A DNA stretch of 49,141 nt, taken from the NCBI GenBank assembly GCA_001604585.1, contig LVBW01000005.1, forward strand, positions 1-49,141, in the 5' to 3' direction. Positions within the stretch are counted from its first letter, which is position 1; each line of letters begins with the position of its first letter. This document shows positions 1 to 49,141 of this stretch, one piece after another. Source of the DNA: Puniceicoccales bacterium Verruco_02 (lineage in GTDB: Bacteria; Verrucomicrobiota; Verrucomicrobiia; Opitutales; Oceanipulchritudinaceae). The translations under genes and the position numbers were made by a program. The notes under the pieces are model-generated. The model was not told the origin of the DNA. It saw only the letters and a list, made by a program, of their open reading frames with translations, and did no database searches.

Positions 1-91
1 TTGGTAGGCTGAGCGAATGGGCTTCAGTGACAAGCGCCTCGAGGGAGAAGGGAGAGGCGGGTGGGACGTCTGGGCCGCTGACGGGATGCAT
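1..91 (-). CDS. possible 5' fragment of a gene running off the left edge
   Basis: An ATG on the minus strand at 91 opens a frame that stays open for 30 codons to the window edge (begins MHPVSGPDVPPASP). No clear Shine-Dalgarno sequence precedes it, and in-frame TTG codons further upstream are alternative starts. The plus strand is also open from base 3 to a TGA at 114-116, so the 3' tail of a plus-strand gene is an equal possibility. No family is recognisable from so few residues. Confidence 0.25.
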   Translation of the reverse strand, partial: MHPVSGPDVPPASPFSLEALVTEAHSLSLP

Positions 92-307
92 GTTCGTGAG
101 CCGAGTGGAGAGGTGACGGTTGTTTACCGCCCATAACAACGACTTTCTGCAATAGGCGTTGTTGCGTCAAGGAGCTGTTGGAGCGTAACCCTAACATTTT
201 TACATCGGATTGGGCAGATTTACGAAGATTGTTGAATGATAAGAGTTTGTATCACTCGAAATCCATATTCATGTCCTTTTCATCTGCGATTTACGAAGTA
301 CACGCAA
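92..307. other. intergenic region, no gene seen
   Basis: No convincing coding frame on either strand. The only structure noticed is a 7-bp inverted repeat (AACAACG at 135-141, CGTTGTT at 157-163), too weak to name. The stretch separates the gpmI terminator from whatever lies to the left. Confidence 0.4.
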
Positions 308-356
308 AGCGCCTCCAGTGACAGATGGTGTGGATGTACCTGTTACCGGAGGCGCT
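308..356 (-). terminator. terminator-like hairpin downstream of gpmI
   Basis: AGCGCCTCC (308-316) pairs perfectly with GGAGGCGCT (348-356). After one mismatch GTGACAG (318-324) pairs with CTGTTAC (340-346) through one G-T wobble. It lies 19 bases past the gpmI stop. Only three T follow the stem on the minus strand, so it may be an inefficient rho-independent terminator. Confidence 0.6.
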
Positions 357-374
357 GTTTGTGCCCTGTTTGCC

Positions 375-1940
375 TTACGCTATGAGGCTTTCGCCTGTCA
401 TCGCATCGGGCTTGGCAAGCTCCATGAGTTGTAGGATCGTGGGGGCCAAGTCGGCGAGGCGGCCGCCTTGCTTCATTTTCACCCCTTGAAGGCCCTTGCC
501 GTAGATCACCACTTCCACCGGGTTGAGCGTGTGGGAGGTGTGCGGCATTTGAGTTTCGGGCACGTAGAGTTGGTCGCTGTTGCCGTGGTCGGCAGTGATT
601 ACAGCAGCTCCGCCCATGTCGTCAACGGCCTTGAGTAGCTCTGCAAGGCAGGCGTCCACGGCCTCGCAGGCCGCTATTGCCGCGGGCATGGAGCCGGTGT
701 GGCCCACCATGTCGGCGTTGGCGAAGTTCACCACGATGAGGCCGTAGTCGCCACTGCGCACGGCTGCCAGCGCCGCGTCGCGCACTCCGTAGGCGCTCAT
801 CTCGGGCTTCTGGTCGTAGGTGGCCACTTCCTTGGGGCTGGGGATAAGCTTGCGGTCCTCGCCGGGGAAGGGTTCTTCGCGGTAGTCGTTGAAGAAGAAG
901 GTTACGTGGGCGAACTTTTCCGTCTCCGCGCAGCGGAACTGGCGTATGCCAAGGCGCGAGACATAGTCGCCCAGTATGTCGGTCATCTTCGGAGGCTTGC
1001 GGAATATGACGTTGGGGCAGAGACCCTTCTGGTATTCCGTCATGGTGGCGTAGTAGAGGTCCTGCTTCACGCGTTCGAAACCGTCGAACTTGTCGTCTAT
1101 GAAGGCGCGGGTAAGTTCGCGCGGGCGGTCGCCGCGGAAGTTGAAGAATATCACCGCGTCGCCGTCCTTGATGATGGCGAGTGGCTGGCCGTCTTCACCC
1201 ACAATGGCCGTGGGGACAATGAATTCGTCGCCGTTGCGGGAGCTGTCGAGCGGGTTGTCGTAGTAGAACTGGATGGCCTCGGAGGCGCTCTTTGCCGTGC
1301 GCTCTATTTTGCGGCCTGTCAGGGCGTCGTAGGCGCGCTGCACGCGGTCCCAGCGGTTGTCGCGGTCCATCGCCCAGAAGCGGCCCGTCACGCTGGCAAT
1401 TTTGCCTATGCCGATTTGTGCGCACTTTTCCTCGATCTGGGCGATGAAGCCCATGCCGCTCTGGGGAGGAGTGTCGCGCCCGTCGGTGAAGCAGTGGATG
1501 AAGAGCCTTGTGACGCCCTGATCCTTGGCGATTGCCAGTAGGCCGTACAGGTGGTCCAGCATGGCGTGCACGCCAGCGTCGCTAACAAGGCCGAACAGGT
1601 GCAGCGCACCGCCCTGCTTTTCGCGGGCAAAGGCGGCCTTGACCACCTCGTTATCCTTCACAGCGCCCGTCTCAAAGCCCTTGTCGATGCGGGTGATTTC
1701 CTGGTCCACGATGCGCCCTGCGCCGATATTCTGGTGGCCCACTTCGCTGTTACCCATGATGCCCTTGGGCAGGCCCACGTCGCGCCCGCAGGCCATGATC
1801 TCGGTGCGGGGCCAGTTGGCCGACAGTTCGCGTGCGCAGGGCACGTTCGCCTGACGAATGGCGTTCCACTGGTCGAGGGAATGGTCGTGATTTTCGCCCC
1901 ATCCGTCGCGGATGACGAGCACTACTGGTTTGTAAGCCAT
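375..1940 (-). CDS. gpmI: 2,3-bisphosphoglycerate-independent phosphoglycerate mutase
   Basis: Interconverts 3- and 2-phosphoglycerate in glycolysis and gluconeogenesis; a cytoplasmic two-manganese enzyme of the alkaline phosphatase superfamily. At 521 residues it has the usual length. Seen directly: the metal Asp in RDGWGEN (Asp12), the phosphoserine motif GNSEVGH (Ser65), [12 protein letters not shown] in the phosphotransferase-type insert, and the C-terminal metal motifs TADHGNSDQ and [11 protein letters not shown]. The gene stands alone, separated by about 130 bases from the ABC operon upstream and followed by a hairpin. It matches pckG (26813-28609) in supporting gluconeogenic flux. Confidence 0.97.
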
Positions 1941-2070
1941 TGTTCTTCCTTGCGTTGAATATATGTTAAAATGTCGCGTACAGGCACGTGCCTCCGACCT
2001 GCGCGGGCAAGCCTTAGCCTACTATATGCGCTGAGACTCAGGCGCAAGCTGGAAGTGGACTGTTGACAGC

Positions 2071-2883
2071 TCAGGCGTACTGCGGGAGCACCTGCTCTGC
2101 CACGCTCTGGTCAAAGAGGTCGCGGCGGCGCACCCTGTCGAAGGCGTTCATTAGGTCCGCCACCTGTGTACGGGCCTTGCGCACGCCATGAATGTCCTCC
2201 ACCACCTGACCCTTGTGCATCATGATGATGCGCTGGGGCAGTTGAACGGCCTGTTGCATGGAGTGGGTCACCATCAGGGCAGTGAGCTTTTCGCGCTCGA
2301 TTATCTCCTTTGTCAGCGTTGCCACTTGTGCCGCGCTTTTGGGGTCGAGCGCAGCGGTGTGCTCGTCAAGGAGCAGCAACTTGGGCCTTAGCCAGGTCGC
2401 CATTAGGAGCGTGAGGGCCTGTCTCTGCCCGCCCGACAGGCTGCCCATTGCGTTGTCTATGCGGTTTTCGAGGCCCATGTTAAGGGGACGGATTCGCTCG
2501 CGTATTTCCTCGCGCACGCGGCGGTTCAGCGCCATGCCTAGGCCGCGACTCATGCCGCGCCGCATCGAAAGAACGATGTTCTCTGCAATGCTCATCTCGG
2601 CCGCTGTACCCGCGAAGGGGTTCTGGAATACGCGCCCGATCATGGATGCACGGCGGTACTCGGGCCAGTTGCTAATGTCCTGCCCGTCGAGGAGTATCGT
2701 GCCCGAGTCCGGCAGGAAGCTGCCCGCCACGGCATTGAGCGAGGTGCTCTTGCCGCTGCCGTTGGTGCCGATTATGGCCGCAAAGCAGCCCTCTTCGAGC
2801 TTCATGCTGATGCCGCGAAGGGCGCGCACCTCGTTGGGCGTGCCGGGGTTGAAGGTCTTTACGACGTTGTTTATCTCAAGCAT
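2071..2883 (-). CDS. ABC transporter ATPase, TrpZ-like
   Basis: Cytoplasmic ATP-hydrolysing subunit (270 residues) of an importer. Seen: Walker A GTNGSGKST near residue 40, ABC signature LSGGQRQALTL near 150, Walker B LLLLDEHTAALDP, and the switch His in MVTHSMQQA. Within ABC ATPases the sequence looks like the partner of ABC_sub_bind (TrpX-type) importers; TrpXYZ imports tryptophan in some Gram-positives, but substrates of relatives vary. It is the last gene of the operon and overlaps the permease by 8 bases, so the two are almost certainly co-translated. The substrate here is unknown. Confidence 0.9.
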   Translation of the reverse strand: MLEINNVVKTFNPGTPNEVRALRGISMKLEEGCFAAIIGTNGSGKSTSLNAVAGSFLPDSGTILLDGQDISNWPEYRRASMIGRVFQNPFAGTAAEMSIAENIVLSMRRGMSRGLGMALNRRVREEIRERIRPLNMGLENRIDNAMGSLSGGQRQALTLLMATWLRPKLLLLDEHTAALDPKSAAQVATLTKEIIEREKLTALMVTHSMQQAVQLPQRIIMMHKGQVVEDIHGVRKARTQVADLMNAFDRVRRRDLFDQSVAEQVLPQYA

Positions 2884-3820
2884 TGCTGCTTCCTTTCATG
2901 ATTTTCCTGCCGAGCTTGCCCGCCATGTGCGGGATGACTAGCGCGGCGAACACGAAGGCCGCGGTGACGAGCTTGAGGTCGTTCGGATTGAGTCCCCAGC
3001 GCAAGGCTATGGCGATCAATAGACGGAAGAGCACCGTGCCCATCATTGCGCCAATAATCATCATGCCAGGGCTGCGTGCCTTTTTGCCTATTAGTGCCTC
3101 GCCGATGATGATGCTGGCAAGGCCCCATACCATCATGCCTATGCCCATCTGGACGTCGGCAAAGCCCTGATACTGGGCAAGCACTGCGCCGGATAGACCG
3201 ACAAGGCCGTTGGACACAGCAATGCCCCAGACCTGCATCCAGCGGTTGTCCACGCCTTGGGCGCGTATCATCTGCGGGTTTTCGCCCGCAGCGCGGACGG
3301 CGGTGCCGAGGTTTGTGCGCAGGAATATGTTAAGAAGAATGCCTATTGCGGCCACTAGCGCGGCCACTGTGAGCAGCATGGCAAGGTCGCGCACGGGGAC
3401 CGGCCAGCCTAGGACTCCGATTTTGTCCGCCCCGTACATCTTGCGCAGCAGGGCTTCTGCCCAGTCTGAAATGCTGCCGCTGTCGAGCATCGGGACGTTG
3501 CTCTTGCCCATAACGCGCAGGTTGACCGAGTAGAGGGCCGTCATTACGAGAATGCCCGAGAGCAGCTCCTCGATCTTGAAGTGCGTGTGCAGGATGCCCG
3601 TTACAAAGCCCGCCGCCATGCCCGCAGCAAAGCCGCCCAGCGTGGCAGGCCAGGGAGGCACACCAGCTACAAGAAGCACCGCCGTTGCCGAGGCACCAAG
3701 AGTGATGGAGCCGTCCACAGTGATGTCGCAGAAGCGCAGTATGCGGAAGCTTATTAGCACGCCAAGGGCCAGTAGGGACAGTATGAGTCCCATTGTGAAT
3801 GCGCCTACTACCAGTGTCAT
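2876..3820 (-). CDS. ABC transporter permease, TrpY-like
   Basis: Inner-membrane permease, about 314 residues, with 8-10 hydrophobic segments starting at MTLVVGAFTMGLILSLLALG. The pattern ISFRILRFCDITVDGSITLGA is typical of the branched-chain/ribose-type permease superfamily (BPD_transp_2) used with ABC_sub_bind binding proteins. The ATG at 3818-3820 was chosen over a longer upstream frame because it forms an ATGA overlap with the stop of the preceding STAS gene and starts right at the first membrane helix. It works with the ATPase downstream; the quadruple binding protein in the same operon is the obvious ligand donor. Confidence 0.88.
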   Translation of the reverse strand: MTLVVGAFTMGLILSLLALGVLISFRILRFCDITVDGSITLGASATAVLLVAGVPPWPATLGGFAAGMAAGFVTGILHTHFKIEELLSGILVMTALYSVNLRVMGKSNVPMLDSGSISDWAEALLRKMYGADKIGVLGWPVPVRDLAMLLTVAALVAAIGILLNIFLRTNLGTAVRAAGENPQMIRAQGVDNRWMQVWGIAVSNGLVGLSGAVLAQYQGFADVQMGIGMMVWGLASIIIGEALIGKKARSPGMMIIGAMMGTVLFRLLIAIALRWGLNPNDLKLVTAAFVFAALVIPHMAGKLGRKIMKGSSNA

Positions 3821-5067
3821 TTGCGGTTCTCCGTGTGAAAGCTGGCCGGGGCGCACCAGCAGGCGCCGCGGATGAAGCTGCTCTTGCCAAGGCCGAGCGT
3901 CGGGCGCTCGTCTTCGACAAGGTGCAGCATCGCGATTGGTTCTGCGGCGGCAAAGAGCTGCTCGACGCACTCGCTCATGAATATCTCGCCATTGGGAAGA
4001 GGGCGGAAGGGGAATACCACTGCATGGACATGCAGCTTCCAGCCGGGGCGGGATGGAATGGCTGGCAGGCCGGGCTGGCTTTGGCCGCTACCCGAGGCGT
4101 CTGCAAAGCCCACGAGCAGAACCTGCCTGCCATGATGCACTCTTTCGCCGCAGAAGCTCATCCAGTCCCTTACTCCGGGGAATTCATCCGCGTGCTCGCC
4201 TTCGCTTATTAGGCCGGGCGAACGGCTGAGCGTCACTCCGACAAGGCCTCCAGCCTCGGCAATGGCGACGAAGGCGGCCTTGGTGGAGCCTGTGGACGAA
4301 AACACCGCTTCGAGCAGGCGGGGAAGCTCCAGCGATGCCCCGTCATTTTCCGGCGAAAAGCGCAGTAGCTGTGAGAAGCTGCCCACGGCTCGCAAACCGC
4401 TGGCTGCAAGCAGTTCGGGCACGTAGCGGCCTTCCTGCACGAGGTAGTCTGGCGCATCGGCCCCAGTGCCCGGAAGCCAAGCCGTACAACCCGCAGCACT
4501 TGCGTAGTCGCCCATCTGTTCGCGCGCGTTTTGCCATTCGTCCGCGGGGGCGCCGCTGCCAATGGCGATGCAGTCCCTTCCGAGGGCGATTTTGGCACAG
4601 TCTTCCTCGCGGAGCGGTTGCCAAGGGGTCCATTTGCCTGTCGTGTGGACCTCCATGTGTCCATCCTCCTGCTGGGAGTAGCTTTCGATGCGCACTCCGT
4701 TCACGCTCCAGCTTTTGCTCTTGGCGGAGGTGGCTTCCTCGTCCGCCACGGCTTCAGCAGGCGCTTCATCTAGAGCTAGAAGGGTGTCGAAGCCGGACAT
4801 AGACAGCGTGTTGACCACGAAGTCCGATGCTCGGATTACAGCGAAGGAGCCGTTTACCGAGGTCAGTTCGCGGTGGGCGCGCAGGAGCGAGCGCATACCG
4901 GCGGAGCTGAGGTAGCTTAGGCCCAGCGCATCAACGCGGATGTGGTGCCTGCCTTCTCGCATGGCGGCCGACACTGTGGACACGAAGTGCTCGGCCCATG
5001 CGGCGTCCAGCCTTCCTTCCAGTTTCAGCTCTAGGTAGTTGTTTTTATGTGAAGAGGTAATGTTCAT
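3817..5067 (-). CDS. STAS domain protein with unassigned C-terminal domain
   Basis: Residues about 1-100 are a STAS (anti-sigma factor antagonist) domain with the phosphorylatable serine motif LSYLSSAGMRSLL. A linker rich in Ala/Glu (about 100-120) leads to a 290-residue region that I cannot assign to a named family. It contains ALGRDCIAIGSGAP, a segment like CTAWLPGTGADAPDYLV, and near the end several Cys residues (RGACWCAP). No signal peptide or membrane helix, so it is probably cytoplasmic. It sits between the double-STAS gene and the permease and overlaps the permease start (ATGA). By analogy with SpoIIAA/RsbV, the STAS domain should be phosphorylated by an RsbW-like kinase and dephosphorylated by a PP2C, both encoded in one polypeptide upstream in this operon. 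The C-terminal domain is a candidate output or coupling module. Confidence 0.8.
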   Translation of the reverse strand: MNITSSHKNNYLELKLEGRLDAAWAEHFVSTVSAAMREGRHHIRVDALGLSYLSSAGMRSLLRAHRELTSVNGSFAVIRASDFVVNTLSMSGFDTLLALDEAPAEAVADEEATSAKSKSWSVNGVRIESYSQQEDGHMEVHTTGKWTPWQPLREEDCAKIALGRDCIAIGSGAPADEWQNAREQMGDYASAAGCTAWLPGTGADAPDYLVQEGRYVPELLAASGLRAVGSFSQLLRFSPENDGASLELPRLLEAVFSSTGSTKAAFVAIAEAGGLVGVTLSRSPGLISEGEHADEFPGVRDWMSFCGERVHHGRQVLLVGFADASGSGQSQPGLPAIPSRPGWKLHVHAVVFPFRPLPNGEIFMSECVEQLFAAAEPIAMLHLVEDERPTLGLGKSSFIRGACWCAPASFHTENRK

Positions 5068-5101
5068 TGCGGGTGGCGATAGGGCGCCGGAAAGAGAGGA
5101 A

Positions 5102-5752
5102 CTATTTGCTTATTAGCAGGGCGCTGAGGCCGGACATGGCAAGGGCGTCCAGCACGAAGCGCGAGGCGCGGCCAATGTGCATTTTGCCGCCTGCCGCACT
5201 CATGCGGCGTTGGCTCTGGAGCAGGGCACGTATGCCGCCAGAGCTGATGTATTCGATGGCCCCAGTGTCGAACTCCAGTTCGCTGATTCCGCTTTCGGCA
5301 AGCTCGTTCACCTTGGCGGCCACCTTTTCGGCGTCTGCTGCGTCCAGCCTGCCAGCAAGATGCAGCACCGCTTTCTTGCCGCAGCGATCGTCGGACATGG
5401 CCAGCGAAGTGGGGCGGGGCTGCGCCGGGCTTTCGCCTCGAGGGACTGTGCGGCCGGGCGTAATTAGGTTACTGAGGCCGGATAGGGCCAGCGACTGCTG
5501 CACGGCGTAGGATGCGCGGACTATGCGGAAGTGACCGCCAAGGGAGGACATCTTGCGAAGGGACTGAAGCATCGTGCGTATGCCAGCCGAGCTTATGAAG
5601 TCCACATTGTTGGCGTTCACGCGAATGTCGCGGCGTCCTTTGTCGGCCAGTTCGCATACTTTGGCGTAGAGGGTCTCCGCAGATATGGCCTCGATGCGTC
5701 CGTCTATGCCGATTTCACAATAGTCAGCGTTGTCGTTGATAAAGAGGTTCAT
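5102..5752 (-). CDS. tandem double-STAS protein (anti-anti-sigma-like)
   Basis: 216 residues made of two STAS domains (about 1-95 and 122-216) joined by a Pro/Arg-rich linker. Domain 1 carries VDFISSAGIRTML and domain 2 carries IEYISSGGIRALL, each placing a Ser at the position phosphorylated in SpoIIAA. The two share a common C-terminal pattern (RIVRASYAVQQSLALSGL; HIGRASRFVLDALAMSGL), which points to internal duplication. The start overlaps the stop of the quadruple binding protein by ATGA, so translation is coupled. Having two phospho-acceptor sites in one polypeptide would allow graded or cooperative binding to the RsbW-like partner (inference). Confidence 0.88.
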   Translation of the reverse strand: MNLFINDNADYCEIGIDGRIEAISAETLYAKVCELADKGRRDIRVNANNVDFISSAGIRTMLQSLRKMSSLGGHFRIVRASYAVQQSLALSGLSNLITPGRTVPRGESPAQPRPTSLAMSDDRCGKKAVLHLAGRLDAADAEKVAAKVNELAESGISELEFDTGAIEYISSGGIRALLQSQRRMSAAGGKMHIGRASRFVLDALAMSGLSALLISK

Positions 5753-8700
5753 TTGGAGTGGAGTTTGGAGGCGTCTTCACGAGCTCGGCTGGCTATGTCT
5801 TCGGGGACACTGATACCGTACCTGTTCAGAGCTTCGTTGTTTAGGACTAGGTGAAGGGTTTTGGAGTTACTGAAAGGGATTTTGGCCGGGTCTTCGCCGC
5901 GCAATACGCGGATTGCCACTTGGCCAGCTTCGTAGCCTGCGTCGTAGTAGTCGCGCGCCAGTGCAAGCACCGGGCCATAGCGCATCTGGCTTTTCTCAAA
6001 GCAGAATGTGGGTACTTGCTTCTGGTCGGCATGGCGCACTATGGCGGCGAATCCGGGTCGAGTGGTATTGTCCAGTATCTGGCATACTAGGTCTATGTCT
6101 CCACGGCAGAGCGCGGCTGCGGCCTCGCTTGTGTCTGCCGAGCTGTTCACGGGGACGGCAACTAGGCGCATACCCTCGGCGTCGAGAGCCTGGGCGAGCC
6201 AGTCCTTGTATAGGACGCTGTTGATTTCTGCCGGGGTGAAAAGTGTGCCTACCTTTTTTGCGTTGGGCATCAGGCGTCTAATCAGCTTGCTCATGTCTTC
6301 GAAGGGGGAGCGCGTTGTGATGCCTGTCACATTTGGCAGGTGTTCTGTCTCGCTTTTCCCTGCACCGGCCTGCACGCCGTCGCCCACGCTTGTGAACACG
6401 ATCTTTGTGTTGCCCGCCTGTCGTAGAGCGGCCTGAAGGGCCGGAGTGGATATGCACATCAGTAGGTCCACGTTGTCGGCGCTGACGCTGGTCATGATGC
6501 TGGAAAGGGTGCCCATGTCACCCTGTGCGTTCATCATTCGCACTTTGTAGTCCACCCCTTCGCGCATAGTGCTGGCTCGGATGGCGTCCATGAGACCGCG
6601 ATGGCTTTCTTCGACAAATACGGTGTCGTTGTAGGCTACTATGCGTAGTTCCAGAGGCTTGGACGCCAGCGGAGAGGCAGCGGGCGTATGGGCTTCCTGC
6701 CTGCGAACGATGCGCAGCGATTCGGTAGAAAGGGCGCGCGGAGCCTGTTCAAGCATGGGAAGCCCGGCCAGTATCTTTGCACCCATGATGCCCGATTCTA
6801 TGCCCCAGTCCTCATAGCTATGCCCAATGCAGGCGTCGGCTCCCATTTTGACCAGTTCCAGATCGTTGCCAATAATGGGTATGCCCGCCGGGCGCGTGAC
6901 TTTCAGCACGGCGGCGAGCGAGGTGCTCATGAGGTTGTCAGCACTTGTCAGGATTGCCTGCACTTTTGCCGTTTCGAGGGAGCGGGCTGCTTCCGAGAGG
7001 TCCGTAACGCTGGCCACGCCTCGCTCGATAAGGGTTATTCCGTCCTTGGCGCACTCTTCACGCAATTTGTTGTACGCGATGACGGAGTTGATTTCTGCCG
7101 GAGTGTAGATGATGCCAATGCGGCTTAGGCCGGGAAGTTCTGCGCGTGCGAAGTCGAGCAGCTCGCGGATTGGCGGGTCTTCGTAGGATCCGGTGATTAC
7201 GCCACGGGCAACGACATCTGTTATGCCGATGTCTGCGGGGTTGCTGGACACTGTGAACACCGCGGGGCAGGAGAAGCTCTTGCTGGCAAGAATCTGTGCC
7301 GTCGGGGTGCCGACCGTGAATATTAGGTCCACGCCGCTGTTAATGGCAGTGTCGAGCGTCTGCGATATGTTCACGAACTCGCCCTGCGCATTGTAATAGC
7401 GAAGGGTGAAGTCCCGTCCTTCGACAAGGCCGCTTCGTTTGAGGCCGATGAGCAGGCCGCCCTGCGCGGCGTTCAGCGCGGGGTTGTCGGCCATGTTGAC
7501 GATGGCGATTTTCGCAGGTCTGCCGAAGCGTTGCGCGACGTTGTGGAAAATGTTAGCTTCCTTTAGGATGTGATTGGGAATGGTCACTCCGAGGCGTGCC
7601 GCCACCCTGAGGTCCAAAGAGAGGTCAACCTCTTCGGTGGGTGTGAAGGGTATGTTGGCCGGGCTTTCTCCAAGGAGCACACGCGAAATCATGCCTCCGG
7701 CGTAGCGTCCATGCTCGTAAGGGTTGATGCCAACGGAGAGCAGCGCGCCCTGTCCCATGCAGGAATCGTCGTCGGCAAGGAGGGGTATGCCGTTCTTGCG
7801 GCAGGCTTCAGCGATTATTGGCTGTGCGCTTAGAACGGCGTTGTCGGCCTGAAGGAAGAAGGCGTCGAGTTTCTCGGCAAATATGGATGTCAGTGCCTCC
7901 GGCACTTCGTTGGTACTGCTGACGGGGCGCTGCACAAGTTCTACGCCGAGCTTTGCCGTGTATTCCTTGGCCAGTGCCACCTCGGTGCGTGCGTTAGCCT
8001 CGCCGGGGTTGTAGATGACGCCCATCTTTTTTATGCCGGGGAATAGCTCCTGCATTATCTGAAAGCCTCGCTCCATAGGTGCGGGCCAGACGGCGCCGGT
8101 GACGTTGGGCAAGTGATCTTCAAAGCTCTTTCCCGCGCCTGCGCCGACCGGCTCAGTAACGTCGGCAAATACCACGTTCTTTTCCTTTACCTGCGCGGCC
8201 ACGGCGGCGAGGCAGGGCGTGGAAAGGGGCACTATGACATCCAGATCCGAGTGAGCCATGTTGCTCACTGTCTGCTGTAGTATGGACATGTCGCCATTGG
8301 CGTGCGCCAAGGTGTAGCGTATGTTGCGCCCCTCGATGTAGCCGATCTCGGCAAGGGCCTCCTTTATGCCGCGTATGTTCTCGTCAAATATGGCGTGTGG
8401 AGCGTAGTATAGGATGCCCACCTTGTACATGCGGCCAGGTTCGGGCTTTTTCGCCTTGGGGCCTTCTTCCGCCTTTGCAACGCTTGCCGCGGCCTTGAGT
8501 CGGGTTTCGTTGTCCAGAGACCAGTGCGAGGAGAAGGTTTGCAGCGCCTTTTCGTTGATTACGAGCCTTTCGGGCACAACGTTGTCCACGCGCATCTGCC
8601 TTGCGTCAGCCCCCTTGAGCAGCGAGCAGGCCATGCGGGCAACCGTCAGGCCTACCTCCCTGTAAGATGCGCCAAGGGCGAATATAGCGCCGCTGGCAGC

Positions 8701-9510
8701 GTCGCCCGGGTCGTTGGTAAACACGGCTATGCCGGACTGGCGACAGGTGTCTATGATGTTGGAGTTGGCGGCGTTGACAACCGTGTCCCCGCCAATCCAT
8801 ACCGCGTCAACGCCTCTTGTAAGGACAGCGCGCAGGGCCTCCGGCACCTCGCTGGAGTTGTTCGCGTTGGCTTCAAAGAGTTGTATGCCAAGCTTTAGGC
8901 AGATTTCTCGCGCTTTTAGCACGCAGGCCTCCGAGTTGTGTTCTCCGGGGTTCCAGATAGTGCCTACACGCTTCATATCTGGGTACATGCGCTTGGCGAT
9001 TATGAAGGCGTTCTCCACGGGCTGGAAGGTGCCAACGCCGACAAGGTGGGGCGGGTGTTGGTCAGGGGCCGGTCCGCTGATGTTGACTCCGGAGCCGTAG
9101 GGGTCTGTGACAGCGCCGAACACGTGCGGGACTTTGCGCTCCTTGTTGGCTGCTGCGACGGATTGCAGGGTGGGGGTGCCAGAGGTTATTATCATGTCGT
9201 AGCCGCCGCTCACGAGGTCGTCGGCCATGGCCTTGGCCGTTGTGTAGTCTCCCGACGCGTTGAAGCAGCGTATGTGGGCCGTCTGCGGGTCGTGGTAGCC
9301 GCCCTCGCGAAGGCCTTCCAGTATGCCCTTAACGGTGTCGTCGAGCACTCTGGTGGAGGTAATCTGCATTATTGCGATACGTGGCCTGTCGTTGGAGCCG
9401 CGTTTGCCCACAGCACTGTTGCGGTGGTCGAGGTCCGAGAGCAGGAGCGTGCCCGAACTAAGGGCGATGAGCAGGAGGCCAAGCCATGTCTGCTTGATGA
9501 AGCGTAGCAT
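5749..9510 (-). CDS. protein with four tandem ABC_sub_bind (TrpX-type) domains
   Basis: 1253 residues: an N-terminal signal or signal-anchor helix (about 9-25, no lipobox), then four periplasmic-binding domains of the ABC_sub_bind family at about 44-335, 361-648, 667-935 and 953-1245. Each repeats the family's landmarks: GxxxGLxxxG near its start, an S/G-TP motif (GTPTLQSVA, STPCLAAVA, GTPTAQILA, STPALQAAL), PN/GxxxxG-I-NPGE or TPAE before the second lobe, and a closing IPF-type segment. Usual members have one domain and about 320 residues, so this is a fourfold concatemer. It is presumably periplasmic, tethered to the inner membrane. It may feed the TrpY/TrpZ-type transporter or present ligand to the phosphatase receptor encoded upstream. 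A single unbroken frame makes assembly artefact unlikely. Confidence 0.9.
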   Translation of the reverse strand: MLRFIKQTWLGLLLIALSSGTLLLSDLDHRNSAVGKRGSNDRPRIAIMQITSTRVLDDTVKGILEGLREGGYHDPQTAHIRCFNASGDYTTAKAMADDLVSGGYDMIITSGTPTLQSVAAANKERKVPHVFGAVTDPYGSGVNISGPAPDQHPPHLVGVGTFQPVENAFIIAKRMYPDMKRVGTIWNPGEHNSEACVLKAREICLKLGIQLFEANANNSSEVPEALRAVLTRGVDAVWIGGDTVVNAANSNIIDTCRQSGIAVFTNDPGDAASGAIFALGASYREVGLTVARMACSLLKGADARQMRVDNVVPERLVINEKALQTFSSHWSLDNETRLKAAASVAKAEEGPKAKKPEPGRMYKVGILYYAPHAIFDENIRGIKEALAEIGYIEGRNIRYTLAHANGDMSILQQTVSNMAHSDLDVIVPLSTPCLAAVAAQVKEKNVVFADVTEPVGAGAGKSFEDHLPNVTGAVWPAPMERGFQIMQELFPGIKKMGVIYNPGEANARTEVALAKEYTAKLGVELVQRPVSSTNEVPEALTSIFAEKLDAFFLQADNAVLSAQPIIAEACRKNGIPLLADDDSCMGQGALLSVGINPYEHGRYAGGMISRVLLGESPANIPFTPTEEVDLSLDLRVAARLGVTIPNHILKEANIFHNVAQRFGRPAKIAIVNMADNPALNAAQGGLLIGLKRSGLVEGRDFTLRYYNAQGEFVNISQTLDTAINSGVDLIFTVGTPTAQILASKSFSCPAVFTVSSNPADIGITDVVARGVITGSYEDPPIRELLDFARAELPGLSRIGIIYTPAEINSVIAYNKLREECAKDGITLIERGVASVTDLSEAARSLETAKVQAILTSADNLMSTSLAAVLKVTRPAGIPIIGNDLELVKMGADACIGHSYEDWGIESGIMGAKILAGLPMLEQAPRALSTESLRIVRRQEAHTPAASPLASKPLELRIVAYNDTVFVEESHRGLMDAIRASTMREGVDYKVRMMNAQGDMGTLSSIMTSVSADNVDLLMCISTPALQAALRQAGNTKIVFTSVGDGVQAGAGKSETEHLPNVTGITTRSPFEDMSKLIRRLMPNAKKVGTLFTPAEINSVLYKDWLAQALDAEGMRLVAVPVNSSADTSEAAAALCRGDIDLVCQILDNTTRPGFAAIVRHADQKQVPTFCFEKSQMRYGPVLALARDYYDAGYEAGQVAIRVLRGEDPAKIPFSNSKTLHLVLNNEALNRYGISVPEDIASRAREDASKLHSK

Positions 9511-9558
9511 GTGAATAAGGGGGGCGTTGGGTTAAAATAAGGTGCCGCAGCGGCGGCG

Positions 9559-11925
9559 TCAGAACTTCTTGGCGAGGGTGAGTATGTTGCGGTTGCGTTC
9601 CCTGCGGTAGTGCATCAGGTCCATCGTCTTGCGTATGAAGTGGATGCCTAGGCCGCCTATGCGTCTGTGTTCAAGGGGGGCGTCGGTGTCGGGAGCGAGC
9701 TGTGCGCAGGGGTCGAAGGGCTGGCCCTCGTCCTCGATCTGTATGAGTATCGTGTTGTCATCCCTCCACATGCGGATGGGGATGCGGTGCAGGTTGTGAT
9801 CTACGAAGGCGTAGGACACGATGTTGATGAACCACTCTTCGAGGGCTAGGTTGAGCGCCATTACGGTGTGCGCCGGTATGCCCAGCTTTTCGCCCTCGCC
9901 TTCGAGCCATTCGACGAGGTTGTTCAGCTCTTCGCGCTTGTTGTTCAGCTCAATTGTGGAATCTGCTTGTCGGGATGGAGGCTGTGGAGCCTCGATTGCG
10001 CGGCAGGTCGTGCTACGCACAGCCAGCATCGTGATATCGTCGGATTGTTCAAAGCCGTCTGCGTGCGCGGTCACCGCGCCCACGATTGTACGAATAAGCT
10101 GTTGTGTGTTCGCCTTGGGGTTGGCGGCTGCTACGGCGGCCATTCGGTCTTCGGCAAAGAGTTCTCCCTTTGCGTTCATGGCCTCGGTAACGCCGTCGGT
10201 GTAGAGCAGGAGCAGCTCGCCGTTTTCCAGCTCCACGTCCATGTTCTGGTAGCGCACCGAGCACATGGCGCCAAGTGCCGGGCCGGGGCGGCGTGTGAGA
10301 AAGCGTGTGTCTCCGCTCTGGCTTATGATGAGCGGAGGGTTGTGCCCGGCGTTGGCAAAGGTAAGTTGCCCGGTGCGCAGGTTGAGTATTCCGCAGAAGG
10401 CTGTGATGAACATGCAGCTTTCGTTGTCGGCGGATAGTTCGTCGTTCACCATCGTCATGGCGCGGGCGGGGTCTCGCACGGCCTGTATGGTGCTCTTTAG
10501 CAGGGTCTTGCCAACTGCCATGAGCAGCGAGGCCGGGACGCCCTTGCCGGACACGTCGCCAATTGCTACGTAGAGATGGTCCTCGTCGAGCAGGGTGAAG
10601 TCGTATAGGTCTCCGCCCACTTCGCGCGCCGGTTCCAGCGTTGCAAAGAGGTCCAGATCCCCCCTTTCGGGGAAGGGCGGGAAGAGCTTGGGCACTATCC
10701 CGAGTTGTATCTGATGGGCGATAGCCAGCTCGCTTGCTATCTTTTCCTTGGCCGCCGTGGTGGTGGTCAGTTCCTCGATGTAGCTGTGCAGCTCTTCCCT
10801 CATGCGGGCAAAGCTGCTTGTAAGGCGGCCGATCTCGTCGTTGTGGCGAACCTTGGGCAGGGGGGCGTCGAAGTCGCCCGTTGCTAGGCGGCCCGCCGCG
10901 CCAGCAAGTTCGTGCAAGGGGCGGGTAAGGGAGAAGGCCACGGCCAGAGCCGCCCCAAGGAGCAGCACCATGCCGGAAAGCCCGATCAAGAGGTTCAGCG
11001 TGTTCTGGCGGCGTAGCGGGGCAAGTATCTGCTGCTCGGGTATGGTGACGCTACACGCCCAGCCTGTGGCTGGCACGGTGCGGTAGTAAACATATGACGG
11101 AGTGTCCTTGGGGCTGCGGCGGTAGAGGGACATGCCTGCCTCGCCGGAGAGCATTTTGCGCGATAGAGCGATCAGCGACTCTAGGGGCTTGCCAACATCT
11201 CCCATGGATTCGGCCACGCTGTAAACAGTTTCGCGCATTTCAAAGGCGCGGATGGGGTGGGAGATGTAAACGCCCTGAGCGGATACTAGTGTTGCTATCC
11301 CGGCCTCTCCAAGGTCGAGCGAGTCGAGCATTTCGCGTATGCCTTCGAGCGACAGTTCACAGGTAACTACCCCGATTATCGTTCCGTCGGCGCCCTTCAC
11401 GGGGACGCTGTAAGTGACACTGCTGCGGCCGCTAGTATGGTCGAAATAGGGTTCCACCCACACGTTTCTCCCAAGGTGCGTGGGCAGGTAATACCAGTCT
11501 TCGATTTGGTGACTCTGGGAGCGAGGCGCAACGCGGGTTCTGACTGTGCCGTTGTCGCGGTAGGCGGATATGACGCCCGGTGCCCAGTCCGTTGTGCCGT
11601 GTACGGCGGCTATGCTTATGCCGTTTATTTCCGGACTTTTGCGCATTAGGTCAGCCAGCAGTTTTTCCGCGTCTTGGGCGGTGGGAAGCCCCTTTTTCAT
11701 ACATACGGAAACGCTGTTGGCTGTGCTGACTACGCGGCCCAGAAGGGCGTCGATACGGTTGACAGCGGCAAGGGTAAGGCTGTCGCCTTGCTGCTGCTGC
11801 TGTTTTACAAGCTGGCGCTGTTGCGCGATGGTGCTGGATACAAGCACGGCAGCAAGGACGAGTCCTGCTCCGCCAAGAATTAGTATGGCGAGCCGCCACA
11901 CGAGGCTTTTAGCGGGATTCCACAT
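9559..11925 (-). CDS. dCache-HAMP receptor with PP2C phosphatase and RsbW-like ATPase
   Basis: 788 residues. Order: TM1 (about 10-32), periplasmic double-Cache-like region (33-305) with DWYYLP and GVVTCELSL, TM2 (about 310-333), HAMP (334-388), short coiled coil (389-408), SpoIIE/RsbU-type PP2C domain (about 425-638), and an HATPase_c2 domain (about 655-788). PP2C metal ligands are visible in GGDLYDF (Asp439), GDVSGKG (Asp457), YTDGVTE (Asp577) and QSDDITM. The ATPase shows LALEEWFINIVSYAF (N box), EDEGQPFDP and GGLGIHFIR (G boxes). An opposing STAS-P phosphatase and STAS serine kinase or anti-sigma domain therefore sit in one transmembrane sensor. It overlaps the upstream binding-protein gene by 17 bases. 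The STAS proteins of the operon are the likely substrates (family knowledge plus context). Confidence 0.92.
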   Translation of the reverse strand: MWNPAKSLVWRLAILILGGAGLVLAAVLVSSTIAQQRQLVKQQQQQGDSLTLAAVNRIDALLGRVVSTANSVSVCMKKGLPTAQDAEKLLADLMRKSPEINGISIAAVHGTTDWAPGVISAYRDNGTVRTRVAPRSQSHQIEDWYYLPTHLGRNVWVEPYFDHTSGRSSVTYSVPVKGADGTIIGVVTCELSLEGIREMLDSLDLGEAGIATLVSAQGVYISHPIRAFEMRETVYSVAESMGDVGKPLESLIALSRKMLSGEAGMSLYRRSPKDTPSYVYYRTVPATGWACSVTIPEQQILAPLRRQNTLNLLIGLSGMVLLLGAALAVAFSLTRPLHELAGAAGRLATGDFDAPLPKVRHNDEIGRLTSSFARMREELHSYIEELTTTTAAKEKIASELAIAHQIQLGIVPKLFPPFPERGDLDLFATLEPAREVGGDLYDFTLLDEDHLYVAIGDVSGKGVPASLLMAVGKTLLKSTIQAVRDPARAMTMVNDELSADNESCMFITAFCGILNLRTGQLTFANAGHNPPLIISQSGDTRFLTRRPGPALGAMCSVRYQNMDVELENGELLLLYTDGVTEAMNAKGELFAEDRMAAVAAANPKANTQQLIRTIVGAVTAHADGFEQSDDITMLAVRSTTCRAIEAPQPPSRQADSTIELNNKREELNNLVEWLEGEGEKLGIPAHTVMALNLALEEWFINIVSYAFVDHNLHRIPIRMWRDDNTILIQIEDEGQPFDPCAQLAPDTDAPLEHRRIGGLGIHFIRKTMDLMHYRRERNRNILTLAKKF

Positions 11926-12928
11926 CTGCTGCTTCCTCCATTATTATAAAGCTGTCATACGCGGGGACGCTTTTGAGCGATCCGTGGCGGAGCAGAATTC
12001 TGCTCGCGCGTTCGTACTGGCGTTTGTTCAGTTTGCCAAAGGTCCAGGAATCTTCGGTTGGCGGAAATATCGACTCCAGTATGACGTTGAGCATCCAGCT
12101 CATATGGGGGCGGTTGGTGGGCAACTTGGCCTCGTTGACCCGCTGCATCACGCTGTCCAGCGTTTCCTCGCGGTAGTCGCGGGCGTATTCCCAGCCTCGC
12201 AGTGTCGCCCTTACAAAGGCGCGGCATAGGGCGGGGTTCTCGCGCAGGAACTCTTCGGTGGTGTATATGCCGTCTTCTGGCAAGTCCACGCCGTACTGCC
12301 AGAGGGGGAACACGGTGATGTCTTCTTCCTGCACACCGTGCTGGAGCAGCCAGTGATACTCATTGTAGTGCATCGTGGCGCAGGCGTCCACGCCCCTGTT
12401 CATGAACAGGGACAGCGTGTAATATTGGGGCACCAGTTTGGGGCTTGCACCAGTGCTTTCAAAAAATGCCTCGTAGGGTAGGCGGAAGTCCTCTTCCCAT
12501 ACCGTCACCTTGCGTCCGCTTAGCTGGTCGGGTCTTTGGATTACAACGCCTTTGACAGCGTCGGGCTTTTTCCATGCCACCACCTGAAAGTTACAGCGGT
12601 TTACTACTTGCGCTATGCCGACCATCGGGAGGCCCAATGCGCGTTTCTCGATGGCTGTGGAGAGCATGGATACGCAGAACTCCGCTCCACCTTCGGCCAC
12701 TGTTTCGCAGCTGCGCACGTCCGGCCCGCCGCGGATGATGCTGACATCCAGCCCTTCCTCGGCGTAAAAGCCCTTGTCCAGAGCCATGTAGTAGCCTGCG
12801 AACTGGGACTGGTGATCCCAGTGCATGACTAGGCGAAGGGGCCTCGGCGTGGCTGTGTCGGCCGCTTTTACGCTGATGCATGGCAGAATTAGTGCCGTGG
12901 TTACGGACAGGAGCATTCGCAATTTCAT
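11909..12928 (-). CDS. NMT1/THI5-like periplasmic substrate-binding protein
   Basis: 339 residues with a signal peptide (MKLRMLLSVTTALILPCISVKA, cleavage probably after VKA). The mature part begins PLRLVMHWDHQSQFAGYYMALDKGFYAEEGLDVSI, the hallmark start of NMT1/THI5-type binding proteins (thiamine-precursor, nitrate, sulfonate or pyrimidine ligands). No cognate permease of that ABC class is nearby. Its neighbours are instead the STAS gene and the phosphatase receptor, with a 17-base overlap to the latter. A role as soluble ligand-sensing partner of the dCache receptor is therefore plausible (inference). The ligand cannot be read from sequence. Confidence 0.87.
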   Translation of the reverse strand: MKLRMLLSVTTALILPCISVKAADTATPRPLRLVMHWDHQSQFAGYYMALDKGFYAEEGLDVSIIRGGPDVRSCETVAEGGAEFCVSMLSTAIEKRALGLPMVGIAQVVNRCNFQVVAWKKPDAVKGVVIQRPDQLSGRKVTVWEEDFRLPYEAFFESTGASPKLVPQYYTLSLFMNRGVDACATMHYNEYHWLLQHGVQEEDITVFPLWQYGVDLPEDGIYTTEEFLRENPALCRAFVRATLRGWEYARDYREETLDSVMQRVNEAKLPTNRPHMSWMLNVILESIFPPTEDSWTFGKLNKRQYERASRILLRHGSLKSVPAYDSFIIMEEAADVESR

Positions 12929-12988
12929 ACCTTGCCTTGGGAAGATGCGGGCAGTCGGGAGTGGTTGGGAGGTAGGGCGAGCGCCCTT

Positions 12989-13318
12989 TTACGGGAGCTG
13001 CTGGCAGACGCCCAGACAGGCGTCCAGACCGCATTCAGCCAAGACCTTTCCAACGATTGGCGAAGGGCTGAGGACGGCAAAGGCCCCGCCCGGCTGACGG
13101 CCTGCCGTGCGTGCGGCAAGGAGGAGGGCTCGGATTCCGGCGCTACTTATGTAGGCAATGCCGGAAGCTTCTATGGCGAGTTTTGGGCTTTCGCGGGTGA
13201 TTTCTGCAAGCATGGCGTCTTGTGCCGTGTCGCAGCTAAGGGCGTCTAGCCTGCCGCTGAGCGTCAGGATTCTCCAGCCCTTGTCCTCGCCGGTGTGTAT
13301 TTGCAGGGAATTTGACAT
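12989..13318 (-). CDS. single STAS domain protein (anti-sigma factor antagonist family)
   Basis: A compact STAS domain, 109 residues from the ATG at 13318, with the acceptor motif GIAYISSAGIRALLL and the C-terminal pattern VGKVLAECGLD. The ATG gives the usual family length. An alternative TTG at 13378 adds 20 residues (MTSIALPALDPSTPPLLPKD) and would place a run of nine C inside the coding frame. First gene of the operon; 60 bases separate it from the binding-protein gene. Expected to be a substrate of the kinase and phosphatase domains encoded two genes downstream. Confidence 0.85.
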   Translation of the reverse strand: MSNSLQIHTGEDKGWRILTLSGRLDALSCDTAQDAMLAEITRESPKLAIEASGIAYISSAGIRALLLAARTAGRQPGGAFAVLSPSPIVGKVLAECGLDACLGVCQQLP

Positions 13319-13332
13319 GTCCTTGGGCAATA

Positions 13333-13341
13333 GGGGGGGGG
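13333..13341 (-). repeat. homopolymeric tract of nine C (minus strand) at the STAS gene start
   Basis: Nine consecutive G on the plus strand (C on the coding strand), 14 bases upstream of the ATG at 13318 and inside the alternative TTG-started frame. Tracts of this length are prone to slippage. Whether length changes matter depends on which start codon is used. Confidence 0.6.
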
Positions 13342-13501
13342 TGCTTGGGTCGAGCGCGGGGAGCGCAATAGAGGTCAAAATACGTTTTGCGCCTCTGTCA
13401 GTTCATGTTATGTCCTGCCTTGGTCAAGGCAAATGAGGTAATTTGTGCTGCTTGGACATTCTATCGTCAGTGCCATGCGGTAGCGGCTTTTCTTGGAATT
13501 G

Positions 13502-14155
13502 CTAGGCACGATGCCTGTTACCGTCCCATAGTTTGTATTCGGAGGGCTGGGGGCTGAATGGTTCGGCCCGCTCCACCTTTCGTAAGAGGCCGCCTCTCAC
13601 GTCGAATGCCGCAGCTATCGGGCGCAGGTCGTAGTCGAGCGCCTTGCAATCCTCTGGCGCTTCGGGCAACTGGCGCTGCGCGATGTGGAAAACAGTGGAC
13701 GCGAGCCTTGGCAGTTCCGCGCTTGGCAGAGTGAGTAGCTCTGCCTCGCCGCTTCTTAGCGCGCAGTGCGTTCCTTTGCGAACCGGGCTTGCCACGGCGA
13801 TGCTTTCCGATGACTCAAGCGCCTGAGGCATATGGAGGGCGGCATGCAGGCTGCCATAAGCGTATATGGGCAGCTCGCCATTCTCAGGCAGCGCCCGGAG
13901 TGTCTCGATATACATTGCGGCCAGCCTCAGCCCAAGGAGAGATCCCGGCCCTTCGCAGTAAATAAGTGCGCCGAGTGAGTCGGCTTTAGTGCCGCCTTCA
14001 GCAAAGAGCTTGTCCAGAAGCTCTGGAATGCAGGTGGTGGCGTCGCCGCGCATTTGCAGGAGCTTAATCCAGTTTCCGCTGGCCAGCAGGCCCGCCTGAA
14101 TGCAGGGTGTGCTGGCGTCGAGAAGCAGGGATGGGCGGTCTTGCGGCTGGTTCAT
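13502..14155 (-). CDS. tsaB: tRNA threonylcarbamoyladenosine biosynthesis protein TsaB
   Basis: 217 residues, YeaZ/TsaB family: a non-catalytic ASKHA-fold partner of TsaD in forming t6A37 on ANN-decoding tRNAs. Recognisable elements are the N-terminal LLLDASTPCIQAGLL strand pair, and EGPGSLLGLRLAAMYIETLRAL, which corresponds to the usual GPGSFTGLRIG segment. The ATG at 14155 starts just before the first strand; a longer upstream frame adds 35 residues of low plausibility. TsaD and TsaE are not in this window. tcdA (17419-18198), which dehydrates t6A to cyclic t6A, is nearby. Confidence 0.82.
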   Translation of the reverse strand: MNQPQDRPSLLLDASTPCIQAGLLASGNWIKLLQMRGDATTCIPELLDKLFAEGGTKADSLGALIYCEGPGSLLGLRLAAMYIETLRALPENGELPIYAYGSLHAALHMPQALESSESIAVASPVRKGTHCALRSGEAELLTLPSAELPRLASTVFHIAQRQLPEAPEDCKALDYDLRPIAAAFDVRGGLLRKVERAEPFSPQPSEYKLWDGNRHRA

Positions 14156-14327
14156 GGTTCCAATGCAGTGATGTCCAAGCATGGCTTGTCCGGCAAGAGA
14201 TATGCGCCTCCTGCCGGTCCTTTGCCGTATTTGCCGCATATGGCACGGGTATTGCTCCATGTTCAGCGCGGCAGCGGGCCGGAATCATGTTCCGCTTCCT
14301 CTGCCGTACAAAGCGGAGAATATCACC

Positions 14328-14759
14328 ATGGAAGCATTGCTGGCGGCAGGACTCATCAATCTTGGCAGGGACATAGTGGGCGGAGTGTTCGGGAGCGGCA
14401 CGCAGAGCGGCAGTGCGGCTGGTTTTTCGCAGGCACTTGATCAGGCCCGGAGCAGTGCACAGATTTCTTCATCCGATTCTGCCAGCTTGCAGACGCGTGT
14501 GAGCGATCTTGGGCGCAGGCTTGCCGGTATGCCTCAGGTAATGAGTTTCACCGGTGGCGAAGCTTTCAAGGTGCTTCCCGATGGTAACGGTTTTGTCGTG
14601 GAAAGGGCGGACGGAACCCGTATGCGTCTGCCAAAGAACAGCCCGGCAGAGAGCTGCGCAAGAGACCTTAACGCCTGCAACGTGGCCCGGCAGCAGCTTG
14701 AGGGCAAGGGCACGGTGCCGCTGGCCCAATGCGTGTGGGAAGTCCCCGCTCTTTCGTAG
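14328..14759 (+). CDS. small hypothetical protein
   Basis: 144 residues starting MEALLAAGLINLGRDIVGGVFGSG, a Gly-rich amphipathic start, then a Ser/Ala-rich stretch (QALDQARSSAQISSSDSAS) and a more conserved-looking C-terminal half with a beta-rich segment (FKVLPDGNGFVVERADGTRMRLP). No signal peptide or membrane helix is clear. The ATG was chosen over an upstream one at 14181 because GGAGAA lies 7 bases before it. Divergent from tsaB and followed by a good terminator, so it is its own transcription unit. I do not recognise the family. Confidence 0.65.
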   Translation: MEALLAAGLINLGRDIVGGVFGSGTQSGSAAGFSQALDQARSSAQISSSDSASLQTRVSDLGRRLAGMPQVMSFTGGEAFKVLPDGNGFVVERADGTRMRLPKNSPAESCARDLNACNVARQQLEGKGTVPLAQCVWEVPALS

Positions 14760-14782
14760 TAGCATTGAACTACTTGTGCGCT

Positions 14783-14801
14783 CCAGACCTCTGGCTTTTT
14801 T
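14783..14801 (+). terminator. rho-independent terminator
   Basis: CCAG (14783-14786), loop ACCT, CTGG (14791-14794), then C and six T. It lies 24 bases after the stop of the small hypothetical gene and ahead of tRNA-Arg. The stem is short, but an A/T pair can extend it at the loop. Confidence 0.6.
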
Positions 14802-14885
14802 GCTCGGAGGTAAAAGATGTTGACCGCCGCTCGCTCTATGCAGAGAGTCTTGCCCTTGCACATTCTCGTGCATCTTGCTCAAGCT

Positions 14886-14960
14886 GCTCCTGTAGTTCAA
14901 TGGATAGAGCGTCGGTCTCCGAAGCCGATGATTCGGGTTCGAGTCCCGACGGGAGCGCCA
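14886..14960 (+). tRNA. tRNA-Arg (anticodon CCG)
   Basis: 75 nt with encoded CCA. Acceptor GCTCCTG pairs with CGGGAGC (one T-G pair) followed by G73 and CCA. D-arm TAGTTCAATGGATAGAGC; anticodon stem TCGGT/GCCGA with loop CTCCGAA giving CCG; T-arm GGGTTCGAGTCCC. Reads the CGG codon. It stands alone between a terminator and the 3' end of queG. Confidence 0.95.
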
Positions 14961-14984
14961 GCTTATAGCGTTGTTTGATTCAGC

Positions 14985-16016
14985 TTAAGCACTGAGTGTG
15001 CGCATTTCGATCTGCGCTACGGCCCATGCGGCGGACTCGGCAACCACGGCGTCTTCGTCGCCGCTCGCCGCTGACAACGCGGGTATGTCTGCTGTCGTGC
15101 CTGTGTTGCCCAGCACTATGCAGGCGTTGCGCTTAAGGCCCTGCAACTTGGTTCGTCTCATGGCCATTCCAGCCAGTTCGCGGTCGAAGTCGGCTTCGCT
15201 CCAAGCCAAGATTTCAACTGGGTCAGGCAGGGGGCGCGTGGCAAAGCGTTCCTCAAGCGTGATGGCTGCGTGACGGTTCCAAGGGCAGACGGCGATGCAG
15301 TCGTCGCAGCCGTAGAGGTGGCTTCCTATCAAGGGGCGCAGTTCAACGGGTATCGCGCCTCGGTGCTCTATTGTAAGGTAGGATATGCAGAGTCTGGCGT
15401 CCAGACTGTATGGGCCTTTGATGGCTCGGGTAGGGCAGGCGTCGATGCAACGGGTGCAGCTTCCGCAGCGTTCCTTTGCGGGTAAATCCGGCTCAAGTGG
15501 GAGCGTCGTCAGCACTGTGCCGAGGAAAAGCCAGTTGCCGAATTTTTCGTTCACAAGGTTGGTATGCTTGCCCTGCCAGCCAAGGCCAGCCCTTGCGGCA
15601 ATGGGTTTTTCAAGCAGGGGGCCGGTGTCGGCATATGGGCGGTTCTCCCCGCCGTGGGAGCGCAGGACTTCGCAGAACTGCCTGAGGCGGGAGTTGAAGA
15701 GCTTGTGATAGTCTCTGCCTAGGGCATAGGTGGCGATTTCTCCGCGTCGCTCGGGCCTTGGTTGGAAGTAGTTGAGGCCAAGGCAGATTATGCTGCGCGC
15801 ACCGGGAAGAACGAGCGTAGGGTCCAGACGCCGTTCGATGTCCCGTTCCATCCATGCCATGTCTCCATGTCCGCCATCGTTCAGCCATTTGCGAAACTTA
15901 TCCGCCGTCGCGGGCGGCTGGGGACTGGTGACGCCGAATAGGCCAAAGCCAAGTGCAGCCGCCTTTCTTGCAAGCTCTCGCTTTAGCGCGGGCATCGACT
16001 GTGCATCTGTATTCAT
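14985..16016 (-). CDS. queG: epoxyqueuosine reductase
   Basis: Reduces epoxyqueuosine to queuosine at wobble position 34 of GUN tRNAs, using cobalamin and two 4Fe-4S clusters. 343 residues. Seen: the cobalamin/active-site Asp region PYADTGPLLEKPIAARAGLGWQGK (Asp130), ferredoxin-like cysteines CGSCTRCIDACP (184-194) and CDDCIAVCPWNRHA (237 on), and a C-terminal HEAT-like segment ending AVVAESAAWAVAQIEMRT. Divergent from the Dabb gene with 42 bases between starts. Confidence 0.95.
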   Translation of the reverse strand: MNTDAQSMPALKRELARKAAALGFGLFGVTSPQPPATADKFRKWLNDGGHGDMAWMERDIERRLDPTLVLPGARSIICLGLNYFQPRPERRGEIATYALGRDYHKLFNSRLRQFCEVLRSHGGENRPYADTGPLLEKPIAARAGLGWQGKHTNLVNEKFGNWLFLGTVLTTLPLEPDLPAKERCGSCTRCIDACPTRAIKGPYSLDARLCISYLTIEHRGAIPVELRPLIGSHLYGCDDCIAVCPWNRHAAITLEERFATRPLPDPVEILAWSEADFDRELAGMAMRRTKLQGLKRNACIVLGNTGTTADIPALSAASGDEDAVVAESAAWAVAQIEMRTLSA

Positions 16017-16058
16017 ACGGACTTGCTTTTGCGGCGTGGTTCCTGACTATCCTAATGT

Positions 16059-16361
16059 ATGGTAACGCATATTGTAATGTGGAAGATGAAGCCTGAGGCG
16101 GAGGGAGCGGACGCTGCCGCCAACATGGCAAAGATGGCCGACATGCTCAAGGCGCTCAAGGGTGTAGTGCCGGGTCTTTTGGAATTGAGCTGCGGGACGG
16201 ACTTTAATCGTTCTGGCGCGGCCTACGACTTTGCCCTGTACACGCTTCTGGAGAGTCGCGAGGCGCTGGCCCTGTATCAGGACCACCCGGAGCATGTCAA
16301 GGTGCGCGACTTTGTGGGCAAGGTGGCAAGTGCCCGCGCTGTGGTGGATTATGATTGCTAA
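16059..16361 (+). CDS. Dabb-domain protein (stress-responsive A/B barrel)
   Basis: 100 residues, matching the dimeric alpha/beta-barrel Dabb family: begins MVTHIVMWKMKPEA, contains a helix that ends in MLKALKGVVPGL, then DFALYTLLESREALALYQDHPEHVKVRDFV, the family's typical pattern. Family members include ligand-binding and a few catalytic proteins, so no reaction is claimed. Followed after 68 bases by the SDR gene, probably on the same transcript. Confidence 0.85.
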   Translation: MVTHIVMWKMKPEAEGADAAANMAKMADMLKALKGVVPGLLELSCGTDFNRSGAAYDFALYTLLESREALALYQDHPEHVKVRDFVGKVASARAVVDYDC

Positions 16362-16429
16362 CTCGGTGCAGGGTGGCGCTTTTCCATTGTAAAGCTGCTC
16401 GCTGTCGCTAGTTAATCTGATTCATCAAG

Positions 16430-17422
16430 ATGAAGGTTCTGGTGACAGGAGGAGGGGGCTTTCTTGGGCGTGCCGTGGTCAGGCGACTAGTGGCACGTTC
16501 GTATGATGTGTCAATTTTCGGGCGCTCTGTGCAGCCTGAGCTTGAGAGGCTGGGGGTGCGTGTTCACCTTGGCGACATTGCCGATCCCCATGCCGTGCGC
16601 GAGGCGTGCAGGGGCATCGATGCCGTCGTACATACCGCGGCCAAGGCCGGAATCTGGGGGAGTCGCGAGGATTTCTTCTCCACGAACGTCGTTGGCACGC
16701 GCAATGTACTGCGCGCATGTAGCGCCGAGGGCGTGCGCATTCTTGTGCATACGAGTACGCCGAGCGTCGTCTATACTGGTGGCAGCTTTGAGGGCGCTGA
16801 CGAGACACTGCCTTACGGGCACGGCTTTACCTGCCATTATGCCGAGAGCAAGGCAGAAGCTGAGCAACTGGCCCTTTCTGCGCACGATGCCGAGCGTCTG
16901 CGCGTCTGTGCCCTGCGTCCGCATCTTATATGGGGGGTGGGAGATCCGCACCTTTTGCCCCGCGTAATCGACAGGGCGCGCCGCGGACGCCTTCGCATCG
17001 TGGGCGATGGCAATAACATGGTTGACATCACCCATGTGGAGAACGCTGCGCTGGCCCATGTGCTTGCTCTCGATGCTCTGGAAGATGGAAGGGCAGGGGG
17101 GAGGGCGTATTTCATTTCTCAAGGGGAGCCGGTTGCTCTATGGCCCTGGATTGCCGGACTGCTGACAAGCCTTGGCATCGCGCCTCCTTCCAAGCGGATT
17201 GGTGCCGTAACGGCGCGGCGTATGGGCAGCGTAATGGAGGCTTTGTGGGGGCTGTTATCTCTTCGGGGCGAGCCGCCCATGACCAGTTTTACCGCCGTGG
17301 AGCTGGCGCACAGCCACTGGTTCGACATCGGCGCGGCGCGGCGCGATCTGGGTTATGCTCCGCTTGTAAGCACAGAGCAGGGTCTTTCAGAATATGTCAA
17401 AGACTGGCTCTCGCACGGCTAG
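16430..17422 (+). CDS. NAD(P)-dependent epimerase / 3-beta-HSD-like extended SDR
   Basis: 330 residues with an N-terminal Rossmann motif VTGGGGFLGRAVV, the substrate-side pattern HTAAKAGIWG near residue 68, NVVGTRNVL near 86, STPSVVY near 109, and catalytic YxxxK (Tyr137, Lys141 in HYAESKAEAE). The AAKAGIWG/VVGTRNVL combination resembles 3-beta-hydroxysteroid dehydrogenase-like SDRs, including OleD of olefin biosynthesis. No oleA, oleB or oleC is in view, so OleD is only a possibility. Its end overlaps the convergent tcdA by four bases. Confidence 0.83.
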   Translation: MKVLVTGGGGFLGRAVVRRLVARSYDVSIFGRSVQPELERLGVRVHLGDIADPHAVREACRGIDAVVHTAAKAGIWGSREDFFSTNVVGTRNVLRACSAEGVRILVHTSTPSVVYTGGSFEGADETLPYGHGFTCHYAESKAEAEQLALSAHDAERLRVCALRPHLIWGVGDPHLLPRVIDRARRGRLRIVGDGNNMVDITHVENAALAHVLALDALEDGRAGGRAYFISQGEPVALWPWIAGLLTSLGIAPPSKRIGAVTARRMGSVMEALWGLLSLRGEPPMTSFTAVELAHSHWFDIGAARRDLGYAPLVSTEQGLSEYVKDWLSHG

Positions 17423-18198
17423 GGAGCTGGCGCCACCGCAGTTAGATGGTCAATGACGGCGTTTGCCAGCGTAAGGCCGAATATGCCCGTGATTGTTGGC
17501 AGGCTGCCCATTATCACCCTTGCGCGGCCCCTGCCGGGTATGTCCTCTTCGGCCGGAGGCGCTATGCTGTCATCGGGCGCTGGTTCGGTGGAAAATACGC
17601 AGTTGACTCCGCCCTTGACTCCTCGCCTGTGAAGACGGGTGCGAACGGCACGGGCCAGGGGGCAGAAGCGGGTCTTGGATATGTCGGCCACGCGTATCTG
17701 CGAAGGGTCGCGACGCCGTGCGGCGCCCATGCTTGAGTAGATGGGGATTCCTGCATCGAGAGCCGCCAGCATAAGCTCTACCTTTGGCCCGAGGGAGTCA
17801 ATGGCGTCCACGACTACATCGAGCGGTGCGGCGAGTAGTTCAGGCAGGGTTTCGACGCTTGCAAATTGTTGCCGGGCATCGACTTCACAACTTGGGTTTA
17901 TGTCGAGCACGCGCTCGCGGGCAAGTTCCGCCTTTGCTTTGCCGATGGTGCTTTGAAGGGCATACAACTGGCGGTTGCAGTTGGACAGGGCCACGCAGTC
18001 GCAGTCAACAAGGCGCAGGTGTCCCACTCCGCTTCGCGCCAGGGCCTCTGTCGCAAAGCTGCCCACAGCGCCAAGGCCCACTACGAGCACATGTGCGCGG
18101 GAAAGGCGTTCCAGCCCCTCATCTCCGAGAAGCAGCCGGGTTCTCTTGAAGCGTTCATCCATCGGCAGAACCGTCGTGGCGAAGGCATGAGCCGTCAA
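17419..18198 (-). CDS. tcdA: tRNA threonylcarbamoyladenosine dehydratase
   Basis: E1/ThiF-like ATP-dependent enzyme (CsdL/TcdA) that cyclises t6A37 to ct6A. Seen: RFKRTRLLLGDEGLERL, nucleotide-binding VLVVGLGAVGSFATEALARSGVG, the Asp/Asn/Arg adenylation motif DCDCVALSNCNRQ, and DAIDSLGPKVELMLAAL. 259 residues from the upstream start; the internal ATG 36 bases later (MDERFKRTRLLL) gives a typical N terminus and is equally likely. Pairs functionally with tsaB at 13502-14155. Convergent with the SDR gene. Confidence 0.92.
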   Translation of the reverse strand: MTAHAFATTVLPMDERFKRTRLLLGDEGLERLSRAHVLVVGLGAVGSFATEALARSGVGHLRLVDCDCVALSNCNRQLYALQSTIGKAKAELARERVLDINPSCEVDARQQFASVETLPELLAAPLDVVVDAIDSLGPKVELMLAALDAGIPIYSSMGAARRRDPSQIRVADISKTRFCPLARAVRTRLHRRGVKGGVNCVFSTEPAPDDSIAPPAEEDIPGRGRARVIMGSLPTITGIFGLTLANAVIDHLTAVAPAP

Positions 18199-18319
18199 TG
18201 TGATTCATAGGGGTCCGATTCATTGGGCTGGCCTTTATATGCGTTGATAATCTGGCCTGTTGTCATAATCTGTAAGCATCGGTGGAGCTTTAGGCATAAC
18301 TTGTCGGGGAGGCGTGATT

Positions 18320-18949
18320 ATGGGCGCAGTTGCTGAACAGGGCGAAAAGGGGCTGAAGGGATATGTCGTAAGCGCGCTTATCGCAGTGATGGCAGGGGCC
18401 AGCGCGGCATTCCTTACGCTCATTACACAGGCCGTTCCGCAGTCGGGTGTCAGCGCAGATCCGGCGCAGCCTGCCTATGCAATACATGCGGGAGCCGGTT
18501 CTGGGCGATCCGATGCCTTGCGCGAAGCCGACAGGGTGCTTGCCGGGGAGCCGGGGCGCTATGCTTTTAGCGAGGGCGACATCAATCAGGTTCTTCGCGC
18601 ATGGCTCAAGCCTCGCGAGCCGGACTCAGCAATGTTCGACCTCAAGGAGTCTCCCAATGTCCATATCGCGGGCGATGGCACCTTGAGTGCATTCCTGCGC
18701 CTGCCTTCTCCCCGCAGTGGCAAGGACAGCGTTTACGTGTATCAGGTCAGGGGGCGGGTCGAGAGGCGGGGCTTCAGCCCCAACATGGGCTGGATGGGTC
18801 GTAGTCCGGTGCCGTTTCTCAATTCTCTACTAATCGCAAAGATAGCCAAGTGTTACGACATGGGCGATAGGGCCGAGGCCATATCGAAATTGTCCAAGAC
18901 GGCACGTTTTTCATTGGAAGCTGGCTTTCTGATCGTGGATATTGAATAG
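18320..18949 (+). CDS. hypothetical membrane-anchored protein
   Basis: About 209 residues. A single N-terminal membrane helix (VVSALIAVMAGASAAFLTLITQAV) is followed by a soluble domain rich in charged residues, with GRYAFSEGDINQVLRAWLKP and PSPRSGKDSVYVYQVRGRVERRGFSPN. The ATG at 18320 sits 7 bases after GGGGAGG, better than the GTG at 18314. The soluble part is probably periplasmic. It precedes the autotransporter gene but is separated by a hairpin-rich 150-base gap. Family not recognised. Confidence 0.7.
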   Translation: MGAVAEQGEKGLKGYVVSALIAVMAGASAAFLTLITQAVPQSGVSADPAQPAYAIHAGAGSGRSDALREADRVLAGEPGRYAFSEGDINQVLRAWLKPREPDSAMFDLKESPNVHIAGDGTLSAFLRLPSPRSGKDSVYVYQVRGRVERRGFSPNMGWMGRSPVPFLNSLLIAKIAKCYDMGDRAEAISKLSKTARFSLEAGFLIVDIE

Positions 18950-18980
18950 CGTGTTGGAGGCTCTGTAACGTTTCCGCACC

Positions 18981-19072
18981 TTACAGGCTTGTAAGTCGTT
19001 ATGGGGCCAGACATAGTCTGGCGTTCGATGATTTTCGAAATGGGTTATCCCATGCCGCTTTATCCGTGCGGC
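18981..19072 (+). promoter_or_regulatory. cluster of four short inverted repeats upstream of the autotransporter
   Basis: Four perfect small dyads follow one another: TTACA-GGCT-TGTAA (18981-18994), GCCAGAC-ATA-GTCTGGC (19006-19022), ATGGG-TTAT-CCCAT (19040-19053) and GCCGC-9 nt-GCGGC (19054-19072). None has a T tract, so they are not standard terminators. They lie just before the likely start codon at 19102 and could shape the leader of the autotransporter mRNA. Confidence 0.4.
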
Positions 19073-19101
19073 GCTCCCATGAACATCTCCACGTTAAACA
19101 C

Positions 19102-22100
19102 ATGAAGAATCGCAAGATACGAACCGGGGCAAGCTGTGCCCTCTCTTCTTGGCCCATGCTTTCGCGTGGCTCCTCCAAGGGGCTTTTCTTTGGTCTAGCT
19201 ACAGGCCTCGTTTGCGGCGCAGCGTTCGCAGCCGACCTGCCACCGTTCGCAGCCACCGGAGATGAGACGATAGTGTACTCGCTTGAATACCCAGGTGCTG
19301 GTCAGGCTGGGGATGCCACTAGCACAATCACGGGCGAGAACAACGAAGTCACGATTTCGGCGCTCGGCAAGCTGAGCATGGCCGACGGCTACACGGCAGT
19401 CGAAATGGGAAGCGAAGCCTTTGTCGCAAACAACAGTGTGCTGCAAGTATCGGGCGGAATAAGCGGCTCCAACGCCGATGCCGTCCGAGTTCTCAATGGC
19501 TCCGGCAACTGGGTGCTCGTAGGTGATACGGGAAGCATCGATGTGCAAGGCTCTGGTTCTGCAATCAGGTTGAGCACGGACCTGGAGGGGTACGTACTGA
19601 ACGTTGGTTCCATTACAACAGAGAGCGGCAATGCCATCCAGGTCGATGGCGACTCATCGTTCGCCCTGTTAAACTACCTCGAGGGGACTATCACTACACA
19701 GGCCGACGGGATTCATATCGACGGAGTCAACAACGGCGCAATCGTCAGCAATGGCTTAATAGATGCTGGAGGGACGGGCATCAGCATCGCCGCTGGTAAC
19801 TCCGGCAACGTTAGAATAGCCACGGGATTTTTTGATTTGGAGGCCAGAATCATTGCCGGAGAGGACGGCATACGTATTGGTGACGAATCCTACCGGCAAA
19901 ACGGAGCTTACAACTCCGGGTTGATACTGGTCGATGCAGATGCCAGTATCGAGGCAGGCAGAAACGGAGTACTGGTCGTAGGCGAGAACAGGGAGACTGG
20001 CGTTATCGCAAACGCAGGCAGGATCGAGGCAGAAGGTATCGGACTCTACCTTGCAGGGCGGAACGACGGGGGCACCATCCGCAACGATGGTTCCATCAGC
20101 AACGGAAATGTCTCGATTGCCAACACTGGTGGAAATGCGGGGCTTATCGTAAATAACGGCAGCATGGACAATGTCATGATTGGCATTGCGACTGTGGGCG
20201 AGAACAGCGGCACTGTCAGCAATTCCGAAACAGGGTCCATTCACGCCGGGTTTGTGGGTATTTACGCTATTTCCCAAGGCTCCGATCCCGCTAATACGGG
20301 CGTTTTGGAAAACCTCGGCAGGATAGACTCCGATGGGTACGGGATAATTTCCACCAACGCGAGCGGAGGCTACGTCGGCAACAGGGCTTCGGGAGTACTA
20401 AATGCACAGTCTATAGGGATGCTTGTCGATGAGAATCAGGGCGTTTTCGAGAATGCTGGTGCGATAAGTTCCGGCTGGCACGCCATGTATGTAAGCGGAA
20501 GCAACACTGGTCTAGTCCGCAACACAGGATCCCTCGCGTCAGTTGCAAGCGAGGGGATGTTGGTTTCCAGTGGTAACTCAGGCCACGTCATGAACATTGG
20601 CACGATAGGCTCCGAATCCCAGAGCGTGGGCGGCGGAGGCATAATAGTGGTTGATTACAACAGCGGCGTGATTTCCAACCTCTCTTACGAAGGAGGCAGC
20701 GCAAGCATCCACTCGGTGGGCGACGGCATCCAGGTTTACGGGGACCACTCCGGGCTTATCGAGAACGAGGGCGAGATTTACACGCAGAGCACTGGCATAC
20801 GCGTCACTGGAAACATGTTCGGCAGCTATACCGCAGATGATGGCCAGAGGCAGTATCCTGCCGCAATCACCAACAGCGGGCTTATCGACGCAGTAGGCGA
20901 TGGCATACGAGTCGACGGCAACATAGAGCTGGAGGATTCGCACCCCGTCATCGTCAACAGCGGCACCATTCTCTCTGCAAGTGGCGACGGAATATACGTC
21001 GGAGGCGACAGTGTGGCATCCATCAGCAACGAGGGCTACATCGGGATAAGCCATACGGGGGAATACACATTTGCTGGCGACAACGGCATTCAAATTGTCG
21101 GCACCAACAACGGCTCAATCATCAATGAGCAGGGCGCGCTCATCCAGTCGGTTGGAGACGGTATCTTGATTGGCGAGACCTTCCTTGCCGGTGCAGGCGA
21201 AGACCCGGATCGCGAGGCCGTGTACTCCGACAACGCTTCGCAAATCATCAATCGCGGAAGCATCGTGTCGCAGGATGGGCACGGCATTTCGATAACTGGC
21301 AACACGGCCAGCTTCTCCGATGTTACCCCGCTGCCTGAACCCTCTGTTGCGTCCATCTTCCGCTTGGCCATGACGATCAATCAGGGGGAGATTACTTCGG
21401 CCCTTGACGGTATGCACATCGGTGGCGACAACGATGGCTATACCCGTAACCTCGGCAGCATTATCTCCACTTCTGGTAACGGCATGTTCGTCGGTGGCAA
21501 CAATTCCGGCCTGTTGGCAAACGACGGGGGTATCAGCGCCGACATCAGCGGTATTGTGGTGGAAGGCGACAACGTCGGTTATGGCAGGATCGTCAACAGC
21601 GGCAGCATCTATGCAGAGCTTGGCACGGGCATCGTTCTTGGTGGAAACAACGAGAGCAGCATCACGAACGGCAACTACGAGATTACTGATGCCTTGATCA
21701 GTGCCCAAGTCGGTATCGAGATAGGCGGAGACAATACTGGCTCTATCGTCAATTACGCGCTCATCGACACCCGATATGAAGGCATTCTTGTCGATGGTGC
21801 CAACTCTGGCAATATTCTCAATGCCGAGGGCGCCTCAATAAGCTCACGCCGAGGCTCTGCCATATCCGTTGGAGGCAACGATCTTGAAGGCAATTCCGGC
21901 AGCATCATCAATGCAGGCAGCATCGAAACCCGCTTAGATGGTATTTCTGTCTATGGCGAGAATTCCGGCGACATCATCAACGAAGTTACCGGAACTATCT
22001 CGTCTCGCTTCCCCGGCATATCGGTTTTTTCTGGGGACAATACAGGCAGAATCGAGAACAAGGGCACGATCAATACCGATATAATGGCCGGGATTTACCT

Positions 22101-25100
22101 TTCCGATAGCAATTCCGGCGAGATATTCAACTACGTGACAGGCGTAATAGATAGCGAGAACGGGGCAGGCATCCTCATCGAGGGGAACAATTCGGCCTCC
22201 GGCATGATAGTCAACCTTGGCTCCATCACAGCGGGGCAGACCTCCATTCCGGGCAACGGCATTTCAATATCCGGGGACAACGCCGGGTTGATCATGAACG
22301 GTCAACTGATGTTCGTTGTAATGTCGTTAGAGGATGACTCTAGTGATGAAGTGCTTCCAGCGGCTTCGATTACAGCCTCCAACGACGGTATATTGGTGGA
22401 AGGCGACAACAGAGGTATCATCGTAAACCTTGGCGAGATCGTGGCTGGCGCCAGCGGCATTCATGTCCTTGGAGACTCTTTTGGCATACAGAACAGTGGC
22501 GTCATAACTTCCGTTGGCGCGGGCATATCCGTGGCTGGCGATTCGGCCATATTGGTCGTAGATGGCCGCATTACGACCACTGGAGAGTACGCAAACGGCA
22601 TTGAAGTCGGCGCCAATGCAAGAATGCTCATAAGCCAAGGTGATATTACCTCTACCGGTCACGGCATATTCATTGGAGGCGATGTCACAGAGGAATTCAT
22701 AGTCTCCGGCATCATCAACGCTGGGTCGGATGGCGAAGCGGCAAGCGGCCTTTACGTATCGGGTAATTCGGACAGCATACTTTCTTTGGGAAGCATTGAA
22801 GCCACTGGCTACGGCATTTACGCAGGCGCTGTGACGACGGACCTACTCAGTTATGGTTCCATCACCTCCACTTTGGACGCAATACATATCGAGGGCGATA
22901 TCGGATCGATCCTTGAACTTGATGGCATCATAGATAGCGGTGCCTTTGGCGTGAACATAACTGGTTCAGTCGGTAAGCTCAGTAATGACGGTGGCATAAA
23001 CAACTACGGCCAGATAAGCGGAGTTGACGGCGGAATCACCGTTCACGGTGATGTCAATGGCATAATCCTCAACTCCGGCAGCATCAGTGCCTCCGGGGCG
23101 ATGGGCGAAGGTCTCACTGTTTACGGCTCCGTTGATGGCATGATCCTCAACACCGGTACCATTAGTGCCGGTATGGTAGGTATCGGCGTCGCAGGCGATG
23201 TCAACGGCGACATTGTCAACCGCGGTACTATAAGCACCGAATATGGCGCTGGCATCGAGGTTCTGGGCAATGTCGGCCTTATCGCAAATAGCGGCACGAT
23301 CAACAGTAACTATGGCATCGTAGTCATGGGTGGGGAAGACTGCACGATCATCAATTCGGGCACCATCGAGTCCACCCAGTATCATTCACTTGGCATCGGT
23401 ACCGTGCATGGTGCCGAGATTATAAACACAGGCACTATCAGTGTGACTGGTGAAGACTCCATCGGCATATTCATGCTTGGAGATTCTCAGGTGTTTGCCA
23501 ACGCGGGTTCACTAATCTCGAATGGTTTGGCAATCAGGGCAAACGGGGCTTCCTCGGTCTATATGGGTGTAATTGAGACCAGTGACGGCGTCAAAATGGC
23601 GTCGGTCCAGGGCGACATGTGTTCATTCGGATCAAGCAGCCGTATCGTGTTCGGCGTGGATCTTGCCGGGATGCGCTTTGACAACGAGCTGCTCGGTAAC
23701 GGCCTGTTTGTCATGAACTACAATGACGTCATCGAGAACTTTGAAGCCGAGTTTCTCGGCGGGACAACGAACTTTGGCGGGACGCGTCCAAACATGCTTC
23801 GCTCCTCTGTTATTCGTGCCGGAGCCACTCTCAACGTCAACAACACAACGGTATTTGTCAGTAGTGGTGACGCACCAGCGCTGCTTATAGAGGGCAAGCT
23901 GGGCGGTTCCGGGCAAGTATCCTTGCTTAACGAGGATAACAGTCCCGGCACGATCGTGAATAACGGCACCTTTGCGCCCGGAAACTCCATTGGCAGCGCA
24001 GTTATCGAAGGCAACTTCGTCTCCAACGGAGTGCTGGAAATCGAGATTGCCCCGGTGGCAGGGGGAGTTGGCACTCCCGGAGTCAGCAATGACCACCTGA
24101 CTGTTGCAAGCCCGATTGAGGGGCAGACGGTCAACCTCGTGTTCGGGTCTGGCGCATCAATCAGTTTCATAGGCGATCCTGTATCGGCAGAGTTCCTCCC
24201 CGGCAGCACCTACAACATTATTTCATTGCAGAACGCCACGCTCAAGGTCGAGGGAGATAGCAGCACATATAGCCTGATCGCGCACACGGACAATCTTGAG
24301 CATTACAGCTTCTATGTGGTTGGAGATGCGGCCAGCACTTCGGCAGTGAAGAATGTGTATGCCATTGCGGCCCGCGACCACGACTACGGGCTATTCGCCC
24401 GCACGGCCAATCAGAAGTCTGTGGGTGCGTATCTAAGCCAGTTCAGGGACAGTTCCACGCTCTCGGCGCTGCGCTTCGGCCTTGATACGACAGCGGGTAA
24501 CGCGAACTTGAACAGGGCGCTGGATCTAGTCAGTGGCGATATCTATCCCACGATGGTAGCCGTCGAGGCCAATCGCGTGTCTGCCCTTGCTGGCAAAGTT
24601 GCCATCTTGGCGCGTCCTTCAAGCTCGGCCACAGCCGAAGAGTCCGGTGCCCGCAAGGCTTGGCGTTCCTTCGCACAGATGGATACTTCCGGCGCTGATG
24701 CCACTGGCGACGACGCATCTGGGCTGAGGTTCAAGAACTACGGAGTCCTTGCAGGTGCTGGTCGCGCATTCGGCAACGGCATTGAAGTGGGTGGCTTTGT
24801 CGGCATGAGCAAGGGCAAGATCGATAACGATCATCCTGACCGGGTAGAATCCGATAATCAGGACCTTGGCCTGTATCTATCCAGCAGCAACAAGGGCGAC
24901 TACTACATAGCGATGCTGTCATACGGGGCTTCCCAGTATGATGTGCGTCGTCGTGCGGCCAGTTCCGTAATGAACTCCGCGCTTGTGCGTGGCGATGTCT
25001 TCACCGAGGCGGAAACGGATGCCAGTTACTGGAGTGCGTATGCCGAAAAGGGGTGGGTGGTCGTGAAAGGTGATGACACGATACATGCCTTCATGGCCCT

Positions 25101-25488
25101 TAATTACGCAAGGTACAGCTTCGATGATTTGAGCGAAAAAGGAGGCAGCGACTTCGCCTTGGATGTAGATTTCGCTAGTCAGGACTCCCTCCGCAGCGTG
25201 CTGGGTATCCGCTTTGAGCGTGCCTTGGGTAGGAGCTTCAGCATGGGGCTGAACACTGCGTGGACGCACGAGTTCTGCGATGTGGATGCTGTCAGTTCCT
25301 CACTAGGTGGTGCAACCGGACGCTTTGCTGTTAAGGGAGTGGACCTTGGGTCGGACTTACTCACCTTTGATGCAGTTCTGAGCGCGAATATTAGCGACGG
25401 CTTCTCGATTCGCACTTCGTTTGGCATAACAAAGAGCATCAACCAGTCGGCCTATTCCGCAAGTATTGGCGGAAGCTACGTATGGTAA
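19102..25488 (+). CDS. giant type V autotransporter, beta-helix repeat passenger
   Basis: 2128 residues from the ATG at 19102 (an upstream ATG adds 12). An extended signal sequence precedes GLFFGLATGLVCGAAFA, with cleavage likely after AFA. The passenger (roughly 45-1750) is built of dozens of degenerate units of the form GxGIxVxGxNxGxIxNxGxI at about 30-40-residue spacing, as in right-handed parallel beta-helices. Next comes a typical edge region (PGTIVNNGTFAPGNSIGSAVIEGNF, near 1630). The last 270 or so residues form an autotransporter beta-barrel (RKAWRSFAQMDTSG ... GGSYVW) ending in an aromatic residue as required by the BAM machinery. Probable surface-exposed adhesin or structural filament; no protease or glycosidase motif seen. 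Passenger codons look slightly A/T-richer than in neighbours. Confidence 0.92.
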   Translation: MKNRKIRTGASCALSSWPMLSRGSSKGLFFGLATGLVCGAAFAADLPPFAATGDETIVYSLEYPGAGQAGDATSTITGENNEVTISALGKLSMADGYTAVEMGSEAFVANNSVLQVSGGISGSNADAVRVLNGSGNWVLVGDTGSIDVQGSGSAIRLSTDLEGYVLNVGSITTESGNAIQVDGDSSFALLNYLEGTITTQADGIHIDGVNNGAIVSNGLIDAGGTGISIAAGNSGNVRIATGFFDLEARIIAGEDGIRIGDESYRQNGAYNSGLILVDADASIEAGRNGVLVVGENRETGVIANAGRIEAEGIGLYLAGRNDGGTIRNDGSISNGNVSIANTGGNAGLIVNNGSMDNVMIGIATVGENSGTVSNSETGSIHAGFVGIYAISQGSDPANTGVLENLGRIDSDGYGIISTNASGGYVGNRASGVLNAQSIGMLVDENQGVFENAGAISSGWHAMYVSGSNTGLVRNTGSLASVASEGMLVSSGNSGHVMNIGTIGSESQSVGGGGIIVVDYNSGVISNLSYEGGSASIHSVGDGIQVYGDHSGLIENEGEIYTQSTGIRVTGNMFGSYTADDGQRQYPAAITNSGLIDAVGDGIRVDGNIELEDSHPVIVNSGTILSASGDGIYVGGDSVASISNEGYIGISHTGEYTFAGDNGIQIVGTNNGSIINEQGALIQSVGDGILIGETFLAGAGEDPDREAVYSDNASQIINRGSIVSQDGHGISITGNTASFSDVTPLPEPSVASIFRLAMTINQGEITSALDGMHIGGDNDGYTRNLGSIISTSGNGMFVGGNNSGLLANDGGISADISGIVVEGDNVGYGRIVNSGSIYAELGTGIVLGGNNESSITNGNYEITDALISAQVGIEIGGDNTGSIVNYALIDTRYEGILVDGANSGNILNAEGASISSRRGSAISVGGNDLEGNSGSIINAGSIETRLDGISVYGENSGDIINEVTGTISSRFPGISVFSGDNTGRIENKGTINTDIMAGIYLSDSNSGEIFNYVTGVIDSENGAGILIEGNNSASGMIVNLGSITAGQTSIPGNGISISGDNAGLIMNGQLMFVVMSLEDDSSDEVLPAASITASNDGILVEGDNRGIIVNLGEIVAGASGIHVLGDSFGIQNSGVITSVGAGISVAGDSAILVVDGRITTTGEYANGIEVGANARMLISQGDITSTGHGIFIGGDVTEEFIVSGIINAGSDGEAASGLYVSGNSDSILSLGSIEATGYGIYAGAVTTDLLSYGSITSTLDAIHIEGDIGSILELDGIIDSGAFGVNITGSVGKLSNDGGINNYGQISGVDGGITVHGDVNGIILNSGSISASGAMGEGLTVYGSVDGMILNTGTISAGMVGIGVAGDVNGDIVNRGTISTEYGAGIEVLGNVGLIANSGTINSNYGIVVMGGEDCTIINSGTIESTQYHSLGIGTVHGAEIINTGTISVTGEDSIGIFMLGDSQVFANAGSLISNGLAIRANGASSVYMGVIETSDGVKMASVQGDMCSFGSSSRIVFGVDLAGMRFDNELLGNGLFVMNYNDVIENFEAEFLGGTTNFGGTRPNMLRSSVIRAGATLNVNNTTVFVSSGDAPALLIEGKLGGSGQVSLLNEDNSPGTIVNNGTFAPGNSIGSAVIEGNFVSNGVLEIEIAPVAGGVGTPGVSNDHLTVASPIEGQTVNLVFGSGASISFIGDPVSAEFLPGSTYNIISLQNATLKVEGDSSTYSLIAHTDNLEHYSFYVVGDAASTSAVKNVYAIAARDHDYGLFARTANQKSVGAYLSQFRDSSTLSALRFGLDTTAGNANLNRALDLVSGDIYPTMVAVEANRVSALAGKVAILARPSSSATAEESGARKAWRSFAQMDTSGADATGDDASGLRFKNYGVLAGAGRAFGNGIEVGGFVGMSKGKIDNDHPDRVESDNQDLGLYLSSSNKGDYYIAMLSYGASQYDVRRRAASSVMNSALVRGDVFTEAETDASYWSAYAEKGWVVVKGDDTIHAFMALNYARYSFDDLSEKGGSDFALDVDFASQDSLRSVLGIRFERALGRSFSMGLNTAWTHEFCDVDAVSSSLGGATGRFAVKGVDLGSDLLTFDAVLSANISDGFSIRTSFGITKSINQSAYSASIGGSYVW

Positions 25489-26047
25489 CGCAAGCGACTG
25501 TTGGCTGCGTTTCGTAGATAGCGTATTGAATATTCTCGCACATTTTGAAAAGTAGGCTCGGAAAGCTTGACCGAAAGGACCCACGAAGATGAGCGAAAGA
25601 GAATACGATACCCCGCCTGTGAACGCTGTTGCCGTTGACGTCTCAAAAGTACACCAGCAGCTACTGCTGCCATCGCTGCTGTAAGCGATGTTAGCGCCCT
25701 TGCTGTGCCGCAGCCTTGCCATCCCCCACCTAATATTACCTGAATACCCGCTGCACTAACATTGCAGGTGGTCCGACTGCTGCATCCCGGTCACTATCAA
25801 TCAAAAGTGCTCATAAGTCTGGACACTACCATCGGTGATGCTCTCTGGGTGACGTTCGCTACTTATCATATAGCTGTAAACGTTCATAGCCAGTAGCTTG
25901 CGTATGATGCGCACTGGGGATGAGTGGCCGTTCGGCGCGGCATCCACTCCTAGGCAGGCTCGAGCAAATGGACCTTTCCCTTGCAAGGACGGCTGGCCTG
26001 CTTCATATTCACATATCCGCACGACAAGGGCGCGGACTATCTATACC
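25489..26047. other. 560-base intergenic region
   Basis: No convincing gene. A 31-codon frame at 25589-25684 (MSEREYDTPPVNAV...) has AAGGA 9 bases upstream and is the only candidate. The other open frames (minus 25357-25722, minus 25801-26022, and the 50-codon upstream extension of the following gene) lack start signals or family likeness. No strong terminator hairpin was found after the autotransporter stop. Confidence 0.4.
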
Positions 26048-26701
26048 ATGAACCGACGTTACGCCCAGTTGCTGCACAGGCTGGTTTCGCGCAGGCTCTG
26101 CTTGATGCTGGCAACGGCTGCCGTAACGCTTCTGTGGATACTTGCCGGGTTGGACATGAGCGGTGTCTTTTCCAGCACTGCCGAACCGGTGGAGCTAAGG
26201 GTGGGGCGGAACGAGTTCATTCTCGTCCTCATACTGCTGCTTCTAAACGTGCTGATGACCTACACGCTGCTTAGACGCATGAGCGGTGGTGGAGGGGGAG
26301 TGCGTGCATCGCTGTCCACGATACTTGCGTCGATGTTGGCGCTGTGTCTCTGGACTGGGCTGAACTTCCTGCCTTTCAGCCTGATGGGCGAGCAGTCCGA
26401 GGGTGTCAGGCGCATGGATGGGGTGGAGCTTTGGATGGCAATGGTTCTTATCTTGTTCAGTGCGTTGGGCACTCTGCTACTTATCCGTCGTTTTGGCCGA
26501 GCAAAGGAGCTGCTCGTAATGAGCGCATATTCCAAGAAGGTTCGTTGCGGCGAGGAGTGGCTGAGTATCGAGGAATACTTGGAGAGGGAGCTGGGTATAG
26601 TGGTTAGCCACGGCATTACCCCTGATGAACGCGACAAGGTTATGGAGGAATTCCGCCGCGAGAGTGCGCAAAAGGGAATTCCTCACCCAGGTGATTCCTA
26701 G
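26048..26701 (+). CDS. hypothetical membrane protein with four predicted helices
   Basis: 217 residues. Hydrophobic segments at about 19-37, 55-72, 92-110 and 127-145 (CLMLATAAVTLLWILAG, FILVLILLLLNVLMTYTLL, TILASMLALCLWTGLNFLP, WMAMVLILFSALGTLLLIR), then a soluble, charged C-terminal tail (EEWLSIEEYLERELGIVVSHGITPDERDKVMEEFRRE). The tail contains a short acidic/basic helix pair that could be a dimerisation or DNA/protein docking element; no motif is identifiable. The ATG at 26048 begins just before the basic N terminus (MNRRYAQLLHRLVSRR). Convergent with pckG. Confidence 0.7.
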   Translation: MNRRYAQLLHRLVSRRLCLMLATAAVTLLWILAGLDMSGVFSSTAEPVELRVGRNEFILVLILLLLNVLMTYTLLRRMSGGGGGVRASLSTILASMLALCLWTGLNFLPFSLMGEQSEGVRRMDGVELWMAMVLILFSALGTLLLIRRFGRAKELLVMSAYSKKVRCGEEWLSIEEYLERELGIVVSHGITPDERDKVMEEFRRESAQKGIPHPGDS

Positions 26702-26750
26702 GAAGAATCGGTCTCTTCCACAGGGTAAGCTCGTAATCTTGCCAAAAGAA

Positions 26751-26783
26751 AAGGCGCCCCGGTCTTTTCAACCGGAGCGCCCA
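26751..26783 (-). terminator. terminator of pckG
   Basis: GGCGCCCCGGT pairs with ACCGGAGCGCC with a single C-A mismatch and a 7-base loop. On the minus strand it is followed by a T-rich run (TTTTCTTTTGGC). It may also work in the opposite direction for the membrane-protein gene. Confidence 0.75.
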
Positions 26784-26812
26784 TGTAAATTACCTTTTCG
26801 GTAAGTATCTGA

Positions 26813-28609
26813 CTAGTAGCGTGATACGAGCAGATCGCGCATCCACACCATTTCCTTAGGCAGGTGGCTCCACATGCTGAGGAAGAACTCGTCGTGGCCC
26901 AGGGACTGCTGGGCGATGGACTTGTTGTCGATATCCATCAGGGCTTCGAACTTGTCCTTGGAGAAGTCGAGGCCGGTCATGTCGATGTCTTCGTAGTCGG
27001 GAACGATACCCAGTGATGTCTCGCGACCATGTGCGTCGCCATGCACGCGGCCGACGATCCAAGCCAGAACGCGGGCATTGTCACCGTAACCGGGCCACAT
27101 AAACTTGCCTTCCGCGCTCTTGCGGAACCAGTTGACGTGGAAGATGGCGGGGACGTTCTTGACGCTCTTGCCTACCTTGAGCCAGTGAGCGATGTAGTCG
27201 GCCACGTTGTAACCGCAGAAGGGTAGCATTGCGAAGGGGTCGCGGCGCATCTGGCCGACCTTGCCTTCGGCAGCGGCTGTCTGCTCGGAACCCATCGTGG
27301 CGCCGATGTACACGCCGTGCTGCCAGTTGAAGGTCTGGAACACGAGCGGGATGAAGCTCATGCGGCGGCCGCCAAAGAGCATCGCGCTGACGACAACGCC
27401 CTTGGGATCTTCCCAGACCGGGTCGATGATGGGGCAGTTGCCAGCGGGCGCTGTGAAGCGGGCGTTCGGGTGCGAGGAAGGCTCGGCTGAGGCCGGGGTC
27501 CAGTCGCGTCCCTTCCAGTCGATAAGGTGCGCGGGTGCCTGCTTGGTCATGCCTTCCCACCACACGTCGCCATCGTCTGTGAGGGCAACGTTGGTGAAGA
27601 TCGTGTCCTTGCGGCAGGATTCCATCGCGTTCGGGTTGGTGTCGTAGGAGGTGCCGGGGGCAACGCCGAAGAAGCCGTTCTCCGGGTTGATGGCGCGGAG
27701 GTTGCCCTCAGCGTCGGGCTTGATCCAAGCGATGTCGTCGCCAATGCAGGTTACTTCCCAGCCCTGCTTGGTCATGTGCGCAGGGGGGATAAGCATTGCG
27801 AAGTTGGTCTTGCCGCAGGCGCTCGGGAAGGCGCCGGTGACGTAGGTCTTGCGGCCCTTGGGGTCCTTGACGCCTAGGATGAGCATGTGCTCGGCCATCC
27901 ATCCCTCGTCCTTGGCGATCGCCGAAGCAATGCGCAGGGCTAGGCACTTCTTGCCGAGCAGGGCGTTGCCGCCGTAGCCCGAGCCAAAGGAGAGAATCAT
28001 GCGATCTTCGGGGAAGTGCGTGATGTAGGTGTTGGCCGGGTCGCAGGGCCAGGCGACATCCTTCTGTCCTTCAGCCAGCGGCATACCAACCGAGTGCACG
28101 CACTTCACAAAGAAGCCGTCCTCGCCCAGCACGTCCAGCACGGCCTGCCCCATGCGGGTCATGATGCGCATGTTGGTGACAACGTATGGGCTGTCGGAAA
28201 GCTCGACGCCGATCTTTGCAATGGGCGAGCCGATGGGGCCCATCGAGAAGGGAATCACGTACATCGTGCGTCCCTTCATACAGCCCTTGTAAAGGCCGTA
28301 CATCTTGGCCTTCATCACTTCCGGGTCTTCCCAGTTGTTTGTCGGCCCGGCATCTTCCTTGTTCTTGGAGCAGATGAAGGTGCGGCTCTCCACGCGAGCC
28401 ACGTCGCGGGGGTCCGAACGGACCAGAAGGCAGTTGGGGCGCTTCTCCGGGTTGAGCCAGAGGGCGGAACCGCTCGTTACCATGAGTTCACGAAGCTCTT
28501 TATCTTCAGCTTCCGAACCGTTAACCCAGCGAATCTCCTTGGGTTGTGTAATGGCGGCCATGCTAGCCACCCATTCAAGAAGACCTTTGTGTTTTGTTAC
28601 TTCGCTCAT
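26813..28609 (-). CDS. pckG: phosphoenolpyruvate carboxykinase (GTP)
   Basis: Converts oxaloacetate and GTP to phosphoenolpyruvate, CO2 and GDP; cytoplasmic. 598 residues, normal for the GTP-type enzyme. Seen: [22 protein letters not shown] (substrate and metal region), the kinase P-loop [15 protein letters not shown] with its hyper-reactive Cys, [10 protein letters not shown], and [17 protein letters not shown]. Single-gene unit with a promoter at 28651-28679 and its own terminator. Confidence 0.98.
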
Positions 28610-28650
28610 TGTTGTTCAACTAGTTAGTTTTCGCGCTTGAGCCGCGAGAG

Positions 28651-28679
28651 TACATAGGAAAGTGGTGAGATTACTGCAA
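28651..28679 (-). promoter_or_regulatory. sigma-70-type promoter of pckG
   Basis: On the minus strand TTGCAG (28679-28674), a 17-base spacer, and TATGTA (28656-28651). The predicted start of transcription is about 35 bases upstream of the pckG ATG. Confidence 0.55.
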
Positions 28680-28706
28680 AACCGGCGAAACCTATCCATG
28701 CTCGCG

Positions 28707-28855
28707 CCCATTAGTCAACACAGTACGGAACGTAAATTATCTAATGGGTGTTGCCGAGTTGGTTCAGCGGTTGCGGCTTACAGAACGCTAGCAGATACGG
28801 CCCACGGACGAAAGTCCAATGCAAGGCGCGCTTGCCTGAATGGTCCGTATCCTGT
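28707..28855 (+). ncRNA. candidate structured leader upstream of aroK
   Basis: Between pckG and aroK lies a run of nested complementary segments. CCCATTAG (28707-28714) pairs with CTAATGGG (28741-28748). AGCG-G-TT (28766-28772) pairs with AACGCT (28784-28789). Then comes a three-way-junction-like element: closing stem GATACGGCC (28794-28802) with GG-T-CCGTATC (28842-28851), enclosing GGAC-GAAA-GTCC (28806-28817) and GCAAG-GCGCG-CTTGC (28821-28835). The GAAA tetraloop favours the plus strand. It ends about 15 bases before the aroK ATG. It matches no RNA family I can name; a tRNA was considered and rejected. Confidence 0.4.
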
Positions 28856-28869
28856 TGATTTGAGAAAGA

Positions 28870-29451
28870 ATGCGAAAGGAAAACGCCAGTCCCGGTTCGA
28901 ACCTCTACCTCATTGGCTTCATGGGTGTGGGCAAAAGCGCCGTCGGCCGCCATGTGGCGCGCCTGCTGGACATGCGCTTTCTGGACAGCGACCACGAGAT
29001 CGAGCAGAAGGCCGGGATGAGCATCCCTTCCATCTTTAAGACTATGGGAGAGGCAGCATTTCGTCAAATGGAACGCGAATTTATCGAAACAGGGCACCCT
29101 GACGGAGGCTGTGTGGTGTCTTGTGGCGGGGGGCTTCCCATCGAGCCAGGCATGAGGGAACTGCTTCTTTCCAAGGGCGTGGTGGTGTGTCTTTTCGCGT
29201 CTGAAGCGACTATTCTGGAGCGGACCTCGCGCAACGATCGCCGCCCCATGCTGAGCGTGGAGGATCCTGTTGCAAGGGTGCGCCAGCTCCTTGCCAAGCG
29301 TCTGCCCATCTACATGAACACCGGAACTGGCATATCCACCGAAAACCGCAGTATGCACGAGGTTGCCGCCCATGTGGCAAGGGCCTACCGGCAGGAACTG
29401 CGCCTCCGGGCAAAGCCGTCTTGTGATGACGCGCAAACGCAAACGCGTTGA
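28870..29451 (+). CDS. aroK: shikimate kinase
   Basis: 193 residues; phosphorylates shikimate at O3 in the chorismate pathway. Walker A LIGFMGVGKSAVGR (Lys22), LDSDHEIEQKAGMSI (the shikimate-binding Asp), FRQMERE, CGGGLP, and the lid RNDRRPML are all present. The tail (about 175-193, ending TQTR) is an unstructured extension. A possible structured RNA lies immediately upstream. Confidence 0.95.
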   Translation: MRKENASPGSNLYLIGFMGVGKSAVGRHVARLLDMRFLDSDHEIEQKAGMSIPSIFKTMGEAAFRQMEREFIETGHPDGGCVVSCGGGLPIEPGMRELLLSKGVVVCLFASEATILERTSRNDRRPMLSVEDPVARVRQLLAKRLPIYMNTGTGISTENRSMHEVAAHVARAYRQELRLRAKPSCDDAQTQTR

Positions 29452-29591
29452 CTATCGGAGCTGCCAAGGGCAATGTGTGCTGCACTGCCAAGACCACAAC
29501 TTCTGCCAAAATCCCGCTGAACCAGCCCGGCTGACCGTTAATATATGCGAGCTGGAACTGGGGCCGCAAATTGGCTACTATTTACACCATC

Positions 29592-30533
29592 ATGAAGAAG
29601 CATGTCTTCGCCCTCGCCTTTGTCGCTTGTTCAGCAGCCTATGCTGCCGAGCTATCCAGAATAGAGCTTTCGCAAGGTGGGACTATCGAGGCAAGAGTGC
29701 TTGATGAAAGGGCGGACCGTATCGTGGTTGACCTTGGCTTTACCGTTTTGACCGTGCCAAGAGACTCCATCGTTCGCGTCCAGACTCTGGACTCGGAGGG
29801 CAAGGTAGTGTCCACAAACTCCGAAAGCCTCTACCGCACAGACAGCGCGGCCCCAATCCTATCTGTCAAAGAACTAGCCCAGCGCGTTGGCGACGCCGTT
29901 GTCACCATAAGCACCCCGACGGGCCTTGGCAGCGGCTTTTTCATCCACCCAAGCGGCTATGTGATAACCAACGACCACGTCGTGGCGGGCGAAAACAAGA
30001 TAAGCGTCGCCGTGTTCGAGCGCGAGCCGGGTGGGGAAGTGGTGCGTCGCAACTACGAGAACGTACGCATCATCGCAACAAGTGCGGAGTGGGATCTTGC
30101 CCTACTGAAGATTGAAGACAGCGAGGGGCGCACATTTGCCACAGTGCCTGTTGGCGACAGCGGTGCACTACGACAGGGGCAGCGAGTGTTTGCAATCGGT
30201 AACCCCCTAGGCCTCGAACGCAGCGTCTCAGAGGGCATCGTAAGCATTCACAACCGCCTCATCAACGGACGGCTCTTCATTCAGGCTACGGCCCAGATTA
30301 GCCCCGGCAATTCTGGCGGCCCCCTCTTCAACATGCGCGGAGAGGTCGTGGGCATAAACAACATGAAGGTAAGCGGCTTTGGCGCCGAAGGACTCGGCTT
30401 TGCCATACCTGCCCTCACGCTTGAAAATTTCATAAACAACAGGGAGACGTTCGCCTTCGACCCGCGTAACCCCAACAGCGGCTTTCGATACAACTCCCCG
30501 CCAAATCTTAGCAAAGTAAACGACGACCAATAA
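29592..30533 (+). CDS. exported trypsin-like serine protease without PDZ domain
   Basis: 313 residues from the ATG at 29592, which begins a good signal peptide (MKKHVFALAFVACSAAYA); an ATG 21 bases earlier is less likely. After a 70-residue beta-rich N-terminal segment (GGTIEARVLDERADRIVVDLG...PRDSIVRV) there is an HtrA/DegP-type trypsin domain with triad His (TNDHVV, about residue 129), Asp (EWDLALLK, 168) and Ser (GNSGGPLF, 241). Typical HtrA proteins continue into one or two PDZ domains; this one ends 70 residues after the Ser with a Pro/Asn-rich tail. Its stop overlaps the next start (TAATG), so the two are co-translated. Confidence 0.9.
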   Translation: MKKHVFALAFVACSAAYAAELSRIELSQGGTIEARVLDERADRIVVDLGFTVLTVPRDSIVRVQTLDSEGKVVSTNSESLYRTDSAAPILSVKELAQRVGDAVVTISTPTGLGSGFFIHPSGYVITNDHVVAGENKISVAVFEREPGGEVVRRNYENVRIIATSAEWDLALLKIEDSEGRTFATVPVGDSGALRQGQRVFAIGNPLGLERSVSEGIVSIHNRLINGRLFIQATAQISPGNSGGPLFNMRGEVVGINNMKVSGFGAEGLGFAIPALTLENFINNRETFAFDPRNPNSGFRYNSPPNLSKVNDDQ

Positions 30534-32419
30534 TGAGAACCATACTCCCTACATTCTGCCTCGCAGGACTCTTTGCAGCCTCTGCCCTGACGGCTGCTCC
30601 ACAGTATGAACGCTACCTGCCTGCCGACACCATGTTCGTGTGCAGCGTCGGCGACGTAACACAGTTAAACGAGAAAGTAAGCCGCAGTGTCCTGCGCAAG
30701 TTCAGCGAGGACAAGGTGCTCGCCGAGTTCTTCAAGCCAATGTTCGACAAGTTACTTCAAGAAATGGAGGACGACAAAGACAACCTCATCACCGAGGATG
30801 TTCTCAAGGAACAGTTCATTGGGCAAATCGTATTTGGCGCTGACGTCGGGAACTTGCTCTACGCCGTTCGCTCTGGGGATCCGTCAGATTCCATACAGCC
30901 TTCTGTGTCATTTCTTGCCGGACTCAAGAACGCCGACGATTTTGTGAAGCTTCTTGTAAAGCAATTCAAGCTCCGCACCTCCGACAAGGATGGCCCGAGC
31001 ATCGAACTGTCCGAGGAGAAGTTCATGGGCGTGACGATCTACCACGTCACGATCACAGAAAAAAGCGATACGGCATCCACTTCACCTTGGGCAACTCCGG
31101 GGACATATGCCAGTGCTGACAAGGCTCCGGCATACAGCCGCCAGCAGTACTCATACGACGATGAAGACTACGCAGACTATGAAGATTATGAGGACTACGA
31201 AGACGAACCGGCAAAGCCTTCCGTAACCCACATTTACTTTGCAAACGTCAAGAACACATACCTCACCAGCAACAATCAGGACACCGCGCACAAACTCGTG
31301 GAAGCACTGAAGGGGGAGAAGGTCAAGACACTGGCCAACAACACATGCTGGGCAGATGTAAAGAGCCTTGCCGACGAGATGGACGTTTACGCCTATGTGG
31401 ATACCAAGCCGCTTGTTGAGCTGATTAACGGAGCCCTTCGCAAGTCCATCCCGCCCGCAGACCCTTCCCAGCCCATGCAGCCAAATGCCGAAGCCATCAT
31501 CACCGCCATCGGCATCGACAGCATAAAGAGCCTCAGCTTTGGATTGGAGTTCAAGCCCGATTACGTCCGCAGTCGTACGGTGTTGAAGGTGGATAGTTCC
31601 TACGGTATTGGCCGGCTGTTAAGCAGCGTTGGCGGAGCTTATCCCCGTCCAGACTTCGTGCCCGAGGGCGTGACAAGCGTGAACACCTCTTCGATCAACC
31701 TTGGCAAGGTCGTAGGCGAAATCCGTCAGATCGCGTTCAACGCCTATCCAGCGGCCAACTTCCTCTACCAGATGTACACTGCGGGCATCCAGCAGCAGGG
31801 CGTGAATCTGGACACAGACCTCATCGGCAATTTTGACGATGGCTTTGTCATGATGGGGCTGGACAAGGACGTGCCCACCGACGGTATCGCAAAGAACCTA
31901 TTCGCCTTTAAGGTTAAGGATGCGGCCGCGCTTAAACGCGCCATCGACGCCATACTGATGGCCACCCAGATGAACCCCAGGGTCAAGAGGAGCGACTACA
32001 TGGGCACGGAAATCATCTCCTTCCCCGGTGCAACGCCTGCCCAGACCTCGATGAGCATGGCCGCCAAAGACGGTTGGCTGATGATAAGCCCTCATTCTGG
32101 CACCCTTCAGAACGCTCTTTCTGCAAACGACAGCGGCAAGAGTTACTGGAAGAGCGCCACGAGCAAAAAGGTTGAAAAGGTGCTCAAGGGTGGCGAAGGC
32201 TATGGCTACGGTTACAGCGACTTTGACGCCTTCATGAAGATATTTTTCAAATCATTCGCGCAGGGCTTCAACAGCTCGCTCAGCCAGTCAGGCGTAAGCG
32301 AAGGGCTGATGGACGCGAACGTGATAGATCGCTTGGACAAGTTGAATCTTATCATGTGCTCCAAGGCGTACAAGAGCGCCGATGGCTTCGTAAGTGAAAC
32401 CTACCTAAGCAACGAATAA
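30533..32419 (+). CDS. exported DUF3352-like protein with acidic Tyr-rich tract
   Basis: 628 residues with a signal peptide (MRTILPTFCLAGLFAASALTAA). It begins YERYLPADTMFVCSVGDVTQL, alternating FxxGL and AxxFVKLL segments like the DUF3352 group of large periplasmic or surface proteins. A striking low-complexity stretch near 205-225 (DDEDYADYEDYEDYEDEP) divides the two halves and could bind divalent cations. No enzyme motif seen. Starts on the last base of the protease stop and ends 8 bases before the FG-GAP gene, so the three form one unit. Confidence 0.72.
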   Translation: MRTILPTFCLAGLFAASALTAAPQYERYLPADTMFVCSVGDVTQLNEKVSRSVLRKFSEDKVLAEFFKPMFDKLLQEMEDDKDNLITEDVLKEQFIGQIVFGADVGNLLYAVRSGDPSDSIQPSVSFLAGLKNADDFVKLLVKQFKLRTSDKDGPSIELSEEKFMGVTIYHVTITEKSDTASTSPWATPGTYASADKAPAYSRQQYSYDDEDYADYEDYEDYEDEPAKPSVTHIYFANVKNTYLTSNNQDTAHKLVEALKGEKVKTLANNTCWADVKSLADEMDVYAYVDTKPLVELINGALRKSIPPADPSQPMQPNAEAIITAIGIDSIKSLSFGLEFKPDYVRSRTVLKVDSSYGIGRLLSSVGGAYPRPDFVPEGVTSVNTSSINLGKVVGEIRQIAFNAYPAANFLYQMYTAGIQQQGVNLDTDLIGNFDDGFVMMGLDKDVPTDGIAKNLFAFKVKDAAALKRAIDAILMATQMNPRVKRSDYMGTEIISFPGATPAQTSMSMAAKDGWLMISPHSGTLQNALSANDSGKSYWKSATSKKVEKVLKGGEGYGYGYSDFDAFMKIFFKSFAQGFNSSLSQSGVSEGLMDANVIDRLDKLNLIMCSKAYKSADGFVSETYLSNE

Positions 32420-32427
32420 GCTAATAA

Positions 32428-34764
32428 TTGAGCGTGCGTAACAGCTCCTTATCCATTCTTGCCATCGCGGCCCTCGCCACAACGGCGGGGGCCGCCTTGG
32501 CCCAGGATAAACCCGTGTATCTATCCGGACCGGACGTGGTCAAGATGGATTGGAACACGCGCTCTCTCCAGTCCGCCGACATAGACGGCGATGGAAGGCT
32601 GGATCTGGCGCTGATAGATAACGACACGGGGAAAATTGAGCTGCTTATACAAAATAACCCCGACAAGCCTCAGCCCGAGGGCAGGCGCAACATACGGCGC
32701 AATCGTTGGGAACCCGTGCTTGAGGACGCCAAGTTTTCCCACGACGGGGTGTTGATGGGCATGTCCGGCTTCGACCTTGCCGTGGGCGATCTTAACGGCG
32801 ACGGCAAGCCGGACCTCGCCTTCTCGGGCAATCTCACAAGCCTGAACGTCATTTACCAACTCCCTGACGGAGGCTGGGACAAGTCCTGGGACTTCAACAA
32901 TTCCAAGCCCATGCAGTGGCACGGGACTGTTGTCATACACGACATAGATGGCGATGGGCGTCAGGACCTAGCCCAGCTATCGACTGAAGATCTGCTGATT
33001 TTCTATCAGGGCAAAGACGGCAAATTGGCCGCGCCGCGCCGTTACCGCCTGTCTGCCCCCGACGCTCACAACCTCATTTTTAGCGATATAAATGGCGACG
33101 GTCTGCCGGACGCTCTGTATCTCTGTGGAAACGACCGGCTGCGTCGCACTTCGGTGCGCATCCAGCAGAAGGCCGGCGTATTCGGCCCCGAGATAGGCTT
33201 CCCCATGCCCAATGGCTCGATAGACCTTATCGAGGTGGGGCGCGACGAGGAGGGGCGCCCGGCCTTTGCCACGATCGACGGCAAGACGCGCATGGTGAAG
33301 AGTTTCGTCCTGATAATGGGCGACAAGGCCCCGCAGGCTTTGAACGAGCTGCAAATGCGCGACTATGCCCTTGGTTGCTCAGTTAAGCAGCACGAGCTTT
33401 ACTCTTGGGGCGACTTTGACGGTGACGGACGTAGCGACGTAGTCGTGGCCGATCCGGCCGGGGCGCGCCTTATTCTCTTTCGCCAGACCGAGCAGGGCGA
33501 CCTCGAAGAGGGGCGCAGCTACCCAAGCCTTTCCAAGATTAACTCAATAAGCCGTATTCCAAACCCCGCAGGGGCGGACCTGATAGCTGTGTCCAGCGCA
33601 AGCGAGCATGTGGCAGGCATTGTCTCATACGAGGCACCGGGCAGGCTCGGCTTTCCGACCCCATTGCCAGTGGATGGGGACCCCTTGAGCATCTGCACGG
33701 GTGTGTTCGACAATAGCGGCAATCCCGGCGTAGCGACGCTCGAAAAGAAGGGCGACGAACACTTCATACGTTTCTACTCCAAGCAGGATGAAGCGGGCTG
33801 GGCGCTGACAAAGTCCACGGTCGTCACGGGCATCAAGCGCAGGCCGGACTCCATAATGAGCGCCCGTTTGAACGATGACGCTCTGGATGACATTGTCCTT
33901 GTGACAGCCAAGGAGGCCTCCCGTCTCTTTCTCACATCGGAGGAGGGACTTGTTGAAACAGATGCAGAGTCTCCTGTGCGTATTGGCGGCATGAGCGGAG
34001 CAGATTCCAGCCGCATCCGTTTTTTTGATCTTAATGGCGATGGCAGGGAGGAGATGATTGTTGCCTCAAGTGGCTATCTGCGCGCCCTAGAGCGCGATGA
34101 GAGCGGTAAGCTGCTAATTGCCGACCAGTACAACTCTGTCAACCCCAACGCCGACATTAAGGGAGCCTGCTTTGTGAAGCTGCTGCCCGGAGAGAGCAAG
34201 GCGCAGATACTCTTCTTTGACGACGAGTCAGACCGCCTCGAACTGCTCAGTTTTGGCGAAAATGATGGGGTGTACCGATCTGTTGGCACATACGAGTCAG
34301 ATTCGCTTGGCGGAGTAATGAACATCGTGCTCATGGATTTGGGCAAGGGCGCCGGGCAGGCCCTTCTATTCATGGGGCAGGAGCGTTTCGGCATGATACC
34401 GCTCAATAGTCCCGGTTGGAAATCCACTCCTTTCCTAAGCCCCTACGAGAGCGACCTGAACAAGGTCCGCTACACTGACATACGCCCCGGAGACCTTAAC
34501 GGCGACGGCGTTTTGGAAATCGTGGCCTTGGATGGACGCCAGCACCTGTTGGAAGTCTTGGGTATGCGTGACAAGGAACGCTACGAGAGCCTTATGCACT
34601 TTGTGGTGTTCGAAGAGAACCCACATGCCAATGTTCGCGGTGCCAGTATCGAGCCTCGGGAATCTGTCATAGCAGACTTTAACGGCGACGGCTTGGACGA
34701 TGTGGCCCTTCTTGTCCACGACAGGGTGCTGATATACACAAGCAGCCCGGAAGCCGCGGAGTAG
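32428..34764 (+). CDS. exported FG-GAP/VCBS repeat protein
   Basis: 778 residues from a TTG start, with a signal sequence ending ATTAGAALA-QD. At least eight calcium-binding-type repeats of the form D-[IFL]-[DN]-GDG-x-x-[DE]-[LIVA] are visible (DIDGDGRLDLALID, DLNGDGKPDLAFSG, DIDGDGRQDLAQL, DINGDGLPDALYL, DFDGDGRSDVVVAD, DLNGDGREEMIVA, DLNGDGVLEIVALD, DFNGDGLDDVALLV), spread over the whole chain as in seven- or eight-bladed propellers. No catalytic domain. Probably an extracytoplasmic adhesion or scaffold protein. Last gene of the protease/DUF3352/FG-GAP unit; convergent with the J-domain gene. Confidence 0.85.
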   Translation: MSVRNSSLSILAIAALATTAGAALAQDKPVYLSGPDVVKMDWNTRSLQSADIDGDGRLDLALIDNDTGKIELLIQNNPDKPQPEGRRNIRRNRWEPVLEDAKFSHDGVLMGMSGFDLAVGDLNGDGKPDLAFSGNLTSLNVIYQLPDGGWDKSWDFNNSKPMQWHGTVVIHDIDGDGRQDLAQLSTEDLLIFYQGKDGKLAAPRRYRLSAPDAHNLIFSDINGDGLPDALYLCGNDRLRRTSVRIQQKAGVFGPEIGFPMPNGSIDLIEVGRDEEGRPAFATIDGKTRMVKSFVLIMGDKAPQALNELQMRDYALGCSVKQHELYSWGDFDGDGRSDVVVADPAGARLILFRQTEQGDLEEGRSYPSLSKINSISRIPNPAGADLIAVSSASEHVAGIVSYEAPGRLGFPTPLPVDGDPLSICTGVFDNSGNPGVATLEKKGDEHFIRFYSKQDEAGWALTKSTVVTGIKRRPDSIMSARLNDDALDDIVLVTAKEASRLFLTSEEGLVETDAESPVRIGGMSGADSSRIRFFDLNGDGREEMIVASSGYLRALERDESGKLLIADQYNSVNPNADIKGACFVKLLPGESKAQILFFDDESDRLELLSFGENDGVYRSVGTYESDSLGGVMNIVLMDLGKGAGQALLFMGQERFGMIPLNSPGWKSTPFLSPYESDLNKVRYTDIRPGDLNGDGVLEIVALDGRQHLLEVLGMRDKERYESLMHFVVFEENPHANVRGASIEPRESVIADFNGDGLDDVALLVHDRVLIYTSSPEAAE

Positions 34765-34767
34765 GGC

Positions 34768-35688
34768 CTAATTCTTGCCGCCATCGGCGGCTTTCTGGAT
34801 ATGGCGGTACTCTTCGGCCAGCTCTGCCCATAGGCGGCGCGCGCGGAAACTCGTCGGCGGGGGAATCTCCAGTTTGAGGTTCACCCACAAATCGCCCCTT
34901 TCGCCGCTCTTGCGGAATATGCCCTTGCCGGGCAGGCGGCGCATCGTCGGCCCACTTATTAGTGGTGGGACGGGCAGCTTTTCAAAGCCTTCAAGGGTGG
35001 GAATCACAGCCTCGAATCCAAGCGCAGCCTGCCAAGGCGTCACGGTAAGGTCATGAAACACGCTGTCGGCGCATACTCGAAATGACGGGTGGGGGGCAAA
35101 GCTAACTTCCATGAGCAGGTCGCCTCGCTCTGCACCATCTACAAGTCCGCAGCGCGGCACACAGAGTACGGCGTCTCGATATATGCCGCCCGGCAGTCGG
35201 ATCGATAGCTTGCCTTGAACGGCGGCTCCGAGTGTGTCTGGCAGGCTAATGGTAAAAACTAGCGGACGCAGGGACTCTTCGAGCGCGATTTCCACGCTGC
35301 CGCAGATATCCAAGGGGCGGCGCTGTTGGAGCTGCTCTGGGTCTGCAAAACAGGCGTCAAGAGGTCGGCTTAGGCGCTGCTCTGTGTAGAGCGGGGAGTA
35401 ATACTGCCTCGCCCTAGCTCGCTCCACGTTCACCATCCTCGCCGCATTCTGCTGGCGCGCAGCCTCGGCCTGGCGTGCCGCTTCCAGCTCTGCGTCGTAG
35501 GTTCGGCGGCGTTCCTCGTCCACTAGCACTTCGTAGGCGAGGCGTATCTGCATGAACGCATCGGCACTCAGTCCCTCCTGTGCGGCGAGGTCTGGATGAT
35601 ACATGAAGGCGAGACTGCGAAACGCCTTGCGGATCTGTTCCGTGCTGGCGGAGGGGGGGAGGTCTAGCGTGTCGTAGTGAGTCTTCAT
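34768..35688 (-). CDS. J-domain co-chaperone, CbpA-like (no zinc finger)
   Basis: 306 residues from the ATG at 35688 (MKTHYDTLDLPPSAS); a longer in-frame extension is not J-domain-like. The J domain (1-68) contains the HPD tripeptide (MYHPDLA), which stimulates DnaK. A charged coiled region (80-125) follows, then two beta-sandwich C-terminal client-binding domains (DICGSVEIALEESLRPL, GDLLMEVSFAPHPSF, DLTVTPWQAALGFEAVIPTLEG, GDLWVNLKLEIPP). Lacks the CxxCxGxG zinc region of DnaJ, as in CbpA. Shares the minus-strand cluster with an HDOD protein and CheD. Confidence 0.88.
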   Translation of the reverse strand: MKTHYDTLDLPPSASTEQIRKAFRSLAFMYHPDLAAQEGLSADAFMQIRLAYEVLVDEERRRTYDAELEAARQAEAARQQNAARMVNVERARARQYYSPLYTEQRLSRPLDACFADPEQLQQRRPLDICGSVEIALEESLRPLVFTISLPDTLGAAVQGKLSIRLPGGIYRDAVLCVPRCGLVDGAERGDLLMEVSFAPHPSFRVCADSVFHDLTVTPWQAALGFEAVIPTLEGFEKLPVPPLISGPTMRRLPGKGIFRKSGERGDLWVNLKLEIPPPTSFRARRLWAELAEEYRHIQKAADGGKN

Positions 35689-35720
35689 CCCTTCGCTCGC
35701 CTGTACCCCCATGTGTTTTG

Positions 35721-36572
35721 CTATGCTCCTTCGCTGCGTACGAGCAGCTCTTTCACCATGGCCAGTTTGTCGTGCGCGTTGACCATGAAGACCTGCATCC
35801 TCTCTTCGGGGATGCCTATGTGATGCATGGCGTATGGACTGGCTTCCATGGCCCAAGCGTCTTTACCATAATTTAGCCCCAGAGAAGCCACTGTCCAGAT
35901 GGAAAGGTGCATCATGCAGGCCTGTTTGCGGAACTTTGGCGCCTGTGCCGGGCAGCTCTGAAACTCGATGGGCATCACTATCTCGTCGCGGAAGCGCCAC
36001 TGGCGCAGCAGCGCCGCAGCAACCTCGGCATTGGTCACGCCCCATAATTCTCTTTCCGCCTGAGTGATGGATATGCCGCGCGCCTCCACGATGCGGAACA
36101 CGTCGGCGTAGTCCATTGATGGGTGGGAGGTTATTACCAGCTTGCCCAGTGCGTGCAGAAGGCCCGAGGTGTAGCAGGTGACTGCGTCCATGCCCAGGTC
36201 CGTTGCCATCTGCTCCATAATGTAGCCGGTGGCCAGGGAGTATTCCCAAAGCTCGCCCTTGCCGAGGAACAGGGACTGTATGGAGTGGTTGAAGAGCTGC
36301 TGGCCGCAGACCATTGCCACTATCTTGTACACCTCGCGATAGCCTATGCGGGCCACCGCGTCCTCGAGATCGCAGGATGGGGTGGACATTGCATAGTAAA
36401 CACTGTTGGAGAGGCGCAGCACCTGTGCGGTGAGCGATGGGTCCAGCCTGATGTAGCGGATAATTTCTCCGGGGTCGGAGTTGGTATCGCGCAGCAAATT
36501 GAGCAAAGTGGGAAGAACGGCCGGGGCTGGCGGCAGTTTTTCAACCTGAGAGAGTACGTCCTCGGCTTTCAT
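35721..36572 (-). CDS. HDOD domain protein
   Basis: 283 residues, of which about 1-200 are an HDOD domain (HD-related output domain without the metal-binding HD residues): LPPAPAVLPTLLNLLRDTNSDPGEIIRYIRLDPSLTAQVLRLSNSVYY near the N terminus and SGLLHALGKLVI near residue 140. Such domains act in signalling, often tied to motility or c-di-GMP. The start overlaps the cheD stop by four bases, indicating co-translation. Confidence 0.9.
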   Translation of the reverse strand: MKAEDVLSQVEKLPPAPAVLPTLLNLLRDTNSDPGEIIRYIRLDPSLTAQVLRLSNSVYYAMSTPSCDLEDAVARIGYREVYKIVAMVCGQQLFNHSIQSLFLGKGELWEYSLATGYIMEQMATDLGMDAVTCYTSGLLHALGKLVITSHPSMDYADVFRIVEARGISITQAERELWGVTNAEVAAALLRQWRFRDEIVMPIEFQSCPAQAPKFRKQACMMHLSIWTVASLGLNYGKDAWAMEASPYAMHHIGIPEERMQVFMVNAHDKLAMVKELLVRSEGA

Positions 36573-37090
36573 ACCATTCGGATGGTTTTGAGTCCTGTCG
36601 GCAGCTTCATTTCGACCGTGCCTTCCTTGATCTTGAAATGAAGCGTCCTGTTGTTAAGTCCGCCTAGCTCCTCTGAGATGACGGACAGTCGTTCTCTTTG
36701 GATGAATGCTCTTACGGCTACGATGTTGCGTTCCCCGATCTTGAAAAAGTCGCTGCCCGAGAGGACGTTCGCTCCTCCGGCTAGAAACAGGCGCAGTCGC
36801 CGCCTGTCTGCCTTCAGACCGTACAGGGCCTTTAGGAAGGCGCGCATCCCGGTGTCTGCGAACATGGAGGGCTGGCGCGCTGCCTTTTCGGGCGTCAGTG
36901 TCGAGTCTGGCAGCATTATGTGCAACATGCCTCCGACCTGTACGGCGCTGTCTATTGCCACCACTCCGACGCAGGAGCCGAGGGCGTAGGTGCTGATGGT
37001 GACATTGGCGTTGTTGGACACTGCCATGTCGCCCACGCCGACTACGACGCGTTCGGCAAATATACTCCCGATGCTTGGTGCTCCGCCCAT
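36569..37090 (-). CDS. cheD: chemoreceptor glutamine deamidase CheD
   Basis: 173 residues. Catalytic Cys40 in TYALGSCVGVV and His57 in GGMLHIMLPDS, plus GGANVLSGSDFFKIGERNI, are clear family hallmarks. Deamidates specific Gln residues to Glu in methyl-accepting chemotaxis proteins and, in some bacteria, interacts with CheC. The chemoreceptor at 46733-48304 is a candidate client. First gene of the cheD-HDOD pair; the J-domain gene follows in the same direction. Confidence 0.94.
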   Translation of the reverse strand: MGGAPSIGSIFAERVVVGVGDMAVSNNANVTISTYALGSCVGVVAIDSAVQVGGMLHIMLPDSTLTPEKAARQPSMFADTGMRAFLKALYGLKADRRRLRLFLAGGANVLSGSDFFKIGERNIVAVRAFIQRERLSVISEELGGLNNRTLHFKIKEGTVEMKLPTGLKTIRMV

Positions 37091-37266
37091 AATCTAAAAG
37101 TCCTTATGGGTTGTTCGCATGGCGCTGGAATAAGTCATCCGTCTTGAATTCAAAGGACTTATCGGCGACTGGCAAGCCATGTTAATCAATGAAGGCTTTT
37201 CTTGTCGTAATTTCCTTCCAAGGAGCATTATCACGGGCGCATGAGGGACGATATCTTGCCTTCGTT

Positions 37267-38106
37267 TTACGGCTCGGGGATTTCGGGCAGGGTGGAGTCC
37301 TTCTTGGGCGCAAAGAGACTCTTGGGTAGGTTCAGCTTAACCCATGCATTTTCGACGCGAAAGCGGGTTCGGTCGCGGCTTAGGCTGTCCACAAAGTCTA
37401 TCTCCTTGATTATCCACTGGCCGTCCACTTTTTGAAAGCCGTTGATGCGGAATTCCTTGATGAGCTTGCCGTTGGCGTCCAGCTCTTCGGCCAAGAGCAT
37501 TACAAGGAAGTCGGCGTCTATGGCCACCCGGACGGCGGCCACCTTGTCGCTCTCAAAGTCAGCCTTGGGATACAGTATGAAGTAATGCGCCGGGCGGCCC
37601 AGCAGCTTGCGCGTTCCTTCATATACGTAGTCGTCCCAGAATAGGAAGGGCATCTGAAGCTCGAAGGCCCCGATTGTGAGGCCGGGCAGGATGGGGGAGA
37701 AACGGTCCTTTGGCTCTATCGCTTCGGCCTTGCCGCCGTCTTTGGAAAGGAATACCTGCCCGTCCCTGCCGCCGCGGTAGAGCAGTTGCAGGGTGCCCTC
37801 CGGGGTGCTGATGTCGCTGCGTGTGACGGCTCTTCCTTCGTCGTCCCAGCTTCCGGCCATGCGGCCTTCCATGGTGAAGCTGCTGCCCTTGCGGGGGCGG
37901 GCCTGAAGGGTGAAGTCAAAACAGTAGTCACCCTCTGTACGGGCGCTGCGGAAGGCTTCAAGTATCTCCGTGCCAAGGGATGGGTCTATCTGTTCTGGTT
38001 GGACATAGCGAGGGTCCGGTCTGCCTCGGGGGACGGCCAAGCTGTCGCCAGTGCTAAGGGCAATGCAACATGCTGTCAGGGCGCAGATTCGGAGTCCTGA
38101 TTTCAT
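37267..38106 (-). CDS. exported LolA-like outer-membrane lipoprotein-sorting protein
   Basis: 279 residues with a signal peptide (MKSGLRICALTACCIALSTGDSLA). Patterns fitting the LolA-like uncharacterised family (PF17131 type): FDFTLQARPRKGSSFTMEGRMAGSW, then LQLPFLFWDDYVYEG-like FELQMPFLFWDDYVYEG, GRPAHYFILYP and EFRINGFQKVDGQWIIKEIDFVD. These unclosed beta-barrels carry lipids or lipoproteins across the periplasm; the specific cargo is unknown. Followed downstream by 160 bases without a gene, before cheD. Confidence 0.75.
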   Translation of the reverse strand: MKSGLRICALTACCIALSTGDSLAVPRGRPDPRYVQPEQIDPSLGTEILEAFRSARTEGDYCFDFTLQARPRKGSSFTMEGRMAGSWDDEGRAVTRSDISTPEGTLQLLYRGGRDGQVFLSKDGGKAEAIEPKDRFSPILPGLTIGAFELQMPFLFWDDYVYEGTRKLLGRPAHYFILYPKADFESDKVAAVRVAIDADFLVMLLAEELDANGKLIKEFRINGFQKVDGQWIIKEIDFVDSLSRDRTRFRVENAWVKLNLPKSLFAPKKDSTLPEIPEP

Positions 38107-38159
38107 TTTGGTCTATGTCCGCGCGAGGGGGTGCATGGTTCCCGCGCCTTGCCCTTTAC

Positions 38160-38555
38160 CTACTGGGCGGGTGTTTCGGCAGGGGCAGGGGCCTCTTCGC
38201 TGGCTGCGGGCAGGGCGGCTTCTTCCTGTGTGGAAACAGCGGCTGCCTCTTCGTCAAAGAGGGACTGTGTCCTCTCTGGGCGGGCGCTGTGCTGGGCGAT
38301 GATGGCCAGGTAGAGCACGAAGGCCAGGCCAGCGAACAAAACAAAGCTGATGCGCGTTAGCTTGGTCATCACGTTGCCAGCGTCAGTGCCGAAGGCCGAC
38401 TCGGTGATGCCCGAGCCGAACGCCGTTCCCAAGCCGCCGTCGTTGTTGGCGCGCTGCATGAGGACCAGCAGTACGAGGAACAGGCTGACAAGAATGAGCA
38501 GGAATATGCCCGCGGTAATAAAGATTTGTGCCATCGCTGAAAGTAAAATGGACAA
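38160..38555 (-). CDS. secG: preprotein translocase subunit SecG
   Basis: 131 residues with two membrane helices (about 9-33 and 69-88), the conserved inter-helix loop LMQRANNDGGLGTAFGSGITESAFG, and TKLTRISFVLFAGLAFVLYLAI. The 40-residue C-terminal tail is Ala/Glu/Pro-rich and acidic, longer than in E. coli SecG. An ATG 21 bases in (MAQIFIT) may be the true start. Sits between tRNA-Glu and the LolA-like gene, the usual tRNA-adjacent location in many genomes. Confidence 0.92.
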   Translation of the reverse strand: MSILLSAMAQIFITAGIFLLILVSLFLVLLVLMQRANNDGGLGTAFGSGITESAFGTDAGNVMTKLTRISFVLFAGLAFVLYLAIIAQHSARPERTQSLFDEEAAAVSTQEEAALPAASEEAPAPAETPAQ

Positions 38556-38654
38556 GCTATGGGCATGACGGGGTGCATATCAAGTCAATTTCATCCCGCT
38601 CGAAATGCTGGAGGCATGTTGCTGCTTTCTTGGTGCATAGGATCACGGGTACAC

Positions 38655-38693
38655 AAAAAAGCTCCTCCGTTGCAACTATCTGCCGGAGGAGCT
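38655..38693 (-). terminator. terminator of tRNA-Glu
   Basis: A 10-bp perfect stem, AGCTCCTCCG (38660-38669) with CGGAGGAGCT (38684-38693), followed on the minus strand by TTTTTT. It lies immediately after the CCA end of the tRNA. Confidence 0.85.
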
Positions 38694-38696
38694 ATT

Positions 38697-38772
38697 TGGC
38701 AGCCCCATGGGGATTCGAACCCCAGTCTTCGCGATGAGAACGCGACGTCCTGGTCCCCTAGACGATGGGGCC
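38697..38772 (-). tRNA. tRNA-Glu (anticodon CTC)
   Basis: 76 nt with encoded CCA and G73. Acceptor GGCCCCA/TGGGGCT (first pair G-T), D-arm TCGTCTAGGGGACCAGGAC, anticodon stem TCGCG/CGCGA with loop TTCTCAT giving CTC, and T-arm CTGGGGTTCGAATCCCCA. Reads GAG. Followed by a strong terminator. Confidence 0.95.
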
Positions 38773-38786
38773 ACTTGAAGGAGCCG

Positions 38787-38814
38787 AATCTATGAATCCT
38801 CGGAAGGAAATCAA
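38787..38814 (-). promoter_or_regulatory. promoter of tRNA-Glu
   Basis: On the minus strand TTGATT (38814-38809), a 16-base spacer and TAGATT (38792-38787), placing transcription start a few bases before the tRNA 5' end at 38772. Confidence 0.5.
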
Positions 38815-38929
38815 GAAGAGAAACTGGAAATTCTGTTTTCAGCCATCTTGTGGCCGGGGCTGGGAAAAATGTTCCGTCTGCGGACCATCCGTTTTGGCAA
38901 TTCATTGTTCATCAACATCTAATCCTTTG

Positions 38930-38945
38930 TGGCATGTGCTGTGCT
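38930..38945 (+). promoter_or_regulatory. candidate sigma-54 (-24/-12) promoter of the flagellar operon
   Basis: TGGCATGTGCTGTGCT matches the -24/-12 consensus TGGCACGNNNNTTGCW at all but two specified positions, with the required 10 bases between GG and GC. It lies directly upstream of flgF. A start site about 12 bases beyond would fall at 38955 or so, only about 5 bases before the flgF ATG at 38960. Confidence 0.5.
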
Positions 38946-38959
38946 TCTAATTGCGCCAG

Positions 38960-39700
38960 ATGCTTACAGGAATATACCAGGGATCTGCGGCACTGACCGG
39001 ACTAGAGCGTTGGCAGGACGCCACCAGCCAGAATATCGCCAATAGCAGCGTCAGCGGCTACAAGGCGATAGGCGTGGGACTGAGCTCAGAAAGGTGTGAC
39101 AAGTTCAAGTCTGGCAGCGACTTCGAGACCATGCTCCGCAACGAGACGAGCAAGGCGCAGACCCGTGTGTACTTCGAGCAGGGCCAGCTTGTCCCCAGTG
39201 GCAACCCAATGGACTGCGCCATCGACGGCGACGGTTTCTTCCAAGTAAGGGGCGAGGATGGCGGAACAATTTACTCTCGTAACGGCCAGTTCCGCACCAA
39301 CAGCGACGACCAGCTAGTGGATGTCGCGGGCAGGGTGGTTCTGGGTTCTTCTGGTGCAATTACCGTCAATCCTTCGGCCGGCCCGGTACGTATCGAGGCA
39401 GACGGGCAGGTGTATCAGGGGGACACTCAGGTGGCCAAGCTAGCCATCGCAAGCATCAAGGACATGAGCAGCCTAGTCCCGGCAGGCGGCGGCTACGTGG
39501 GCAAGGAGGGCGCGGAGTTGGAAGTGGATGAGCTGGACGAGGTGCGCGTCGTTCAGGGCTTTTACGAGGCCAGCAACGTCTCCCCCATGCGCGAGATGAT
39601 CAACATGATCGCCATTTCCCGCGCCTACGAGGCCAATCAGCGCGTAATCAGCACTCAGGATTCCATCCTTGGGCGCATCACCAGTACTTTCAGCGTCTAA
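38960..39700 (+). CDS. flgF: flagellar basal-body proximal/distal rod protein FlgF
   Basis: About 246 residues from the ATG at 38960 (MLTGIYQGSAALTGLERWQDATSQNIAN); a TTG three codons upstream is possible. Shows the flagellar rod N-terminal motif (SQNIANSSVSGYK), a central D1/hinge segment (GGTIYSRNGQFRTNSDDQLVDVAGRVVLG) and the C-terminal EASNVSPMREMINMIAISRAYEANQRVISTQDSI. First gene of the rod/ring operon. Secreted through the flagellar export apparatus. Confidence 0.92.
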   Translation: MLTGIYQGSAALTGLERWQDATSQNIANSSVSGYKAIGVGLSSERCDKFKSGSDFETMLRNETSKAQTRVYFEQGQLVPSGNPMDCAIDGDGFFQVRGEDGGTIYSRNGQFRTNSDDQLVDVAGRVVLGSSGAITVNPSAGPVRIEADGQVYQGDTQVAKLAIASIKDMSSLVPAGGGYVGKEGAELEVDELDEVRVVQGFYEASNVSPMREMINMIAISRAYEANQRVISTQDSILGRITSTFSV

Positions 39701-39724
39701 CACTCAACTAGAGAACAAACAGTC

Positions 39725-40513
39725 ATGATTCTCTCACTTTACTCTTCGGCGACGGGCATGGAAGCCCAGCAGCTCAATCTGGACACCATTTCCAACAACA
39801 TCGCCAATGTGAACACCAGCGGCTTCAAGCGCAGCAAGGTGGAGTTTCAGGATCTGCTCTATCAGGACAAGCGTCAGGCTGGCGGGCAGACGGGGGCCGG
39901 GGGCACAGTGCCCACGGGAGTTTCGCTTGGCAACGGCACGCGTGTTGTGTCCACAAGCAAGCTCTTCACTCAGGGCCAGCTTACCGAGACGGGCGAGGAA
40001 ATGGACATAGCCATCAACGGCGTGGGCTTCCTACAGGTAAACAACGACGATGGCACGCTCCTTTACACGCGCGACGGCTCGCTAAAGCGCAGCCCCACGG
40101 GCGAAATAGTCACTAACGACGGCAAGGTCGTGACCGGACTAGGCACCGTGCCCACGGACGCTGTGAATGTGTACGTGGCGGCCAATGGTCAGATTTCCTA
40201 CACCTTGAGCGATGGCACCTCGCAGCAGGGCGGGCAGATACAGCTTGCACGCTTCCCCAACGCGGGTGGCCTGCGCGCCATTGGCGGAAATCTTTTCCAG
40301 CAGACTGAGGCGAGCGGACAGGCCGAAATTGGTAGTCCAGACCAGTCCGGCTTCGGCTCGATAGAGCAGGGATACCTAGAAATGTCGAACGTCAACGTGG
40401 TGCAGGAAATGGTCAATATGATCGTCGCCCAGCGTGCATACGAGATCAACTCCAAGGCCATTCAGACATCCGATTCTATGCTTGGAATCATCAACCAGCT
40501 AAAGCGCTCATGA
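39725..40513 (+). CDS. flgG: flagellar distal rod protein FlgG
   Basis: 262 residues, normal for FlgG. N-terminal LYSSATGMEAQQLNLDTISNNIANVNTSGFKRSKVEFQDLLYQ, the FlgG-specific hinge segment, and C-terminal GYLEMSNVNVVQEMVNMIVAQRAYEINSKAIQTSDSMLGIINQLKR. Forms the distal rod that passes the peptidoglycan and L/P rings. Its stop overlaps the flgA start by four bases (ATGA), so flgG and flgA are translationally coupled. Confidence 0.97.
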   Translation: MILSLYSSATGMEAQQLNLDTISNNIANVNTSGFKRSKVEFQDLLYQDKRQAGGQTGAGGTVPTGVSLGNGTRVVSTSKLFTQGQLTETGEEMDIAINGVGFLQVNNDDGTLLYTRDGSLKRSPTGEIVTNDGKVVTGLGTVPTDAVNVYVAANGQISYTLSDGTSQQGGQIQLARFPNAGGLRAIGGNLFQQTEASGQAEIGSPDQSGFGSIEQGYLEMSNVNVVQEMVNMIVAQRAYEINSKAIQTSDSMLGIINQLKRS

Positions 40514-41340
40514 AAAAGCTCACATGCATCGCTCTTGCGTCCCTATGCCCACTTGTGCTCGCAGCTTCGAGGCCGGATCTGGCTTCGCTGCTCGTGCCCA
40601 TCGCGGAGCTTGCACCGGCAAGGCCCGAGGCGCAGCCAGTCGCCCAGCCCGTGCAGCAGGTTCGGCCTACCGCAGCCCCAGAAGCGCCGCAGGCGCAGCC
40701 CCGCTTTACAGTATATCTGGAAGATGTTCTCTTGCGCCTTCGCACAGAACTGGAGGCACGCTTCGCCCCCGAGGGGGGCTTGGAACTGCGCAGCCCGCAG
40801 AGCTGGCGCGATATTCCGCTTTCCAGCCCGGACTGGAGCCTAGAGCTTGTCCGGGTGGCCGGTCAGCAGCTTGCATCGCGCACTGTCGTTACTTTCAGGA
40901 TACTTAGCGAGGGGCGCAGTATTGGCGAATACCAGCTCGCACTGGACTGTGTGCTCAAGCGCGATGTGTTCGTAACCAAGAAGTATCTTGGCAAGGGCAA
41001 CTCTCCCGGTGAGGGGGATCTGGAGCTTCAGAGCCGCGACATTCTAGACATGAGCGTGAAGCCTGTGCCTGCCGGTACGGACATTTCCGGCATGGAACTG
41101 CGCAACGCCGTTGGCGCGGGGCAGGTTCTATACTGGCGCGATATTCAGGCCCGGCCCATTCTGCGGCGCGGGCAGGTTGTCGAGGCCACGGCCAGCGAGG
41201 GCGGGCTTAGAATCACTGTAAAGGCATTGGTGCTGGAGGACGGGCGCGAGGGTGACTTCATCAGCGTGCGCAATCTGGCCAGCAAGAAAGACATTCAGGC
41301 AAGGATACTCGATGAACGCACTGTACAGGTATATTTCTAG
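40510..41340 (+). CDS. flgA: flagellar P-ring assembly chaperone FlgA
   Basis: 276 residues with a signal peptide (MKKLTCIALASLCPLVLA). A 30-residue Ala/Pro/Gln-rich linker (about 40-65) leads to the conserved C-terminal SAF/ChapFlgA region (LRNAVGAGQVLYWRDIQARPILRRGQVV ... GREGDFISVRNLASKKDIQARILDERTVQVYF). Acts in the periplasm as chaperone for FlgI polymerisation into the P ring. Overlaps flgH. Confidence 0.93.
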   Translation: MKKLTCIALASLCPLVLAASRPDLASLLVPIAELAPARPEAQPVAQPVQQVRPTAAPEAPQAQPRFTVYLEDVLLRLRTELEARFAPEGGLELRSPQSWRDIPLSSPDWSLELVRVAGQQLASRTVVTFRILSEGRSIGEYQLALDCVLKRDVFVTKKYLGKGNSPGEGDLELQSRDILDMSVKPVPAGTDISGMELRNAVGAGQVLYWRDIQARPILRRGQVVEATASEGGLRITVKALVLEDGREGDFISVRNLASKKDIQARILDERTVQVYF

Positions 41341-41935
41341 CACATCTTTGGCACTTGTTCTGGCCCTGCCTTGCATGGCGGCCAACGAGGGCAGCCTCTG
41401 GCTTAGTTCGCGCAACAGCGAGCAGGGCATGTGTGCCGACAAGACGGCGCGCCGCATGGGAGACATCGTGACGATCGTCGTCAGCGAAAGCTCGCAGCTG
41501 GCTTCCTCTGTCAAGCTGTCCACGTCCAAGGAGTCCAACATTTCCAACAACTTCACGCGGCTTTTCTTCGACAATGTGCTTCGCTCACATGGCGAGGCCC
41601 CGTCCACCAACATCAAGATTGGTTCCAACACGCACGAGGGCAGCGGCTCTTTGGACAACTCGCACAGCATCAGCGCGCAGATTAGCGTTCATGTGGTGGA
41701 TGTGCTGCCCAATGGCAATCTGGTGCTGGAGGGCGTGCGAGTGCTTACCTACTCGGGCGAGACTTACTACATGCTCACACAGGGCATATGCCGCAGCGAG
41801 GATGTGGCCGTGGACAATACAATTAGCTCTGCACAGATAGCTGATGCCCGCATCGAGATCGTGGCCAAGGGAAGCCTCACGGAGGCCGAGCGGCAGGGCT
41901 GGATGACAAGAGCTTTCAACAAATACTCTCCGTAA
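41312..41935 (+). CDS. flgH: flagellar L-ring protein FlgH
   Basis: 207 residues from the ATG at 41312, which lies inside the flgA end. Family marks: GSLWLSSRNSEQGMCADKTARRMGDIVTIVVSESS and NGNLVLEGVRVLTYSGETYYMLTQGICRSEDV. The signal peptide ends SLALVLALPCMAANE; a Cys follows Leu-Pro, which does not fit a lipobox (no G/A/S at -1), so this FlgH may be a soluble rather than lipid-anchored subunit. Forms the outer-membrane ring. Confidence 0.92.
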   Translation: MNALYRYISSTSLALVLALPCMAANEGSLWLSSRNSEQGMCADKTARRMGDIVTIVVSESSQLASSVKLSTSKESNISNNFTRLFFDNVLRSHGEAPSTNIKIGSNTHEGSGSLDNSHSISAQISVHVVDVLPNGNLVLEGVRVLTYSGETYYMLTQGICRSEDVAVDNTISSAQIADARIEIVAKGSLTEAERQGWMTRAFNKYSP

Positions 41936-42013
41936 TAGTGCCAATCAGGCACCGCATCTGCTGTATCTATGTCCGGGGGAACAAACTTCCACTCTCTGTA
42001 AACGCTGAGGATA

Positions 42014-43132
42014 ATGCACATGAAGCGCATGGTGAAGAATCTCATATGGCCCGTTCTGGCAATGCTTTGCGTTGGCGGGACTTTGGAGGCTGCGCGCATC
42101 AAGGACATCACGACCGTGCAGGGCAGCAGGGACAATCAGCTAGTCGGCTACGGGCTTGTGGCAGGTCTTGCCGGTGACGGCGATTCGCGCCTCAACTACA
42201 CCATTCAGTCGATTGCCAACTCTCTTCGCCGCTTCGGCATCACTGTCCCGGCGGACAAGGTCAAGAGCGACAACATGGCGGCAGTAATTGTCACTTGCGA
42301 CATTGGCCCCTTCATGAGGCCAGGCTCGCGCATCGATGTGACGGTGTCTTCCATTGGCGATGCGGATAGTCTTCAGGGCGGCGTGCTTCTTCAGACGCCC
42401 CTCATGGGTGCAGATGGCAAGGTGTATGCCGTGGCGCAGGGGCCTGTGGCCGTGGGCGGCTTTCTTGGAGGTGCTGGCGGAGCCGGTGGGGCGACTGTGC
42501 AGAAGAACCATCCAACGGTGGGCATTATTTCGAGCGGTGCCATCGTGGAGCGCCGCATAGATACCACGATCGTTCGCGACGACGGCAGCTTGGACCTACT
42601 CCTGCACAATCCAGACTACAACACCGCAGTGCGCATTGCCGAGGCTATCAACAGGGTGTTTCCCGCCAGTTCGCTCGCTGGAGACCCGGTCTGCGTTAAC
42701 GTGCGCGTTCCGGCGGCGTTCCGCGGACAGGAGGCCAATTTCATGGCCCTGCTTGGCACATTCGAGGTCCAGCCGGACACTCTGGCCCGCATCATAATAA
42801 ACGAGCGAACAGGCACCATTGTCGCCACGCAGACGGTTCGCCTGTCGAGCGTGGCTGTTAGCAACGGATCGCTCGTAATCACAATTTCCAACTCGATGGG
42901 AGTAAGTCAGCCCGGACCTCTTGCACAGGGCGGCACGACCGCCGTTGTGCCATCCACCGATACGAACGTGGACGAGAGCAAGGGTAGCTTTGCCATCATA
43001 GAGGACTATCCGACCTTGGACCGCATGACGCAGGCCCTCAACGCCCTTGGCGTAAGCACCCGCGACATGATCAACATTCTTCAGACCATGAAGAGTGCGG
43101 GTGCCATTCAGGCGGAACTGATCATCAACTAG
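42014..43132 (+). CDS. flgI: flagellar P-ring protein FlgI
   Basis: 372 residues, standard length. Signal peptide MHMKRMVKNLIWPVLAMLCVGGTLEA, then RIKDITTVQGSRDNQLVGYGLVAGLAGDGDS, TVSSIGDADSLQGGVLLQTPL, FLGGAGGAGGATVQKNHPTVGIISSGAIVER and the C-terminal LNALGVSTRDMINILQTMKSAGAIQAELIIN: all FlgI hallmarks. Forms the periplasmic ring in the peptidoglycan layer with FlgA's help. Confidence 0.96.
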   Translation: MHMKRMVKNLIWPVLAMLCVGGTLEAARIKDITTVQGSRDNQLVGYGLVAGLAGDGDSRLNYTIQSIANSLRRFGITVPADKVKSDNMAAVIVTCDIGPFMRPGSRIDVTVSSIGDADSLQGGVLLQTPLMGADGKVYAVAQGPVAVGGFLGGAGGAGGATVQKNHPTVGIISSGAIVERRIDTTIVRDDGSLDLLLHNPDYNTAVRIAEAINRVFPASSLAGDPVCVNVRVPAAFRGQEANFMALLGTFEVQPDTLARIIINERTGTIVATQTVRLSSVAVSNGSLVITISNSMGVSQPGPLAQGGTTAVVPSTDTNVDESKGSFAIIEDYPTLDRMTQALNALGVSTRDMINILQTMKSAGAIQAELIIN

Positions 43133-43160
43133 GCACACTTACTTAATTGGGAGTATAACC

Positions 43161-43499
43161 ATGCAGCTTACAGGCGCCAGTGGAGACATGGGGCTGAACG
43201 CATCCGAAAAGATGCGGCGCATGAGCGGCATGTCCCAAGAAAAGCAGGTCGCAGAGGTTGCGGGGCAGTTTGAGGCAATTTTCATAAGGCAGTTTCTCAA
43301 CGAGTCGCTCAAGCCCATGATCGGCGGGGCGCTTGGTGGGAATATTCCTGGCTCGGACATTTACCGTTCCATGATGGTGGATACACTGGCGGACGGAGTG
43401 CAGAAGGGTGGGGGAATGGGCCTTCAGAGCGTAATTCAACTCCAGCTGATGGCTGGTGGCAGGGGGACGGCACGCAATGCTGGCAACAACGAGAACTAG
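43161..43499 (+). CDS. flgJ: flagellar rod-binding protein (FlgJ N-terminal domain only)
   Basis: 112 residues, the rod-binding domain (VAGQFEAIFIRQFLNESLKPM ... IYRSMMVDTLADGVQKGGGMGLQSVIQLQL). The C-terminal glucosaminidase/muramidase domain of enterobacterial FlgJ is absent, as in many bacteria, so rod-associated peptidoglycan cleavage must be done by another protein. Overlaps flgN by about 20 bases. Confidence 0.9.
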   Translation: MQLTGASGDMGLNASEKMRRMSGMSQEKQVAEVAGQFEAIFIRQFLNESLKPMIGGALGGNIPGSDIYRSMMVDTLADGVQKGGGMGLQSVIQLQLMAGGRGTARNAGNNEN

Positions 43500-43995
43500 T
43501 ATTGGAAAGTGGGACGAACTGGCCGATGCGCTGCGGGGCGAACTCGCAGAATACGGTGGCCTGCTTGCCCTGCTTGACGAGCAGAGGGACGCCATCGTGT
43601 GCCGTCGAGTGGAAGAGCTGCTGGACATTAACACGAGGGTGCAGGAGCAGGCGCACTTTGCCAACAGGCTGCGCTTGGAGCGCGAGGCCCTATGCGCCCG
43701 CATGGCCGGACAGGCGGATGTGTCCGCTGTGTCCGTGAAGGAGATTGTGGCTGGAACCCCATCGGGGTTGAGGCCGATGTTCGAGGCCCTTACCCGCGAG
43801 GCCATGGAGATAGTCGCCCGTGTGCGCGACAAAGCTGCGCGTAACTCTGCCTTGCTCGCAAGGGCGGGAGAGCTTAACGAGAAGATCATCAGCATTGTAA
43901 GCCCCGGCTCCACAACGCGCACCTACAACGCGCGCGGAAGCCTCTACATGCGCAACGCGCGCAGCAGGGGCAACGGGCTTGATATGTCCGCATAG
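43477..43995 (+). CDS. flgN: FlgN-family flagellar export chaperone
   Basis: 172 residues from the ATG at 43477, inside the end of the flgJ gene. Long amphipathic helices with heptad character (WDELADALRGELAEYGGLLALLDEQRDAIVCRRVEELLDINTRVQEQAHFANRLRLEREAL) and NARGSLYMRNARSRGNGLDMSA at the end are typical of FlgN, which escorts hook-associated proteins FlgK and FlgL to the export gate. The C-terminal Tyr/Asn/Arg-rich tail is a common FlgN feature. Last gene of the operon. Confidence 0.85.
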   Translation: MLATTRTSIGKWDELADALRGELAEYGGLLALLDEQRDAIVCRRVEELLDINTRVQEQAHFANRLRLEREALCARMAGQADVSAVSVKEIVAGTPSGLRPMFEALTREAMEIVARVRDKAARNSALLARAGELNEKIISIVSPGSTTRTYNARGSLYMRNARSRGNGLDMSA

Positions 43996-44146
43996 GTCCG
44001 GGCCTTGCAAGCAGGAGGCGCATTCTTGCCGCGCGCAAGAGACACGCGGTTCTGAGTCCTGTTCTCAGCTTTTACTTGCCTGAAGCTGCCGCATTTCGCA
44101 TCCTTGCATCCATACAGGCCGAACAGGCTTTCAGGGGATAGCAAAC

Positions 44147-44692
44147 ATGGCAGAGGTGATACTAGCTCGCGAGGTTCCGGCAATAGCAGTGCCCTACGGG
44201 GAAACGGTGCTCATTCCAGAGGGCACGCCTGTGTCCATCGAGCAGAGGCTGGGTGGACATTTTACTGTTACTTGGTCCGGCGGTATGGCGCAGATACGCC
44301 GCGAACATGCCGACGCTCTTGGCGAGGAGAGTGCAAAGACGCACTCTGGAAGTGCCGATGCCGCCGCTCATAGCGGCCCGCCCGACATTGATGCGTTGTG
44401 GCAGGCGCTGAAAGGGGTTTATGACCCTGAGATCCCGGTCAATATTGTGGACCTCGGCCTTGTTTACAGCGTTGAGGTCGTGGATATGGAGGGGGAGAAG
44501 TTCGGCATCAAGGCAGCGATGACACTCACCGCGCCAGGCTGCGGCATGGGGCCGATGATTGCGCAGGATGCGCGGATGAGGCTGGAGGAAGTGCCAGGGG
44601 TGTCAGATGCTATCGTGGACATTGTCTGGGATCCGCCGTGGAACCAGAACATGATTAGCGAAGAGGGCAAGATGGAGCTTGGCCTTATATAG
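44147..44692 (+). CDS. sufT: Fe-S cluster assembly protein SufT (MIP18/DUF59 family)
   Basis: 181 residues. After an N-terminal 75-residue segment with PYGETVLIPEGTPVSIEQRLGGHFTVTW, the DUF59 domain shows ALKGVYDPEIPVNIVDLGLVYSVEVV and TLTAPGCGMGPMIAQDAR with the conserved Cys, and VDIVWDPPWNQNMISEEGKMELGL. The N-terminal part and the DUF59 pairing fit SufT rather than PaaD. No sufBCDS genes are nearby, so it acts in trans in cluster maturation. Stands alone between the flagellar operon and lysR. Confidence 0.88.
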   Translation: MAEVILAREVPAIAVPYGETVLIPEGTPVSIEQRLGGHFTVTWSGGMAQIRREHADALGEESAKTHSGSADAAAHSGPPDIDALWQALKGVYDPEIPVNIVDLGLVYSVEVVDMEGEKFGIKAAMTLTAPGCGMGPMIAQDARMRLEEVPGVSDAIVDIVWDPPWNQNMISEEGKMELGLI

Positions 44693-44720
44693 AGAGGTGC
44701 ATCGGGCGTGCTTTTCCGTC

Positions 44721-45704
44721 CTATTCCTCGCTTCCTGATTCTTCTTGTGAGTCTTCCGCCGGGGCGTCTTTCTTTGCTTTTGTACGGCGGCGGGGTTCTG
44801 CGCTCTCGTCCTCGGGTTCCATAAAGGGCTTGCCGGTCAGCGTTGCGATGAACTTCTTCATCGCGGGGGTGAGGACGCGGCTCTTGCGGTGGATGATGGC
44901 TAGGGGGCGTACGAACTGCCGTCCGCGCATCGGTATGGCCTTCATGACGCCGCGGGCCACTTCGTGCTCCACCGTCGTGGCCGGTACCAGGGCTATGCCT
45001 GCGTTTATCTCCACGGCGCGCTTCACTGTCTCGATGTTGTCGAACTCCATGACAGGCTCCACCTCCAGCTTTGCGGCGCGGAATATTTGGTCGGTAGCTT
45101 TGCGGGTGGGTATGTCGTGGTCGAAGCCGATGAAGCGTTCGTCCTTGAGGTCTTCGATTGCCACGCTCTTGCGGTTGGCTAGTGCGTGGTTTTCGTGGAC
45201 TATCAGCACGAGGCGGTCTTCCATGAAGGGGATTACCTCCAACTGGCGCATCTTTTGCGGATAGGCGACTAGGCCCATGTCCACACTGTTGCCCAAGACG
45301 TCATCGTAAACGAGGTTGCTTCGGCGGTACTCCACGCGCACGTTCACCGATGGGTAGTCGGTAAGGAAACTCTTTATGTAGGGCGGCAGCTCGTGGAGTC
45401 CTATGCTGTACACGGTCGAAATGTGTATTGTGCCGCTTATCACCTTGCGCATCTCTTGTAGCTCGCTGATGAGCTTGTCGTAGCGGTGGAGCAGGTCTTT
45501 GGAGCCGTCGTAGAGCTTCTGCCCTTCGGGGGTGAGGTGGAACTGCTTCTGGCTGCGGTCCATTATGACGATGCTGAAGCTGCGTTCCATGGCGCGTAGC
45601 TGCTGGCTGACGGCGGACTGGGTTATGCCGTTCAGTTTGGCTGCGCGGGAGAAGCTGTGGCTCTCCACTAGGTCGCAGAATATCTTCAGGTTTTCGACAT
45701 GCAT
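44721..45704 (-). CDS. LysR-family transcriptional regulator
   Basis: 327 residues: winged helix-turn-helix (1-60, FSRAAKLNGITQSAVSQQLRAMER), linker helix, and a two-lobe LysR substrate-binding domain (about 90-290, HISTVYSIGLHELPPYIKSFLTDYP and NAGIALVPATTVEHEVARGV). The last 35 residues are an unusual charged tail (EDESAEPRRRTKAKKDAPAEDSQEESGSEE). Divergent from the PLPBP gene with about 80 bases between starts, which suggests it regulates that promoter and itself. Ligand unknown. Confidence 0.93.
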   Translation of the reverse strand: MHVENLKIFCDLVESHSFSRAAKLNGITQSAVSQQLRAMERSFSIVIMDRSQKQFHLTPEGQKLYDGSKDLLHRYDKLISELQEMRKVISGTIHISTVYSIGLHELPPYIKSFLTDYPSVNVRVEYRRSNLVYDDVLGNSVDMGLVAYPQKMRQLEVIPFMEDRLVLIVHENHALANRKSVAIEDLKDERFIGFDHDIPTRKATDQIFRAAKLEVEPVMEFDNIETVKRAVEINAGIALVPATTVEHEVARGVMKAIPMRGRQFVRPLAIIHRKSRVLTPAMKKFIATLTGKPFMEPEDESAEPRRRTKAKKDAPAEDSQEESGSEE

Positions 45705-45706
45705 GG

Positions 45707-45743
45707 TATAATGTCTTGTATTGGAAGGCAGCTTATAAAGCTG
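45707..45743. promoter_or_regulatory. divergent lysR/PLPBP promoter region with dyad operator
   Basis: A perfect -10 hexamer TATAAT lies at 45707-45712 on the plus strand (no good -35 seen), reading toward the PLPBP gene. A dyad CAGCTT-ATA-AAGCTG (45729-45743) follows, of the inverted-repeat kind bound by LysR regulators. It could control both genes. Confidence 0.4.
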
Positions 45744-45784
45744 GCTTATCCCTTGGCAATGTCATAATCAGTTCTGCTTTCTCT

Positions 45785-46498
45785 ATGGACGATAGTATTT
45801 CTTATGAAGCCTTTGCTGCTAATGTCGCCGCTGTTGAGGAGCGCATAGTCGAGGCCTGCCGTGCCTGTGGTCGCAAGCCGGATGAGCTTACCTTGATGGC
45901 CGTCACCAAGACACATGGTCCTTGGGCTATCGAGTACGCGCTAAGGTACGGCCTTAAGTGCGTCGGCGAGAACCGCGTGCAGGAGGCCGAGGGCAAGCGT
46001 TCCGACAAGCCGGGGCAGAGTGGGGACGATGGCATTCGCTGGGAGCTTATCGGGAGCCTTCAGAGCAACAAGGCGAAGCTGGCTGTGGCGCTTTTTGAAA
46101 GGGTGCAGAGCGTGGACCGCATCAAGTTGGCCTTGGCGCTGGATAGATACGCCGCTGAGTATGGACGTCGTTTACCAATTCTATTGCAGATTAACGCAGG
46201 GCGCGATCCTGCCAAGTATGGCGCGGAGCTGGAGCAGGCACCGGCGCTTCTGGAGGCGGTTCTTGGGTGTGCGAATCTTGATGTGCAGGGCCTAATGACG
46301 ATTGCGCCCTTAAGTGATGATCCGGATGTGGCCATGCGGACGTTCGATGCCTTGCGCGAGGTTCGCGATTCTCTGGCAGCCCGCTATGGTGTGGCGTTGC
46401 GGGAGTTGTCGATGGGCATGAGCGGCGATATTCCGCAGGCGGTCCGAGCGGGGAGCACGATGCTGCGGGTGGGTACGGCTCTATTCGGCGCAAGGTAG
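45785..46498 (+). CDS. PLP homeostasis protein, YggS/PLPBP family
   Basis: 237 residues from the ATG at 45785, one of the usual lengths for this single-domain fold-type III PLP protein. Seen: LMAVTKTHGPWAIEYAL with the PLP lysine (VTKT), CVGENRVQEAEGK, WELIGSLQSNKAKLAV, NAGRDPAKYG, LMTIAPL and MGMSGDIPQAVRAGSTMLRVGTALFG. Non-catalytic; buffers vitamin B6 and amino acid pools. Another ATG 69 bases upstream is unlikely because it adds residues unlike the family. Followed by a terminator. Confidence 0.94.
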   Translation: MDDSISYEAFAANVAAVEERIVEACRACGRKPDELTLMAVTKTHGPWAIEYALRYGLKCVGENRVQEAEGKRSDKPGQSGDDGIRWELIGSLQSNKAKLAVALFERVQSVDRIKLALALDRYAAEYGRRLPILLQINAGRDPAKYGAELEQAPALLEAVLGCANLDVQGLMTIAPLSDDPDVAMRTFDALREVRDSLAARYGVALRELSMGMSGDIPQAVRAGSTMLRVGTALFGAR

Positions 46499-46522
46499 TG
46501 AGGATAATCTTCCTTGAAATGT

Positions 46523-46576
46523 AAAGAGGCAGGAGCCACCTCGACAGGGTCGATTCTCCGGTCTCTTTGCGTTTTT
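46523..46576 (+). terminator. terminator of the PLPBP gene
   Basis: Coaxial stem AAAGAG (46523-46528) with CTCTTT (46563-46568), GGAG (46532-46535) with CTCC (46556-46559), and apical TCGAC-AGG-GTCGA (46541-46553), then five T at 46572-46576. Confidence 0.7.
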
Positions 46577-46615
46577 GCGCTGTGTTATTTTCCTCTATCC
46601 TCGTGCAAGAAGACG

Positions 46616-46722
46616 GCTGGCGGGTCGCCCGCCTGCGCTTTGCAGATGCCCTTGGCGGTTCCATTTTGCCCCTTAGGTCACCGCTTCGGAATTATTTGCG
46701 CAGCCAAGTCCGACCCGCCAGC
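46616..46722. other. long nested inverted repeat between PLPBP and chemoreceptor genes
   Basis: GCTGGCGGGTCG (46616-46627) is perfectly complementary to CGACCCGCCAGC (46711-46722). Nested inside are CTGCGC (46633-46638) with GCGCAG (46698-46703) and GCGGT (46655-46659) with ACCGC (46680-46684). An alternative pairing is CTTGGC (46651-46656) with GCCAAG (46703-46708). The strand is uncertain: it could be an independent small RNA or the 3' untranslated end of the chemoreceptor mRNA, whose stop codon is 11 bases away. Confidence 0.35.
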
Positions 46723-46732
46723 TCTGAGATTT

Positions 46733-48304
46733 CTATCTGCCCATTGGTAGAAAATGCTTTTCTTTGCTCGCAGTCGCACCTTGCCGTGTGGGATGGGGTG
46801 TTTTATGCGAATGCCAGTCATTGGCCGGATGCGTGTGAACTCTGCCGGGGGCAACGTTCATGCGTGCGCCTGCGGCTGTGTCCTTGCGCACAAGGCGCAC
46901 CAGATCTGCCACTGTTTCCTTGAGCGAGTCGGCGTGCGAGTTCAGCTCCTCGGCGGCGCTGGCGGTTTCCTCGGCGTTGCTGGCGTTACTCTGCGTAACC
47001 TTGTCCATTTCTGTGACGGCGGTTGTGAGCTGGCCAATGCCCTTGTCCTGCTCTTGGGAGGCCGTGGCGATTTCCGCGACAAGCTGGTTCATGCCCCGCG
47101 CCTTGTGAACGATTACGTCGAGCGATTCGGACACCTTTGCCGAGATTGCCACGCCGCGGTCGCTGTTACGTATGGCCCCTTCGATCTTGACGCTCGTTTC
47201 CTTGGCGGAGTTGGCGCTGCGCTGGGCAAGGTTTCGCACCTCTTCGGCCACCACTGCGAAGCCTGCCCCTGCCTCTCCGGCGCGGGCGGCCTCGACGGCG
47301 GCGTTCAGCGCAAGGATGTTTGTCTGGAAGGCGATTTCGTCGATAGTCTTGATAATCTGCGAGATGCCCGAGGAGCTTTCTTTTATTGCGTCCATGGCGT
47401 TTTTCATCTCTCGCATCTGTTCGGCGCTCTGGTCGGCGGCGCTTCGCATTTCGTCGGCCAGGCCCTTGGCTTCGAGTGCACTGGCAGCGTTGCGGGCTGT
47501 CATGCTGGACATTTCTTCAAGGCTGGAGCTTGTTTCTTCTAGGCTTGCGGCCTGTTCGCTCGCGCCCTCGGCCAGCATGTTGCTGGCGGAGGATACTTGC
47601 GTCGATGCTGCTGCAACTTGGGAAGAGCCGTCGTCGATGGAGCTGATGGCGCGGGTAAGGACGGCGTTTGTCGAGCGGATGATGATGACTGCGATGGCGA
47701 CGGCTAGGAATATGCCTGCCACTATGCTAATTACGATGATGCTGTTACTCAGAGCGGCTTTATTACTAATGCTCCGGCCGGTGTTGTTACTGTTGTCGCG
47801 GCTCATGATCAGTAATTTGTCTATGGCATCTCGATAACCGCGGTAGGACGGCACGAAAGTGTTGTCCATGTATTCGTATATTATGACGTTGTCTGCGTTC
47901 TTGGCCAGCTCGAACAACCTTGCAAGCATTTGGTTATACTGCTTTCGAATGTCTGTTATGTCATTAAGCATTCTCTGACTCGCGCCGTCAGTAATGGAGT
48001 TGGATAATTGTTCGTACAGGTCGCTGTTGGCTTTGCTCAATGAATTGTATATGGTTAAGGCTTCGTTTCGAGATTCTCCTTCGTTGCTTCTCAGGTAACG
48101 TTCGACATTTGCATAGGCTCTTGACAAGTTGTCCTTCACCTGTCCGAGCATGAGCGCGACTGGCATTTGCTCTCCAACGAGCACTCCAGCTTCGCTGCTT
48201 ACTAGTCGGAGGCTTATGAATCCGGTGATGCCAACGAGTATCGTAATTACAGACAGTACGGCAAAGCCGAATGTGATACGGCGAGAGATGGTCCAGTTAT
48301 TCAT
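46733..48304 (-). CDS. methyl-accepting chemotaxis protein
   Basis: 523 residues. TM1 at about 11-32, a four-helix-bundle-like periplasmic domain (33-183), TM2 at about 186-210, then the cytoplasmic signalling domain with the CheA/CheW tip [41 protein letters not shown]. The region after TM2 ([25 protein letters not shown]) is too short for a full HAMP domain. There is no C-terminal CheR/CheB pentapeptide; the tail is His/Pro/basic. Gln/Glu-rich methylation helices make it a plausible CheD client (36569-37090). Confidence 0.92.
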
Positions 48305-48419
48305 CGTTAGTAGGCGTGAGAGTAGGCATTACTAGTTATGCTTATCGTTCGCGCCAGTCCAACGGAATGATAGTGTCTACGATTTATTGACCCCCTGTTT
48401 ACCTGATACGCCTCTACCT

Positions 48420-48830
48420 TTACCACACGTTCATGTTGACAGCCCTGTGGAGTCTCTCCGCGATTCTCATTTTATCTGCACCGGATGAAGACTCGGATGA
48501 TTTTCGTAAGTCTTTGGGTAGTAGTATCTCTTGTTGTTCGTGCAGCGAGAAGCGCTCCAGCTCACGCCAGAGCATGGCCCATGTGCGTGACTCTTCCCAG
48601 CGGCGGAATCGGGCATAAACACTCTTCCAGTCTCCGAGCGATTCGGGGAGATCCCTCCAAGAGTTTCCTGTTTTTACAAGGTATATTATGGCTGTTATGA
48701 AGTCCCTGTCACATTGTCGTTTTGAAGGGCCTTGCGTGTTTCTGATTCTTATCAGGGCGAGTCGAAGCAGACGCCAGTCATGGTCGTTGAGATGGGGGGC
48801 GCTCGTCGCGGGATGATTGTCGCAGTCCAT
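48420..48830 (-). pseudogene. orphan N-terminal domain of an IS5-type transposase (DUF4096)
   Basis: 136 residues. LNDHDWRLLRLALIRI, DRDFITAIIYLVKTGNSWRDLPESLGDWKSVYARFRRWEESRTWAMLWREL are the DUF4096 domain that precedes the DDE catalytic domain in IS5-family transposases. The frame ends after a short divergent tail (ALHRAVNMNVW-like) with no DDE domain downstream before the chemoreceptor gene. No terminal repeats or target duplications were found. It is either a decayed insertion or a domesticated stand-alone domain. Confidence 0.75.
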
Positions 48831-48915
48831 CCCTGACGATTATGTAAATGTAACAAAATTGTATAGCAGTCTGATTGATCAAATACACAATACTCTTTAC
48901 CGGCTTGTGTGTTGC

Positions 48916-48944
48916 TTGGTTAAAAGAGCTTGAAAAGGTATGAT
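48916..48944 (+). promoter_or_regulatory. sigma-70-type promoter
   Basis: TTGGTT (48916-48921), a 17-base spacer, and TATGAT (48939-48944) on the plus strand, immediately before a ribosome-binding site and a 10-codon frame. Confidence 0.5.
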
Positions 48945-48959
48945 AGAAGGAGTCATTTC

Positions 48960-48992
48960 ATGCGAGCTTCGACGTACTCCAAGTATCTATAG
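48960..48992 (+). CDS. 10-codon leader-peptide-like ORF
   Basis: ATG at 48960 with AAGGAG 7 bases upstream (the best Shine-Dalgarno in the window); reads MRASTYSKYL and stops at TAG 48990-48992. The stop codon overlaps the first bases of the hairpin that follows. The order promoter, RBS, tiny ORF, terminator-like hairpin is the layout of transcription-attenuation leaders. Two Tyr of ten residues is the only compositional clue; the controlled gene would lie beyond the right edge. Confidence 0.4.
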   Translation: MRASTYSKYL

Positions 48993-49035
48993 AGCAGGCC
49001 CTTGCAAAAGCTTTCGCAAGGGCCTGCTCTATTTT
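48991..49035 (+). terminator. strong hairpin (terminator or attenuator)
   Basis: A perfect 15-bp stem: AGAGCAGGCCCTTGC (48991-49005) with GCAAGGGCCTGCTCT (49016-49030), 10-base loop, followed by ATTTTG. No conventional gene lies upstream on the plus strand for it to terminate. Confidence 0.65.
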
Positions 49036-49141
49036 GAGTGAAGGATCGCCAAGCTGGTGTAAGTATGGTTTCCACCCTTACTCCTGAAATGTGTTTATGA
49101 TTTATTCATAATAATTTGACTTTCGCAGACTCTGCCGGTTC

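Follow-up and report, generated by a model that had tools for sequence, protein, structure and literature searches.

Why should the genes of a TrpXYZ-type ABC importer lie in one run with a full set of partner-switching proteins, and which half of such a run acts on the other? Partner switching is best known for the release of sigma factors, and forms with other outputs are also known. The question is raised by eight open reading frames on the minus strand (2071-13318; ORF check and Pfam) of a 49,141-nucleotide stretch of DNA, here called the window, the host of which belongs to a poorly known group of bacteria. The features of the run are listed in Table 1.

Table 1. Features of the eight-gene run, in 5' to 3' order on the minus strand
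Feature	Position	Strand	Evidence and remarks
Single STAS protein, 109 aa	12989-13318	-	Pfam STAS_2 2.9e-9; phospho-site motif ISSAG; first gene of the run
NMT1/THI5-type periplasmic binding protein	11909-12928	-	Pfam NMT1 E 2.7e-36; signal peptide
Sensor, TM-dCache-TM-HAMP-PP2C (SpoIIE)-RsbW/SpoIIAB-like kinase (HATPase_c_2), 788 aa	9559-11925	-	Pfam
Terminator-like hairpin, weak	9544-9557	-	Lies between the two halves (sensor, transporter); of doubtful significance
Four fused TrpX-type (ABC_sub_bind) domains with N-terminal membrane anchor	5749-9510	-	ABC_sub_bind E 3e-195; NCBIfam TrpX 7.2e-193
TrpX domain 1	9378-8536	-	Pfam
TrpX domain 2	8424-7552	-	Pfam
TrpX domain 3	7512-6754	-	Pfam
TrpX domain 4	6609-5776	-	Pfam
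Double STAS protein, 216 aa	5102-5752	-	Pfam STAS_2, two stretches, 6e-24
STAS-CTD, 416 aa (STAS and C-terminal stretch of about 300 aa)	3817-5067	-	Pfam; proposed importer subunit
CTD, modelled stretch, residues 116-416	3820-4722	-	AF2, Foldseek, VIA-align
TrpY-type permease (BPD_transp_2)	2876-3820	-	Pfam 5.9e-31; ATG at 3820
TrpZ-type ABC ATPase	2071-2883	-	Pfam ABC_tran 2.2e-27

The gene run and its conservation

A preliminary description of this DNA had reported eight minus-strand genes of the above domain types, with four STAS domains in three proteins and no gene for a sigma factor or a DNA-binding protein, and all of this was borne out when the eight reading frames were compared with Pfam and NCBIfam. 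The run is not a classical partner switch, as it holds no sigma-factor gene. Its starts and stops were said to overlap, which is true of four junctions (17, 4, 4 and 8 nt), the other three being gaps of 60, 48 and 34 nt. Promoter-like sites are few and weak, and terminator-like hairpins are no commoner than in shuffled sequence. No riboswitch or T-box that could control the cluster was found: an Rfam search over the window returned two tRNAs only. A defence system was also considered and rejected, PADLOC having given generic ATPase matches only.

Co-occurrence in other genomes was the test that the preliminary description had set itself, and in a comparison of neighbourhoods the arrangement clearly recurs in other genera and classes. 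The eight-gene set is a conserved system and not a chance neighbourhood, because the arrangement is kept in other genomes. Two linked modules emerge from it: a sensor, made of the NMT1 protein and the Cache receptor, and an importer, made of tandem TrpX, STAS-CTD, TrpY and TrpZ.

The sensor module

Both enzymes of the sensor (Pfam E 3.2e-51 for SpoIIE and 5.4e-20 for HATPase_c_2) have intact catalytic motifs and follow two transmembrane segments; a motif scan placed the acidic motifs of PP2C at 437, 456, 575 and 628 and the kinase motifs (N box, glycine box) at 693, 731 and 757. A relative with the same PP2C-kinase pair is Rv1364c (3ke6), and the NCBIfam SiaA model matches at 1e-26, far under its cut-off. 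The source genome encodes two further PP2C-HATPase/STAS pairs and one membrane STAS protein.

The closest solved relatives of the NMT1 protein are proteins for pyrimidine and thiamine precursors. Across many phyla, a Cache receptor gene stands directly after the NMT1 gene in 97 of 100 cases, the output of the receptor being variously a PP2C, a chemoreceptor, a cyclase or a histidine kinase, and a TrpX gene lies within 9 kb of the NMT1 gene in only 13 of the 100. The STAS/NMT1/PP2C module is likewise common without TrpXYZ. Judged by these neighbourhoods, the NMT1 protein appears to belong with the Cache sensor and not with the permease, a point missed by the preliminary description, and it is proposed to be the ligand receptor of that sensor. 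A main role as a second binding protein of the TrpY permease was rejected, its relatives adjoining Cache receptors, usually without TrpX. This pairing, in many phyla, of a stand-alone NMT1-type binding protein with various kinds of Cache receptor appears to be a sensory unit not described before.

The importer

A TrpX-type binding protein, a BPD_transp_2 permease and an ABC ATPase are encoded together, which is the gene content of a TrpXYZ system; no MCE gene was found by Pfam among the eight reading frames. The NCBIfam TrpX score of the binding protein is 639.8 bits when summed over its four domains (cut-off 390). In these the general ligand motifs are mostly retained and the pocket signatures are position-specific, the equivalents of Glu263/Tyr279 of CD0873, positions for selectivity towards aromatic residues, being D/Y, D/P, D/Y and E/Y in domains 1 to 4. 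Their ligands are probably amino acids, and the pocket probably differs from domain to domain. The start codon of the permease overlaps the stop codon of STAS-CTD by 4 nt.

STAS proteins and the C-terminal domain

The STAS model is closest to proteins of the RsbV and SpoIIAA types. All four domains of the window have a serine at the position of SpoIIAA Ser58, and a phosphorylatable serine is present in all 99 aligned domains (21/21 STAS-CTD and 78/78 other STAS domains); in STAS-CTD this residue, Ser55, is invariant in all 19 importer-linked copies. Phosphorylation of the four domains at the conserved serine may be expected from this pattern.

The large C-terminal domain (CTD) of the third STAS protein was not remarked upon in the preliminary description. 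It has no match in Pfam, and a profile search against PDB sequences gave chance matches only, so that at the level of sequence, by Pfam and PDB profiles, it is not a member of the acetolactate decarboxylase family. Its AF2 model (pLDDT 82.4, pTM 0.86) predicts an acetolactate decarboxylase (ALDC)/PTD012 fold: the best ten entries in VIA-align were ALDC or PTD012 with Z of 13-17 (16.6 over 199 residues, 13.2 over 234; identity 8-14%), unrelated rows reaching at most 3.3. Such a fold match does not prove function. The histidines H346, H348 and H382 (HxH...H) are invariant in 19/19 importer-linked proteins, and a metal and a small molecule are probable ligands of the modelled domain. A degenerate PP2C and a FIST-like domain were considered and rejected, as Pfam gave nothing for either and both folds were absent among the model matches shown, where the ALDC fold stood instead. 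The analysis thereby defines a STAS-linked domain that had no name, its predicted fold being decarboxylase-like.

Distribution among genomes

Among 389 genomes of the phylum, tandem TrpX and a strong STAS-CTD mark precisely the same 13. No strong STAS-CTD was found in the seven genomes that have single TrpX only, and none in the plain TrpXYZ operons L031, L032, L050 and L054. Tandem TrpX, STAS-CTD, TrpY and TrpZ occur together in 19 loci. At locus L070 a permease-TrpX-TrpX fusion immediately follows STAS-CTD, which ties the TrpX binding domains to the TrpY-type permease.

Clusters of sensor and importer are complete in the window, in G001, G010 and G281 (= L044) and at L045, partial in G002 (contig end) and divergent in L077. 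A close NMT1 gene is present in 8/13 STAS-CTD genomes and in 21/376 others (p 3.5e-7 by a Fisher test, which, like the others used here, ignores relatedness and genome incompleteness and has thresholds set after the tables were seen). The five STAS-CTD genomes that have no close NMT1 gene, and whose kinase, if any, therefore differs, all possess strong RsbW-like kinase genes (some 6 kb away from STAS-CTD in G338). Some STAS-CTD importer operons have no sensor nearby, and at seven loci STAS-CTD-like proteins occur without a transporter, which indicates that the domain pair has other uses.

Proposed mechanism and its alternatives

From the parts, their intact catalytic motifs, the conserved phospho-sites and the conserved linkages, we infer the interactions, phosphorylation, direction of control and ligands of a phospho-regulated ABC importer, in which the sensor would act through STAS-CTD on gating; this reading is given an even chance. 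The NMT1-type protein would capture its ligand and dock on, or feed, the periplasmic dCache domain, and the sensor would then shift the balance between the PP2C phosphatase and the RsbW-like kinase of its single polypeptide. That balance would decide how far the conserved serine of each of the four STAS domains is phosphorylated. In one phospho-state the STAS domain of STAS-CTD may bind TrpY/TrpZ, as MlaB does MlaF, and set their activity or assembly, the single and double STAS proteins serving as competing kinase substrates or partners. The importer would take up ligands caught by the membrane-anchored tandem TrpX domains, and the cytoplasmic pool may exert feedback through the CTD. If this is true, nutrient sensing may switch the importer itself on or off, and not a gene programme. 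With slightly less than even confidence it may further represent an undescribed class of ABC importer, with a dedicated STAS subunit, reversible serine phosphorylation and a metal-binding decarboxylase-like sensor domain, in which signals from outside (binding protein, Cache, PP2C/kinase) and inside (CTD) are integrated.

Whether the state of the STAS domains acts on the transporter or on an output elsewhere had been left undecided in the preliminary description; granted that the domains are phosphorylated, the first is favoured by the 19 loci and by the occurrence in the same 13 of 389 genomes. An output elsewhere (another anti-factor, a sigma factor, a cyclase or chemotaxis), with transporter and binding proteins co-transcribed owing to a shared nutrient response and STAS-CTD a signalling output protein and not a transporter subunit, is regarded as rather unlikely. 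It would agree with the many STAS/NMT1/PP2C modules that lack TrpXYZ, with the stand-alone STAS-CTD-like genes and with the additional STAS systems of this genome; however, it leaves unexplained both the importer operons that have STAS-CTD and no nearby sensor and a STAS-CTD that adjoins TrpY and is strong only where TrpX is in tandem. It is improbable that the importer reports to the sensor, its transport state feeding through STAS-CTD on TrpYZ into the kinase/phosphatase balance in the manner of trigger transporters: the gene linkage would be the same, the CTD might be a sensor for the imported product and several binding domains in tandem would broaden the input, but the sensor already has an input in its own binding protein and Cache domain, and the run encodes no downstream output.

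More doubtful still is a STAS-CTD with chiefly an assembly or metabolic role, its STAS domain a constitutive scaffold for the ATPase and its CTD a metal enzyme that processes the imported substrate, with phosphorylation irrelevant. The predicted fold with its three invariant histidines would suit such a subunit, as would the importers whose STAS-CTD has no sensor close by, whereas neither a phospho-serine invariant in 19/19 linked copies nor a kinase/phosphatase gene within the run of the fullest clusters would be expected of it. That a signalling operon and a transporter operon came to lie side by side by chance, as the weak hairpin between the halves might suggest, is hardly credible, being refuted by the repetition of the arrangement in other genera and classes.

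Comparison with known systems

A literature search for NMT1 or TrpX together with SpoIIE/STAS found no description of such a combination, subscription literature being mostly outside its reach. The preliminary description had overlooked that ABC transporters with a STAS subunit are on record: MlaB is the STAS subunit of MlaFEDB, and MlaF needs it to join or stay in the complex (PMC7367683). As with MlaB, a STAS gene is encoded with the transporter genes at the 19 loci. In both systems the STAS protein belongs with an ABC ATPase and a permease, and MlaB also has Ser/Thr at the SpoIIAA phospho-site; in contrast to the run, Mla moves phospholipids and uses an MCE protein and another permease family, and MlaB is a lone STAS domain with no known kinase or phosphatase (PMC7367683). 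In the run the importer is of the TrpXYZ type, the STAS-CTD protein has a large additional domain and a PP2C/kinase sensor is encoded too. Phospho-regulation of MlaB has been called an open question (PMC7367683), and in this run the importer, its proposed STAS subunit, the kinase and the phosphatase are encoded next to one another and conserved, which makes STAS phospho-control directly testable.

With RsbU/RsbW/RsbV and SpoIIE/SpoIIAB/SpoIIAA the run shares a PP2C, a HATPase kinase and STAS substrates with a conserved serine, but its kinase and phosphatase are fused behind Cache-HAMP, it lacks a sigma factor and its STAS proteins seem to act on a transporter. SiaABCD of Pseudomonas aeruginosa is similar in its PP2C phosphatase sensor, non-sigma output and link to carbon supply, whereas its kinase SiaB is separate, the system is tied to the diguanylate cyclase SiaD, and a binding protein or ABC importer is not described as part of it (PMC7647112). 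The CTD resembles acetolactate decarboxylase/PTD012 in its fold and in HxH with a third His; it differs in having no profile-detectable similarity, in the third His lying 34 residues past HxH and in its fusion to STAS.

TrpX domains, the TrpY permease family and the TrpZ ATPase are shared with amino-acid importers of the TrpXYZ/CD0873 type, which have single TrpX binding proteins (PMC6816091, PMC9382623); the tandem-TrpX loci have instead two to four fused TrpX and altered selectivity positions, with STAS-CTD encoded between TrpX and TrpY. GlnPQ has other families of binding domain and permease, and no STAS protein or partner switch is described for it, but it too serves one translocator with several binding domains of different specificities (PMC8025302), a likeness carried furthest at L070, where even the permease is fused to two TrpX domains.

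Gene organization of the cluster

The window (49 kb) is a single contig of a 2.7-Mb draft genome, and its positions 2071-13318 are filled by eight genes, all on the minus strand (see the table), with junctions in transcription order of +60, -17, +48, -4, +34, -4 and -8 nt. The preliminary description of this run proved accurate when ORFs, domains and coordinates were re-examined. Inspection of the sensor revealed catalytic motifs for both enzymes, PP2C and the HATPase kinase. Taken together, the signalling genes make up all parts of a PP2C/kinase/STAS switch, one whose input is of the nutrient type and which lacks a transcription output. Elsewhere in the window there are a 2180-residue ORF with a C-terminal autotransporter beta-domain (18946-25485) and a motility/chemotaxis region (35724-48328) with an HDOD protein, CheD and a chemoreceptor assigned by Pfam, inside which flagellar-like reading frames (about 38951-43922) were judged by eye only.

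Genes of the cluster in transcription order (window, minus strand) and related features of other loci (G000, genome of the window)
Feature	Position	Description
Gene 1		STAS
Gene 2		NMT1-type binding protein
Gene 3		Sensor, TM-dCache-TM-HAMP-PP2C-HATPase
Gene 4		Four fused TrpX domains, membrane anchor
Gene 5		STAS-STAS
Gene 6		STAS-CTD
Gene 7	ATG at 3820	TrpY permease
Gene 8		TrpZ ATPase
Permease-TrpX fusion	L070:1085-4009	Single ORF, TrpY-type permease and two TrpX; Delongbacteria MAG
PP2C-HATPase protein	G000:C100, L203:7453-9576	Beside small STAS gene
Second PP2C-HATPase protein	G000:C53, L204:7096-9034	Beside small STAS gene
Membrane protein	G000:C10, L170:8272-9342	About four predicted TM segments, C-terminal STAS

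Conservation of the cluster

Co-occurrence in other genomes, which the same description had called for, was found, the cluster being retained in relatives. In G001 (same genus) its front bears two STAS genes, in G002 it is partial and ends at a contig end, and in G010 (a different genus) the kinase has a gene of its own and the binding domains are split 2+1. Two Lentisphaerae MAGs (L044, L045) keep the gene order of the window, as does L077 except that its importer is divergent. The TrpX/STAS-CTD/TrpY/TrpZ set, or a contig-cut portion of it, occurs in twelve phylum genomes, among which G281 is the genome of L044. Upstream of the cluster, both Lentisphaerae encode STAS fused to GPP34 (Golgi phosphoprotein 3-like; L044:2296-3450, L045:1545-2612), assigned by Pfam in L044 (2.6e-44) and by sequence likeness in L045.

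STAS-CTD and the tandem-TrpX importer

In 388 sampled phylum genomes and the window genome, a STAS-CTD profile gave strong matches in 13 genomes, and exactly these 13 have a strong TrpX match (ABC_sub_bind, E 1e-35 or better) with at least two domains in a single ORF; STAS-CTD occurs in none of the seven genomes with strong single-domain TrpX only. STAS-CTD stands together with TrpX, TrpY and TrpZ in 19 linked loci, where the plain order is broken by an insertion (G411), a contig break (G408) and a reordering in Delongbacteria (L070), in which STAS-CTD is followed by a permease-TrpX-TrpX fusion. The plain TrpXYZ operons compared, from the same order and from Desulfotignum, have no STAS gene. 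Seven stand-alone STAS-CTD-like genes (L163-L169) have no transporter neighbours and a diverged CTD end.

The SpoIIAA phospho-serine position is Ser in 99/99 aligned STAS domains, 21 of them from STAS-CTD proteins. The CTD matched no Pfam family; a model of this domain by itself, built from six sequences, had pLDDT 82.4 and pTM 0.86, although two of five models were poor. All seven Foldseek matches of the model below 0.001 were acetolactate decarboxylases or PTD012, and VIA-align gave Z 16.6 for acetolactate decarboxylase (rmsd 3.0, 199 residues), 13.2 for PTD012 and 6.4-8.3 for PPC/AF0104-type proteins, followed by a drop to 3.3. In the acetolactate decarboxylase/PTD012 fold, predicted here for the CTD, a metal is often bound by HxH and a third histidine; H346, H348 and H382 of the CTD, candidates for such a site, are invariant in 19/19 linked proteins.

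The four TrpX domains were compared with the described Tyr-, Phe- and Trp-binding structures (PMC6816091). General ligand motifs are mostly kept and the two selectivity positions are altered (D/Y, D/P, D/Y, E/Y). Several domain-specific signatures recur at the matching position in distant relatives, such as D/P in domain 2 (window, G002, L044, L045, G193). The comparison suggests that the array keeps several specificities.

The proposed NMT1-Cache input

A close NMT1 gene is enriched with STAS-CTD (8/13 vs 21/376 genomes; one-sided p 3.5e-7 in a test ignoring relatedness), and the eight genomes span seven families; the other five all have strong RsbW-like kinase genes. When public genomes were scanned with the NMT1 alignment, 327 relatives were obtained, and the best 80, which were examined, come from Verrucomicrobia, Lentisphaerae, Kiritimatiellae, Desulfobacterota, Firmicutes, Gammaproteobacteria, Cyanobacteria, Bacteroidales and others. 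Taking all loci together, which were picked by the NMT1 gene and not by its neighbour, 97 of 100 NMT1 genes directly precede a Cache receptor gene; one exception is truncated by the locus end, and the other two encode long fusions, including one shown to be NMT1-PAS-GGDEF. Most of these receptors (79) have a PP2C output, 17 with fused kinase, and a minority end in a chemoreceptor domain, nucleotide cyclase or histidine kinase; L060, L066, L120, L185, L189 and L085 represent these very different non-PP2C outputs and the PAS-GGDEF fusion. The simplest reading of this gene order is that the NMT1-type protein would be an input subunit of Cache receptors, and its varied partners suggest that binding protein and Cache receptor form an input unit of general use, apparently one not yet described. 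The closest solved structures are thiamine-pathway pyrimidine proteins, which is no more than a hint.

Proposed mechanism and known systems

STAS-CTD is the STAS protein always accompanying the importer. Given the precedent of MlaB, a STAS subunit of an ABC transporter (PMC7367683), the preferred proposal is that the phosphorylation state of STAS-CTD would gate TrpYZ, with the kinase being competed for by the remaining STAS proteins; this inferred path from phosphorylation to gating is given an even chance of being correct. The main rival, placing the output of the switch elsewhere in the cell, is regarded as rather unlikely, and in its favour the same genome encodes two other PP2C-HATPase/STAS pairs, one of them with a receiver domain in its PP2C-HATPase protein, and a membrane STAS protein, possibly a further partner of the switch.

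No description of the combination of parts, of the STAS-CTD protein or of the NMT1-Cache pairing was found in the literature searched, which covered few subscription journals. Every single part of the system has known relatives: besides MlaB, partner switches with non-sigma outputs are represented by SiaABC (PMC7647112), and tandem binding domains, likewise with several specificities, by GlnPQ (PMC8025302).
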